Source of the DNA: Closterium sp. NIES-65
Taxonomy: Eukaryota > Streptophyta > Zygnematophyceae > Desmidiales > Closteriaceae
Assembly (NCBI GenBank): GCA_948144175.1
Contig: CANXME010000399.1
Location: forward strand, 1-64,000
Direction of reading: 5' to 3'
Length of the DNA: 64,000 bases
Below are positions 1 through 64,000 of this stretch, one piece after another; the stretch's first letter is position 1; the number at the start of each line of letters is the position of its first letter. The position numbers were made by a program, and so were the translations under genes. The notes below the pieces were generated by a model that was given only the letters and a program-made list of their open reading frames with translations, searched no databases and was not told where the DNA came from.

Positions 1-373
1 CAACGCTACCCGAGTCAACGCTAGTACGCTAGCACTCCAACGCTAGGCTACCGCTGTCCGAGCCATAACTTCGTAATGGCAGAACTTTTCGCGAGGCAAC
101 TTGGCTTATTTTAAAGCTCTTAGAGTGAGCTTCGATATAGGAAATTTTCAACTTAATCCGATTTACGGTCTGCATGATACGCTGCGCGACGTTCAAGGTA
201 CTCTTGCTGTTTTGACTAAGTCCCTTTTGATCCCTCTCTCTACAAACTTGGACCCGAGGATAGGGGCCGGTCTTGTACCAGGCACCCAAGGACCCTTGGA
301 GGTGACCCCGAGGAGAGGTTTTAAGTGTGATAAAGTCTTAATAGCTTGAGTTTATTAGGCCCTTACACCAACA
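1..373 (+). repeat. 5' LTR of A1 (3' part only)
   Basis: The sequence matches the last third of the family A LTR and ends CCTTACACCAACA, the same terminus as the complete LTRs. It holds the ACGCTAG-rich stretch and the predicted R/U5 part of the LTR. No gene is seen in it. Confidence 0.9.
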
Positions 374-376
374 AGC

Positions 377-388
377 TGTTATCAGAGC
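377..388 (+). other. Mutated primer-binding site of A1
   Basis: TGTTATCAGAGC lies three bases after the LTR end. It differs by one base from TGGTATCAGAGC in the intact copies, which is complementary to the 3' end of initiator tRNA-Met. The change would weaken priming of minus-strand synthesis. Confidence 0.75.
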
Positions 389-419
389 TGCGTTATAGTG
401 CTCCTCGATATAGGTAGCT

Positions 420-3400
420 ATGGCGGAGAACACCTCGGCGGTAGCTGGTGAATCTTAAGCCCAAGATCGTAGCGGCAGCTATGATTCTGGTGTTTCTGCG
501 CCAAGGGGAGCGCGAACAAGCCAGGGCTCGCTGATCAAGGAGGTGCTGAAAAACTTCAGCGTCGAGAAGTTCAATGGTGAGGGCTATGATGATTGGGCCT
601 GGAAAATGCAACTTTATTTCCGTCAGATCGGTTTGCTAAAACTAATGATTGGGGAGGAGCCTAGACCGAGTGACCCCGCCCTTCAGGAAGATTGGGACGA
701 GCGCGCCTCGGCTGGCTACTACTTGATGTCGCAGAGTTTGGAGCTGAACCAGCGACCTCCGTTGTTGCAATATTGATGCTGGAGAGGGAGCTGTCCGCGT
801 TGCGCCTAAGCGAGGGAGAGCCGGTACAACCCATCCTGGACAAGATGCGTGATCTCTACGCGAAGCTGGCGATCGCGGGAATCACCTACCCGGAGCAGAC
901 CAAGTGCCTGAAGATGCTCTCGCTGCTGCCGGAATCGTGGCTTCAATTCACGAGCGGATTGAGCCTGCCGCAGAACCAGAGCTTGTGGACGCTCGAGTGG
1001 GTGCGGACGAAGATTCTGGAGGAGGACTTCCGTCGCCGCCAACCGAGGGGTGGAGACGACGGCAGCAGCGGCTACGGGATGCAAGGGAGCCGACGTGGCA
1101 AAGGACGTGGCTTCGGTGGTGCTGGACGCGGTGCAAAGAAAGACGACGACTCCAACGACCAACAAGGAGGTACCGGTTGGGGTCGCGGTGCGAAATCTGG
1201 ACGTGGGGGCAAGTCGGGTGCTGGTGGCAAAATGAAAGGGAGTTGCTGGTATTGTGAGAAGGAAGGGCACCCCTGGTTTTTGTGCTATAAGAAACCCGAT
1301 GGATGGACCCCCCAGAATCGTCACCAGGATGGCGGCGCGCGGAGGAACCAGAAAAACGGCGCCAACATGGTCGCTGATTTGTCCGACAACAACCCGAAGG
1401 GCAACGGCGGTGCGGAAAAGAAGAAGGAGCGCACCGCGGGCCAATTCATCCATATGGGAGACAAGGGGGAGCAAGGAGACGCATCTGCTAAGGCTGGAGC
1501 AGAGCTGCACCCCCTGGAGTATTGGGTGTTGGACAGAGGCGCTGCTTGGACAATGACCCCGCGCAAGGACCTGCTGGACGACGTACGAGCTGCTCCGATC
1601 AACGAGGTGTGCTCCGCCTCTGGACACGCGTTGAAGGTGGCTGGTGCGGGACGAGCTGCGTTTAAGGGAGCGGATGGCAAGCCGGTGGTGCTGCACGACG
1701 TTCTTCTTGTTCTTGAACTTAAGGCCAACCTCATCTCCCTCCGTAAGCTTGGCAAGTCTGGGGTGAGCACTAGCACGGATGGGGCACGCACTTATAAGGG
1801 GAAGCTGGGCAATCGGGTGCTTTGGGATCTGCACGAGAGCAAGGACGTGTACAGATCTATGTGGCAGCTGCCAGCGCTGGCGTGGCACGGTGGGGGGCAG
1901 GCTGGAGAAGGGTCTGCATCCCAGGGGGAGTGCAACGCCGTTGGAGGGGTTGGTGTGAAAGTGTCGGCCAGATCTGGGGAGACGGATTGGGCAACTGCAC
2001 ACCGACGTTTGGGGCATGTGGCAATGCCTTTGCTGAAGCAGCTGGAGAAGGATGGAGCCGTTAAGGGCTTGAAGCTGAACGGACAACCATAGTGATAACT
2101 GTGAAATTTGCCTCCTTTCAAAGTTCACCCGTTTCCCCTTCCATAGTGTGGCTGGCAGGAGCAAAAAGCCGTTGGAGCTGGTCCACATGGACTTGGTGGG
2201 GCCGCTGCCAGTGCAAGGACACAAGGGGGAGCGGTACTTCCTAACCATAATGGATGACTGGAGCAGGCTAATGTGGGCGTATTTGCTGAAGCAGAAAGAT
2301 CACGCCGCCTCCACGATTCGGGACGATTGGCTGCCGTTCGTGGAGAAGCAAGCGGAGTGTGTGGTGAAGCGGATTAGGACAGATCGGGGTGGTGAGTTCC
2401 TTGGAGCTGAGATGACGGCCTGGCTCAAGAAGCAGGGCATCCAGAGGGAGCTGACCACGGCTTACACCCCACAGTCCAACGGTGTAGCAGAACGGGCGAA
2501 CCGGACAATTCTGGAGACAGCTGTTCGTAGAATCTGGGCTGGGCAACTTGTTGTGGCCCCATGCTGTTCGGCACGCTACCGTCGCTAGGAACAGGGTACT
2601 CACAAAGGTTGGGGATGACTCGTGGGTGCCGTTGGAGAGGTGGCTTGGGAGGAAGCCGCCGGTGGACATGCTGAGGGTGTTCGGTTGCCCACGTCCCCAA
2701 GACCTACCGCAGTAAATTGGGGGCGAGTGCAATCTGGTGTGTGCATTTGGGGCTGGCTGCTGAGAGCAAGGGATGGCTGCTGTGGGAGCCTTCCAAGGGT
2801 GTGTTGTTTGACAGCAGAGATGTGAAGTTTGTTGAGGGCATGATGTATGGGAGCTGGGAGAAACAGCCGGAGACCAGGGTGTCCCAGCAGATGGAGCAGA
2901 TCACCATGCAGCTGGACCTGACTCCTAGTGTGTGGGAGGAGGGAGAGGAGGCAGCTGCAGAGGGTGGTGATGGAAAGAAGGTACAGGAGGCACGTGCTGG
3001 TGGAGAAAATGATGGTGTGGAGACTAGCGGTAGCACTAGTGGAGCTGCTGGATCCGAGGGAGGAGAGCAGCAGCAGGGGAAAACTAAAAAGCCGAAGGGT
3101 GTCGTTATGAAGGGATGGGAGACACCCGTCTCCAGGCCAGGACGTACCCGTATGGCTACTAAGAAGCTGACTGCAGGAGCTGATGTAGCGGAGCAGCAGC
3201 TTGGGACCGAGGAGGCATTGCTGATTCTACCGCATGGCTATGATCCGGATGAGGAGGATGAACCTGCCTACTGATTTCTTGCCCCTGCACCAGAGGAACC
3301 AGCTAGCATGGAGGAGGCATTAGCTGGACCAGATAGGGACAAATGGCTAGCTTCTAGAGATGCTGAGTACCAGAGCCTGCTGGAGAATGGGACTTGGGAA

Positions 3401-4888
3401 CTAGTGGTGCTGCCTGAGGGAAAGAAAGCGGTACAATGCAAGTGGGTGCTAAGGATCAAGACTGACGACAAGGGGCAGGTCACCATCTACAAGAGTAGGC
3501 TGGTGGCTAAGGGGTTTATGCAGAAGGAGAAGCGGGACTTCAATGAGATCTTTGCTCCCACTGCCAAACCCCCTACCCTTCGTGTCTTGTTGGCAGATGC
3601 AGCCGTTAGTGGGAAGTTCATTATCCAGATGGACATATCAACAGCATTCCTCAACGGGATTTTAGAGGAGGAGGTGTTCATGACGCAGCCACCTGGGTAT
3701 GAGGATGGTACGGGCAGGGTGTGCAAGCTGAAAAAGTCCATCTACGGCTTGAAGCAGGCGCCACGCTGCTGGTACCAGAAGTTGGCAGCTGTTTTAGAGG
3801 AGGTGGGATTCAGGACCAGCAGCTGTGATGAGAGCCTCTTTCTCAAGGGGGAGGGGGAGAAGCTGGTGCTGTTTCTGGTCTATGTGGACGACATTCTTCT
3901 CTTTAGCAGCAGCATGAAGGAGATCCAGAAGGTGCAGCAGCAGCTGATGGAGAACTTCAAGTGCAAGAACCTTGGGGAGGTAAAGTACTACCTCGGGATG
4001 CACGTGGAGAGGGATCTGGATCACAGGTGGTTGAAGCTGCACCAGGAGAAGTTCATCAAGGAGCTTGGGGAGAATGAGCGCAAGGTTGCAACTCCCCTGC
4101 CAGCAGAATTCAAGCTTGTGAAAGCTGCAGAGGATGAAGGGGTTGAAGCCGAGGAGCAGCATCAATTTCTGTCCTTGGTGCGCAGCCTCTTGTATGCAGC
4201 AGTTCACACAAGGCCCGACATCTCTTTCTCGGTTGGGTAGCTGGCTAGGGTGGAGCATAATCCATCAGAGGAGCAGGTGGATGCAGCTGTGCGTGTGGTG
4301 AAGTATCTGAACTCTCACCCAAGCATTGGAGTTCAATACTCCGCATCTGCACAGGTGAAGCAGAAAGGGGTTGAGATGCTGAAAGAGAAGGGGGAGAGGC
4401 TTGGAGAAGGCAAGCTCTTTCTCACTTGCTTTACCGATGCTACGTGGGCCTCTGAGAAGGAGGATTCCTCATCTGTGGGAGGATACATCTGCGTAGTTGG
4501 AGGAGGACCTGTTAGTTGGAGGTCAAAGAAGCAGACGGAGACAGCACTCTCTTATGTGGAATCAGAGTACATGGCGATGTTCCATGGAGTGAAGGAGGTG
4601 ATTTGGCTGAGGAGGCTGTTAGAGGAGATTGGCCAGGAGCAAAAGGTTGCTACTCCGCTGTTTTGTGATAGCAAGGGAGCTCTTGGGATGGCCAGGAACG
4701 CTGTGCTTCATGGGCTGAACAAGCACATGCGTATCAAGTGGCACTGGTTGCGTAAGGAGGTGAAGAGGGGGACGGTGAATCTGATCTACATCAAGACTCA
4801 CCAGCAGCCAGCAGACTTCCTCACAAAGAGGCCTGCGAATGAGCCTCATTGGCGTTGCGTGCGGATGAGTGGAATGTACATGAACTAG
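420..4888 (+). pseudogene. Broken gag-pol of A1
   Basis: This is a copy of the 1526-residue family A Gag-Pol with Gag, CCHC knuckle, protease, integrase, reverse transcriptase and RNase H all recognisable. It cannot give the full product. There is a TAA at 456-458. A 79-bp deletion near 756 (2-bp CG repeat at the joint) shifts frame. The protease motif reads DRGA instead of DTGA. There is a stop at 2090-2092, small deletions near 2522 and 2688, a stop near 3272, a 12-bp in-frame deletion near 4072 and a TAG at 4238-4240. The RT box YVDD and the RNase H motifs remain. The lesions fit neutral decay. Confidence 0.92.
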
Positions 4889-4930
4889 TATGGAATGATG
4901 GGGATGCAGCCGGCAGGCTGAGGGGGAGTG

Positions 4931-5845
4931 TGTTGGGTGCAAATTCACATTGCACGACATCCTGCCGTCTGTTTGTATGAGTATGCGTGAGCGAATGCAT
5001 TTGGGTGTAAATGGAATGTTCGTGTGTTTGTTAGCTTTCGCAATTTCCGCTTGATACATTTGCAGGTACTCGCGCATTATGCACTTCGGCACAACATTGT
5101 ACACGCTATGAACAGTACAAGCAAAAAGGACGAGCTCGCAAAGGAACCCAAGATGGAAGCTTTGCGGTTCGGTTGAATTGATTGTGCAGATTCAGTTCTA
5201 TCCAACTCGAAATTGTACTGTTTTGTTTGGTTGACTATAGTGTAGCAGGGCAGGCACTATAGAGGTACAATTTAGGTGTAGGTTGGATGTTGTTTGTCTG
5301 TATCTGCATGCTACAGGGCCAGGGGAAACCAGTGGAACCAGCATTTGGCTAGTTGGGCAAAGACAAAACAGGTTCTGTTTTTTGGACCTGAACCTGGTTG
5401 TTGTTTTCCCAGGTTGGAAAAACAGAACCAGAGGTTGTTTACCAACCTACCACCTGCTGTTTTGTCCAGCCAGGTTGGTTCTGTTGCTTGGAATTATTTG
5501 GGATCATCCCTGGTTCTTCCTAGGTTGATTCCGAAGGTCCTTGCTAGCTAGGACTATATATTCCTTCTCTGTTTGTACCTGAATATAGTTAAATTGATTC
5601 AAGCGAATTTCTTCCTTGCTGGAATTTCCTTTCTACGCGGTGCCACGGCGGAATGCTACCCAAGTCAACGCTAGTATGCTAGCACTCCAACGCTAGGCTA
5701 ACGCTGTCCGAGCCATAACTTTGTAATGGCAGAACTTTTCGCGAGGCAACTTGGCTTATTTTAAAGCACTTAGAGTGAGCTTCGATATAGGAAATTCTCA
5801 GCTTAATCCGATCGACGGTCTCCACGATACGCTGCACGATACGAT
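4931..5845 (+). repeat. 3' LTR of A1, truncated
   Basis: It begins TGTTGGGTGCAAATTC directly after the PPT-like CTGAGGGGGAGTG, as in the intact copies. It keeps the CCAGGTTGG-type motif cluster and a TATATAT-type box near 5554. Homology stops within the tract CACGATACG near 5845, where a short repeated filler precedes an inverted LTR fragment. Confidence 0.88.
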
Positions 5846-5974
5846 ACGCTTTAAGCGAAAATTGCGAAAGCAAACAAACACACCAACATTCCATTCACCC
5901 CCCAATGCATTCGCACACGCATACTCATACAAACAGACGGCAGGATGTCGTGCAATGTGAATTTGCACCCGACA
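5846..5974 (-). repeat. Inverted fragment of a family A LTR start
   Basis: Read on the minus strand this is the first 129 or so bases of the LTR (TGTCGGGTGCAAATTC at its start, TTTCGCTTAAAG at its end). It sits head-on between the broken A1 3' LTR and the LTR remnant of A3. The left joint carries an ACGATACG-type filler that repeats adjacent sequence. This looks like a repair or template-switch product, not an insertion with target duplication. Confidence 0.85.
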
Positions 5975-6168
5975 ATTTTAAAGCTCTTGGAGTGAGCTTC
6001 GATATAGGAAATTCTCAGCTTAATCCGGTCGACGGTCTGCACGATATGCTGCGCGACGTTCAAGGTACTCTTGTTATTTTGACTAAGTCATTCTTGATCC
6101 CTCTCTCTACAATCTCGACCCGAGGATAGGGGCTAGTCTTGTACCAGGCACCCAAGGACCCTTGGACT
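5975..6168 (+). repeat. 5' LTR remnant of A3
   Basis: It matches the LTR from the ATTTTAAAGCTCTTGG position to CCCAAGGACCCTTGGA and carries the variants of the A3 3' LTR. It then jumps straight into the protease/pol coding region, so about 90 bases of LTR end, the PBS and most of gag are deleted. Confidence 0.82.
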
Positions 6169-6170
6169 AG

Positions 6171-6820
6171 GTGCGCTGCACCGATCAACGAGGTGTGCTC
6201 CGCCTCTGGACACGCGCTGAAGGTGGCTGGTGCGGGACGAGCTGCGTTTAAGGGAGCGGATGGCAAGCCGGTGGTGCTGCACGACGTTCTTCTTGTTCCT
6301 GAACTCAAGGCCAACCTCATCTCCCTCCGTAAGCTTGGCAAGGCTGGGGTGAGCACTAGCACGGATGGGGCACGCACTTACAAGGGGCAGCTGGGCAATC
6401 GGGTGCTTTGGGATCTGCACGAGAGTACGGACGTGTACAGATCCATGTGGTAGCTGCTGGCATTGACGTGGCACGGTGGGGGGCAGGCTGGAGAGGGGTC
6501 TGCATCCCAGGGGGAGTGCAATGCCGTTGGAGGGGTTAGTGTGAAAGTGTCGGCCACATCTGGGGAGACGGATTGGGCAACTGCACACCGACGTTTGGGG
6601 CATGTGGCAATGCCTTTGCTGAAGCAGCTGGAGAAAGATGGAGCCGTTAAGGGCTTGAAGCTGAACGGACAGCTACCTGATGAGAATTGTGAAATCTATT
6701 TGCTCTCAAAAGTTACCCGTTTCCCCTTCCATAGTGTGGCTTGCAGGAGCAAGAAGCCGTTGGAGCTGATCCACATGGACTTGGTGGGGCCGCTGCCGGT
6801 TCAGGGGAACAAGGGGGAAC
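6171..6820 (+). pseudogene. A3 pol fragment, protease to integrase start
   Basis: It matches family A Gag-Pol from just after the protease active site to the beginning of the integrase core (GPLPVQGNKGE). Its reading is broken by a TAG at 6451-6453, where intact copies have CAG. The fragment ends exactly at the A2 insertion, and the reading resumes after A2 at 13678. Confidence 0.88.
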
Positions 6821-7914
6821 TGTTGGGTGCAAATTCACATTGCACGACATCCTGCCGTCTGTTTGTACGAGTATGCGTGTTCGAATGCATTTGCGTGTGA
6901 ATGGTATGTTTGTGTGTTTGTTTGCTTTCGCAATTTTCGCTTGAAGCATTTGCAGGTACTCGCAAAATGTGCGCTTCGGCATAACATTGTACGCGCTATG
7001 AACAGTACAAGCAGAAAGGACGAGCTCGCAAAGGAACCCAAGATGGAAGCTTTGCGGTTCAACTTACTTGATTGCGCAGATTCAGTTCTATCCAACTCGA
7101 AATTGTACTGTTTTGTTTGGTTGACTATAGTGTAGCAGGGCAGGCACTATAGGGGTACAATTTAGGTGAAGGTTGGATGTTGTTTGTCTGTATCTGCATG
7201 CTACAGGGCCAGGGGAAACCAGCGGAACCAGCATTTGGCTGGTTGGGCAAAGACAAAACAGGTTCTGTTTTTAGGACCTGAACCTGGTTGTTGTTTTTCC
7301 CTGGTTGGAAAAACAGAACCAGAGGTTGTTCACCAACCTATCACCTGCTATTTTGTCCAGCCAGGTTGGTTCTGTTGCTTGGAATTATTTGGGATCATCC
7401 CTGGTTGTTCCCAGGTTGATTCCCAAGGTCCTTGCTAGCTAGAGCTATTTATTCCTTCTCTGTTTGTACCTGAATATAGTGAAATTGATTCAAGCGAATT
7501 CCTTCCTTGCTGGAATTTCTTTTCTACGCGGTGCGACGGCGGAATGCTACCCGAGTCAACGCTAGTACGCTAGCACTCCAACGCTAGGCTAACGCTGTCC
7601 GAGCCATAACTTCGTAATGGCAGAACTTTTCGCGAGGCAACTTGGCTTATTTTAAAGCTCTTAGAGTGAGCTTCGATATAGGAAATTCTCAGCTTAATCC
7701 GATCGACGGTCTGCACGATACGCTGCGCGACGTTCAAGGTACTCTTGCTGTTTTGACCAAGTCCCTCTTGATCCCTCTCTCTACAAACTCGGACCCGAGG
7801 ATAGGGGCTGGTCTTGTACCAGGCACCCAAGGACCCTTGGAGGTGACCCCGAGGAGAGGTTTTAAGTGTGATAAAGTCTTAATAGCTTGAGTTTATTAGG
7901 CCCTTACACCAACA
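6821..7914 (+). repeat. 5' LTR of A2
   Basis: The 1094-bp repeat starts TGTTGGGTGC and ends TTACACCAACA, giving the 6-bp inverted ends TGTTGG/CCAACA. Compared with the 3' LTR it has base differences near 6890, 7071, 7115, 7302 and 7758. It should hold the promoter for the genomic RNA. Confidence 0.95.
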
Positions 7915-7917
7915 AGC

Positions 7918-7929
7918 TGGTATCAGAGC
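7918..7929 (+). other. Primer-binding site of A2
   Basis: TGGTATCAGAGC lies three bases after the LTR. It is the common plant copia PBS and pairs with the 3' end of initiator tRNA-Met. Confidence 0.9.
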
Positions 7930-7960
7930 TGCGTTATAGTGATCCTCGATATAGGTAGCT

Positions 7961-10900
7961 ATGGCGGGCAACACCTCGGCGGTAGCTGGTGAATCTTCAG
8001 CCCAAGATCGTAGCGGCAGCCATGATTCTGGTGTTTCTGCGCCAAGGGGAGCGCGAACAAGCCAGGGCTCGCTGATCAAGGAGGTGCTGAAAAACTTCAC
8101 CGTCGAGAAGTTCAATGGTGAGGGCTATGATGATTGGGCCTGGAAAATGCAACTTTATTTCCGTCAAATCGGATTGCTGAAACTAATGATTGGGGAGGAG
8201 CCTAGACCGAGTGACCCCGCCCTTCAGGAAGATTGGGACGAGCGCGCCTCGGCTGGCTACTACTTGATGTCGCAGAGTTTGGAGCTGAACCAGCGTCACC
8301 ACGTCATGCACCTGCTGCCGGAGGTTGAGTGCGGTCCGAAGGCGTGGACGGTGTTGAAGGAGCTGCACGCCCCGACCTCCGTTGTTGCAACATTGATGCT
8401 GGAGAGGGAGCTGTCCGCGTTGCGCCTGAGCGAGGGAGAGCCGGTGCAACCTGTCCTGGACAAATTGCGCGACCTCTACGCGAAGTTGGCGACCGCAGGA
8501 ATCACCTACCCGGAGCAAACAAAGTGCTTGAAGATGCTCTCGCTGCTGCCGGAATCGTGGCTTCAATTTACGAGCGGATTGAGCCTGCCGCAGAACCAGA
8601 GCTTGTGGACGCTCGAGTGGGTGCGGACGAAGATTCTGGAGGAGGACTTCCGTCGCCGCCAACTGAGGGGTGGAGACGACGGCAGCAGCGGCTATGGGAT
8701 GCAAGGGAGCCGACGTGGCAAAGGACGTGGCTTCGGTGGTGCTGGACGCGGTGCAAAGAAGGACGACGACTCCAACGACCAACAAGGAGGTACCGGTTGG
8801 GGTCGCGGTGCGAAATCTGGACGTGGGGGCAAGTCGGGTGCTGGTGGCAAAATGAAAGGGAGTTGCTGGTATTGTGAGAAGGAAGGGCACCCCTGGTTTT
8901 TGTGCTATAAGAAACCCGATGGATGGACCCCCCAGAATCGTCACCAGGATGGCGGCGCGCGGAGGAACCAGAAAAACGGCGCCAACATGGTCGCTGATTC
9001 GTCCGACAACAACCCGAAGGGCAACGGCGGTGCGGAGAAGAAGAAGGAGCGCACCGCGGGCCAATTCTTCCATATGGGAGACAAGGGGGAGCAAGGAGAC
9101 GCATCTGCTAAGGCTGGAGCAGAGCTGCACCCCCTGGACTATTGGGTGTTGGACACAGGCGCTGCTTGGACAATGACGCCGCGCAAGGACCTGCTGGACG
9201 ACGTACGCGCTGCACCGATTAATGAGGTGTGCTCTGCCTCTGGACACATGTTGAAGGTGGCTGGTGCGGGACGAGCTGCATTTAAGGGAGCGGATGGCAA
9301 GCCGGTGGTACTGAACGACGTTCTCCTCGTCCCCGACCTGAAGGCCAACCTCATCTCCCTCCGTAAGCTTGGCAAGGCTGGGGTGAACACCAACACGGAT
9401 GGGGCTCGCACTTATAAGGGGAAGCTGGGCAATCGGGTGCTTTGGGATCTGCACGAGAGCAAGGACGTGTACAGATCTATGTGGCAGCTGCCGGCGCTGG
9501 CGTGGCACGGTGGGGGGCAGGCTGGAGAGGGGTCTGCATCCCAGGGGGAGTGCAACGCCGTTGGAGGGGTTGGTGTGAAAGTGTCGGCCAGATCTGGGGA
9601 GACAGATTGGGCAACTGCACACCGACGTTTGGGGCATGTGGCAATGCCTTTGCTGAAGCAGCTGGAGAAGGATGGAGCCGTTAAGGGCTTAAAGCTGAAC
9701 GGACAACCACCCGATGATAACTGTGAAATTTGCCTCCTTTCAAAGTTCACCCGTTTCCCCTTCCATAGTGTGGCTGGCAGGAGCAAAAAGCCGTTGGAGC
9801 TGGTCCACATGGACTTGGTGGGGCCGCTGCCGGTGCAAGGGCACAAGGGGGAGCGGTACTTCCTAACCATAGTGGATGACTGGAGCAGGCTAATGTGGGC
9901 GTATCCGCTGAAGCAGAAAGATCACGCCGCCTCCACGATTCGGGACGATTGGCTGCCGTTAGTGGAGAAGCAAGCGGAGTGTGTGGTGAAGCGGATTAGG
10001 ACAGATCGGGGTGGTGAGTTCCTTGGAGCTGAGATGACGGCCTGGCTCAAGAAGCAGGGCATCCAGAGGGAGCTGACCACGGCTTACACCCCACAGTCCA
10101 ACGGTGTAGCAGAACGGGCGAACCGGACAATTCTGGAGACAGCTAGGGCGCTGCTCATAGAATCTGGGCTGGGCAACTTGATGTGGCCCCATGCTGTTCG
10201 GCACGCTACCGTCGCTAGGAACAGGGTACTCACAAAGGTTGGGGATGACTCGTGGGTGCCGTTGGAGAGGTGGCTTGGGAGGAAGCCGCCGGTGGACATG
10301 CTGAGGGTGTTCGGTTGCATGGCAGTCGCCCACGTCCCCAAGACCTACCGCAGTAAGTTGGGGGCGAGTGCAATCTGGTGTGTCCATTTGGGGCTGGCTG
10401 CTGAGAGCAAGGGATGGCTGCTGTGGGAACCTTCCAAGGGTGTGTTGTTTGACAGCAGGGATGTGAAGTTTGTTGAGGGCATGATGTATGGGAGCTGGGA
10501 GAAACAGCCGGAGGCCAGGGTGTCCCAGCAGATGGAGCAGATTACCATGCAGCTGGACCTGACTCCTAGTGTGTGGGAGGAGGGAGAGGAGGCAGCTGCA
10601 GAGGGTGGTGATAAAGAGAAGGTGCAGGAGGCACCTGCTGGTGGAGGTGATGGTGTGGAGATTAGCGGTAGCACTAGTGGAGCTGCTGGATCCGAGGGAG
10701 GAGAGCAGCAGCAGGGGAAAACTAAGAAGCCGAAGGGTGTTATTATGAAGGGATGGGAGACACCCGTCTCCAGGCCAGGACGTACCCGTATGGCTACTAA
10801 GAAGCTGACTGCAGGAGCTGATGTAGCGGAGCAGCAGCTTGGGACCGAGGAGGCATTGCTGATTCTACCGCATGGCTATGACCCGGATGAGGAGGATCAA

Positions 10901-12541
10901 CCTGCGTACTGTTTTCTTGCCCCTGCACCAGAGGAACCAGCTAGCATGGAGGAGGCATTAGCTGGACCAGATAGGGACAAATGGCTAGCTTCCAGGGATG
11001 CTGAGTACCAGAGCCTGCTGGAGAATGGGACTTGGGAACTAGTGGTGCTGCCTGAGGGAAAGAAAGCGGTACAATGCAAGTGGGTGCTAAGGATCAAGAC
11101 TGACGACAAGGGGCAGGTCACCATCTACAAGAGTAGGTTGGTGGCTAAGGGGTTTATGCAGAAGGAGAAGCGGGACTTCAATGAGATCTTTGCTCCCACT
11201 GCCAAACCCCCTACCCTTCGTGTCTTGTTGGCAGATGCAGCCGTTGGTGGGAAGTTCATTATCCAGATGGATATATCAACGGCATTCCTCAATGGGATTT
11301 TAGAGGAGGAGATGTTCATGACGCAGCCGCCTGGGTATGAGGATGGTACGGGCAGGGTGTGCAAGCTGAAAAAGTCCATCTACGGCTTGAAGCAGGCGCC
11401 ACGCTGCTGGTACCAGAAGTTGGCAGCTGTTTTAGAGGAGATGGGATTCAGGACCAGCAGCTGTGATGAGAGCCTCTTTCTCAAGGGGGAGGGGGAGAAG
11501 CTGGTGCTGTTTCTGGTCTATGTGGACGACATTCTTCTCTTTAGCAGCAGCATGAAGGAGATCCAGAAGGTGCAGCAGCAGCTGATGGAGAACTTCAAGT
11601 GCAAGAACCTTGGGGAGGTAAAGTACTACCTCGGGATGCACGTGGAGAGGGATCTGGATCACAGGTGGTTGAAGCTGCACCAGGAGAAGTTCATCAAGGA
11701 GCTTGGGGAGAAGTACGGAATTGAGAATGAGCGCAAGGTTGCAACTCCCCTGCCAGCAGAATTCAAGCTTGTGAAAGCTGCAGAGGATGAAGGGGTTGAA
11801 GCTGAGGAGCAGCAGCAATTTCAGTCCTTGGTGGGCAGCCTCTTGTATGCAGCAGTTCACACGAGGCCCGACATCTCTTTCTCGGTTGGGCAGCTGGCTA
11901 GGGTAGTGCAGAATCCATCAGAGGAGCAAGTGGATGCAGCTGAGCGTGTGGTGAAGTATCTGAACTCTCACCCAAGCATTGGAGTTCAATACTCCGCATC
12001 TGCACAGGTGAAGCAGAAAGGGGTTGAGGTGCTGAAAGAGAAGGGGGAGAGGCTTGGAGAAGGCAAGCTTTTTCTCACTTGCTTTACTGATGCTACGTGG
12101 GCCTCTGAGAAGGAGGATTCCTCATCTGTGGGAGGATACATCTGCGTAGTTGGGGGAGGACCGGTTAGTTGGAGGTCAAAGAAGCAGACGGAGACAGCAC
12201 TCTCTTCCGTGGAATCAGAGTACATGGCGATGTTCCATGGGGTGAAGGAGGTGATTTGGCTGAGGAGGCTGTTGGAGGAGATTGGCCAGGAGCAAAAGGT
12301 TGCTACGCCGCTGTTTTGTGATAGCAAGGGAGCTCTTGGGATGGCCAGGAACGCTGTGCTTCATGGGCTCAATAAGCACATGCGTATCAAGTGGCACTGG
12401 CTGCGTAAGGAGGTGAAGAGGGGGACGGTGAATCCGATCTACATCAAGACTCACCAGCAGCCAGCAGACTTCCTCACCAAGAGGCTTGCGGATGAGTCTC
12501 ATTGGCGTTGTGTGCGCATGAGTGGAATGAGCATGAACTAG
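7961..12541 (+). CDS. Gag-Pol polyprotein of A2 (Ty1/copia)
   Basis: One 1526-residue frame encodes the whole replication machinery. Residues 40-240 are a copia-type Gag. A Gly/Arg-rich stretch precedes the CCHC knuckle C302-C305-H310-C315. The aspartic protease motif DTGA is at 398-401. The pre-integrase zinc region is about 549-605. The integrase D618-D682-E718 triad has the copia D,D35E spacing. Reverse transcriptase has D1104 (QMDISTAFLNG) and YVDD at 1187-1190. RNase H has D1377, E1418 and D1454. The start is the first ATG after the PBS. Fusion of Gag and Pol in one frame without a shift site is usual for copia, so protease must process it. No key residue is missing. Versus A5 only a few residues differ (M for V before FMTQPPGYE). 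Confidence 0.96.
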   Translation: MAGNTSAVAGESSAQDRSGSHDSGVSAPRGARTSQGSLIKEVLKNFTVEKFNGEGYDDWAWKMQLYFRQIGLLKLMIGEEPRPSDPALQEDWDERASAGYYLMSQSLELNQRHHVMHLLPEVECGPKAWTVLKELHAPTSVVATLMLERELSALRLSEGEPVQPVLDKLRDLYAKLATAGITYPEQTKCLKMLSLLPESWLQFTSGLSLPQNQSLWTLEWVRTKILEEDFRRRQLRGGDDGSSGYGMQGSRRGKGRGFGGAGRGAKKDDDSNDQQGGTGWGRGAKSGRGGKSGAGGKMKGSCWYCEKEGHPWFLCYKKPDGWTPQNRHQDGGARRNQKNGANMVADSSDNNPKGNGGAEKKKERTAGQFFHMGDKGEQGDASAKAGAELHPLDYWVLDTGAAWTMTPRKDLLDDVRAAPINEVCSASGHMLKVAGAGRAAFKGADGKPVVLNDVLLVPDLKANLISLRKLGKAGVNTNTDGARTYKGKLGNRVLWDLHESKDVYRSMWQLPALAWHGGGQAGEGSASQGECNAVGGVGVKVSARSGETDWATAHRRLGHVAMPLLKQLEKDGAVKGLKLNGQPPDDNCEICLLSKFTRFPFHSVAGRSKKPLELVHMDLVGPLPVQGHKGERYFLTIVDDWSRLMWAYPLKQKDHAASTIRDDWLPLVEKQAECVVKRIRTDRGGEFLGAEMTAWLKKQGIQRELTTAYTPQSNGVAERANRTILETARALLIESGLGNLMWPHAVRHATVARNRVLTKVGDDSWVPLERWLGRKPPVDMLRVFGCMAVAHVPKTYRSKLGASAIWCVHLGLAAESKGWLLWEPSKGVLFDSRDVKFVEGMMYGSWEKQPEARVSQQMEQITMQLDLTPSVWEEGEEAAAEGGDKEKVQEAPAGGGDGVEISGSTSGAAGSEGGEQQQGKTKKPKGVIMKGWETPVSRPGRTRMATKKLTAGADVAEQQLGTEEALLILPHGYDPDEEDQPAYCFLAPAPEEPASMEEALAGPDRDKWLASRDAEYQSLLENGTWELVVLPEGKKAVQCKWVLRIKTDDKGQVTIYKSRLVAKGFMQKEKRDFNEIFAPTAKPPTLRVLLADAAVGGKFIIQMDISTAFLNGILEEEMFMTQPPGYEDGTGRVCKLKKSIYGLKQAPRCWYQKLAAVLEEMGFRTSSCDESLFLKGEGEKLVLFLVYVDDILLFSSSMKEIQKVQQQLMENFKCKNLGEVKYYLGMHVERDLDHRWLKLHQEKFIKELGEKYGIENERKVATPLPAEFKLVKAAEDEGVEAEEQQQFQSLVGSLLYAAVHTRPDISFSVGQLARVVQNPSEEQVDAAERVVKYLNSHPSIGVQYSASAQVKQKGVEVLKEKGERLGEGKLFLTCFTDATWASEKEDSSSVGGYICVVGGGPVSWRSKKQTETALSSVESEYMAMFHGVKEVIWLRRLLEEIGQEQKVATPLFCDSKGALGMARNAVLHGLNKHMRIKWHWLRKEVKRGTVNPIYIKTHQQPADFLTKRLADESHWRCVRMSGMSMN

Positions 12542-12570
12542 TATGGAATGATGGGGATGCAGCCGGCAGG

Positions 12571-12583
12571 CTGAGGGGGAGTG
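12571..12583 (+). other. Polypurine tract of A2
   Basis: CTGAGGGGGAGTG directly precedes the 3' LTR. The purine run would prime plus-strand DNA. The TG between the run and the LTR matters for the unusual left end of A5. Confidence 0.85.
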
Positions 12584-13677
12584 TGTTGGGTGCAAATTCA
12601 CATTGCACGACATCCTGCCGTCTGTTTGTACGAGTATGCGTGTGCGAATGCATTTGCGTGTGAATGGTATGTTTGTGTGTTTGTTTGCTTTCGCAATTTT
12701 CGCTTGAAGCATTTGCAGGTACTCGCAAAATGTGCGCTTCGGCATAACATTGTACGCGCTATGAACAGTACAAGCAGAAAGGACGAGCTCGCAAAGGAAC
12801 CCAAGATGGAAGCTTTGCGGTTCAACTTACATGATTGCGCAGATTCAGTTCTATCCAACTCGAAATTGTACTGTTTTATTTGGTTGACTATAGTGTAGCA
12901 GGGCAGGCACTATAGGGGTACAATTTAGGTGAAGGTTGGATGTTGTTTGTCTGTATCTGCATGCTACAGGGCCAGGGGAAACCAGCGGAACCAGCATTTG
13001 GCTGGTTGGGCAAAGACAAAACAGGTTCTGTTTTTAGGACCTGAACCTGGTTGTTGTTTTTCCCAGGTTGGAAAAACAGAACCAGAGGTTGTTCACCAAC
13101 CTATCACCTGCTATTTTGTCCAGCCAGGTTGGTTCTGTTGCTTGGAATTATTTGGGATCATCCCTGGTTGTTCCCAGGTTGATTCCCAAGGTCCTTGCTA
13201 GCTAGAGCTATTTATTCCTTCTCTGTTTGTACCTGAATATAGTGAAATTGATTCAAGCGAATTCCTTCCTTGCTGGAATTTCTTTTCTACGCGGTGCGAC
13301 GGCGGAATGCTACCCGAGTCAACGCTAGTACGCTAGCACTCCAACGCTAGGCTAACGCTGTCCGAGCCATAACTTCGTAATGGCAGAACTTTTCGCGAGG
13401 CAACTTGGCTTATTTTAAAGCTCTTAGAGTGAGCTTCGATATAGGAAATTCTCAGCTTAATCCGATCGACGGTCTGCACGATACGCTGCGCGACGTTCAA
13501 GGTACTCTTGCTGTTTTGACTAAGTCCCTCTTGATCCCTCTCTCTACAAACTCGGACCCGAGGATAGGGGCTGGTCTTGTACCAGGCACCCAAGGACCCT
13601 TGGAGGTGACCCCGAGGAGAGGTTTTAAGTGTGATAAAGTCTTAATAGCTTGAGTTTATTAGGCCCTTACACCAACA
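12584..13677 (+). repeat. 3' LTR of A2
   Basis: This 1094-bp repeat is the same length as the 5' LTR with the same termini. It is followed by the target duplication GGAAC and then by A3 coding sequence. Confidence 0.95.
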
Positions 13678-16412
13678 GGAACGGTACTTTCTTACCATAG
13701 TGGATGATTAGAGCAGGCCTTTGTGGGCATATCCGCTGAAGCAGAAGGACCATGCCTCCTCTACGATACGAGAAGATGGGTCGTCATTCGTGGAGAAGCA
13801 AACGAAGTGTGTGGTGAAGCGGATTAGGATAGATCGGGGTGGTGAGTTCCTTGGAGCTGAGATGACGGCCTGGCTCAAGAAGCAGGGCATCCAGAGGGAG
13901 CTGACCACGGCTTACACCCCACAGTCTAACGGTGTAGCAGAACGGGCGAACCGGACAATTCTGGAGACAGCTAGGGCGCTGCTCATAGAATCTGGGCTGG
14001 GCAACTTGATGTGGCCCCATGCTGTTCGGCACACTACCATCGCTAGGAACAGGGTACTCACCAAGGTTGGGGATGACTCGTGGGTGCCGTTGGAGAGGTG
14101 GCTTGGGAGGAAGCCGCCGGTGGACATGCTGAGGGTGTTCGGTTGCATGGCAGTTGCCCACGTCCCCAAGACCTAGCGCAGAGAGTTGGGGGCAAGTGCA
14201 ATCTGGTGTGTGCATTTGGGGCTGGCTGCTGAGAGCAAGGGATGGCTGCTGTGGGAACCTTCCAATGGTATGTTGTTTGACAGCAGGGATGTGAAGTTTG
14301 TTGAGGGCATGATGTATGGGAGCTGGGAGAAACAGCCAGAGGCCAGGGTGTCCCAGCAGATGGAGCAGATCACCATGCAGCTGGACCTGACTCCTAGTGT
14401 GTGGGAGAAGGAAGAGGAGGTAGCTGCAGAGGGTGGTGATGGAGAGAAGGTGCGGGAGGCACCTGCTGGTGGAGGTGATGGTGTGGAGACTAGCGGTAGC
14501 AGTAGTGGAGCTGCAGGATCCGAGGGAGGAGAGCAGCAGCAGGGAATAACTAAGAAGCCGAAGGGTGTTGTTATGAGGGGGTGGGAGACAACCGTCTCCA
14601 GGCCAGGACGTACCCGTATGGCTACTAAGAAGCTGACTGCAGGAGCTGATGTAGCAGAGCAGCAGCTTGGGACAGAGGAAGCTTTGCTGATTCTAAGGCA
14701 TGGTTATGATCCGGATGAGGAGGATGAACCTGCCTACTGTTTTCGTGCACTTGAGGAACCAGCTAGCATGGAGGAGGCATTGTTTCCAGGATAGGGAAAC
14801 AGATAGGCCCAGATAGGGAGAAATGGCTGGTTTCCAGGGATGCTGAGTACCAGAGCCTGCTAGAGAATGGGACATGGGAGCTGGTGGTGCTGCCTGAGGG
14901 GAAGAAAACCGTACAATGCAAGAGGGTGCTAAGGATCAACACCGATGACAAGGGACAGGTCACCATCTACAAGAGTAGGCTGGTAGCTAAGAGGTTTATG
15001 CAGAAGGAGAAGCGGGACTTCAATGAGATCTTTGCTCCCACTGCCAAACCCCCTACCCTTCGTGTCTTGTTGGCAGATGCAAACGTTAGTGGGAAATTCA
15101 TCATTCGGATGGATATATCTACGGCATTCCTCAATGGGATTTTAGAGGAGGATGTGTACATGACGCAGCCGCCTGGGTATGAGGATGGTACGGGCAGGGT
15201 GTGCAAGCTGAAAAAGGCCATCTACGGCTTGAAGCAGGCGCCACGCTGCTGGTACCAGAACTTGGCAGCTGTTTTAGAGGAGATGGGATTCAGGACCAGC
15301 AGCTGTGATGAGAGCCTCTTTCTCAAGGGGGAGGGGGAGAAGCTGGTGCTATTTCTGGTCTATGTGGATGACATTCTTCTCTTCAGCAGCAGCATGAAGG
15401 AGATCCAGAAGGTGCAGCAGCAAAAGATGGAGAACTTCTAGTGTAAGAACCTTGGGGAGGTAAAGTACTATCTCGGGATGCATGTGGAGAGGGATCTGGA
15501 TCACAGGTGGTTGAAGCTGCACCAAGAGAAGTTCATCAAGGAGCTGGGGGAGAAATACGGGATTGAGAATGAGCGCAAGGTTGCAACTCCCCTGCCAGCA
15601 GAATTCAAGCTTGTGAAAGCTGCAGAGGATGAAGGGGTTGAAGCCGAGGAGCAGCAGCAATTTCAGTCCTTGGTGGGCAGCCTCTTGTATGCAGCAGTTC
15701 ACACAAGGCCCGACATCTCTTTCTCGGTTGGGCAGCTGGCTAGGGTGGTGCAGAATCCATCAGAGGAGCAGGTCAATGCAGCTCAGCGTATGGTGAAGTA
15801 TCTGAACTCTCACCCAAGCATTGGAGTTCAATACTCTGCATCTGCCCAGGTGAAGCAGAAAGGGGTTGAGATGCTGAAAGAGAAAGGGGAGAGGCTTGGA
15901 GAAGGCAAGCTCTTTCTCACTTGCTTTACCGATGCTACGTGGGCCTCTGAGAAGGAGGATTCCTCATCTCTGGGAGGATACATCTGCGTAGTTGGAGGAG
16001 GACCTGTTAGTTGGAGGTCAAAGAAGCAGACGGAGACAGCACTCTCTTCTGTGGAATCAGAGTACATGGCGATGTTCCATGGAGTGAAGGAGGTGATTTG
16101 GCTGAGGAGGCTGTTAGAGGAGATTGGCCAGGAGCCAAAGGTTGCTACGCCGCTGTTTTGTGATAGAAAGGGAGCTCTTGGGATGGCCAGGAACGCTGTG
16201 CTTCATGGGCTGAACAAGCACAGGCGTATCAAGTGGCACTGGTTGCGCAAGCAGGAAAGAGGGGGACGGTGAATCCGATCTACCAGCAGCCAGCAGACTT
16301 CCTCACCAAGAGGCTTGCGGATGAGCCTCATTGGCGTTGTGTGCGGATGAGTGGAATAAGCATGAACTACTATGGAATGATGGGGATGCAGCCAGCAGGC
16401 TGAGGGGGAGTG
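13678..16412 (+). pseudogene. A3 pol remainder: integrase, RT, RNase H
   Basis: It continues the A3 reading from the integrase core (RYFLTIVDD) to the PPT at 16400-16412. Integrase E, RT YVDD and the RNase H motifs are still readable, but stops lie at 13709-13711 (TGG to TAG), 14174-14176 and about 15439. A small insertion/deletion tract lies near 14790, and a deletion near 16250-16285 removes part of the C-terminal KTHQQPADF region. It is not functional. Confidence 0.9.
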
Positions 16413-17505
16413 TGTTGGGTGCAAATTCACATTGCACGACATCCTGCCGTCTGTTTGTATGAGTATGCGTGTGTGAATGTATTTGGGTGTGAATGGAATG
16501 TTTGTGTGCTTGTTTGCTTTCGCAATTTTCGCTTGAAGCATTTGCAGGTACTCGCGTATTATGCGCTTCGGCACAACATTGTACGCGCTATGAACAGTAC
16601 AAGCAGAAAGGACGAGCTCGCAAAGGAACACAAGATGTAAGCTTTGCGGTTCGGTTGAATTGATTGTGCAGATTCAGTTTTATCCAACTTGAAACTGTAC
16701 TGTTTTGTTTTGGTTGACTATAGTTTAGCAGGGCAGGCACTATAGAGGTACAATTTAGGTGAAGGTTGGATGTTGTTTGTCTGTATCTGCATGCTACAGG
16801 GCCAGGGGAAACCAGCGGAACCAGCATTTGGCTGGTTGGGCAAAGACAAAACAGGTTCTGTTTTTAGGACCTGAACCTGGTTGTTGTTTTCCCAGGTTGG
16901 AAAAACAGAACCAGAGGTTGTTTACCAACCTACCACCTGCTGTGTTGTCCAGCCAGGTTGGTTCTGCTGCTTGGAATTATTTGGGATCATCCCTGGTTGT
17001 TCCCAGGTTGGTTCCGAAGGTCCTTGCTAGCTAGAGCGATTTATTCCTTCTCTATTTGTACCTGAATATAGTTAATTTGACTCAAGCGAATTCCTCCCTT
17101 CGTGGAATTTCGTTTCTACGCGGTGCGACAGCAGAATGCTACCTGACTCATCGCTAGTACGCTAGCACTCCAAGGCTAGGCAAACGCTGTCCGAGCCATA
17201 ACTTCGTAATGGCAGAACTTTTTGCGAGGCAACTTGGCTTATTTTAAAGCTCTTGGAGTGAGCTTCGATATAGGAAATTCTCAGCTTAATCCGGTCGACG
17301 GTCTGCACGATACGCTGCGCGACGTTCAAGGTACTCTTGTTATTTTGACTAAGTCATTCTTGATCCCTCTCTCCACAATCTCCGACCCGAGGATAGGGGC
17401 TGGTCTTGTACCAGGCACCCAAGGACCCTTGGAGGTGACCCCGAGGAGAGGTTTTAAGTTTTATCAAGTCTTAATAGCTTGAGTTATTAGGCCCTTACAC
17501 CAACA
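16413..17505 (+). repeat. 3' LTR of A3
   Basis: This 1093-bp LTR starts TGTTGGGTGC and ends ACACCAACA. It differs from the young LTRs at many sites and groups with the A1 3' LTR and the 5975-6168 remnant as an older subfamily. Confidence 0.92.
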
Positions 17506-19150
17506 GCCTGAGTCTCGTCTCTCGTTGCCTGCTCGCACAGTTCGCACTAGTAGTCGTGTCCCGTGTCCGTGTCCTGTTCCTGTCACAGGCACGCACCAGA
17601 TGGCACTTCGTCCTTCCACTGCTCCACTGCGTGTCCCTCTGCCGTATCCTCTTGCGTCCACTCTTGCTGACGGTCCGGACCCAAAGTGTGATTCCCTTCG
17701 TGCTGCTAGTCCTACTATTGAGCGTCTCGTGGCTACTGTTGTCACTGACCCGTCGTTTGAGTCCACTGCTGCGTCTGCCCTGGTTGCTGAGCTTGTTGAT
17801 TTTGCAGCCGCCTGTCGTCTAGACTACGCTGCTAGTCCCGTTGCTGAGTCTGAGTCTGAGTCTGTCTGTCCTCTGTCCGTCGAGGGTGAGTGTGCTCTTA
17901 GCACGGACGTCCTTGAGGACAGGCAGAAGGAGTTTGAGTGCTTTGCCTCTGCTTTACCTCATCTCATGTCCATGCTGATTGCTCTAAGGGAGACCCGGAT
18001 GCACCAGACATCCCGACCTTGCGCTCTTACGCAAAGGCGATAGAGGGTCCCTACTTCTCTCAGTGGCAGACAGCCATGGACGCAGAGATGGCTTTTTGGA
18101 AGTCCACAGGCACCTAAGTCAACGAGGTTCAACCGCGTGGGGCGAACATCGTCAGTGGCATGTGGATTTTCAGGGTGAAGCGCCCGCCGGGTTCTCGGCT
18201 TGTCTTCAAGGCGCGTTGCGTTGCACGAGGCTTTAGTCCGCGAGACGGAGTTGACTTCTTCCAGACCTTCTCCCCCACCACGAATATGTCTACTCTCCGG
18301 GTTCTGCTGGACATAGCTGCTCAGCGTGACTTCGAGCTGCACTCTCTTGACTTCAGCACTGCTTTCCTACAGCGCAACCTGCACGAGGAGATCTGGCTGC
18401 ACCGCTCACCTAGCTTCACTGGGTCGTTTCCTCCTGGTACCCAGTGGAGCCTACGTCGCTCTCAGCTCTGCCTTGGGATGAGTCCGTAGAGCTGAGTGGC
18501 CCGTACCCAGAGCTTGTTGGCTGCCTCATATACTTGATGACCTGCACACGACCTGACCTAGCATACCCTCTTAGCATCTAGGCACGCTATGTTGCTCCTG
18601 GGAGACACCGCTAAGAGGGTGTTGTGCTACTTGTGCAGTACGTCGGGCATGGCGTTCGTGCTTGGAGGACGAGCTTGAGATGTCCTGACTGGTCAAGCAT
18701 ACACTTCGTGGGCTGACGACTTGGCTACGCAGCGGTGGTCACAGGGTTACACCTTCAGCCTTGGCTCCGGCTCTGTTTCTTGGCGGTCTACCCGCTCGTC
18801 TTCTATTCTCAGCTCCAGCTATAAGGCTGCGATCTACGCAGGGGCCATGGCTGCACAGGAGTTACGCTGGCTTACCTACCTGCTGACCGACCTGGGAGAG
18901 CCGCCTCGTTCTCCTCCAGTGCTGTACGTCGACAACAAGGCCTTGATTGCCTTGTGCCAGGAGCACAAACTGGAGCAGAGGACGAAGCACATTCCTCTGC
19001 GCTACTTCCTTGCTCGAGAGCTGCAGCACGTGGTCAGCTTCGTCTTGCGTACGTGGCCTCTCGGGCCAACACTGCTGATGTCTTCACCAAGGCACTTCTG
19101 CCTTGTGATCATCAGCGTTTCTGTACTATTCTAGGCCTTGTGCCCACAGG
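17506..19150 (+). pseudogene. Family B pol fragment of D (linker, RT, RNase H)
   Basis: It holds the conserved pre-RT module (THQMALRPSTAP, TVVTDPSFEST, DVLEDRQKEFE), then RT from VKRPPGS through LDFSTAFLQ. An internal deletion near 18470 then removes the rest of RT, including the YVDD box, and joins to the LSALP segment. RNase H follows (ASWADD, VLYVDNKALIALC, TKHIPLRYF). Frameshifts near 18016 and a TAA near 18116 add to the damage. No product is possible. Confidence 0.88.
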
Positions 19151-19401
19151 GCCTCACTTGCTTACTTCTTTACTCTGCTTGTACTGTGATCTCTATACAT
19201 ATACGTGCATGCTTACTCTTTCTAGGTTGTGATCACTATATGATTTGTTCGCCTATATATAACTCTGCATGTCAACTGGCCTTGTGGCCATTTGCTTGTG
19301 CTCAGAATGCGTGGTGACTTCGTGATCCACCCTGAGCTTGCTTTACTTTTCTTGACTGGTCTTGTGACCTCTTGTTTTCCCCCACTTTGCCTATGGGGGT
19401 G

Positions 19402-19530
19402 TGTCAAACTTATATGCTATAGTCTGTCTAGGCTGTAGTCGGGTTGTTCATATGGGGTACAACACTTTAGGGTTTCCTACTTTTACCCACCTGCTTGCTA
19501 ATTTGATCATTCCTCGTTCTATCTTTCACA
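19402..19530 (+). repeat. 3' LTR of D
   Basis: This 129-bp repeat runs from TGTCAAACTTATATG to TATCTTTCACA and is preceded by the PPT-like CCTATGGGGGTG. Its middle (GGCTGTAGT...ATGGGGTACAACA) is shared with LTRs J and K, which defines the family B LTR. Confidence 0.8.
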
Positions 19531-19755
19531 CCCCTTGTTTCTCCCCTCCCTTCCTCCCCTGTTCACATTTTTGCAATTCTCAGGAGCTTTCAAGGCATGT
19601 GGTGACCCATATGTGCTTCAATATTGCAGCACACATGGTTCATTTCTACCTGTCAGACGAGATGGGCAGTGATGGGTGATATCATGTAGCTTATCTGAAC
19701 TGGCCACAGTAGCGCGGGCAAACTTTTGTGACGACGAGAATGCGCAAGTTCTGAA
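19531..19755 (-). pseudogene. Gypsy element N, C-terminal pol remnant left of G
   Basis: On the minus strand the bases next to G read NIQNLRILVVTKVCPRYCGQF. This resembles the gypsy segment after integrase (typically STKNLRL...KL.PRFIGPF). It follows logically on the fragment at 23563-23769, from which it is separated by G. The rest is not recognisable. It is truncated on the left by D. Confidence 0.45.
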
Positions 19756-20508
19756 TGTTGTTGATGTCCGCATGCGTGCATGCGTGCGTGCATGGAATGG
19801 TATGACGGCATGATGCGTGCGTGCATGGCATCTTATGATGCGCGCGTGATGAGTCACGATCTCGAATGAGTGTGTCAAGTCAATAGTGAGCTCTCGCTAG
19901 TCGCATATCGCGTCGTCGTTTTTGTGTCGTGCGTGATTTTCTATTTTGTCGTCTGTGGAACGTTTGGCGTGTAGGAGGTGTGTGCAGCTCAAGGATGAGA
20001 TTATGCTAAAGAACCAGAGCCTTGGTTTCAAGATTCGAGTGACTTTGAAGCTCGCTAAAGGGGCAAACTTCAAGATCGTGAATTTGTTATATTACAATTT
20101 GTAGTGTAACATTTTTTTGGTGTAGGCCTTTGTGGAGGGTAGTTTGGAGACCCTTCTTGGTTGGGGACAGTGTCGCACTATTCCATATTACTGTACTTTG
20201 ACTCTTGGGGAGTGTAGAGGCTAGGAATCATTCCCAACTCGTAACTCTTCGTAATTTGTTATCTAAGACTGTAGTGGATGGAATTGCGCCGTTTGTTCAA
20301 ACTCAAATTGAGTCGTCAATTCTTGATGAAATCGTGTGATTTAAAGTGCACATTGTAGAGAACGCCAAGACGCTCTAGATAAAAGTTATGGCATGTCATT
20401 TGAAGCTGTGACCAGAACGCTTTGAACGTTTAAAGCAAGTGTGCAGAAGTCCGACTGTACACTCTTTCTTTCGTTTTAGGCACATTCAAGCCTATTGTGG
20501 TTATAACA
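19756..20508 (+). repeat. 5' LTR of G, left edge approximate
   Basis: It aligns with the 3' LTR of G from the GCATGCGTGCATGCG repeat to the shared end CCTATTGTGGTTATAACA. The two differ at many positions, so G is old. The first bases seen in the 3' LTR (TATTGGTGCAACCC) are absent here. Confidence 0.78.
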
Positions 20509-20510
20509 AG

Positions 20511-20522
20511 TGGTATCAGAGC
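20511..20522 (+). other. Primer-binding site of G
   Basis: TGGTATCAGAGC follows the LTR end by two bases. It matches the initiator-tRNA-Met PBS exactly, although the coding region is heavily damaged. Confidence 0.85.
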
Positions 20523-20541
20523 TCCTTGGAAAGTTTTGACA

Positions 20542-22378
20542 ATGGCTGGACCTGACGAAAGGGGTGGCAAAGGTGCTGGAGGCAGTGGAAAAGCCTAAGC
20601 TAAAGGCCAACCCTGTGATTCAGCCATGGCGCCCCTGCAACCAAGTCTTGGCCCATTTAGGGATAAGCCTAGAGTATTTGGCCTTGACAAGTTTAACTGT
20701 GACAACTTCGCTGAGTGGCTCTGCTAGAGGTGATGGAAGGAACGGAGAAGCGCCCCGAGAACGACCTGGAGAAGAGTCTGCGGGTGCGGAAGAGCGCATA
20801 AGGCTTATTTCCTACTTGGCCAAGCGTTGGGGAGCAGCCAAATCTGTCACGATAAGCCATCCCAGCATGAACCAAAGAAAGGACGCCCTCAAAGGCTGCT
20901 CTCAAGGATGTACATGCTCCTACAACAGCGGCTGTAGCGGTGATGTTGGAACGGCAAATGGCGGCACTACGAATTGAAGAGGATGAAGCGGTTGAATAAG
21001 GGGAGCTTGTAGCAATCACGCCACATGTGTCCGGTCTTGTGGCAATAATGGCACTCGCCGTCGAAGCGATTACGTCCGCGCCCAAAGCTCTTGTTGACAC
21101 TGCCGTAATCGCCACTCCAACTGCATATGAACGTGACAACCGCGTTCCTCAATGTCATTCTTGAGGAAGAGTTTTTCATGGCGCAGCCAGAGGGGTTTGA
21201 TGATGAGAGTAGCAGAGTTTTGAAGCTGAAGAAAGCTCTCTATGGGCTGAAGCAGGCCCCTAGGCAATAGTGCTTGAAGTTGCGCGAAGTTCTGGAGGAG
21301 ATCGGCTTCACTCCTTCAACGGCCGATCACTCCTTGTTCAAGCTTGGAGAGGGGGAGCAGAGGAGCTTTGTGGTGGTCTATATGAACGACATCCTCATCT
21401 TCTCACCCTCCTCTGAACTTGTGAAGGAGGTGATGCTGAAGCTTCAGAACAAGTTCAAGTGCCACTTGGTGACGTGAACTTCTACCACGTACTTCACATT
21501 GAACGTGATGTGGAGGAGCGGTCAACGCGAGTGCATCAACGGAAATACCTGGAGGCATTGGCTGCTAACTTTGGGCAAAGTGAAGGCTATGTGGCTACTT
21601 CATTCCTTTCTGGGTTCAACTGTGTGAAGGGACCAGAGGAGGAGAGCGATGGCAAAGAGGAGAGGCGCTGTTTTCATTTATTGGTGGGCAGCCTCATGTA
21701 TGCCGCGATAAACACCCGACTGGATGTTGCCCTAGCTAGCTAGGGCTGTGAAACGCCCTAATGAGGAGCAGGTAGCTGCTGGAATGAGGCTGGCCAAGTA
21801 CCTTGGCCAAACAGCGATCGTTGGGCTGCAATATTCGGCGGCGGCACAAAGGCGCCAAAAGGGCGCGGCTGGTGTTGAACCCAGGCGTTTGTTCCTCACA
21901 GCCTTCTCGGATGCCTCCTATGCATCAAAGCCAAAGGACACAACAATTGTTGGAGGCTGCATTTGCTGTGTTGGTGGAGGCACAACTGCTTGGGAAAGCA
22001 AGAAGCTGGTTGACCACGCTTTGAGCTCGGCCGAGTTCGGATACATGGCACTCTTCAGTGCCGTACGGGAAATTGTGTGGCAGCGGTGTTTGTTGGCTGA
22101 ATCTGGGGAGGAGCAGCAAGGTCCTACCCCACTCTACTGTGATAGCCAAGGTGCCATTGCACTAGCTAAGAACCCCGTGTTGCATGGCCTCACCAAGTAC
22201 ATTAGGTTGAAATGGCACTAGACTAGGAGCATGGTGGCCGCGGGTGAAGTTTATTTGCAATACACGCATCAAGCCAAAATGATGACCAAAAGATTCGTGC
22301 AACAGCAGTATTGGAAGTGTTGCAAGCTGGCTGGGATGGCACTGAACCGAGAGGAGCAGATTCTACAACCATCAATTC
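20542..22378 (+). pseudogene. Broken gag-pol of G
   Basis: A Gag start (MAGPDERGGKGAGGSGKA, then a stop) leads to FGLDKFNCDNFAEW. Most of gag, protease and integrase are gone or scrambled. RT resumes near 21119 ([21 protein letters not shown]) with the active box changed to YMND in place of YVDD. A frameshift near 21470 precedes the RT thumb. RNase H follows, with FSDASYAS and CDSQGAIALAKN. A TAG replaces TGG at 22219-22221. It is clearly non-coding now. Confidence 0.88.
20967..21125 (-). pseudogene. Inverted gag zinc-knuckle fragment inside G
   Basis: On the minus strand this reads [18 protein letters not shown] followed by CHYCHKTGHMWRDC, a CX2CX4HX4C retroviral-type knuckle. The surrounding element reads on the plus strand. 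The piece therefore marks an internal inversion or an inverted insertion of gag DNA. Confidence 0.75.
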
Positions 22379-22640
22379 GAGGGGGACTTTATTGGTGCAA
22401 CCCTACGGTTTGCACTCGGCTTGTTGTTTGCGTGCGTGCATGCGTGTGTGCATGGAATAGTATGAGGGCATGGAATTATATGAATTTCATGCTTATAACA
22501 ATGTGGGCGTGGCGATTCATGATGTCGAATGAGTGTATCGAGTCAATAGCGAGTTATATCTAGTCGTGTGTCACGCCGTCATTTGTGTGTCGTACGCGGT
22601 TTTCTATTTTGTCGCATGTGAAACGTTGGGCGTGTCACAT

Positions 22641-22781
22641 TGTCAGTAGATCTGCATTGTGGATGCCCGATTGATCCTGGAGAGGGTTACAGGCGCGTTT
22701 GCCTGGGCGGTTATGGGCGCACTGACCTGCTACTGAAACAAGCCCTTTTATCCCAATGGTCTAGTGGTTGGGATTCTGACA
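22641..22781 (+). repeat. 5' LTR of T2
   Basis: The 141-bp repeat ends GGGATTCTGACA. Its last 25 bases resemble the 5' half of a tRNA-Glu-like gene (TGGTCTAGTGGTTGGGATTC). Confidence 0.93.
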
Positions 22782-22811
22782 TGGTATCAGAGCGGTCTCG
22801 GGTTCGATTCC
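22757..22811 (+). promoter_or_regulatory. Bipartite RNA polymerase III (tRNA-type) promoter across LTR/PBS
   Basis: The A box TGGTCTAGTGG (22757-22767) fits the consensus TRGYNNARNNG and lies in the LTR. The B box GGTTCGATTCC (22801-22811) fits GGTTCGANTCC and lies after the PBS. Their distance equals that from position 8 to position 52 of a tRNA. A D-arm (GTCTAGTGGTTGGGAT) and a T-arm (TCGGG, loop TTCGATT, CCCGG) can form. TCTGA in the LTR end can pair with TCAGA in the PBS around a 7-base loop. Acceptor strands do not pair. Activity is inferred. Confidence 0.72.
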
Positions 22812-22874
22812 CGGTGTATGCACATGTAGGCCGTTGCCGCTGTGCTTAGTCCTGGGCCTCCCAGTGTGGGGGGG

Positions 22875-23015
22875 TGTCAGTAGATCTGCACTGTGGATGC
22901 CCGATTGATCCTGGAGAGGGTTACAGGCGCGTTCGCCTGGGGGGTTATGGGCGCACCGACCTGCTACTGAAACAAGCCCTTTTATCCCAATGGTCTAGTG
23001 GTTGGGATTCTGACA
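22875..23015 (+). repeat. 3' LTR of T2
   Basis: This 141-bp repeat carries the A box but no B box behind it, because host sequence (CACATGTGTG) follows. A TTTT tract at 22980-22983 could stop polymerase III. Confidence 0.93.
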
Positions 23016-23562
23016 CACATGTGTGTGCAGCAGACTCCCGAGAACTCAAGAATGAGTTTATGGTGAAGAAACAGAGCCTTGGTTTCCAGATTCAAGTGAC
23101 TTTGAAGCTCGTCAAAGGGGCAAACTTCAAGATAGTGAGAATAGATACATTACAGCTTGTAGTGTAACATCTATCTTGGTATAGGTCCTTATGGAGGTCA
23201 GTTTCGAGACCCTTCTTGCTAGGCGATAATTTGGCGCTGTTCCACGTTACTGTACCTCAGCTCTTGGGGTTTGTAGAGGCTGGGAGTCATTCCCAACTCG
23301 TAACTCTTCCTAATTTGTGTTACAAGACTATAGTGGCTGCTATAGTGCTGTTTGTTCAAACTCAAGTTGCATCGTCAATTCTTGATGAAATCATGCGATT
23401 CAAAGTGCCTATTGTAGATGATGTCAAGACGCTTCAGATCCAAGTTATAGCATGCAATTTAGAGTTGTGACCAGAATGCTATAAACGTTTAAAGCCGCTG
23501 TGTAGAAATCCGGCCGTGCACTTAATCTTTCGTTTCAAGCCTATTGTGGTTATAACAATCTC

Positions 23563-23769
23563 CAGATTGGTACGTCATGGGATGGCGGTGGCATTCCTCT
23601 TAGTGATAATGTTTGCTTTCTTTATTGCCTTTGCTGCGCGTGCTCGGGGAGCTTGCATAATTTCAACGAAATTGTTGCGCACGTGGTGTCGGGTTGTCCC
23701 AGCTCGGCGTCATGGGCAATGTAGGGTTTTGCCCGTCGTTCAGGTAAAATGGTGACTACTGCGTCATTG
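23563..23769 (-). pseudogene. Gypsy element N, integrase C-terminal part between G and A4
   Basis: Read on the minus strand and joined in frame to the bases beyond A4, it gives integrase tail text: SPFYLNDGQNPTLP, then after a frameshift VEIMQAPRARAAKAIKKAN and ending NLEI at G. This matches the FYLVYGQ.P..P...AE.....A...LKKAQ..QK...N..R pattern of gypsy integrases. Stops and a shift show decay. Confidence 0.75.
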
Positions 23770-24862
23770 TGTTGGTGTAAGGGCCTAATAAACTCAAGCT
23801 ATTAAGACTTTATCACACTTAAAACCTCTCCTCGGGGTCACCTCCAAGGGTCCTTGGGTGCCTGGTACAAGACCAGCCCCTATCCTCGGGTCCGAGTTTG
23901 TAGAGAGAGGGATCAAGAGGGACTTAGTCAAAACAGCAAGAGTACCTTGAGCGTCGCGCAGCGTATCGTGCAGACCGTCGACCGGATTAAGCTGAGAATT
24001 TCCTATATCGAAGCTCACTCTAAGAGCTTTAAAATAAGCCAAGTTGCCTCGCGAAAAGTTCTGCCATTACGAAGTTATGGCTCGGACAGCGTTAGCCTAG
24101 CGTTGGAGTGCTAGCGTACTAGCGTTGACTCGGGTAGCATTCCGCCGTCGCACCGCGTAGAAAAGAAATTCCAGCAAGGAAGGAATTCGCTTGAATCAAT
24201 TTCACTATATTCAGGTACAAACAGAGAAGGAATAAATAGCTCTAGCTAGCAAGGACCTTGGGAATCAACCTGGGAACAACCAGGGATGATCCCAAATAAT
24301 TCCAAGCAACAGAACCAACCTGGCTGGACAAAATAGCAGGTGATAGGTTGGTGAACAACCTCTGGTTCTGTTTTTCCAACCTGGGAAAACAACAACCAGG
24401 TTCAGGTCCTAAAAACAGAACCTGTTTTGTCTTTGCCCAACCAGCCAAATGCTGGTTCCGCTGGTTTCCCCTGGCCCTGTAGCATGCAGATACAGACAAA
24501 CAACATCCAACCTTCACCTAAATTGTACCCCTATAGTGCCTGCCCTGCTACACTATAGTCAACCAAACAAAACAGTACAATTTCGAGTTGGATAGAACTG
24601 AATCTGCGCAATCAAGTAAGCCGAACCGCAAAGCTTCCATCTTGGGTTCCTTTGCGAGCTCGTCCTTTCTGCTTGTACTGTTCATAGCGCGTACAATGTT
24701 ATGCCGCAGCGCACATTTTGCGAGTACCTGCAAATGCTTCAAGCGAAAATTGCGAAAGCAAACAAACACACGAACATACCATTCACACGCAAATGCATTC
24801 GCACACGCATACTCGTACAAACAGACGGCAGGATGTCGTGCAATGTGAATTTGCACCCAACA
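23770..24862 (-). repeat. 3' LTR of A4
   Basis: This is the 1093-bp family A LTR in reverse. It lacks one base in the T run after GGTTGTTG compared with A2 and A5. The PPT lies just beyond it at 24863-24875. Confidence 0.95.
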
Positions 24863-24904
24863 CACTCCCCCTCAGCCTGCCGGCTGCATCCCCATCATTC
24901 CATA

Positions 24905-27900
24905 CTAGTTCATGCTCATTCCACTCATGCGCACACAACGCCAATGAGGCTCATCCGCAAGCCTCTTGGTGAGGAAGTCTGCTGGCTGCTGGTGAGTCTT
25001 GATGTAGATCGGATTCACCGTCCCCCTCTTCACCTCCTTACGCAGCCAGTGCCACTTGATACGCATGTGCTTATTCAGCCCATGAAGCACAGCGTTCCTG
25101 GCCATCCCAAGAGCTCCCTTGCTATCACAAAACAGCGGCGTAGCAACCTTTTGCTCCTGGCCAATCTCCTCGAACAGCCTCCTCAGCCAAATCACCTCCT
25201 TCACCCCATGGAACATCGCCATGTACTCTGATTCCACGGAAGAGAGTGCTGTCTCCGTCTGCTTCTTTGACCTCCAACTAACCGGTCCTCCCCCAACTAC
25301 GCAGATGTATCCTCCCACAGATGAGGAATCCTCCTTCTCAGAGGCCCACGTAGCATCAGTAAAGCAAGTAAGAAAAAGCTTGCCTTCTCCAAGCCTCTCC
25401 CCCTTCTCTTTCAGCACCTCAACCCCTTTCTGCTTCACCTGTGCAGATGCGGAGTATTGAACTCCAATGCTTGGGTGAGAGTTCAGATACTTCACCACAC
25501 GCTCAGCTGCATCCACCTGCTCCTCTGATGGATTCTGCACTACCCTAGCCAGCTGCCCAACCGAGAAAGAGATGTCGGGTCTCGTGTGAACTGCTGCATA
25601 CAAGAGGCTGCCCACCAAGGACTGAAATTGCTGCTGCTCCTCGGCTTCAACCCCTTCATCCTCTGCAGCTTTCACAAGCTTGAATTCTGCTGGCAGGGGA
25701 GTTGCAACCTTGCGCTCATTCTCAATTCCGTACTTCTCCCCAAGCTCCTTGATGAACTTCTCCTGGTGCAGCTTCAACCACCTGTGATCCAGATCCCTCT
25801 CCACGTGCATCCCGAGGTAGTACTTTACCTCCCCAAGGTTCTTGCACTTGAAGTTCTCCATCAGCTGCTGCTGCACCTTCTGGATCTCCTTCATGCTGCT
25901 GCTAAAGAGAAGAATGTCGTCCACATAGACCAGAAACAGCACCAGCTTCTCCCCCTCCCCCTTGAGAAAGAGGCTCTCATCACAGCTGCTGGTCCTGAAT
26001 CCCATCTCCTCTAAAACAGCTGCCAAGTTCTGGTACCAGCAGCGTGGCGCCTGCTTCAAGCCATAGATGGACTTTTTCAGCTTGCACACCCTGCCCGTAC
26101 CATCCTCATACCCAGGTGGCTGCGTCATGAACACCTCCTCCTCTAAAATCCCGTTGAGAAATGCCGTTGATATGTCCATCTGGATAATGAACTTCCCACT
26201 AACGGCTGCATCTGCCAACAAGACACGAAGGGTAGGGGGTTTGGCAGTGGGAGCAAAGATCTCATTGAAGTCCCGCTTCTCCTTCTGCATAAACCCCTTA
26301 GCCACCAACCTACTCTTGTAGATGGTGACCTGCCCCTTGTCGTCAGTCTTGATCCTTAGCACCCACTTGCATTGTACCGCTTTCTTTCCCTCAGGCAGCA
26401 CCACTAGTTCCCAAGTCCCATTCTCCAGCAGGCTCTGGTACTCAGCATCCCTGGAAGCTAGCCATTTGTCCCTATCTGGTCCAGCTAATGCCTCCTCCAT
26501 GCTAGCTGGTTCCTCTGGTGCAGGGGCAAGAAAACAGTACGCAGGTTGATCCTCCTCATCCGGGTCATAGCCATGCGGTAGAATCAGCAATGCCTCCTCG
26601 GTCCCAAGCTGCTGCTCCGCTACATCAGCTCTTGCAGTCAGCTTCTTAGTAGCCGTACGGGTACGTCCTGGCCTGGAGACGGGTGTCTCCCATCCCTTCA
26701 TAACGACACCCTTCGGCTTCTTAGTTTTCCCCTGCTGCTGCTCTCCTCCCTCGGATCCAGCAGCTCCACTAGTGCTACCGCTAATCTCCACACCATCACC
26801 TCCACCAGCAGGTGCCTCCTGCACCTTCTCTTTATCACCACCCTCTGCAGCTGCCTCCTCTCCCTCCTCCCACACACTAGGAGTCAGGTCCAGCTGCATG
26901 GTAATCTGCTCCATCTGCTGGGACACCCTGGCCTCCGGCTGTTTCTCCCAGCTCCCATACATCATGCCCTCAACAAACTTCACATCCCTGCTGTCAAACA
27001 ACACACCCTTGGAAGGCTCCCACAGCAGCCATCCCTTGCTCTCAGCTGCCAGCCCCAAATGCACACACCAGATTGCACTTGCCCCCAACTTACTGCGGTA
27101 GGTCTTGGGGACGTGGGCGACTGCCATGCAACCGAACACCCTCAGCATGTCCACCGGCGGCTTCCTCCCAAGCCACCTCTCCAACGGCACCCACGAGTCA
27201 TCCCCAACCTTTGTGAGTACCCTGTTCCTAGCGACGGTAGCGTGCCGAACAGCATGGGGCCACATCAAGTTGCCCAGCCCAGATTCTATGAGCAGCGCCC
27301 TAGCTGTCTCCAGAATTGTCCGGTTCGCCCGTTCTGCTACACCGTTGGACTGTGGGGTGTAAGCCGTGGTCAGCTCCCTCTGGATGCCCTGCTTCTTGAG
27401 CCAGGCCGTCATCTCAGCTCCAAGGAACTCACCACCCCAATCTGTCCTAATCCGCTTCACCACACACTCCGCTTGCTTCTCCACGAACGGCAGCCAATCG
27501 TCCCGAATCGTGGAGGCGGCGTGATCTTTCCGCTTCAGCGGATACGCCCACATTAGCCTGCTCCAGTCATCCACTATGGTTAGGAAGTACCGCTCCCCCT
27601 TGTGCCCTTGCACCGGCAGCGGCCCCACCAAGTCCATGTGGACCAGCTCCAACGGCTTTTTGCTCCTGCCAGCCACACTATGGAAGGGGAAACGGGTGAA
27701 CTTTGAAAGGAGGCAAATTTCACAGTTATCATCGGGTGGTTGTCCGTTCAGCTTTAAGCCCTTAACGGCTCCATCCTTCTCCAGCTGCTTCAGCAAAGGC
27801 ATTGCCACATGCCCCAAACGTCGGTGTGCAGTTGCCCAATCTGTCTCCCCAGATCTGGCCGACACTTTCACACCAACTCCTCCAACGGCGTTGCACTCCC

Positions 27901-29485
27901 CCTGGGATGCAGACCCCTCTCTAGCCTGCCCCCCACCGTGCCACGCCTGCGCCGGCAGCTGCCACATAGATCTGTACACGTCCTTGCTCTCGTGCAGATC
28001 CCAAAGCACCCGATTGCCCAGCTTCCCCTTATAAGTGCGAGCCCCATCCGTGTTGGTGTTCACCCCAGCCTTGCCAAGCTTACGGAGGGAGATGAGGTTG
28101 GCCTTCAGGTCGGGGACGAGGAGAACGTCGTGCAGCACCACCGGCTTGCCATCCGCTCCCTTAAATGCAGCTCGTCCCGCACCAGCCACCTTCAACATGT
28201 GTCCAGAGGCAGAGCACACCTCATTAATCGGTGCAGCGCGTACGTCGTCCAGCAGGTCCTTGCGCGGCGTCATTGTCCAAGCAGCGCCTGTGTCCAACAC
28301 CCAATAGTCCAGGGGGTGCAGCTCTGCTCCAGCCTTAGCAGATGCGTCTCCTTGCTCCCCCTTGTCTCCCATATGGAAGAATTGGCCCGCGGTGCGCTCC
28401 TTCTTCTTCTCCGCACCGCCGTTGCCCTTCGGGTTGTTGTCGGACGAATCAGCGACCATGTTGGCGCCGTTTTTCTGGTTCCTCCGCGCGCCGCCATCCT
28501 GGTGACGATTCTGGGGGGTCCATCCATCGGGTTTCTTATAGCACAAAAACCAGGGGTGCCCTTCCTTCTCACAATACCAGCAACTCCCTTTCATTTTGCC
28601 ACCAGCACCCGACTTGCCCCCACGTCCAGATTTCGCACCGCGACCCCAACCGGTACCTCCTTGTTGGTCGTTGGAGTCGTCGTCTTTCTTTGCACCGCGT
28701 CCAGCACCACCGAAGCCACGTCCTTTGCCACGTCGGCTCCCTTGCATCCCGTAGCCGCTGCTGCCGTCGTCTCCACCCCTCAGTTGGCGGCGACGGAAGT
28801 CCTCCTCCAGAATCTTCGTCCGCACCCACTCGAGCGTCCACAAGCTCTGGTTCTGCGGCAGGCTCAATCCGCTCGTAAATTGAAGCCACGATTCCGGCAG
28901 CAGCGAGAGCATCTTCAAGCACTTTGTTTGCTCCGGGTAGGTGATTCCTGCGGTCGCCAACTTCGCGTAGAGGTCGCGCAATTTGTCCAGGACAGGTTGC
29001 ACCGGCTCTCCCTCGCTCAGGCGCAACGCGGACAGCTCCCTCTCCAGCATCAATGTTGCAACAACGGAGGTCGGGGCGTGCAGCTCCTTCAACACCGTCC
29101 ACGCCTTCGGACCGCACTCAACCTCCGGCAGCAGGTGCATGACGTGGTGACGCTGGTTCAGCTCCAAACTCTGCGACATCAAGTAGTAGCCAGCCGAGGC
29201 GCGCTCGTCCCAATCTTCCTGAAGGGCGGGGTCACTCGGTCTAGGCTCCTCCCCAATCATTAGTTTCAGCAATCCGATTTGACGGAAATAAAGTTGCATT
29301 TTCCAGGCCCAATCATCATAGCCCTCACCATTGAACTTCTCGACGGTGAAGTTTTTCAGCACCTCCTTGATCAGCGAGCCCTGGCTTGTTCGCGCTCCCC
29401 TTGGCGCAGAAACACCAGAATCATGGCTGCCGCTACGATCTTGGGCTGAAGATTCACCAGCTACCGCCGAGGTGTTGCCCGCCAT
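24905..29485 (-). CDS. Gag-Pol polyprotein of A4 (Ty1/copia)
   Basis: This is an intact 1526-residue copia polyprotein with the same architecture and numbering as in A2: Gag, CCHC knuckle 302-315, protease DTGA 398, integrase D618/D682/E718, RT YVDD 1187-1190 and RNase H D1377/E1418/D1454. Replacements versus A2 and A5 include R683 to W, next to the second integrase aspartate (RTDWGGEF), plus Q to R in PLKRKDH and A to R in LTARADV. The catalytic residues themselves are kept. Whether the W next to D682 harms integration cannot be told from sequence. A4 represents a second young lineage. Confidence 0.95.
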   Translation of the reverse strand: MAGNTSAVAGESSAQDRSGSHDSGVSAPRGARTSQGSLIKEVLKNFTVEKFNGEGYDDWAWKMQLYFRQIGLLKLMIGEEPRPSDPALQEDWDERASAGYYLMSQSLELNQRHHVMHLLPEVECGPKAWTVLKELHAPTSVVATLMLERELSALRLSEGEPVQPVLDKLRDLYAKLATAGITYPEQTKCLKMLSLLPESWLQFTSGLSLPQNQSLWTLEWVRTKILEEDFRRRQLRGGDDGSSGYGMQGSRRGKGRGFGGAGRGAKKDDDSNDQQGGTGWGRGAKSGRGGKSGAGGKMKGSCWYCEKEGHPWFLCYKKPDGWTPQNRHQDGGARRNQKNGANMVADSSDNNPKGNGGAEKKKERTAGQFFHMGDKGEQGDASAKAGAELHPLDYWVLDTGAAWTMTPRKDLLDDVRAAPINEVCSASGHMLKVAGAGRAAFKGADGKPVVLHDVLLVPDLKANLISLRKLGKAGVNTNTDGARTYKGKLGNRVLWDLHESKDVYRSMWQLPAQAWHGGGQAREGSASQGECNAVGGVGVKVSARSGETDWATAHRRLGHVAMPLLKQLEKDGAVKGLKLNGQPPDDNCEICLLSKFTRFPFHSVAGRSKKPLELVHMDLVGPLPVQGHKGERYFLTIVDDWSRLMWAYPLKRKDHAASTIRDDWLPFVEKQAECVVKRIRTDWGGEFLGAEMTAWLKKQGIQRELTTAYTPQSNGVAERANRTILETARALLIESGLGNLMWPHAVRHATVARNRVLTKVGDDSWVPLERWLGRKPPVDMLRVFGCMAVAHVPKTYRSKLGASAIWCVHLGLAAESKGWLLWEPSKGVLFDSRDVKFVEGMMYGSWEKQPEARVSQQMEQITMQLDLTPSVWEEGEEAAAEGGDKEKVQEAPAGGGDGVEISGSTSGAAGSEGGEQQQGKTKKPKGVVMKGWETPVSRPGRTRTATKKLTARADVAEQQLGTEEALLILPHGYDPDEEDQPAYCFLAPAPEEPASMEEALAGPDRDKWLASRDAEYQSLLENGTWELVVLPEGKKAVQCKWVLRIKTDDKGQVTIYKSRLVAKGFMQKEKRDFNEIFAPTAKPPTLRVLLADAAVSGKFIIQMDISTAFLNGILEEEVFMTQPPGYEDGTGRVCKLKKSIYGLKQAPRCWYQNLAAVLEEMGFRTSSCDESLFLKGEGEKLVLFLVYVDDILLFSSSMKEIQKVQQQLMENFKCKNLGEVKYYLGMHVERDLDHRWLKLHQEKFIKELGEKYGIENERKVATPLPAEFKLVKAAEDEGVEAEEQQQFQSLVGSLLYAAVHTRPDISFSVGQLARVVQNPSEEQVDAAERVVKYLNSHPSIGVQYSASAQVKQKGVEVLKEKGERLGEGKLFLTCFTDATWASEKEDSSSVGGYICVVGGGPVSWRSKKQTETALSSVESEYMAMFHGVKEVIWLRRLFEEIGQEQKVATPLFCDSKGALGMARNAVLHGLNKHMRIKWHWLRKEVKRGTVNPIYIKTHQQPADFLTKRLADEPHWRCVRMSGMSMN

Positions 29486-29516
29486 AGCTACCTATATCGA
29501 GGATCACTATAACGCA

Positions 29517-29528
29517 GCTCTGATACCA
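29517..29528 (-). other. Primer-binding site of A4
   Basis: The minus strand reads TGGTATCAGAGC three bases inside the LTR, the exact initiator-tRNA-Met type. Confidence 0.9.
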
Positions 29529-29531
29529 GCT

Positions 29532-30624
29532 TGTTGGTGTAAGGGCCTAATAAACTCAAGCTATTAAGACTTTATCACACTTAAAACCTCTCCTCGGGGT
29601 CACCTCCAAGGGTCCTTGGGTGCCTGGTACAAGACCAGCCCCTATCCTCGGGTCCGAGTTTGTAGAGAGAGGGATCAAGAGGGACTTAGTCAAAACAGCA
29701 AGAGTACCTTGAGCGTCGCGCAGCGTATCGTGCAGACCGTCGACCGGATTAAGCTGAGAATTTCCTATATCGAAGCTCACTCTAAGAGCTTTAAAATAAG
29801 CCAAGTTGCCTCGCGAAAAGTTCTGCCATTACGAAGTTATGGCTCGGACAGCGTTAGCCTAGCGTTGGAGTGCTAGCGTACTAGCGTTGACTCGGGTAGC
29901 ATTCCGCCGTCGCACCGCGTAGAAAAGAAATTCCAGCAAGGAAGGAATTCGCTTGAATCAATTTCACTATATTCAGGTACAAACAGAGAAGGAATAAATA
30001 GCTCTAGCTAGCAAGGACCTTGGGAATCAACCTGGGAACAACCAGGGATGATCCCAAATAATTCCAAGCAACAGAACCAACCTGGCTGGACAAAATAGCA
30101 GGTGATAGGTTGGTGAACAACCTCTGGTTCTGTTTTTCCAACCTGGGAAAACAACAACCAGGTTCAGGTCCTAAAAACAGAACCTGTTTTGTCTTTGCCC
30201 AACCAGCCAAATGCTGGTTCCGCTGGTTTCCCCTGGCCCTGTAGCATGCAGATACAGACAAACAACATCCAACCTTCACCTAAATTGTACCCCTATAGTG
30301 CCTGCCCTGCTACACTATAGTCAACCAAACAAAACAGTACAATTTCGAGTTGGATAGAACTGAATCTGCGCAATCAAGTAAGCCGAACCGCAAAGCTTCC
30401 ATCTTGGGTTCCTTTGCGAGCTCGTCCTTTCTGCTTGTACTGTTCATAGCGCGTACAATGTTATGCCGCAACGCACATTTTGCGAGTACCTGCAAGTGCT
30501 TCAAGCGAAAATTGCGAAAGCAAACAAACACACGAACATACCATTCACACGCAAATGCATTCGCACACGCATACTCGTACAAACAGACGGCAGGATGTCG
30601 TGCAATGTGAATTTGCACCCAACA
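29532..30624 (-). repeat. 5' LTR of A4
   Basis: This 1093-bp repeat is nearly identical to the partner at 23770-24862. It is followed by CATTG and gypsy integrase sequence. Confidence 0.95.
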
Positions 30625-31260
30625 CATTGATGACGTAGCATTGTTGTAGGTAAACTCTACCAGCGGAAATTGTTGCTCCCAAGTTGTTGGGCTGTCGCAC
30701 ATGGCGCGATTCGGTTGCTCCATGGTCTGGTTCGTTCTGATCCCACAAGTTTTTCCACAAGTTGCTTGTAACCTTCGTGTCATGATTGCTAATGATTGTG
30801 GATGGTAAACGGTGCACACGAACGATAGACGCCATGAGCATGTGAGCAGTTTGTTCAGCTAAGGTCGATTTCATTCACGCAGAGAAGTGATCGATTTTGG
30901 TCAGTCGATCAATGATAACCATGACCTCGTCGCTACCAGCAGGACACGAAGGTAACCTTGTGATGAAATCCATTGTAACTTGCTGCGAGGCGCATTCATG
31001 TGGCAGGACCGTCTTCATTTGCCTCACTTTTCTTTTGAGCGAACACTTCATCATCGACATGTGGGGCACGAACCCACGTGATGCTGTACGTCAATCAACA
31101 GCTCCGGCGAGTAATAGTAACGTTGCAGTTGCAGTTGCTGTCGCGTTTTTTCGACCCCGAAGTGACCCAAGGTAACTCCGTCGTGTGCCTCATGCACTAA
31201 CAGGTCCCGTTGCAGTGAATATGCCAGTACCCAGATGCGGTTGGTGCCAGTCTTCACGTA
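30625..31260 (-). pseudogene. Gypsy element N, integrase zinc finger and core
   Basis: The minus strand gives the HHCC zinc region (HEAHDGVTLGHFG...CPTC), then the core with QVTMDFITRLP, VIIDRLTKIDHF and IISNHDTKVTSNLW. These match Ty3/gypsy integrase (MDFI..LP, DR.SK..HF, SDRD..FTS). Frame changes interrupt it near 31050 and 30875. The C-terminal end is displaced to 23563-23769 by A4. Confidence 0.85.
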
Positions 31261-31379
31261 ATATACGTCCTTAGCTTCTGCTTGTTGCTGTGAATTTGCG
31301 GAGGTGAAAAACGAGTCAGTCTGGTGTTCGTGGGTGAATTTCTACATTGTTGGCCATGGCAAAAAATACCAGCATGTAA

Positions 31380-32153
31380 AAATTCGCTCTTAGAAGCTTT
31401 GGTCTGTTAGCGTTTCTCACTCATCATCTAAAAAATTGCTTCGATGTCCCGTAGGTGCTGTGCTCTGTCAGGGCTGTAAATCAGTATGTCGTCTAAGTAC
31501 ATGATCACGTATAATGCTTTGCTCATGGTCATTTGGAAGGTGGCGGGGGCGTTGGTCAGTCTAAAGAGCATCATGGTGTATTTGAAAGAGCTGTAGCTGG
31601 TGTAGAAGGCAGTTTTTTGGGCAGTCGGGCGGGTTCACGCGAATCTGATGGTAACCTTCTCAAAGATTGAATTTCAAGAAGATGAGGATTCGTCGGCTCG
31701 TGGGATGGGAAAACGGGACTTGATTGTAACCCTGTTGAGTGCGCAGTTGTCGATGCATATGCAAAATCCCCCGTCCATCTTCAGTGTGAACAGTATCAAT
31801 GCTATGAAGGGTCACGAGCTTGGGCGAATGGATTTCTTCTCGAGCAGATAATATAGCTGCTTCTGCAGTTGGTCCAGTTCAGGTTGGGCCAGTCTGAACT
31901 GTTGCTGTACTGTTGGTTGTGTCCGCGGTTCTATTTCTACTCTGTAATCGTGCGGTCACTGAGGTGGCAGTCCCTTCAATAGACCATAGGGGAATATCCC
32001 GCTGTACTGCTTCAGTAGTGCTGCCAAGCCATTCAGTACGTGAGCAAGCCAATTCTGTAAATCGCTCGGTTTGTCTGCTGCTTCGGTTTCTCGGGCGTCA
32101 ACCACTAGGGCATGATTCATCGTGATGGCGTTGCTGTTACTGTTTACTTGCAT
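31380..32153 (-). pseudogene. Gypsy element N, reverse transcriptase
   Basis: The N-terminal text ALLKQYSGIFPYGLLKGLPP fits the gypsy RT start (...F...LP.GLPP). Further on are CIDNCALNRVTIKSRFPIPR, then FRLTNAPATFQMTMSKAL and the active box YLDDILIYS, all classic gypsy RT motifs. Several frameshifts and stops separate them. RNase H between this and the integrase appears largely deleted (31260-31380 is too short to hold it). The order gag, PR, RT, IN identifies Ty3/gypsy rather than copia. Confidence 0.85.
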
Positions 32154-32330
32154 AGTGCAGTTGCCCGTCGTCTAATCTTTTCATAGGTTGTGTCGTTGCA
32201 ACCAATCAGGGCCAAGCAAAATATTGGTCCCGTCGAGCATCGTGACTCACGTTTCCTGGCTGAACGTGAAGTTATCCCTGTAGAGAATCCGTACTCGGTC
32301 CATGCGTTCAGTATTGCTAGTGGCATGCCG
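32150..32330 (-). pseudogene. Gypsy element N, protease end
   Basis: The minus strand reads FTFSQET, then VTMLDGTNILL and DWLQRHN. This resembles the end of gypsy protease (ILG.DWL..HN), just before RT. It is broken by stops. 32330-32820 holds no recognisable domain apart from a TATATATTTA tract near 32480. Confidence 0.65.
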
Positions 32331-32819
32331 TCAACTGGTCTCGCGCCGATTTTAGGTAAGCATCGGTCCAGTGTCAGTTTCAGTCTCCGTGCAGTGGCGG
32401 TGATGATTAGGATGTGGCTAGCCCCCTTGTTTACAAAGATTCTAACTAACGCTGAGCTTTATGGGACTATTGTTGCGATATATATTTATATATATTTATA
32501 ACTGCTTCTAGCTTTAGCTCTAGTATAGTTATGTTACATTGCTGTTGGTGGTGCACATTTGCTTTGACCTTTATATTGTGTTGTTTTCTCATTAGTGAAC
32601 AACCCATTCTCAACTTTCCTTGGCACGAACTCTCTCAACATCCGTTGGCCTAGGCTCCTAAGCCTAGGCCCTAGACCTTCCGCTAGTCCTTTGACAACAA
32701 TCTATCGTCGAACCCTCCTTGTCCAGTCATGTGTGGTCGACTGCATGAATCGGCAATGTCACTCGGTGAGGGTCAGCTGGGTCCGCCGAGCTGCGTGACT
32801 TGTCTATAAAGGGCCCGTT

Positions 32820-34094
32820 TGCTACTAACTCCCAGCATTTCCCTGCTGCTTCATCTGTTTCTGCTGCTCCGCTCCTTCTTCTCCCTTAGCTTCCGTGCAT
32901 TCGCTTTCGCAGTGCCCCAACTGGTTGAACGTAAAGCAGCACCCTTTTGAATGGTGCAGCAGCGGCGTTCGCAGCGACGGCGCGTATTGTGGTGTGCTCG
33001 TTCCTCCCACGAGCTAGGTCTCCCCAATTGCTGCTGTTGTAGAACCTCGGTCTTAGTTGGTGTAGAAAGTTGAGTCTCTCGGCCATGGCGATGATTTCTT
33101 TAAATTCGGTGACGTTTCGGAGTAGAATCTCCTGCGCGATGTCGCTTTTCAGGCCACCGATGTAGCGATCGATGCGCTCAGCTTCGTGCATGTATCCCAC
33201 ATACTAACATAACGCCATAAATCCACTGGTGTAGTCCTGAACTGAACCGGACTGGCGCCAAGTGCGGAGCTTCTATTGCGCTGAGATTGATGTAGCAATT
33301 GGCTCGAATCTTGCGTGTAGTGCTCTACGTGTCCGACGTGCGATACCGGGCTACCTCCACGAAATACGACAATGCCCGAGGTCCATTTGGTCCTTCTCGT
33401 GCCGGCAGAGCCTCGTAGTCGCTCGGCTTCTTGACGATGATGCGCCACCAATCTATGGCGGGTCCTCATAGTAACGACAAGGCGTATCAGATTTTTGCCG
33501 CGTCCGACGAGACGTAATTCACATTGAAGAAAACGTTAATCATGGAGATCCATACCAGAATCATCGGACCAGTTCGTTGACTCTGGTCGAAGTATGGCAA
33601 ACGCTGCGGCTTAAGAGGCATGGGTAAAGAGAGTGATGTACATTGATTTGTGTTGCAATGTTTGTGCGAATTTGACCTCCGGCCAAGTTCGTCTATACAA
33701 GATGTGTCATCCCGTGGTCGTCGCAAACGTCATTGACACTGGGAGCAGGCAAATGCATGGTGCATTGACGCTGGGAGCAGGCGAATGCATGGTGCATTGA
33801 CGCTGGGAGCAGGGGAATGCATGGTGCATTGACGCTGGGAGTAGGCGAATGCATGGTGCATTGCGTGCGGCGCGATCACTTGCTGAGCTCGAACGTTGTC
33901 CCACACTCTCGTTTTGGGTGATGGATGGTGCTCCTTGTGCTGCTATTCCTTGTATTTGTGATTGTTGTTGTTTTGCCCATACAATGTCGTTTTGCAGCGA
34001 CGTGCGTTCTGCCGTTAGCACTTTCGTGCAATTGTCATGTCAGCTCGTTCAGGCGCTCCTGCACGAGGCTCGCAAGGTCGATATGTTCTGCCAT
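32820..34094 (-). pseudogene. Gypsy element N, gag
   Basis: The start MAEHIDLASLVQERLNEL lies below the PBS-like site. Downstream are LTAERTSLQNDIVWAKQQQ and the Gag signature ERIDRYIGGLKSDIAQEILL...EFKEIIAMAERL, typical of gypsy Gag (RF..GL...I...L). A degenerate zinc knuckle follows (CCFTFNQLGHCESEC), in which one expected cysteine is phenylalanine. A 32-bp minisatellite interrupts the N-terminal part. Stops and frameshifts are frequent. Confidence 0.8.
33731..33858. repeat. Minisatellite, four 32-bp units
   Basis: There are four direct units starting CATTGACGCTGGGAGCAGGC and ending ATGCATGGTG, at 33731, 33763, 33795 and 33827, followed by a partial unit CATTG. Each unit differs by one to three bases. 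They lie within the decayed gag of N; 32 is not a multiple of three, so repeat growth would shift frame. Confidence 0.93.
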
Positions 34095-34276
34095 GTCAAA
34101 GCGCAACCGGACTAGGTGCTAGGCGTTGTCGTGGCTGTACTCACTTACGAGAGAGCATAGGGACAGCGGCTCCTAGGACGCTTAAGGGACGTGAGTCCCT
34201 TCGAATGAAAAAACAAAAGTTGAATTCTGCTGGTTGCCAAAACCATGGTCCGAATGGAGTGCCTCTGATAGCGAAG

Positions 34277-34745
34277 TGTTACGGGTGCAATGTAGAGAGG
34301 TAGCAAGGATTGCACTAAATTGTCAAATGAGTAAAAAGTATGATCGAACGCATGAACAAATACTTGGAAAACATGCAAACGGTAGCGCGGTGCGTTTGAG
34401 CTAGCTAGTGCAAGGCTCTGGCTAGTCCCGAAGCGTAGGCCGACTCATGCCAGGCCAGCAATGCATGGTTTGGCAAATGCAGCGCGCGATGGCGGCGAAA
34501 CACCGTTATCAGTAACGGTCGACGAAACGGTTGGTCATGTACGCCATGTTGACATGCAATGTAAGGAATGTAAAAAAAATCCTCAGAACAGGTAAAGGTT
34601 TCGGAAAGATAATATATTTAGTAAAATCTGGCAATGTAATGCAATTGGGGTAAAAGTAAAACCTGCATAGTAGGGTTAGGCTAAATGGCTGAAAGTAATC
34701 TCTACAGCCTACACGTTTTTTCTTTAATCTACACTGATCATAAGA
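34277..34745 (-). repeat. Partial 5' LTR of gypsy element N
   Basis: The minus strand ends CATTGCACCCGTAACA at 34277, and CTATCAGAGGC, a degraded PBS, follows within a few bases on the internal side. The upstream limit is unclear because element H starts at 34746. No gene is seen here; the sequence is AT-richer than its surroundings. Confidence 0.5.
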
Positions 34746-34876
34746 TGTCAACAACATGTATGTCTAGGTTGTAGGCTACAGTGAGGCACAGTTTCGAGGG
34801 TATAACCCAATTAGGGTTTTCCACATGTATCCAACCTTGTGCTAGTGCATCGATTCTGTTGTTTACGATTCTGACA
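34746..34876 (+). repeat. 5' LTR of H
   Basis: It starts TGTCAACAACATG and ends ACGATTCTGACA. The internal GTTGTAGGCTACAGTGAGG and CCAACCTTGTGCTAG tracts are shared with LTR K. The PBS TGGTATCAG follows at once. Confidence 0.7.
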
Positions 34877-34889
34877 TGGTATCAGTCGC

Positions 34890-35720
34890 TGGGTTAGGCC
34901 CGTACCTACCGTTGTTCCCCTTGCAGCCCATGCACACTGCCTTGCCTATACACTACCCCGCGCGCTGCGCCTGCTCCCGTGCGCTGCCCGACCGTATGCT
35001 GCCCAGAGCGCCACACCTTCCCGCGCGCGCTACTTTGTCCGTGCCCTGCCTCCCGCCGCTCCTGCCTGCATGCGCTGCCCTGCTTGCAGTTGCTGCCATG
35101 CTTGCAGTTGCTGCCATGCCCGTACGCTGCCACGCATACTGCGCCTGCCCACACACGCTGCCCCACGCGCTTCGTCTGCCCTTACGCTGCCCCACGCGCC
35201 GCGCCTACCCGCATGTGCTGCTTTGCCCGTACCCTACCCCACGCAGCATGCCTGACCGTGTGCACTACCCTGCTTGTACGTCCTCGCGCGCCGCACCAGC
35301 CTGCGCACGCAGTCCTACTGTGCATGCCACCTGTGGACTTGCTGCCCAGCGCGACGAGCGCCCTGCTGCCTTGCTGCCCATCACGACACACGCTCCGTCG
35401 CCTCGATGCCGCACGCGCGGCTGCTTTGCATGACGCGCACACTACTGCCCCGCTAACTAGCGAGACAGACGCCTCGCTGCCCAGAGTGACGCATGCTCCG
35501 CTACCCCGCTGCCCAGCTTGATGCACGCGCCGTCACCCCGCTGCCCCGAGCGGCGGCTGCCTTGCGTGACGCATGCCACGCTGCCCACCGAGAAGTGCGC
35601 CGCGTCGCCCTACTGCCCCGCGCGCGTGCCTTGCAGTTGCCGCTACAACTGCCACAGCAGCAGCATCTGCTGCTCCAGCCACTGTAGCAGCCCCTACAAC
35701 TACTACAGCAGCCTCTACAA
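34890..35720 (+). repeat. GC-rich degenerate-repeat leader of H
   Basis: About 830 bases are built from degenerate units such as GCTGCCCCACGCGC and CTGCCTGCATGCGC. Long frames on both strands (for example 35182-35526, -) follow only from the scarcity of A/T-rich stops. No protein family is recognised. The position corresponds to the leaders of J and K. Confidence 0.65.
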
Positions 35721-35829
35721 CTACTGAAGCAGCCGATACAGCTGCCGCACCTTGGTTTCCTTGCTGCCAGTGTTCCTCATCTCTACTATGCTACGCCATG
35801 CTACTTGACTACGCCGCCTTGACTACGCC

Positions 35830-37440
35830 ATGCTACTTGCCCCTGAGGGGGATCCAGACGCCCTTGACATCCCGATCCCTCGCACTCACGCCGAGGCGGT
35901 CTCGGGACCCTGGGCTTCGTACTGGATAGCAGCTGAGGAGGCAGAGATGGCATCTTATAGGTCCACAGGCACTTGCGTCAATGCAGTCCCACCACCTGGG
36001 ACGAACGTCGTCAGTTGCCAATGACTCTACAAGGTGAAGCGGCCGCCTGGATCACCACCTGTGTTCAAGGCACGCTATGTGGCGAGAGGCTTCAATCAGC
36101 GAGAGGGGGTGGACTTCTTCCAGACCTTCGCTCCCACCCCGAAGAAGAGTACTCTTCGGGTGTTGCTGCATATTGCAGCCCAGCGCGACTACGAGTTGCA
36201 CTCCTTGGACTTTTCCACCGCTTTCTTTCAGGGGAGCCTGCACGAGCAGATCTGGCTGCGTCGCCCGCCTAGCTTCACTGGCTCTTTCCCACCTGGGACC
36301 CAGTGGCAGCTGCGTTGACCAGTCTACGGCCTGCGTCAGGCTCCACGTGAGTGGCACGACACACTTCGTTCGACCCTTGCAGCTCTTGACTTCTTTCCGT
36401 CGTCTGCTGACCCGTCACTGTTCATTCACCGTGGCTCGACCCCGTTCTTTGTCCTGGTCTACGTCGAAGACCTGGTGTTCGCCACTCCCGACCGACGCGC
36501 GCTGGCCTCCGTGAAGGAGGAACTGCAGAGGAGACACACTTGCACTGACCTTGGTGAGTTGCAGCACTACCTTGGTCTGCAGATCACCAGGGACAGGGCA
36601 GCTCGCACCATTACGCTGACTCAGTCGCATATGGTCGAGCAGATCCTCACGCCGTTTCGCTTCCCATTCTCCAAGGTACAGCTCACCCCTGTTGATGTGG
36701 ATCATGGGCTCACGGCTCCACCTTCGAACGAGCCATTTGAGTCCAGCGGTCCATATCCTGAGCTGGTGGGTTGTCTCATGTACCTGATGACCTGTACTCG
36801 CCCAGACCTAGCTTACCCTCTTAGCGTCCTTGCGCGCTTTGTTGAACTTCGGAAACACCAACCTTCCCACTGGTACGCGGCTAAGAGGGTGGCGAAGTAT
36901 GCAGCGAGCACATCAGGCATGGGACTTGTGCTTGGAGGGAAGCAGCCAGTTACACTCACAGGTTACTCAGACTCGTCGTGGGCCGACGACGCGGAGACGC
37001 TTCGGTCTATAGTGGGGTACTCATTTAGCCTCGTGGCAGGTGCTATTTCGTGGCGGCCGACTCGGGCGTCATCCGTCGCCGGTTCCAGCTGTGAGGCAGA
37101 GGTGTACGCTGCGGCCATGGCCGCTTAGGAGCTTTGCTGGCTGTCTTTCCTTCTCACCGACCTTGGGGAGCAACCTCGGTCTCCCCCACTCTTGTTCGCC
37201 GACAACAGGTCTGCTGTCCTGTTGTGTGAGGAGCCTCAACTGGTTGGGAAGGTGAAGCACATCTAGCTTCGTCACTTCCTTCTGCGTGAGTTGCAGCAGC
37301 GTGGCCAGGCCTGCGTGGTACATGTGGTCTCTGAGGCCAACATTGCAAATATCTTCACCAAGGCGTTGCCCCCTTGTGACCACCAGCGTTTCTGCACCCA
37401 GCTTGGCCTTGTGCCTGCCCGTCCTCACTTGCTTACGTAG
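35830..37440 (+). pseudogene. Family B RT and RNase H of H
   Basis: The reading starts at PEGDPDALDIPIPRTHAEAV, then RT with FKARYVARGFNQREGVDFFQ and LDFSTAFFQGSLHEQ. The active box has become YVED (D to E). After a frameshift come LGLQITRDRA, PELVGCLMYLMTCTRPDLAYPL and the RNase H text YSDSSWADD...SSCEAEVYAAAMA. Stops include a TGA near 36318 and TAG at 37126-37128 (CAG in relatives). The C-terminus (NIFTKAL) is present. Confidence 0.88.
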
Positions 37441-37656
37441 AGGTGCCTTGTCCTGCATGTCTTGTACTCTTGCATCTCTATATATTTGTTATATACCTGC
37501 ATGTGGACTGGCCTTGTGGCCCCTTGCTTGCTCTTAGAGTGTGTGGTGACTTTGAGCTCCACCCTGAGATTTCTCTTTTTCTTGTGGACTGGTCTTGTGA
37601 CCGTTGCTTGCTCTTGTTGTTTCTACAAGACTACCGTCACCTAGACTATGGGGGTG

Positions 37657-37750
37657 TGTCAAACTATAATTTTATAGTTTGTATAGTTCTAGTCTAGGTG
37701 TTCTCCCTTGTGTTATTTTGTACTTGCACTAGGGTTAGGTTTTGCATATC
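37657..37750 (+). repeat. LTR start at the right end of H, truncated
   Basis: TGTCAAACTATAATTTTATAG follows the PPT-like ACTATGGGGGTG. The same 90 or so bases recur at 48226-48321 after element I. The far end cannot be set; sequence of element I follows. Confidence 0.6.
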
Positions 37751-37759
37751 TAGGTTTTG

Positions 37760-38780
37760 TACATGCGGGTCCAAAGTGTGGCACCCCCAGCAGTGGCTCA
37801 GCTAGCAGTGGCCGAGACGTCGGCCCCTGCGGCAACCGCGCCCTTACAGGCCCTGGTGCTGGCACTACCTGCTAGAGTCCTGACCACTCTGCGTCCAGCT
37901 ACTACCGTTGATTCGACGACCTTCACTGTGAGCGTTTTGGTCCTCACGCGATTACACCGCACTGGCCCTCGCGTCTTCGCCACCGCACTGCTGCACCAGT
38001 TGAGTCTCACCTGCCTGGTCTAGGACCTTTTCCGACTGCACAAATAGAGACCTGTATTTCTAGTCTTGGTACGTGTGTTGTTTCCAGTCCAGGTGCCTCT
38101 GAGGGCTTCTGTGTAGGAGCTGCAGCTACCACTAGTCTAGCACCAGCCTTTGTCGTTGGCTCGGTTGCGACCTCACAGATTGCACAGCTTTCTTTCACCT
38201 TAGACTCTGGAGTGTCTAGCTGTTTCTTTCGCGACAGTACTGACCTCACACCACTGCGCACTCCAGTCACTGTCACCTTGGCTGACCCCTCTGTGGGACC
38301 TGTAGTAGCTCGCAGCACCACCACTCTCCCGTGTCCGGCGGCTCCCTCATGTTTTCTTACAAGTTACTACACCCCCTCGTTCTCTAGGAACCTGGTGGGT
38401 GTCAGTCACCTCCACGACCTAGGTGTAGTCACCACTTTCCCACAGGACGAGCCTGTTGCCTCCTGCACAGTTAGTACCACTAGGGCCCCTCTGGCCACTT
38501 TTCACAGGGAGCCGGGCTCTGGTCTGTACTCGCTACACACTGGGTCCCACCGCACTAGATCGGGTCAGGTCGCGTCAGGTCAGTTAGTTGCGACTGTCGC
38601 TCCCTCACCCACCGATCTGTCCTCTGGCACCACCGTCTACGTCACCCGTCGTTCCCACGTCTCAGTAGGATTGCACGTTACCGATTGGTCTCAGGTCTCC
38701 CAGAGTCGGTTTTCTTGCTTCCTTGCTCGCCTGCGCTGCTGTGCACTCCTTGTGTTGAGGGTCGGCAGCGCGCTGCTCCT
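37760..38780 (+). pseudogene. Family B protease segment of I
   Basis: Poorly readable sequence leads to the protease FTLDSGVSSCFFRDSTDLTPL (DSG motif, then hydrophobic strands) and LADPS.GPVVA. GAG-pre-integrase text follows (LATFHREPGSGLYSLHTGS), ending CVEGRQRAAP at the A5 insertion. Frame breaks occur upstream of 38200 and near 38640. Confidence 0.8.
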
Positions 38781-39186
38781 TGTGTTGGGTGCAAATTCAC
38801 ATTGCACGACATCCTGCCGTCTGTTTGTACGAGTATGCGTGTGCGAATGCATTTGCGTGTGAATGGTATGTTTGTGTGTTTGTTTGCTTTCGCAATTTTC
38901 GCTTGAAGCATTTGCAGGTACTCGCAAAATGTGCGCTTCGGCATAACATTGTACGCGCTATGAACAGTACAAGCAGAAAGGACGAGCTCGCAAAGGAACC
39001 CAAGATGGAAGCTTTGCGGTTCAACTTACTTGATTGCGCAGATTCAGTTCTATCCAACTCGAAATTGTACTGTTTTGTTTGGTTGACTATAGTGTAGCAG
39101 GGCAGGCACTATAGGGGTACAATTTAGGTGAAGGTTGGATGTTGTTTGTCTGTATCTGCATGCTACAGGGCCAGGGGAAACCAGCG

Positions 39187-39382
39187 GAACCAGCATTTGG
39201 CTGGTTGGGCAAAGACAAAACAGGTTCTGTTTTTAGGACCTGAACCTGGTTGTTGTTTTTCCCAGGTTGGAAAAACAGAACCAGAGGTTGTTCACCAACC
39301 TATCACCTGCTATTTTGTCCAGCCAGGTTGGTTCTGTTGCTTGGAATTATTTGGGATCATCCCTGGTTGTTCCCAGGTTGAT
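39187..39382 (+). promoter_or_regulatory. Clustered CCAGGTTGG-type motifs in the LTR
   Basis: About ten variants of CCTGGTTG, CCAGGTTGG and their reverse complements (AACCAG, CCAACC) occur in 196 bases just upstream of the TATA-like box. The cluster is kept in every family A LTR in the window. The number and placement suggest enhancer sites or a foldable RNA; the binding factor is unknown. Confidence 0.4.
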
Positions 39383-39406
39383 TCCCAAGGTCCTTGCTAG
39401 CTAGAG

Positions 39407-39415
39407 CTATTTATT
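39407..39415 (+). promoter_or_regulatory. Candidate TATA box of A5
   Basis: CTATTTATT lies at about base 625 of the LTR. The same place in A1 reads CTATATATT, closer to a canonical TATA box. Transcription would then start roughly 30 bases on, leaving about 440 bases of R and U5. Confidence 0.35.
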
Positions 39416-39879
39416 CCTTCTCTGTTTGTACCTGAATATAGTGAAATTGATTCAAGCGAATTCCTTCCTTGCTGGAATTTCTTTTCTACGCGGTGCGACG
39501 GCGGAATGCTACCCGAGTCAACGCTAGTACGCTAGCACTCCAACGCTAGGCTAACGCTGTCCGAGCCATAACTTCGTAATGGCAGAACTTTTCGCGAGGC
39601 AACTTGGCTTATTTTAAAGCTCTTAGAGTGAGCTTCGATATAGGAAATTCTCAGCTTAATCCGATCGACGGTCTGCACGATACGCTGCGCGACGTTCAAG
39701 GTACTCTTGCTGTTTTGACTAAGTCCCTCTTGATCCCTCTCTCTACAAACTCGGACCCGAGGATAGGGGCTGGTCTTGTACCAGGCACCCAAGGACCCTT
39801 GGAGGTGACCCCGAGGAGAGGTTTTAAGTGTGATAAAGTCTTAATAGCTTGAGTTTATTAGGCCCTTACACCAACAAGC

Positions 39880-39891
39880 TGGTATCAGAGC
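39880..39891 (+). other. Primer-binding site of A5
   Basis: TGGTATCAGAGC lies three bases after the LTR and matches the initiator-tRNA-Met type exactly. Confidence 0.9.
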
Positions 39892-39922
39892 TGCGTTATA
39901 GTGATCCTCGATATAGGTAGCT

Positions 39923-42900
39923 ATGGCGGGCAACACCTCGGCGGTAGCTGGTGAATCTTCAGCCCAAGATCGTAGCGGCAGCCATGATTCTGGTGTTTCT
40001 GCGCCAAGGGGAGCGCGAACAAGCCAGGGCTCGCTGATCAAGGAGGTGCTGAAAAACTTCACCGTCGAGAAGTTCAATGGTGAGGGCTATGATGATTGGG
40101 CCTGGAAAATGCAACTTTATTTCCGTCAAATCGGATTGCTGAAACTAATGATTGGGGAGGAGCCTAGACCGAGTGACCCCGCCCTTCAGGAAGATTGGGA
40201 CGAGCGCGCCTCGGCTGGCTACTACTTGATGTCGCAGAGTTTGGAGCTGAACCAGCGTCACCACGTCATGCACCTGCTGCCGGAGGTTGAGTGCGGTCCG
40301 AAGGCGTGGACGGTGTTGAAGGAGCTGCACGCCCCGACCTCCGTTGTTGCAACATTGATGCTGGAGAGGGAGCTGTCCGCGTTGCGCCTGAGCGAGGGAG
40401 AGCCGGTGCAACCTGTCCTGGACAAATTGCGCGACCTCTACGCGAAGTTGGCGACCGCAGGAATCACCTACCCGGAGCAAACAAAGTGCTTGAAGATGCT
40501 CTCGCTGCTGCCGGAATCGTGGCTTCAATTTACGAGCGGATTGAGCCTGCCGCAGAACCAGAGCTTGTGGACGCTCGAGTGGGTGCGGACGAAGATTCTG
40601 GAGGAGGACTTCCGTCGCCGCCAACTGAGGGGTGGAGACGACGGCAGCAGCGGCTATGGGATGCAAGGGAGCCGACGTGGCAAAGGACGTGGCTTCGGTG
40701 GTGCTGGACGCGGTGCAAAGAAGGACGACGACTCCAACGACCAACAAGGAGGTACCGGTTGGGGTCGCGGTGCGAAATCTGGACGTGGGGGCAAGTCGGG
40801 TGCTGGTGGCAAAATGAAAGGGAGTTGCTGGTATTGTGAGAAGGAAGGGCACCCCTGGTTTTTGTGCTATAAGAAACCCGATGGATGGACCCCCCAGAAT
40901 CGTCACCAGGATGGCGGCGCGCGGAGGAACCAGAAAAACGGCGCCAACATGGTCGCTGATTCGTCCGACAACAACCCGAAGGGCAACGGCGGTGCGGAGA
41001 AGAAGAAGGAGCGCACCGCGGGCCAATTCTTCCATATGGGAGACAAGGGGGAGCAAGGAGACGCATCTGCTAAGGCTGGAGCAGAGCTGCACCCCCTGGA
41101 CTATTGGGTGTTGGACACAGGCGCTGCTTGGACAATGACGCCGCGCAAGGACCTGCTGGACGACGTACGCGCTGCACCGATTAATGAGGTGTGCTCTGCC
41201 TCTGGACACATGTTGAAGGTGGCTGGTGCGGGACGAGCTGCATTTAAGGGAGCGGATGGCAAGCCGGTGGTACTGAACGACGTTCTCCTCGTCCCCGACC
41301 TGAAGGCCAACCTCATCTCCCTCCGTAAGCTTGGCAAGGCTGGGGTGAACACCAACACGGATGGGGCTCGCACTTATAAGGGGAAGCTGGGCAATCGGGT
41401 GCTTTGGGATCTGCACGAGAGCAAGGACGTGTACAGATCTATGTGGCAGCTGCCGGCGCTGGCGTGGCACGGTGGGGGGCAGGCTGGAGAGGGGTCTGCA
41501 TCCCAGGGGGAGTGCAACGCCGTTGGAGGGGTTGGTGTGAAAGTGTCGGCCAGATCTGGGGAGACAGATTGGGCAACTGCACACCGACGTTTGGGGCATG
41601 TGGCAATGCCTTTGCTGAAGCAGCTGGAGAAGGATGGAGCCGTTAAGGGCTTAAAGCTGAACGGACAACCACCCGATGATAACTGTGAAATTTGCCTCCT
41701 TTCAAAGTTCACCCGTTTCCCCTTCCATAGTGTGGCTGGCAGGAGCAAAAAGCCGTTGGAGCTGGTCCACATGGACTTGGTGGGGCCGCTGCCGGTGCAA
41801 GGGCACAAGGGGGAGCGGTACTTCCTAACCATAGTGGATGACTGGAGCAGGCTAATGTGGGCGTATCCGCTGAAGCAGAAAGATCACGCCGCCTCCACGA
41901 TTCGGGACGATTGGCTGCCGTTAGTGGAGAAGCAAGCGGAGTGTGTCGTGAAGCGGATTAGGACAGATCGGGGTGGTGAGTTCCTTGGAGCTGAGATGAC
42001 GGCCTGGCTCAAGAAGCAGGGCATCCAGAGGGAGCTGACCACGGCTTACACCCCACAGTCCAACGGTGTAGCAGAACGGGCGAACCGGACAATTCTGGAG
42101 ACAGCTAGGGCGCTGCTCATAGAATCTGGGCTGGGCAACTTGATGTGGCCCCATGCTGTTCGGCACGCTACCGTCGCTAGGAACAGGGTACTCACAAAGG
42201 TTGGGGATGACTCGTGGGTGCCGTTGGAGAGGTGGCTTGGGAGGAAGCCGCCGGTGGACATGCTGAGGGTGTTCGGTTGCATGGCAGTCGCCCACGTCCC
42301 CAAGACCTACCGCAGTAAGTTGGGGGCGAGTGCAATCTGGTGTGTCCATTTGGGGCTGGCTGCTGAGAGCAAGGGATGGCTGCTGTGGGAACCTTCCAAG
42401 GGTGTGTTGTTTGACAGCAGGGATGTGAAGTTTGTTGAGGGCATGATGTATGGGAGCTGGGAGAAACAGCCGGAGGCCAGGGTGTCCCAGCAGATGGAGC
42501 AGATTACCATGCAGCTGGACCTGACTCCTAGTGTGTGGGAGGAGGGAGAGGAGGCAGCTGCAGAGGGTGGTGATAAAGAGAAGGTGCGGGAGGCACCTGC
42601 TGGTGGAGGTGATGGTGTGGAGATTAGCGGTAGCACTAGTGGAGCTGCTGGATCCGAGGGAGGAGAGCAGCAGCAGGGGAAAACTAAGAAGCCGAAGGGT
42701 GTTATTATGAAGGGATGGGAGACACCCGTCTCCAGGCCAGGACGTACCCGTATGGCTACTAAGAAGCTGACTGCAGGAGCTGATGTAGCGGAGCAGCAGC
42801 TTGGGACCGAGGAGGCATTGCTGATTCTACCGCATGGCTATGACCCGGATGAGGAGGATCAACCTGCGTACTGTTTTCTTGCCCCTGCACCAGAGGAACC

Positions 42901-44503
42901 AGCTAGCATGGAGGAGGCATTAGCTGGACCAGATAGGGACAAATGGCTAGCTTCCAGGGATGCTGAGTACCAGAGCCTGCTGGAGAATGGGACTTGGGAA
43001 CTAGTGGTGCTGCCTGAGGGAAAGAAAGCGGTACAATGCAAGTGGGTGCTAAGGATCAAGACTGACGACAAGGGGCAGGTCACCATCTACAAGAGTAGGT
43101 TGGTGGCTAAGGGGTTTATGCAGAAGGAGAAGCGGGACTTCAATGAGATCTTTGCTCCCACTGCCAAACCCCCTACCCTTCGTGTCTTGTTGGCAGATGC
43201 AGCCGTTGGTGGGAAGTTCATTATCCAGATGGATATATCAACGGCATTCCTCAATGGGATTTTAGAGGAGGAGGTGTTCATGACGCAGCCGCCTGGGTAT
43301 GAGGATGGTACGGGCAGGGTGTGCAAGCTGAAAAAGTCCATCTACGGCTTGAAGCAGGCGCCACGCTGCTGGTACCAGAAGTTGGCAGCTGTTTTAGAGG
43401 AGATGGGATTCAGGACCAGCAGCTGTGATGAGAGCCTCTTTCTCAAGGGGGAGGGGGAGAAGCTGGTGCTGTTTCTGGTCTATGTGGACGACATTCTTCT
43501 CTTTAGCAGCAGCATGAAGGAGATCCAGAAGGTGCAGCAGCAGCTGATGGAGAACTTCAAGTGCAAGAACCTTGGGGAGGTAAAGTACTACCTCGGGATG
43601 CACGTGGAGAGGGATCTGGATCACAGGTGGTTGAAGCTGCACCAGGAGAAGTTCATCAAGGAGCTTGGGGAGAAGTACGGAATTGAGAATGAGCGCAAGG
43701 TTGCAACTCCCCTGCCAGCAGAATTCAAGCTTGTGAAAGCTGCAGAGGATGAAGGGGTTGAAGCTGAGGAGCAGCAGCAATTTCAGTCCTTGGTGGGCAG
43801 CCTCTTGTATGCAGCAGTTCACACGAGGCCCGACATCTCTTTCTCGGTTGGGCAGCTGGCTAGGGTAGTGCAGAATCCATCAGAGGAGCAGGTGGATGCA
43901 GCTGAGCGTGTGGTGAAGTATCTGAACTCTCACCCAAGCATTGGAGTTCAATACTCCGCATCTGCACAGGTGAAGCAGAAAGGGGTTGAGGTGCTGAAAG
44001 AGAAGGGGGAGAGGCTTGGAGAAGGCAAGCTTTTTCTCACTTGCTTTACTGATGCTACGTGGGCCTCTGAGAAGGAGGATTCCTCATCTGTGGGAGGATA
44101 CATCTGCGTAGTTGGGGGAGGACCGGTTAGTTGGAGGTCAAAGAAGCAGACGGAGACAGCACTCTCTTCCGTGGAATCAGAGTACATGGCGATGTTCCAT
44201 GGGGTGAAGGAGGTGATTTGGCTGAGGAGGCTGTTGGAGGAGATTGGCCAGGAGCAAAAGGTTGCTACGCCGCTGTTTTGTGATAGCAAGGGAGCTCTTG
44301 GGATGGCCAGGAACGCTGTGCTTCATGGGCTCAATAAGCACATGCGTATCAAGTGGCACTGGCTGCGTAAGGAGGTGAAGAGGGGGACGGTGAATCCGAT
44401 CTACATCAAGACTCACCAGCAGCCAGCAGACTTCCTCACCAAGAGGCTTGCGGATGAGTCTCATTGGCGTTGTGTGCGCATGAGTGGAATGAGCATGAAC
44501 TAG
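39923..44503 (+). CDS. Gag-Pol polyprotein of A5 (Ty1/copia)
   Basis: This 1526-residue polyprotein has no lesion. In order it encodes Gag, the knuckle CWYCEKEGHPWFLC (302-315), protease VLDTGAAW (398), the pre-integrase zinc region, integrase with HMDLVGPL, TDRGGEF and NGVAERANR, RT with FLVYVDDILLF, and RNase H with TDATWAS, VESEYMA and CDSKGAL. Length and order fit copia. It acts in cytoplasmic virus-like particles and then in the nucleus. It differs from A2 at only a few bases, such as near 41947, 42587 and 43273. With identical LTRs this is the best candidate for a mobile source copy. Confidence 0.97.
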   Translation: MAGNTSAVAGESSAQDRSGSHDSGVSAPRGARTSQGSLIKEVLKNFTVEKFNGEGYDDWAWKMQLYFRQIGLLKLMIGEEPRPSDPALQEDWDERASAGYYLMSQSLELNQRHHVMHLLPEVECGPKAWTVLKELHAPTSVVATLMLERELSALRLSEGEPVQPVLDKLRDLYAKLATAGITYPEQTKCLKMLSLLPESWLQFTSGLSLPQNQSLWTLEWVRTKILEEDFRRRQLRGGDDGSSGYGMQGSRRGKGRGFGGAGRGAKKDDDSNDQQGGTGWGRGAKSGRGGKSGAGGKMKGSCWYCEKEGHPWFLCYKKPDGWTPQNRHQDGGARRNQKNGANMVADSSDNNPKGNGGAEKKKERTAGQFFHMGDKGEQGDASAKAGAELHPLDYWVLDTGAAWTMTPRKDLLDDVRAAPINEVCSASGHMLKVAGAGRAAFKGADGKPVVLNDVLLVPDLKANLISLRKLGKAGVNTNTDGARTYKGKLGNRVLWDLHESKDVYRSMWQLPALAWHGGGQAGEGSASQGECNAVGGVGVKVSARSGETDWATAHRRLGHVAMPLLKQLEKDGAVKGLKLNGQPPDDNCEICLLSKFTRFPFHSVAGRSKKPLELVHMDLVGPLPVQGHKGERYFLTIVDDWSRLMWAYPLKQKDHAASTIRDDWLPLVEKQAECVVKRIRTDRGGEFLGAEMTAWLKKQGIQRELTTAYTPQSNGVAERANRTILETARALLIESGLGNLMWPHAVRHATVARNRVLTKVGDDSWVPLERWLGRKPPVDMLRVFGCMAVAHVPKTYRSKLGASAIWCVHLGLAAESKGWLLWEPSKGVLFDSRDVKFVEGMMYGSWEKQPEARVSQQMEQITMQLDLTPSVWEEGEEAAAEGGDKEKVREAPAGGGDGVEISGSTSGAAGSEGGEQQQGKTKKPKGVIMKGWETPVSRPGRTRMATKKLTAGADVAEQQLGTEEALLILPHGYDPDEEDQPAYCFLAPAPEEPASMEEALAGPDRDKWLASRDAEYQSLLENGTWELVVLPEGKKAVQCKWVLRIKTDDKGQVTIYKSRLVAKGFMQKEKRDFNEIFAPTAKPPTLRVLLADAAVGGKFIIQMDISTAFLNGILEEEVFMTQPPGYEDGTGRVCKLKKSIYGLKQAPRCWYQKLAAVLEEMGFRTSSCDESLFLKGEGEKLVLFLVYVDDILLFSSSMKEIQKVQQQLMENFKCKNLGEVKYYLGMHVERDLDHRWLKLHQEKFIKELGEKYGIENERKVATPLPAEFKLVKAAEDEGVEAEEQQQFQSLVGSLLYAAVHTRPDISFSVGQLARVVQNPSEEQVDAAERVVKYLNSHPSIGVQYSASAQVKQKGVEVLKEKGERLGEGKLFLTCFTDATWASEKEDSSSVGGYICVVGGGPVSWRSKKQTETALSSVESEYMAMFHGVKEVIWLRRLLEEIGQEQKVATPLFCDSKGALGMARNAVLHGLNKHMRIKWHWLRKEVKRGTVNPIYIKTHQQPADFLTKRLADESHWRCVRMSGMSMN

Positions 44504-44545
44504 TATGGAATGATGGGGATGCAGCCGGCAGGCTGAGGGGGAGTG

Positions 44546-45639
44546 TGTTGGGTGCAAATTCACATTGCACGACATCCTGCCGTCTGTTTGTACGAGTATG
44601 CGTGTGCGAATGCATTTGCGTGTGAATGGTATGTTTGTGTGTTTGTTTGCTTTCGCAATTTTCGCTTGAAGCATTTGCAGGTACTCGCAAAATGTGCGCT
44701 TCGGCATAACATTGTACGCGCTATGAACAGTACAAGCAGAAAGGACGAGCTCGCAAAGGAACCCAAGATGGAAGCTTTGCGGTTCAACTTACTTGATTGC
44801 GCAGATTCAGTTCTATCCAACTCGAAATTGTACTGTTTTGTTTGGTTGACTATAGTGTAGCAGGGCAGGCACTATAGGGGTACAATTTAGGTGAAGGTTG
44901 GATGTTGTTTGTCTGTATCTGCATGCTACAGGGCCAGGGGAAACCAGCGGAACCAGCATTTGGCTGGTTGGGCAAAGACAAAACAGGTTCTGTTTTTAGG
45001 ACCTGAACCTGGTTGTTGTTTTTCCCAGGTTGGAAAAACAGAACCAGAGGTTGTTCACCAACCTATCACCTGCTATTTTGTCCAGCCAGGTTGGTTCTGT
45101 TGCTTGGAATTATTTGGGATCATCCCTGGTTGTTCCCAGGTTGATTCCCAAGGTCCTTGCTAGCTAGAGCTATTTATTCCTTCTCTGTTTGTACCTGAAT
45201 ATAGTGAAATTGATTCAAGCGAATTCCTTCCTTGCTGGAATTTCTTTTCTACGCGGTGCGACGGCGGAATGCTACCCGAGTCAACGCTAGTACGCTAGCA
45301 CTCCAACGCTAGGCTAACGCTGTCCGAGCCATAACTTCGTAATGGCAGAACTTTTCGCGAGGCAACTTGGCTTATTTTAAAGCTCTTAGAGTGAGCTTCG
45401 ATATAGGAAATTCTCAGCTTAATCCGATCGACGGTCTGCACGATACGCTGCGCGACGTTCAAGGTACTCTTGCTGTTTTGACTAAGTCCCTCTTGATCCC
45501 TCTCTCTACAAACTCGGACCCGAGGATAGGGGCTGGTCTTGTACCAGGCACCCAAGGACCCTTGGAGGTGACCCCGAGGAGAGGTTTTAAGTGTGATAAA
45601 GTCTTAATAGCTTGAGTTTATTAGGCCCTTACACCAACA
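44546..45639 (+). repeat. 3' LTR of A5
   Basis: This 1094-bp repeat is preceded by the PPT (CTGAGGGGGAG plus TG) and followed by TCCT and the integrase region of I. Confidence 0.95.
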
Positions 45640-45643
45640 TCCT

Positions 45644-46332
45644 CGTCGTTCCCCCCCACCACGGCTCCCTTCTAGACCCTGCACTTGGACGTCTGGGGCC
45701 CCTCCCCGGTCCTTGGCCCACGTCAGGAGCGCTACTTCCTGATTGTGGTGGACGACTATTCCTGCTACACCACGATTTTCCCCTTGCGACGGAAGGCCGA
45801 CGTGCCTACCGTCCTCAAGCCGTGGCTAATAGCGTGGGGTGGCGCCCAGGACCTGTGTGGGCTTCGCCTACACTCGGACCATGGTGGTGAGTTTTCTTCC
45901 ACTCGCCTGAAGATGTTCTGTCAGGGTCTGGGGATCCTCCAGTTTTTCACGTTACCGGCCTCTCCGCAACACAACGCGGTAGCGGAGCGACGCATCAGCC
46001 TGGTCATGGAGGTTGTCCGGACCTCCATGTGTCGTGCCGGTGCCCCCCAGTTCTTGTGGCCTCAGGCAGTCCGCTACGCACGTCCACGGGTGACGCCGGT
46101 CTCCCTTTGGACAGGTTCTTCGGGCGTAGCAGCTAACTTCCGTGTCTGGGGTTCGCTGGCTCACGTTTGCGCCCCTGGCGCGAACAAGTTGTCTCCGCGC
46201 ACTCGTGCCTGCATCTTCCTTGGCTTCCCTTTGGACGCCTCCGCCTGGGTGTTCTACGACCTGCTCACCAACCAGTTCTTTGCTTCACAGGACGTCAGAT
46301 TCGACGAGTCTGTCTGTTACTACAGGAGTTGA
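45644..46332 (+). pseudogene. Family B integrase of I
   Basis: After a TAG near 45674 the core runs open for about 215 residues: LDVWGP (first D), ERYFLIVVDDYSCYTT, LHSDHGGEF (second D) and HNAVAERR (catalytic E), then the C-terminal FRVWGSLAHV and FLGFPLDASAWVFYD. All three catalytic residues are present, but no complete polyprotein can be made because RT and RNase H are lost. Confidence 0.87.
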
Positions 46333-47970
46333 CCCCACCGAGGTACTGAGGCCTTTCCCCCCCCCCCTGTTCCTCACTCTTGAGCCCCCACCAGTCGCTC
46401 CGATAGCCCCCCCCCCCCCCCCTTCGCGTCCTGCCCCGTCAGGTGTGTCGCACGTCACTCCGCACTCGTCCCCCCCGCAGCGTCCAGTTCCTGTCGTGTC
46501 ATGGGGTGCGGAGGGTGCAGTTGCGGAGGGTGAGGGTACTGGGGCTGAAGGAGCTGGTGGTGTCAGCTCTGGGGGTGCAGGGGTTGTGGGCGTGGAGGTC
46601 ACTCCTGTGGAGGACACGGTAGCCTCCAGTCAGCGGCCTCGCCCTGCCTCACCCCCTGGCTTCCCGTCCGTCCCGCAGTTTCCTTCTCGTTCTTCTCTAC
46701 GGGGAGTTACTGTGGAGCGTGTTGGTGTTCCTATGGGAGGTACTGGAGGCCCCGGGGGTGTCGGTGGTGGAGGTGCTGGTTCTGGGGGTGCTGGAGCTGG
46801 AGGCACTGGCACTGTGGCGCCTACATCGCGCACTATACGTTTCCTGACCCGTGAGCAGCGTCTCCTCCGGTTGGAGAGGGAGGAGCGTGAGCGGTTTGAG
46901 AGGGAACAACAGCAGCAGCAGCAGCAGCAGCAGGAGAGAGTAGAGGAGGAGTCACAGTAGCAGCAGCAGCAGGAGAGCGTAGAGGAGGAGTCACAGCAGC
47001 AGCAGCAGCAAGAGAGAGTAAAGGAGGAGTCACAGCAGTAGCACGAGAGGGTAGCGCACGAGTCCCGGTCGCAGTAGCGGGTTCAGCTGCAGCCGCAGCA
47101 AGAGAGGGTAGAGGAGGAGTCACGGCCGCACCAGGAGAGGGTAGAGCAGGAGTCCCGCCCCCAGCGGGAGGTGCAGTTACAGACACAACAGGAGAGAGTA
47201 GAGGAGCAGTCACGGCAGCACCAGGAGAGGGTAGAGCAGGAGTCCCACCCGCAGCAGCAGGTGCAGTTACAGACCCAGCAGGAAAGAGTAGAGGAGGAGT
47301 CACGGCCGTAGCAGGAGAGGGTAGTGCAGGAGTCCCGGTCGCAGTAGCGGGTGCAGCTGCAGTCGCAGCAGGAGAGAGCAGAGGCGGAGCCATAGGAGCA
47401 GCAGCAGGGGCTGGTACCATTGCAGCAGACGCCAGAGAAGGCGGAGCAGCAGCGACTGCGACTACGCGACCTCCCCGACCCAGCACCTGCACGTTTTGTT
47501 CGTGGTTCCCTACCGTCCCCTCCTGTTTCCCCTATTGAGTCCCATTCCTCATCCCAGTGGACTCGTCGTTCCTCCCTCAGTCGTGCTGTGTCCCCAGAGC
47601 GTCGTCGGTCCCGTCACCGTGCAGACGGTCCATTCCACCTTGTTCTTCGCTCTTGTGTTCCATCTCCTCTTGTCCTTCCACAGCTCCCTGGGTCATCACT
47701 CACAGTGCTTCACGACCTGTTGTCCTAGTACGTGTGTGCCTCCCGTCCTGTCGTCTCCCGTGTTTTGTCCACGTTGGTCACTCACCCGAGAGCACCTCTG
47801 TCGCCTGTCTCAACTCTTGTTACCACTGTCGCTGGCTTTGCCTCTTCCCACCGCCTTCACAACGCCGTTCTCTGGGGGTGCTCCTGTCTTTCCCTTGGAG
47901 GTCAACAAGGATAGGCATTTCGAGCTTGGTTTCCTTGCTGCCACTGTTCCTTATCTCTACTATACTACGC
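46333..47970 (+). pseudogene. Repetitive integrase-RT linker of I
   Basis: A Pro/Gly/Val-rich stretch (46340-46860, with runs of 12 or more C near 46410) leads into a Gln/Glu-rich tandem repeat (46900-47400; units like QQERVEEES). A Ser/Pro/Arg-rich tail ends at the GLP-type pre-RT segment. Several CAG codons in the repeat have become TAG. The glutamine/glutamate part would be helical or coiled if translated. Its function is unknown. Confidence 0.7.
46900..47400 (+). repeat. CAG/GAGAGGGTAGAGGAG tandem repeat in I
   Basis: Degenerate units combine CAGCAG runs with AGGAGAGGGTAGAGGAGGA and GTCACGG/GTCCCGG. Roughly ten units are seen, with different interruptions (GCAGTTACAGAC inserted in some). 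It was in-frame in the ancestral coding sequence. Confidence 0.8.
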
Positions 47971-48225
47971 CATGCTACTTGACTACGCCGCCTTGACTAC
48001 GCCATGCTACTTGCCCCTGGATCCAGACGCCCTTGACATCCTGATCCCTCGCACTCACGCCGAGGCGGTCTCGGGACCTTGGGCTTTGTACTGGATAGCA
48101 GCGGAGGAGGCGGAGATGGCATCTTATAGGTCCACAGGCACTTGCGTCAACACAGACCCACCACCTAACCCGTTGCTTGCTCTTGTTGTTTCTACAGGAC
48201 TACCGTCACCTAGACTATGGGAATG

Positions 48226-48321
48226 TGTCAAACTATAATTTTTTAGTCTGTGTAGTTCTAGTCTAGGTGTTCTCCCTTGTGTTATTTTGTACTTGCACTA
48301 GGGTTAGGTTTTGCATATATC
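48226..48321 (+). repeat. 3' LTR remnant of I
   Basis: TGTCAAACTATAATTTTTTAG follows the PPT-like ACTATGGGAATG and matches 37657 onward. It is cut by LTR J at 48322. Confidence 0.7.
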
Positions 48322-48446
48322 GGTCAAACTTCTATGCTATAGTCTGTGTAGGCTGTAGTGGGGTAGACTATATGGGGTACAACATTTCTAGGTTATCCTA
48401 CTTGTACCCACCTCTTTCCTAGTTCATCCATTCCTCATTCTTCACA
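48322..48446 (+). repeat. 5' LTR of J
   Basis: This 125-bp repeat begins GGTCAAACTTC (probably TGTCAAAC with a first-base change) and ends CATTCTTCACA. It is close to the 3' LTR of D. The PBS TGGTATAGAGCAGG begins at 48447, one base short of the usual TGGTATCAGAGC. Confidence 0.78.
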
Positions 48447-48529
48447 TGGTATAGAGCAGGTTCCCTCGTGGGAACGCTTCTCAAGGACCACCACTGAACT
48501 CGATTTTTCCCACCCGAGGCGCGCCCCGT

Positions 48530-49330
48530 AGGCCGCCCTTACGACGCGCTCCCTTAGCGGCCCCTCTCACGGCCCCTCGCGCCACCCTTAGCGGCCCCGT
48601 CGCCGTCCTTTGCGGCCCCGTCGCCACCCCTCTAGGCCCCTTACGGCCCCTTTGCGGCCCGGTCGCCGCCCCTCTAGGCCCCGTCGCCGCCCCTCTAGGC
48701 CCCTCACGGCCTCTACGCGGCCCCGTTGCCGCCGCTCTAGGCCCCGTGGCCACCCCTCTAGGCCCCTCGCCGCCCCTTCGCGGCCCCGTCGCCGCCCCTA
48801 GTGGCCCCGTCGCCGCCTCTCTAGACCCCTTACGGCCCCTTCGCGGCCTCGTCGCCGCCCCTCTAGGCCCCTTGCAGCCCCTCTGCGGCCCCGTTGCCGC
48901 CCCTAGCGGCCCCGTCGCCGCCCCTGGAGGCCCCGTCGCCGCCCTTCGCGGCCACCTCGCCGCCCTTCGTGGCCCCGTTGCCCCCCCTAGCGGCCCCGTC
49001 GCCACTCTTCACGGCCTCGTAGACGCCCCTAGCGGCCCCGTCGCCGCCCTTTCACGACCCTATTGCCGCCTCTGCCAGCCCCGTTGCCGCCCTTCACGGC
49101 CCCTTCACCGCCGACCCGCCCAGCAGCCGAGCCGCCAAGCCGTCCAGCACCCGAGCAGCCGAGCCACCGAGCCGCCCAGCAGCCAAGCCGCCGAGCCGCC
49201 CAATACCTGAGCCACCGAGCCGCCGAGCCGCCCAGCAGCCGAGCCGCCGAGCCGCCCAGCAGCCGAGCCGCCGAGCAGCTACCGTCGAGCCACCACTGCC
49301 ACTACCGAGCCGCTGCCACCGCTATTGTAG
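48530..49330 (+). repeat. GC-rich tandem leader of J
   Basis: The first part has dozens of degenerate units of about 20 bases (GGCCCCGTCGCCGCCCCT). From 49110 shorter units follow (GCCGAGCCGCCCAGCA). It lies between PBS and gag. Open frames exist on both strands but encode only Pro/Arg/Ala or Gly/Arg/Pro repeats, so they are not called as genes. Confidence 0.82.
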
Positions 49331-49405
49331 CCCTGCTCCTTCCGGCGCGCCCCGGCCCTACCCACCCAGACTGGTGAGAGCCCTCCCTGCTAGACCACTG
49401 CTATC

Positions 49406-49880
49406 ATGGCTACCCCCAGTGTCCTTACCATTGATGCTGAGGGTCGTGCTGTTGACTTCGAGGTCTGGATCGATGACCTGCAGCTTTTCCTACAGTGCGA
49501 TAGGGCAGACAGACTCTCCCTGTTCGATCTCACCTCTGGTGCCTCTCCTGCCCCGCCTACTGATGCTGATAGCACTGTTTGCTCACAGTGGGCCACGCGA
49601 GATGCTACTGCCCATCTTGTTGTGCGTCGCCACTTACCGACCGCTGAGCGTGCGCATTTTAGTCAGTACAAGAATGCTAAGATGTTGTACGACGTTGTAG
49701 TTGCACGCTACTCTTCCCCTGCCACTGCTGCTCTTAGCCGCCTCATACTGCCGTACCTGTTTCCCGACCTCGCCGCCTTTCCGACCATTGCTGACCTCGT
49801 TACGCACCTTCGCACTAGTGACACCCGCTACTGAGCTGCGCCTTCTGCTGATTTCTGCGCCAAGAACCCCCCCCCCCCCA
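49406..49880 (+). pseudogene. Gag N-terminal fragment of J
   Basis: The start MATPSVLTIDAEGRAVDFE is followed by DDLQLFLQCD, AHLVVRRHLP and LVTHLRTSDTRY, then TGA. This is a UBN2-like copia Gag (about 140 residues) with hydrophobic helices. A run of 13 C near 49870 precedes the break. The start is the first ATG after the leader, shared with K (50970). Confidence 0.8.
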
Positions 49881-49887
49881 TGTACAT

Positions 49888-50012
49888 TGTCAATCTCATA
49901 TTATCTAGCTTGTGTAGGCTATAGTGGGGTAGACTCTATGGGGTACAGTTTCCTAGGGTTTCCTGCTTGTACCCAACCTTGTGCTAGTTCATTCACTCCT
50001 TCTTTCTTCACA
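49888..50012 (+). repeat. 5' LTR of K
   Basis: This 125-bp repeat runs from TGTCAATCTCATATT to CTTTCTTCACA. The PBS TGGTATAGAGCAGG at 50013 is the same as in J. Confidence 0.85.
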
Positions 50013-50089
50013 TGGTATAGAGCAGGTTCCCTCGTGGGAACGCTTCCTTGGGCCCACCACTAAAATATTTTTTCTGACCGGAGCGTCAG

Positions 50090-50920
50090 TCGCTCCTGCC
50101 CGAGGCGCGCCTTGTTGGCCGCCCTCCCAGGCCCCTAGTGGTCCCTAGCGGCCTCGTTGCCGCCCCTACGCGGCCCCGTAGCCGCCACTAGCGGCACCGT
50201 CGCTGCCCCTAGCGGCCCCGTTGCCGCCTCTCTCCCAACGCAGCCCCGCCGCCGCCCCTACGCGGCCCCGTCGCCGTCACTACGTAGCCCCGTCGCCACC
50301 CCTACGCGGCCTCGTCGCCGCCCCTAGCGGCCCTGTCGCCGCTCCCCTACCTACGCGGCCCCGTCACTGTTCCTAGCGGCCTCGTCGCCGCCCCTACGCG
50401 GCCCGGTCGCCGCCCCTACGCGGCCCAGTCGCCGCCCCTAACGGCCCCGTCGCCGCCCCTAGCGGCCCCGTCGCCGCTCCCCTTCCTATACGACCCTGTA
50501 GCCACCACTACACGGCCCCGTTGCCGCCCCTACGCGACCCCGTAGCCGCCTCTGGCGGCCCCGTGGCAGCTCCCCTCCCTACGCGGCCCCGTCGCCGCCC
50601 CAAGCGGCCCCAACGCTGCCTTTGCCGGCCCCGTCGCCGCCTCTACCGAGCAGCCCAGCAGCTGAGCCGCCCAACAGCGAAGCCGCCGAGGCATCCAGCA
50701 GCCGAGCCACCCAGCAACCGAGCCGCCAAGCCGCCCGACAGCCAAGCCGCCCAACAGCCGAGCGGCCGAGCCGCCCAGCAAACGTACCGCCGAGCCGCCC
50801 GACAGCCGAGCCACCCGACTGCCGAGCCGCCAAAGAGCCGAGTCGCCCAGCAGCCGAGCCGCTTAGCCGCCGAGCCGCCCTGCCGTCGAGCCGCTGCTGT
50901 TCCTACTGGTGCGCCCCGGC
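50090..50920 (+). repeat. GC-rich tandem leader of K
   Basis: Units such as CGGCCCCGTCGCCGCCCCTA repeat over about 550 bases, then CAGCCGAGCCGCC units over about 230. The same two-part layout is seen in J, with different unit counts. Confidence 0.82.
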
Positions 50921-50969
50921 CCTACTTACTCGGACTGGTGAGCTCACTTCTTGCTAGGCCACTACACTC

Positions 50970-52260
50970 ATGGCTACCTCCAGTGTTCATACATTTGATA
51001 CTGAGGGTCGTGCTGTTGACTTTGAGGTCTCGATCGATGAACTCCAGCTGTTCATCCAGTGCGATAGGGCAGACGACCTCTCCCTGTTCAATCTCACCTC
51101 TGGTGCCTACCCTGCCCCGCCTGCTACTGGTGACAGTACCGTTCGCTCACAGTGGGCCACACGCGATGCTGCTGCCCATCTTGCTATGCGTCGCCACTTA
51201 CTGACCACTCAGCGTGCGCACTTTAGCCAGTAGAAGAGTGCTCAGACCTTGTACGACGTTGTAGTTGCTCGCTACTCTTCCCCTGTCACTCCTGCGCTGA
51301 GCCGCCTCATGCTACCATACATCTTCCCTGACCTTGCTGCCTTTCCCATAGTTGCTGACCTCATTACGCACCTCCGCACTAAAGACACTCGCTACCGCGC
51401 TGCGCATCCTGCTGAGTTGTGTGCTAACAACCCCCCCCTCCCCCATGTACATCAACCTCTACTACATAGTCACCCAGCTCCCTAACTCCCTTTGCTTAGT
51501 CAGGGACCACTTCCTCTCAGTTTGCCCCACCACTCTCACCGTTGACCTCCTCGAGGAGCGCCTCCTAGCAGCAGAGAAGATCATAGTCGCTGTAGGAGCC
51601 TCTCGTGGTGACCCTCGCACCCCCGTCTTTGAGGGGTGTTCCTCTTCCCCCCTCTTGCCTTCTGTTGCTTCTGCTGCTACGGCCGACCTCGTTGGTTTCG
51701 AGTCGGTCGGCGTTGCGTCTGCCCCTAGCGAGAGACGCCGCACCGGCAAGGGCAAGGGGGGCAAGGGCGCTGGAGGGGCTGTCGGGGGCGGTGGAGGTGG
51801 TGGTGGAGGCAGTGGAGGGGGTGGGAGTGGTGGTGGGAGTGGTGGCGGGGGTGGAGGTGTTGGTGGCAGCAGTGGAGGCGGAGGCGGTGGCGGCGGTGGC
51901 CGAGGGAGCGAAAGCGGCGGATGTGGCGAAGGCGGCGGGGGTGGCGGAGGCGGCGGGGGTGGCGGATGCGGCGGAGATAGCGGCGGCAGCGGTGGAGCTG
52001 GTCGCGGCTCTGCGCAGAGGAGTGGGTCCAGTGGTGGTCCGCGCCAGCAGCAGCAGCGTAGTCGTGAGACCCTGTCCCCTCAGCAGCTCCGTGAGTGATA
52101 CTCTGCGCATCAGCGCAGTGGGGGTACTGGTCCCTGCACGTACGTCCTCCGTACCGGCGACCACGCTAGTGAGTAGTGCGGGGGCCCGCACTCCACCCAG
52201 CGCTGCTTCGGCCGACTGACGGACGCGTGGCACCACCAGTACCCTGAGGCCTCTGAGATC
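50970..52260 (+). pseudogene. Gag of K
   Basis: MATSSVHTFDTEGRAVDFE starts a copia Gag closely like that of J. It reads to a TAG at 51231-51233 (TAC in J), continues from 51249, and frameshifts near 51440 into LVRDHFLSVCPTTLTVDLLEERLL. A Ser/Gly-rich stretch (51760-52000, nearly all Gly) follows. A Cys/His segment near 52130 (CTYVLRTGDHA...CGGPHSTQRC) stands where the zinc knuckle is expected but contains a stop. Confidence 0.83.
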
Positions 52261-52494
52261 CCTTGCTGGGCAGAGTTGTAAAAGGCAGGGGTTGCAATCT
52301 TTGATCTTTATTATGATGCTACTCTTGTTGCAACGTATGCTGTGTCTGATAGTCTTTAGGGTGACTGTTACCTGTATGTTCTGCCCGACCCGGGCATTGA
52401 GGCTGCTGGTCTAGGTGCTGGTGAGGCTGTTGCTCTAGGTGCTAGTGCGTCTGCTGCCCTAGGTGCTGGTGAGTCTGCTCTCTCAGGTACTACG

Positions 52495-53140
52495 TTGGCT
52501 CAGGCCTTCCACACCTTCACCCTTGACTCGGGTGCTTCCCGCTCCTTCTTTCGAGACCGCACCACGCTTACGCCACTTAGTCGGCCGGTTGCGGTCTCCC
52601 TGGCGGACCCCTCTGGGGGTCCTGTCCTTGCTAGCTTCTCCACTCTCTTTCCGTGCCCGGCAGCCTCCTCTGGCACCGTGTCAGGTCTCTACCTCCCCTC
52701 GTTCTCAACGAACTTGGTGAAAGGAGCTGATCTACAGGATAGGGGGGTTGACCAGTTCACTCCTGCGAGTCAGCGAGTGACCCACTCTACGTGTGCTCGG
52801 ACGGGCCGACACTTGGCCACGTTCACCCGTCGGCTCGGGTCGAGCCTGTACACACTTACCTCTGAGTCTCCTCCGGCTACTAAGTCTGGTCAGGTAGCTG
52901 CATCAAGTAAGGTGTTTGCTGCAGTGTCCAGGTCTGGTCCTGAGTCTGGTCCCTGCTCGAGTCGTCTCCTGTCCCACCAGACCCTCCTTTGGCACCACCG
53001 CCTTGGTCAACCCTCCCTACCTCGAGGCACTTTGCGGCCACGGCCGCACTTTGTTCCGCTCTTTGAGCAGGTTCTTGGTCTCCCGCCTTCTACTGGTCCT
53101 GCTCCTCCCTTAGAGTGTCCGCAGCCTGTCCAAACGCAGT
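52495..53140 (+). pseudogene. Protease and pre-integrase segment of K
   Basis: AQAFHTFTLDSGASRSFF carries the DSG protease motif, followed by VSLADPSGGPVLASF, then LATFTRRLGSSLYTL and the pre-integrase LLWHHRLGQPSLPRGT. There the text switches within a few bases to linker sequence (RPHFVPLFEQVLGLPP). The integrase is therefore missing, although the frame stays open through the joint. Confidence 0.85.
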
Positions 53141-53199
53141 CATAGTTACAGCCCCCCTCCCCCCTACCTGCTCCTTCTCCCTACACTGGTCCTACAAGA

Positions 53200-54674
53200 G
53201 GTCTTGCTGAGCATCGTGAGCCTGCATCTCGTCTTGCGTTGCCTGTTCGTGCTACTCGCACTAGTCGTCGTGCTCCGCATCCTCTTGCGCTCCCGGGAAC
53301 ACACCAGATGGCACTGCGTCCTTCCATTGCTCCTCTGCGTGTCCCGTTGCCGTCTCCTCCAGAGTCCTCTCTTCCTGCTCTTGCTGACCCGGAGTCTGAC
53401 TCTCTTCGTGCTGCCAGTCCTACTCTCACGCGTCTCCTGGCTACTGTTGTCACTGACCCTTCCTTTGAGTCCACTCCTGCGCCTGCCTTAGTTGCTGAGC
53501 TTGTCAACTTTGCTGCTCGCTGTCGTCGAGACTACGCCGCTAGTCTCGTTGCTGAGTCAGAGTCTGTCCTCTGTCCGTCGTGGGTGAGTGTGCTCTTAGC
53601 ACGGACGTCCTTGAGGACAGGCAGGAGGAGTTCCAACGTTTTGCTGCTACTTTGCCTCATCTCGTGTCCACGCTGATTGCCCCTGAGGGAGACCCGCATG
53701 CACCAGACATCCGGACTACTCGATCGTACGCTGAGGCGATCGAGGGTCCCTACTCCTCTCAGTGGCAGTCAGCCATGGACGCAGAGATGCCTTCCTAGAA
53801 GTCCACAAGCACCTACGTCGACGAGGTTCCCCCACCTGGGGCGAACATCGTCAGTGGCATGTGGATTTTCAGGGTGAAGCGACCACAGGTCCTCCGCCTG
53901 TCTTCAAGGCGTGTTACGTTGCTCGAGGCTTTAGTCAGCGGCAGGGAGTTGACTACTTTCAGACCTTCTCTCCCACCCCGAAGATGACCACTCTTTGGGT
54001 GCTGCTGCACATAGCCGCTCAGTGCGACTACGAGCTCCACTCTCTTGACTTCAGCACAGCTTTCCTACAGGGCAGCTTGCACGAGGAGATCTGGCTGCGC
54101 CGCCCACCTGGCTTCACTAGGTCGTCCGGCTTCCTCCTGGTACCTAGTGGAGCCTCCGGCGGCCAGTCTACGGTCTCCGCCAGGCGCCCCGTGAGTGGCA
54201 CGACACACTGAGGACTACACTTGCGGCTCTTGGGTTTGCTCATTCTACAGCCGACCTGTCGCAATTTCTGCGCACCGACACCTCTTTGTCGCCGTTCTAC
54301 ATCCTCGTGTACGTCGACGACTTGGTCTTTGCCACTGCTGATACTGCTGGACTCGCCCACGTGAAGCCCGAGCTGTAGAAGAGACATACGTGCACAGACC
54401 TCGGTGAACTGCGCAGCTACCTTGGCTTGCAGATCACCCGGGACAGAGCACAGCGCACCATTACCCTGACTCAGTCACACATGGTGCAGCAGGTCCTTCA
54501 GCGCTTCGACTTCGCGTACTCCTCGTCTCAGGCCACTCCTCTGTCTACTCGCCACTCGCTCTCAGCTCTGCCTTCGGATGAGTCCGTAGAGCCGAGTGGG
54601 CTGTAATCAGAGTTTGTTGGCTGCCTCATGTACCTGATGACCTGCACTCGACCTGACCTTGCATACCCTCTTAC
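53200..54674 (+). pseudogene. Linker, pre-RT module and RT of K
   Basis: It holds the conserved pre-RT module (THQMALRPSIAP, TVVTDPSFEST, DVLEDRQEEFQ), then RT with FKACYVARGFSQRQGVDYFQ, LDFSTAFLQGSLHEE and an intact YVDDLVFAT. Frameshifts lie near 53575, 53790 and 54140. A TAG replaces CAG at 54375-54377 and a TAA lies near 54604. It ends in CTRPDLAYPL. RNase H is absent. Confidence 0.87.
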
Positions 54675-55109
54675 CACTTCAAATTTTCGGACGGAAAATC
54701 ATCAGTTCCTCTAATGACTTAATGTCGGGGTTTGCACAATAAAACTGAATGTCAATGCATAAAATAAATATAAAAGAACAAGATAATATCTTACCACCAG
54801 CGCTCATCTTGAGCTTTGAAAAGAAGATGACCTCCAAGGAAATTAGGCAACCTGCAAGGAAAGTCATCAGACCTAAAGGGAGAAACAGGCGACCTGCGAG
54901 AAGAAACAGACGGGGTGCAATAATGAAACAAGGAATACAAGCAGAAACTACATGAACTACCACGGAATGCAACGACTACGCTGGCTGATGCTTCGCGTCG
55001 GCGCGTAAGGGCTGAAACAACATAGAAACAGGTAAACAAGATGAGCCGAAGGAGAAAAAAGGCCAACTATGCTCGTAAGTCCGAAGACAATAGGGGAGTT
55101 CCATCTCAC
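54675..55109 (-). other. Unassigned sequence with splice-like signals
   Basis: The minus strand has TTTCCTTGCAG followed after about 55 bases by GGTG/GTAAGATATT. This looks like an acceptor, a short exon and a donor, with AT-rich sequence beyond. A 97-residue open frame crosses the donor. No protein family is recognised. It may be M interior or a captured host gene piece. Confidence 0.25.
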
Positions 55110-55114
55110 GTACT

Positions 55115-55238
55115 TGTGAAAGTTTAGAAGTAAGAAGAGGGTTGCACTAGCAAGAATGAGGATACAAATAGCAAACCCTAGAAGGGTTGTACTCGCTATA
55201 GAGGACCCCACTACAGGCTAGAGCATAATATTCTGACA
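55115..55238 (-). repeat. 3' LTR of T1
   Basis: The minus strand reads TGTCAGAATATTATGC to CTAAACTTTCACA. It shares TGTAGTGGGGT and TCTAGGGTT tracts with family B LTRs. Confidence 0.92.
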
Positions 55239-56332
55239 CACCCCCATAGCCAAAGTGGGGTCTAATCAGCAGCGCAAGCAAAGCAGTACAAGCTCAGGGT
55301 GGATCACACTGTCACCACACATTCTCAGCACAAGTTCAAGAAGCAATAGTTTAAGTTCACAATTATGAGCAAAGCTAGGGGCTATCGCATAGGGCAAGTG
55401 AGGAGGAGGAGAGAGAGTGAGAGGAGAGGAGATAGAAGGCGATGGCTGAAGCTGCAGACACACGGGCAACGGGAGGCACACTGGCACAGTGGCTACCGGA
55501 AGAACGCTCCGGACTACTGGAGTAACTGGCCCCGCGGCTAAAGTAGCGGCAGACGAGCAACGGACTCACGGGCGACTGGCACAGCTGGCTACGACTGGGC
55601 TACCGGAGCAACTCCCCGGACTACAGGTGCTGCAGGCGACACGACGGCAACCTCCATTCAGCTTCCCCAAACTATCCCACTCCCCCTGACACACACCCGC
55701 TGCGACACGCCTAGCTCCACTCCCCCTTCACCCCCCCTTAGTACCACTCCACCGGCTCCAACAATTCCACCCCCCCTCAGCGGCAGCTGCAGCACAAGGA
55801 GACGGAGGAGGAGGAGGAGCAGAGAACGGCACACAGTTGGGTTACCCCCATACCCCTCACCCCCAAACCCTAATGCAGGAGAATGGGGAGTAGGAGGGGT
55901 GGGGCGCTTGTAGAAGCATGGGGGACAGCGGATAGGGCAGGGGCAGCAAGGAACGGGCCCACCACGGGCCTGGTACGGTCACCCGAGCCGCACGCAGGCG
56001 GCCCGAGCCGCGCGCGGGCCTGGCGGAGTGCGTACGGGCCGCGCGCGGGCCTTGCGAAGCCCGTACGGGCCGTGCGCTGCCTGGACGGGCCGCGCGCAGG
56101 CCACGACGGGCAACAGGGGGCGACGCGCGGGTCCCCGTCGTCGCTGCGCGCCTCGGGGCGCACAGCGGGCAGAGAACCGCCGCGCGCCTTAGGGCGCACG
56201 GCGGGAAGAAAAACTGCCACACGCCACGGGGCGTGCGGCACCAAGTGTGGAGGTAGGAGTTGCAGCGGAAGCTAGGAGGTGGTAAGTCCACCCACAGGAT
56301 CGATCCAAGGGGATCGACCTGCTCTGATACCA

Positions 56333-56456
56333 TGTGAAAGTTTAGAAGTAAGAAGAGGGTTGCACTAGCAAGAATGAGGATACAAATAGCAAACCCTAGA
56401 AGGGTTGTACTCGCTATAGAGCACCCCACTACAGGCTAGAGCATAATATTCTGACA
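56333..56456 (-). repeat. 5' LTR of T1
   Basis: This is the 124-bp partner of the left LTR with one base difference. It is directly followed on the internal side by the PBS. Confidence 0.92.
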
Positions 56457-58950
56457 GTACTTGCTCCGCTGCGGCAAACACGCAAGGTGAGTCGATCTGC
56501 AGTGCGTGGTGCTTGGTTGCGAGGCTCGGCGATTATGGAATGGGGTGCGAGGAGAGAGGCAGAGGAACGAAGTGAGAGACTAGCGCAGATACTGGGAGCT
56601 GAGCTTCGCAGAAGGCGCTAGACGCAACGATATGCATGGTGATGAAACTTACCTGGAAAACAAACGATTCGACACAACGACTGAAGGAGCTTGGACTTAG
56701 CGGCTGCGGAGACAAATGTGATGACTCACCAAGAAGAGAAGCGGCTGCGGGAACAAAGAGGTGACGGACTAAGAACAGAAGCGGCTGCGGGGACTTTGGG
56801 AAAATAACTACTAGTGATTTTCCTAGTAACAGCTTTTTGATCAGACTAACGGGCGCTAGCTCTAAGAAGCAACATCTCAGACAAGCAGGTACAGAGCACC
56901 ATACCCACCTCGCCATTACAAGCCTGACGACAAAATCGCCAACTGGCGTTCCAGCGATGCAAGCGCCAGCGTGGTGTCGAAGTTGCTAATTCAACGTGGC
57001 TCAACATCGGCAAAAGGTCCTTGCTCACCTCGCTTGGTCAGTGCTGTCACAACAACGATTGGTTTCAGCAGCGCTGTCAGAGTAGCGATTGGCCCGTGAA
57101 ATCAGCGACACGACCTAGTACACACCCACCGACAGGACACCAGAGACAGGGCACAGCGCTAGTCACGGCCCGAGAGCACCGTCCTTCCTTTGGCCGCTGA
57201 ACGTTCGACGAGTACCCAAGTCACGCGATTCTAGTGCTTTAATATCTGCGTCCATGGATATTATCTCCGCCGATGTCTGGGAATTCGCTGACGTCTTCCT
57301 GCTCCGGAAAAGTAGTGGCGGCTTCGTCTTCAAGTATGGTGTAGCTGTGCTCATTGTTCTCGTAGACTTGATTCGCATTTGCCTGCTCATCTGCGCAGTA
57401 ATGAGCAAGATTCAGTCACCCTTAGAAGATGGCATCGTGCGCGTTCGGCTGTTGTCGCTGTCGCTGAACTCCTGGGTTCAGGTTGCGCGATGGGGGTTGA
57501 TAGCCGTGGGCTTGACGCGTGTCTCGACTTGACGCGTGTGCCAGCCCAAGTGCTCGGATTGGACTGGGAAGGGGCAAAGCGGAATATACATAGCTCGGCC
57601 AGACGCCCGAAATGTCTGAAAATTTTGCAGTAAAGGCGACGCGGTCGTCGTTCTTCTTTGTTATCGGCGTAAAACCTTGATTGGGTTGAGATTTTTGCTT
57701 CATCGTCAAGACGGGGAGTCTTATGTGTTGAGCCATTTGTTTCGAGGGAGAAGGTGCGCGGGGTGGTATCACGGCATTCACAGCCGGTTGAGAGGGTTGG
57801 GAATATGTTCCCGCGACGCCATTCCGCAATGTCTAAAGCCCTTGCTCTGGAGTCAAAAGTCGCTGAAGCAGTTGTGCGACTGCAACGGTACCGATCGTTG
57901 CCGTCTCCTCGCTTGTCACAGCTGTCGAAAAGAAAGGCTCCGCCCTCGCTTGGACCCAAGCGATCTCATCGTGGACGCATAGTCACACGACGAAGTGATC
58001 GTCGAGTAGGCTTCTGCTGGTCAACGGAGGTGATGGTCGAGCATGTTCTGCTTTACGGTATTCGGTCGATACCCTCTGCGGAAGTCCGTCAAGAGGTTCT
58101 GCACAATGAGTCCGTTGAGAGGCTCTGCACAAGTCCATCAAGATGTTATGCGCGACGAGTCGGCCGACGAGCTCTGCCTTGAGGAGATTAACTAAACAAC
58201 GGTGGGAACTAGACTATGGGCTTGGCACAAGCTGTCAGAGTGATCATAGCTCTGTCTGTGTTCTCTAGGACTTGTGTTTTCATAGGGCAAAGCAACAAGA
58301 GTTTCACTATGGAATGTTGAGAATACAGAGTTCAGAATGAACAAGCAATAGCAAAGATTGACTACATCACATGCATGATTTGCTAGTGCTCAGGCAGGTC
58401 GATTGCCAGCACGACAAAGTCGTCGATCTGCCAATGTAGCATCTCCACGGCCCGCCAACGCAGCTTGTGTGCGACTTGCCAATGCTGCATAATGCCCGAA
58501 CCTGCCGACCGAAGCTGCACGACTGTGAAGGTCGCAGAAGCGCGCCGACTTTACCTCAGGAGGTTTTTGTGAAGTCAATCTGCATAACGGCATCACGTGC
58601 TCGACGGTGCACCGCAAGCAAAACTGTCGACACGTTAGCACCTACGCAATATGCTTGGTGACGTAGCCGTCTATCTGTACCTACTTGGTAGGTGCGCACA
58701 TGTGTAGAAGTTCATCTGCCTTTGCGGCGCTGGCAGACCACTGCGGTGCTACGCTGGCAGAACCACTCTGTTGCAGCGTTGGCATGCCGCTCTTCTGCTG
58801 CGCCGGCATAGTTTGCCCTGTACAGGGCTTGCTAGGTGTTGCAATGCCATTATAGCTATATCGACTGGCATGCCTCATTGTAATCAATTGTTCATTTCAC
58901 TATCTAGTGAAATTCTTGCCAAATTCCTTTGTGAACACAAGTAGTTAAAA
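56457..58950 (-). other. Interior of M, no firm gene
   Basis: About 2.5 kb contain several overlapping minus-strand frames. The longest (57387-57959, 190 residues) and an alternative (57422-57829, with HIRLPVLTMKQKSQPNQG and VAFTAKFSDISGV) have the basic, Gln/Pro-rich look of Gag but match no family I can name. 58400-58900 encodes only short Ala/Ser-rich frames. If M is a retrotransposon these are its damaged gag. Confidence 0.3.
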
Positions 58951-58952
58951 CG

Positions 58953-59093
58953 CTAATGCAACGCTACGATCACTCGAACATCCCCATGCCTTCTTCCATA
59001 GTCCTCTCCCATTGTGTAGTGACTCTTTGCAGCAGCCGGGTTGGTCTGTGCTTCAGCGGACACATTTCTCTGACCTCCAGATTCTTCGGCCAT
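58953..59093 (-). pseudogene. Possible Gag start of M
   Basis: The first ATG after the PBS gives MAEESGGQRNVSAEAQTNPA and stops after 46 codons. The position fits a Gag start. The frame is too short to be functional and no family match is claimed. Confidence 0.35.
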
Positions 59094-59170
59094 TTTTACG
59101 CGTAAGTTAATGCCAGGCGCCACCTTAGTTCGACGAAGTTTTCAGAGGTGACGATGCGAATGATTCCGAA

Positions 59171-59185
59171 GCCGCTCTTATACCA
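59171..59185 (-). other. Primer-binding site of M
   Basis: The minus strand reads TGGTATAAGAGCGGC directly next to the LTR. It is one base different from TGGTATCAGAGC in the first 12 positions. Confidence 0.65.
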
Positions 59186-60336
59186 TGTAACGATCAAAAG
59201 GTTGATCATGTCTAAGATAACCTCATGAATGTTCGCAAAGAGTGTGTGGTAGTGGTCGGCCCTTATGACCTCAGGTCGGAGTGAATTTAAATGACTGATA
59301 TATTCGTTTATATTAGAGTACTAGGGAATATGAAACGACATAGACTTGACATGTAATCTAAGGGGTACATGTTGTTCAGGATCCGTCACTTTGAGAGCTT
59401 ACGACGAACTCATTACTGAACTAAACGCAAATCCGCTCGGTAGAATTGTGCGCCTAAGGCTTAGCTAAGATGGTCTATGGAGAGAACCAAGTAAAAATGT
59501 CCAGCAGCCGCATGACTAGAATGGTGGAGGAAGTACAAACATTAGGGCATAGGAAGTTGGAGTTGGGGACTCCAAGAGAACCATGAGAGGGAAGGGGTTC
59601 TCCAAGAGCTAGGGTAGGATGGTAGGAACCTTCCCAGCAGCAAGGATGCAACCCTCATCATGAGGTTGTTGAGGTGTCACATGCAAATCCAATCTAGTTG
59701 GATTTTGCCTAGGTGTTGCAACATTTGCAACCCATGCTAGAAACTTCTAGCCACCCCAATCCAAAAGTCAAAGTTGCCTTCCTAACCACCCAACCAAAGA
59801 TCTCTTTATAGTCATGTCCCAAGTAATCACCCAAATTAGATATAACCCCAAAAGGTAATAAGAAATCCAAATCTTGGAAATCTTGTATCTTGGGCGATCT
59901 TGGTCGGAATAAGGCGATCTTGGTGTCGTTGAAAAGCTCTGGATTTCTCCTGCATGATCAAGCATTTAGACTTGGAGAAAAACACAGAAATGATAATATC
60001 CAACAGCCATGCACAATGACATACGCTCATGCAAATCATGCACGCACAAGCACTCGGCAGGACGTTAGGATGACATGCACTCAGAATGACGTGCATCCAA
60101 CAGTACATTCCCCAGTTGCAGCAAATCCTAACCGCTCCGAAAAGTTACGAACCTGTTCGCACCACACACCTGGCCAGTGCAATTGCCTGATGGTTCTGTT
60201 TCGACGGTTGAGATGCTACGTAACCGTGCGCGATTTTTCGCGTCATTCCGTCTTTTCGCCTTCATACTCCTTACTGCGTGCTTCACTTGCTACTGATAGC
60301 AATGCACTCTCCTTCCACAATTTATTATTCGTAACA
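59186..60336 (-). repeat. LTR of M
   Basis: This 1151-bp stretch runs, on the minus strand, from TGTTACGAATAATAAATTG to CTTTTGATCGTTACA. It has TG/CA ends and near-inverted termini TGTTACG and CGTTACA. The partner LTR is not in the window, so limits rest on termini and PBS only. No gene is seen inside. Confidence 0.6.
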
Positions 60337-60552
60337 AATCTTGACTAGGATCACCTCAGGAAGGTTTGTGCAGAGTAAATTGCAGCGGAATTATTGGTCT
60401 GATGTGTGAGTGAATATAAAATGATAGAGATAATTATAACAAGTACATACATAGGCTTATACAATGGGAATGTACAGCTCTATTTAATATTCCTAACAAC
60501 CACTGTGTGACTGGATCACTATACATTGAGTTTAATCTGGCAAATCATAGAT
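60337..60552. other. Short unassigned AT-rich spacer
   Basis: These 216 bases lie between LTR M and LTR L, with no recognisable gene, repeat or RNA. They may be the only sequence in the window not inside an element, or they may be an old remnant. Confidence 0.4.
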
Positions 60553-60681
60553 TGACAAATGAGAAAACTGAAACGAGAATGGTTGAACTAAGGAATGAAA
60601 GTGGTACAAATATGCAACCCTAGAAATGTGTATCCCATATAGGCTACCCCACTACAGCCTACACAACATTATAATTTGACA
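60553..60681 (-). repeat. 3' LTR of L
   Basis: The minus strand starts TGTCAAATTATAATG and ends TTTCTCATTTGTCA (129 bp, inner limit by TG/CA rule). The PPT-like CACTTTGCCTATGGGGGTG lies just upstream of it. The middle matches LTRs D, J and K. Confidence 0.7.
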
Positions 60682-60889
60682 CACCCCCATAGGCAAAGTG
60701 GGGGAGAACAAGGGGTCACAAGACCAGTCAAGCAAAGCAAAACAAAGCTCAGGGTGGATCACAAAGTCACCACACATTCCGAGCACAAGTTCAAGGCTAC
60801 AGTGCCAGTTCACATGCAGGAGCACATATATATAAAGGGCTAAACAAGCAAGAGCAGGAGTATATATATTTGTGACAGTACAAGCAAGG

Positions 60890-63800
60890 TCAAGAAGTGA
60901 GCAAGTGCAGCAAGACAGGCACAAGACCAAGCTGAGTACAGAAGCGCTGATGATCACAAGGCGCAAGTGCCTTAGTGAAGATATCAGCAGTGTTGGCCTC
61001 AAAGGCCACGTACGCAAGTCGCAACTGACCACGCTCCTGCAGCTCACGAGCAAGAAAGTAGCGGAGAGCAATGTGCTTCGTTCTGTGCTCCAGGCGCTGC
61101 TCCCGACACAAGGCCAGCATGGCCTTGTTGTCTACGTACAGCACTGGAGGAGAACGAGGTGGCTCTCCGAGGTTAGTCAGCACGTAGGTGAGCCAGCGAA
61201 GCTCCTGAGCAGCCATGGCTCTGGCGTAGATCTCAGCCTCACAACTGGAGCCGAGAACGCAAGACGAGCGAGTAGCCCGCCACGAAAGGCTGAAGGTGTA
61301 ACCCTGTGATGACCGCTGTGTAGCCTGGTCGTCAGCCCAAGAAGCGTCTGCGTGCCCAGTGAGGACCGCTGGACTCTGCCCTCCAAGCACTAGCCCCATG
61401 CCTGACGTACTGCACAAGTAGCGCAACACCCTCTTCGCTGCAGCCAGGTGCTCCGGTCTGTGTCTCCCAGGAGCAACATAGCGTGCAAGAGTGCTAAGAG
61501 GGTATGCAAGGTCAGGTCGTGTGCAGGTCATCAGGTACATGAGGCAGCCAACAAGCTCTGGGTACGGGCCACTCGACTCTACGGACTCATCCAAAGGCAG
61601 AGCTGAGAGCGAGTGGCGAGTAGGCAGAGAAGTGGCCTGAGGCGAGGAGTACGTGAAGCTGAAGCGCTGAAGGACCTGCTGCACCATGTGTGATTGAGTC
61701 AGGGCAATGGTGCGCTGTGCTCTGTCCCGGGTGATCTGCAAGCCAAGGTAGCTGCGCAGTTCACCCAGATCTGTGCACGTGTGTCTCTTCTGCAGCTCGG
61801 ACTTCAGGTGGGCGAGTCCAGCAGTGTCAGCAGTGGCAAAGACCAAGTCGTCGACGTACACGAAGATGTAGAACGGCGGCAAAGAGGTGTCGGTGCGCAG
61901 AATTAGCGACGGGACGGAAGTAGAGGGAGCAAACCCAAGAGCCGCAAGCGTAGTCCTCAGTGTGTCGTGCCACTCACGCGGTGCCTGGCGGAGACCGTAG
62001 ACTGGCCGCCGGAGGCTCTACTGGGTGCCAGGAGGAAAAGTCCCAGTGAAGCCAGGTGGGCGGCGCAGCCAGATCTCCTCGTGTAGGCTACCCTTCAAGA
62101 AAGCAGTGCTGAAGTCAAGAGACTGAAGCTCGTAGTCGTGCTGAGCGGCTATGTGCAGCAGCACCCAAAGAGTGGTCATCTTCGGGGTGGGAGAGAAGGT
62201 CTGAAAGTAGTCAACTCCCTGCCGCTGACTGAAGCCACGAGCCACGTACCGCGCCTTGAAGACAGGTGGAGAACCTGGCGGCCGCTTCACCCTGAAGATC
62301 CACATGCCACTGACGATGTTCGCCCCAGGCGGGGTAACCGCGTCAACGTAGATGCCTGTGGACTTCAAGGAAGCCATCTCTGCGTCCAAAGCTGCCTACC
62401 ACTGAGAGGAGTAGGGACCCTCTACGGCCTCCGCGTAAGAGCGCGCAGTCAGGATGTCAAGTGCATCCGGGTCTCCCTCAGGGGTAAGCAGTGCGGACAC
62501 GAGATGAGGTGAAGCAGCAGCCAGACACTGGAACTCCTCCTGCCTGTCCTCAAGGACGTCCGTGCCAAGAGCACACTTACCCCCGATGGACCGAGGACAG
62601 ACAGACGCAGACTCAACAACAAGACAAGCAGCGTAGTCTAGACGACAGCGAGCAGCAAAGTCGACGAGCTCAGCTACTAGGGCAGACGCAACAGTGGACT
62701 CAAAGGAAGGGTCAGTGACGACAGTAGCAAGGAGACGCGTGACAGTAGGACTGGCAGCAAGAAGAGAGTCCGACTCCGGGTCGGCAAGAGCAGGAAGAGA
62801 GGACTCAGGAGGAGAACGCAAAGGGACACGTGGAGGAGCAGTGGACGGACGTAGAGACATCTGGTGCGTGCCAGGGATAGGAGGAGGACGCTGACGCGAA
62901 CCGAGACCACTAGTGCGAGCAGCACGAACAGGCGACGCAAGACAAGACGCAGGCTCACGACGCTTAGCAAGACCTCCAGTGGGACCAGTGTAGGGAGAAG
63001 GAGCAGGTAGTGGGAAGGCCGGGGGAAACTGTGACTGTGACTGGATAGGCGGTGGAGACTCTAAGGGAGGAGGAGGACCAAGAACCTGCTGAAGGAGCGG
63101 AACGAAGTACGGCCGAGGCCGCGCGTCGACTCCAGACGCAGCAGGGACAGCACCAGCACCCTGAGCGGCAGGACCAGCGCCAACAGCACCTCCAGCTGCA
63201 GGACCAGAAGCACCCGCAACAGGACCGCCGCCAGGACCGACAGCAGTAGCCTCAGCGCCAACACCCTCAGCAGTTCCAGCTCCAGTCGTACCCGCAGGCC
63301 CAACAGCTCCAGCACTCCCAGTACGAGCACCTCCGGGACCGGCGGCACCACCACCCTCAGCAGCCGAAGAAGCTCCAACTCCAGCAGTACGCCTCCAGCG
63401 TCGGGCAAACCACTCACGCAGCTCTTGTCGAGAGAGTGGCTCCCGCCGAGACGAAGCACCCGGAGAACCTCCAGGCCCAGCACCACCAGACGCCACACGA
63501 GCAGGTCCAGGGGCCGCCGGCTCCCCACCCCCAGGCTCATCAGCTCCAGACGTGGCACCCCCAGGCTCAGCACCTCCAAACGTAGCACCCCCAGGCGTAG
63601 TACCCCCAGGCTCTGCACCCCCAGGCGCGGCACCCCCAGGCTCAGCACCCCTAGTCTCAGCACCCCTAGGCTCTGCACCCCTAGTAGTACCACCCGAAAG
63701 CCCAGCACCCCCTGGCGTAGCACCCACACGTGCAGCACCCCCAGAATCAGCACCCCCAGGCTCAGCACCCGCAGCAGCACCAGAGTCACCAGTAACCTCG

Positions 63801-64000
63801 ACCGGCTCGAATGCGTCTACCTGGGACATACCTGAAGGGGCAGGACCCTGAGGGGGGAGGGGGTCTACCCGGGGGGGACCTGGCACAAGGAAAAGCGGTG
63901 GCGGGGGGAGGGAAGGAGTGCGGTAGGGGAAGAGGCGGTAGTAGGGGACCGACTCGTCAAACGTGACGTCCTAGGAGGACAGAACACGACGAAAGGTGGG
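60890..64000 (-). pseudogene. Family B pol of L: linker, RT, RNase H
   Basis: It reads from DVTFDESVPYYR (end of integrase region) through a Gly/Pro/Glu-rich linker and the pre-RT module (THQMSLRPSTAP, TVVTDPSFEST, LVAELVDFA, DVLEDRQEEFQ). RT follows with FKARYVARGFSQRQGVDYFQ and LDFSTAFLKGSLHEE, then FVYVDDLVFAT. RNase H has ADASWADD, SSCEAEIYARAMA and VLYVDNKAMLALC, then NTADIFTKAL and the end HLLTS. Three in-frame TAG codons break it (63971-63973, 62396-62398, 62018-62020), each one transition from CAG or TGG in relatives. Motifs are otherwise intact. Confidence 0.9.
63530..63780 (-). repeat. 15-bp tandem repeats in the L linker
   Basis: On the plus strand, units like CACCCCCAGGCTCAG repeat about 15 times with CTAG- and GCGC-variants. 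On the coding strand they give GGAEPGGATPGG-type repeats. All are multiples of three, so the frame is kept. Confidence 0.85.

Follow-up and report, generated by a model that had tools for sequence, protein, structure and literature searches.

The question raised by this locus is whether a small, gene-free LTR element can carry a tRNA-type promoter for pol III which is put together only where its 5′ LTR meets the PBS. The element in question, T2, is an intact TRIM of 375 bp located at positions 22641-23015 on the plus strand of the window, i.e., the whole stretch of 64 kb of Closterium sp. NIES-65 DNA that was analysed.

Structure of T2 and its box pair

The sequence-only reading had described T2 as structurally complete, and this is borne out by two LTRs of 141 nt each with 97% identity, a PBS which starts directly after the 5′ LTR, a polypurine tract (PPT) and the sequence CACAT at both ends. 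With a size below 1 kb, two LTRs, a PBS and a PPT the element is built like a TRIM, and on the basis that no open reading frame of at least 350 amino acids lies within it we also regard it as noncoding. The PBS was identified by comparison with what we take to be the sequence of the plant initiator tRNA-Met. The features of the element are as follows:

22636-22640, plus strand: left target-site duplication CACAT, identical to 23016-23020
22641-22781, plus strand: 5′ LTR, 141 bp, TGTCA...TGACA, 97% identity to 22875-23015
22739-22741, plus strand: CAA motif, putative pol III start region
22746-22749, plus strand: TTTT in the leader of the 5′ LTR, putative 3′ edge of R
22757-22767, plus strand: A box TGGTCTAGTGG in the end of the LTR (U5), exact consensus match
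22782-22793, plus strand: PBS TGGTATCAGAGC, complementary to the 3′ end of the plant initiator tRNA-Met
22801-22811, plus strand: B box GGTTCGATTCC, internal region (not part of the LTR), exact consensus match
22868-22874, plus strand: run of G (G7), polypurine tract adjoining the 3′ LTR
22875-23015, plus strand: 3′ LTR with a copy of the A box at 22991-23001 and without B box
22980-22983, plus strand: TTTT in the 3′ LTR, putative pol III terminator
22740-22983, plus strand: predicted pol III transcript, length about 244 nt and R about 10 nt, from the positions of CAA and TTTT
23016-23020, plus strand: right target-site duplication CACAT

Both boxes of T2 agree exactly with the consensus sequences that we assume for the A box (TRGYNNARNNG) and the B box (GGTTCGANTCC). 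They are separated by 33 nt, and their starts are 44 bp apart, like positions 8 and 52 of a tRNA. A search of both strands of the window for A and B boxes that are exact and 20-60 nt apart gave this pair alone. The initial description of consensus boxes at a tRNA-like spacing is confirmed. Even when one mismatch is permitted, the B box is found a single time in the 64 kb, and the 3′ LTR is therefore without it. As had been proposed, the two boxes come together only at the junction between the 5′ LTR and the internal region; the window's sole B box is located past the PBS. At seven other PBS-like sites in the window the sequence GGTTCGA followed by A or T was not found.

Copies of the element and conservation of the junction

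T2 belongs to a high-copy family in the genome, which comprises 874 Mb in 2,400 contigs. The exact PBS followed 3-18 nt on by GGTTCGA occurs genome-wide at 3,461 places (1,682 on one strand, 1,779 on the other), these being places of a pattern, neither individually checked elements nor a share of all PBS sites. The reversed PBS/B-core pattern occurs at none on either strand. The candidate numbers of a first look (398, 2,898, and 1,618) are not copy counts.

In the first 30 loci 21 of 32 full-length alignments of subfamily A had, right at the ends of the alignment, an exact duplication of 5 bp. A diverged relative in locus L023 (78.6% over the aligned part, with its own duplication CGGGA) led to subfamily B with 35 full-length alignments, 26 of them with exact duplications, some of these alignments being the same copy seen through overlapping loci. 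The search for full copies, by which the sequence-only reading was to be checked, was successful: the A and B sets together contain 42 distinct complete copies, 33 of them with exact 5-bp duplications, when identical copies are counted once and an AAGCC-type word is needed in U5 for the structural parse (50 copies, 37 with duplications, before repeats of one copy were merged). The identity between the two LTRs of a copy ranges from 90.1% to 100% with a median of 98.5%. A comparison of the flanks placed 56 of 60 loci at 50 distinct sites; L013, L015, L025, and L027 were left out, as the script did not find their junction, and some loci are haplotype or assembly duplicates (e.g., L001 with L002). 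The family thus consists, as is typical of TRIMs, of dispersed copies with target-site duplications.

Four loci (L006, L021, L072, and L081) contain tandem copies with common LTRs (LTR-inside-LTR-inside-LTR); the array in L006 is partial, and L072 and L081 overlap one array. In such tandem copies the predicted split promoter is recreated at every added junction. Long arrays have been published for Cassandra (PMC7215508). Furthermore, a T2-type copy is found in L028 (1309-1923) inside an older relative, right after the PBS of that relative, and in L030 a copy is located a few bases past the PBS-like site of another element.

The conservation of the boxes was analysed with junctions from L001-L030 and L061-L090 which had been chosen by U3 words and PBS (at most two mismatches) and not by the boxes; the U3 criterion was at least 12 9-mers in common with T2, which the most diverged copies can escape. 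In the 57 distinct junctions of subfamilies A and B the A box is exact in 51, the B box in 51 and both in 47, the TTTT in the leader is present in 52 and the CAA in 56. The gap between the boxes is 33 nt in 33 copies, 36 nt in 13, owing to a 3-base insertion after the PBS, and 32 nt in one. Subfamily C was retrieved with a piece of the older interrupted relative in L028, a piece that includes the 3′ LTR and the side with the B box but is without the 5′ A box. From the best 40 of 1,618 candidates, which were scored, we took the 20 for which a second, 5′ LTR match was listed. CAA and TTTT are found in all 20 leaders, the A box is exact in 13, the B box in 16 and both in 13 (11, 13, and 11, respectively, of 17 distinct sequences); in 4 of the 20 the script did not match the PBS core, hence there is no gap value for those. 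According to the sequence-only reading, copies that keep LTR and PBS and lack the boxes would speak against a promoter. The outcome is mostly in favour of the promoter reading, in that most copies keep both boxes, while 10 of the 57 junctions of A and B and 7 of the 20 of C are without an exact A or B box.

The commonest difference in subfamily C is an A box which is one base shorter. It recurs in L101, L102, L104, L105, and L106, and is also present in L065, L070, and L071. Four of the five short-A-box copies of subfamily C also have an inexact B box, and such copies may represent a lineage with lost promoter function.

As a control we collected 60 distinct PBS-like sites (at most two mismatches, some maybe not a real PBS) from L001-L030, L061-L090, and L091-L098. 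An A or B motif accompanies 40 of them, of which 38 belong to the family by their U3 words and the remaining two (L006 and L090) have the U5 end of the family. Among the 20 sites without either motif there are two decayed family members (L080 and L028) and 18 non-family sites, so that both boxes are absent at 18 of 18 non-family sites in the control loci.

When the majority letters of subfamilies A and B are compared, 2 of 75 promoter columns differ, versus 44 of 159 columns elsewhere. Of these 44 differences 29 fall in the stretch 174-220, which includes a deletion; without this stretch the comparison is 2 of 75 promoter columns versus 15 of 112 other columns (p 0.017). Ranked among 234 overlapping windows, the least variable first, the promoter segment comes 29th in A, 2nd in B and 5th between the two, and in subfamily A alone it is not unusually conserved. 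In view of these ranks and the deletion stretch, conservation is well supported, though short of overwhelming. The copies moreover share descent, and the counts therefore are not independent events. The split layout is real and family-wide, and between the subfamilies it is better conserved than the rest of the element.

On the sense strand T2 contains just two TTTT sequences, at 22746 and 22980, which occupy the equivalent position in the two LTRs slightly upstream of the A box, and the CAA at 22739 is near the leader TTTT. In the 42 distinct complete copies there are two TTTT in 35, one in 4, none in 2 and three (overlapping) in 1, and outside the two LTR leaders the sense strand has none in all 42.

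Could two short motifs simply have matched by chance in one element and then have been multiplied by copying? There were few source copies, and hence the copy number by itself proves nothing. However, the exact pair was obtained in 0 of 20,000 simulated elements (first-order Markov copies of T2), and on this result we rejected a chance origin. Moreover the boxes are retained across subfamilies which are changed elsewhere, and CAA and TTTT are also in place, a sole TTTT at that leader position being found in about 2% of simulated 234-nt units. We therefore regard this explanation as extremely improbable.

tRNA likeness and the proposed transcript

The junction had also been said to have foldable D- and T-arms, which is true in part. 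The predicted fold contains a 5-bp/7-nt hairpin made up of the LTR end and the PBS and in addition a T-arm-like hairpin; the hairpin of the D region, however, exceeds a real D-arm in length, and the RNA fold of the junction is no more stable than that of shuffles (z -1.0). A tRNA detector, proposed as a further check, gave a mixed answer: ARAGORN called no tRNA in T2 at default settings, and with relaxed settings it called a tRNA-Val with a poor acceptor stem at the junction. Among the Rfam matches listed the T-arm alone gave a weak tmRNA match (9.7 bits, the cut-off being 47); the list omits two matches of the same clan with lower scores, and this clan presumably also includes tRNA. On these grounds a functional tRNA gene was rejected, and the junction is a promoter-like remnant rather than a tRNA gene.

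A tRNA-family search of the genome, in which the best 63 of 18,457 candidates were scored, gave many identical and probably organellar copies and contributed little. Of 8 distinct tRNA sequences compared as candidate donors tRNA-Glu(CTC) was at the top, barely above tRNA-Asp. Another possibility is that the boxes are extra contacts for the primer tRNA, as they are present in Ty1 and Ty3, and were conserved for priming rather than for transcription. In line with this idea the boxes lie on both sides of the PBS, U5 end and PBS pair into a hairpin, and a T-loop is similar to its own reverse complement. Yet the complementarity to the initiator tRNA-Met, in the sequence that we assume for it, is no better than that of shuffles (equalled by 240 of 1000 on the A side and 149 of 1000 on the B side), and primer contacts were rejected as the reason for the boxes on this result. 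In the sense orientation, by contrast, the similarity to the tRNA-Glu gene of the same genome is above shuffles (equalled by 1 of 1000 on the A side and 7 of 1000 on the B side), and the boxes are absent at other sites with a similar PBS. Conservation for priming is thus improbable, if somewhat less so than chance.

The U5 hairpin around the A box (22750-22774) has one covarying pair, A-U in 31 and G-C in 7 of 38 junctions; this double change is possibly a single event. One pair of the T-arm stem is broken in 14 of the 38 junctions. The part that is kept would seem to be the boxes and not the tRNA fold.

In plant tRNA genes CAA is a start motif and poly(T) a terminator (PMC11700998). The CAA and TTTT of T2 suggest that pol III makes an RNA of about 244 nt in which R is tiny. 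We consider it quite probable that T2 is a nonautonomous TRIM transcribed by pol III from a type-2 promoter which is complete only at the junction of 5′ LTR and internal region. In this promoter the A box would lie in U5 and the B box just past the PBS, with the PBS in place of the anticodon arm. Pol III would initiate at the CAA, some 18 nt ahead of the A box, proceed through the internal region and U3 and stop at the TTTT of the 3′ LTR. R, defined by these two sites, would measure about 10 nt and could serve in first-strand transfer. Copying would be primed by initiator tRNA-Met bound to the PBS, and the proteins for it and for integration with a 5-bp duplication would come from a Copia-like element that has this PBS, too. 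This model starts from the observed structure, copies, boxes, spacing, conservation and positions of TTTT and CAA, and from these sequence data it predicts the use of pol III, the start and stop sites, R and the helper. Its weak point is that pol III, once started at the CAA, would meet the first TTTT no more than about 10 nt on and would have to read through it.

Alternatively T2 could be an ordinary pol II TRIM, in which the tRNA-like halves are the fossil of a SINE or tRNA insertion, inactive as promoter, and the junction is kept for other reasons. The missing call of the tRNA detectors at default settings, the broken T-arm pair and the inexact boxes in 10 of 57 and 7 of 20 junctions fit this explanation. 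On the other hand neither TATAA nor AATAAA is present in T2, and boxes, spacing, CAA and TTTT are kept in most copies of three subfamilies despite a changed U3 and inner region; in addition a broken T-arm pair together with an intact B box suits a DNA promoter more than a folded tRNA. We therefore judge a pol II TRIM to be unlikely, though it is the most serious of the alternatives.

Transcription by pol III could extend to a more far-reaching proposal, for which we see about even chances, namely that the whole transcription unit has moved to pol III: the promoter would exist only where the LTR meets the PBS, the PBS would replace the anticodon arm, CAA and TTTT would define the tiny R, and one RNA of about 244 nt would contain the promoter, the primer site and both ends. 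Having no B box, solo LTRs and 3′ LTRs would be silent, in contrast to elements with a full promoter in each LTR. If this is true, the U3 promoter of an LTR element can give way to an internal promoter of tRNA type, and T2 shows how such an element could meet the problem of start, stop and R with pol III signals. The proposal predicts that full-length elements are the sole active promoters, and in this algal relative of land plants thousands of junctions could be compared.

Known elements and other elements in the window

In tRNA-derived SINEs (SINE2) the A and B boxes follow the start, whereby the RNA takes the promoter along; these elements move by the LINE machinery. T2 resembles them in the position of its boxes relative to the predicted start and differs by its LTRs, PBS and PPT. 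Canonical plant TRIM and SMART elements agree with T2 in size, in the order LTR-PBS-PPT-LTR and in being gene-free; to our knowledge they carry no pol III promoter. These canonical TRIMs are the TRIMp2 of Kojima (2024; PMC10886601).

For TRIMs with pol III promoters the same paper proposes the name TRIMp3 and describes Helenus, TRIMs of fungi, animals and one plant whose LTRs include box A and box B within a tRNA-like sequence (Kojima 2024, PMC10886601). The plant Helenus is from Selaginella moellendorffii and has an LTR of 120 bp and an internal region of 85 bp (PMC10886601). T2 shares with Helenus the TRIM structure with tRNA-type boxes A and B, PBS and PPT, and with its plant and fungal families the 5-bp duplications. 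As Helenus is described there, both of its boxes are in the LTR, whereas in T2 the LTR holds the A box alone and the B box follows the PBS, so that both boxes are present only at the 5′ end of the full element. With regard to TRIMp3, the exact boxes of T2 are pol III promoter elements of small-RNA-gene type at the sequence level, and of a small-RNA-derived sequence its LTR contains the A-box half only. Closterium is unmentioned in the main text of the paper (PMC10886601). The sequence-only reading knew of no named family with such a promoter. This does not hold for the promoter type, since tRNA-type pol III TRIMs are already known as Helenus, and the novelty therefore seems to be limited to the split across LTR and PBS, for which no match was found in the titles and abstract openings of the open-licence full texts searched.

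Cassandra is a plant TRIM with a methionine PBS and a pol III promoter (PMC10853983); T2 shares the TRIM structure and the PBS, and its pol III promoter is predicted. Its promoter, however, is of 5S type and inside the LTR, while no 5S is among the Rfam matches listed for T2 up to an E value of 10. Ajax likewise is a TRIM with pol III promoter motifs and a 5-bp duplication, but its motifs are 5S-derived and within the LTRs, and it is described from two nemerteans (PMC10886601).

An autonomous partner having the LTR of T2 was not found. Site 34877 has 19 bp in common with T2 across a junction like that of LTR end and PBS; at this site, however, no direct repeat could be made out. In viral contigs the combination of PBS and B core was matched once; the match has no direct repeats nearby and was judged to be due to chance. 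Two Copia-like elements, read from their frames at 38781-45639 and 23770-30626, have LTRs of about 1.1 kb (100% and 99.8% identical, respectively), open frames of 1528 amino acids and the same PBS as T2, and are possible helpers. A short LTR element of 1342 bp at 55115-56456 has 124-bp ends with 99% identity, GTACT on both sides and an iMet PBS at 56332 (minus strand), past which there is no B box. At 48345-51452 the window contains two units of about 1.5 kb in tandem, which are 76% identical and rich in short-period repeats. Finally, the frame of a retrotransposon protein on the minus strand at 60890-62017 has 7,860 matches, and all named ones among the 120 listed are from Closterium (NIES-53, -54, -64, -65, and Naga37s-1).
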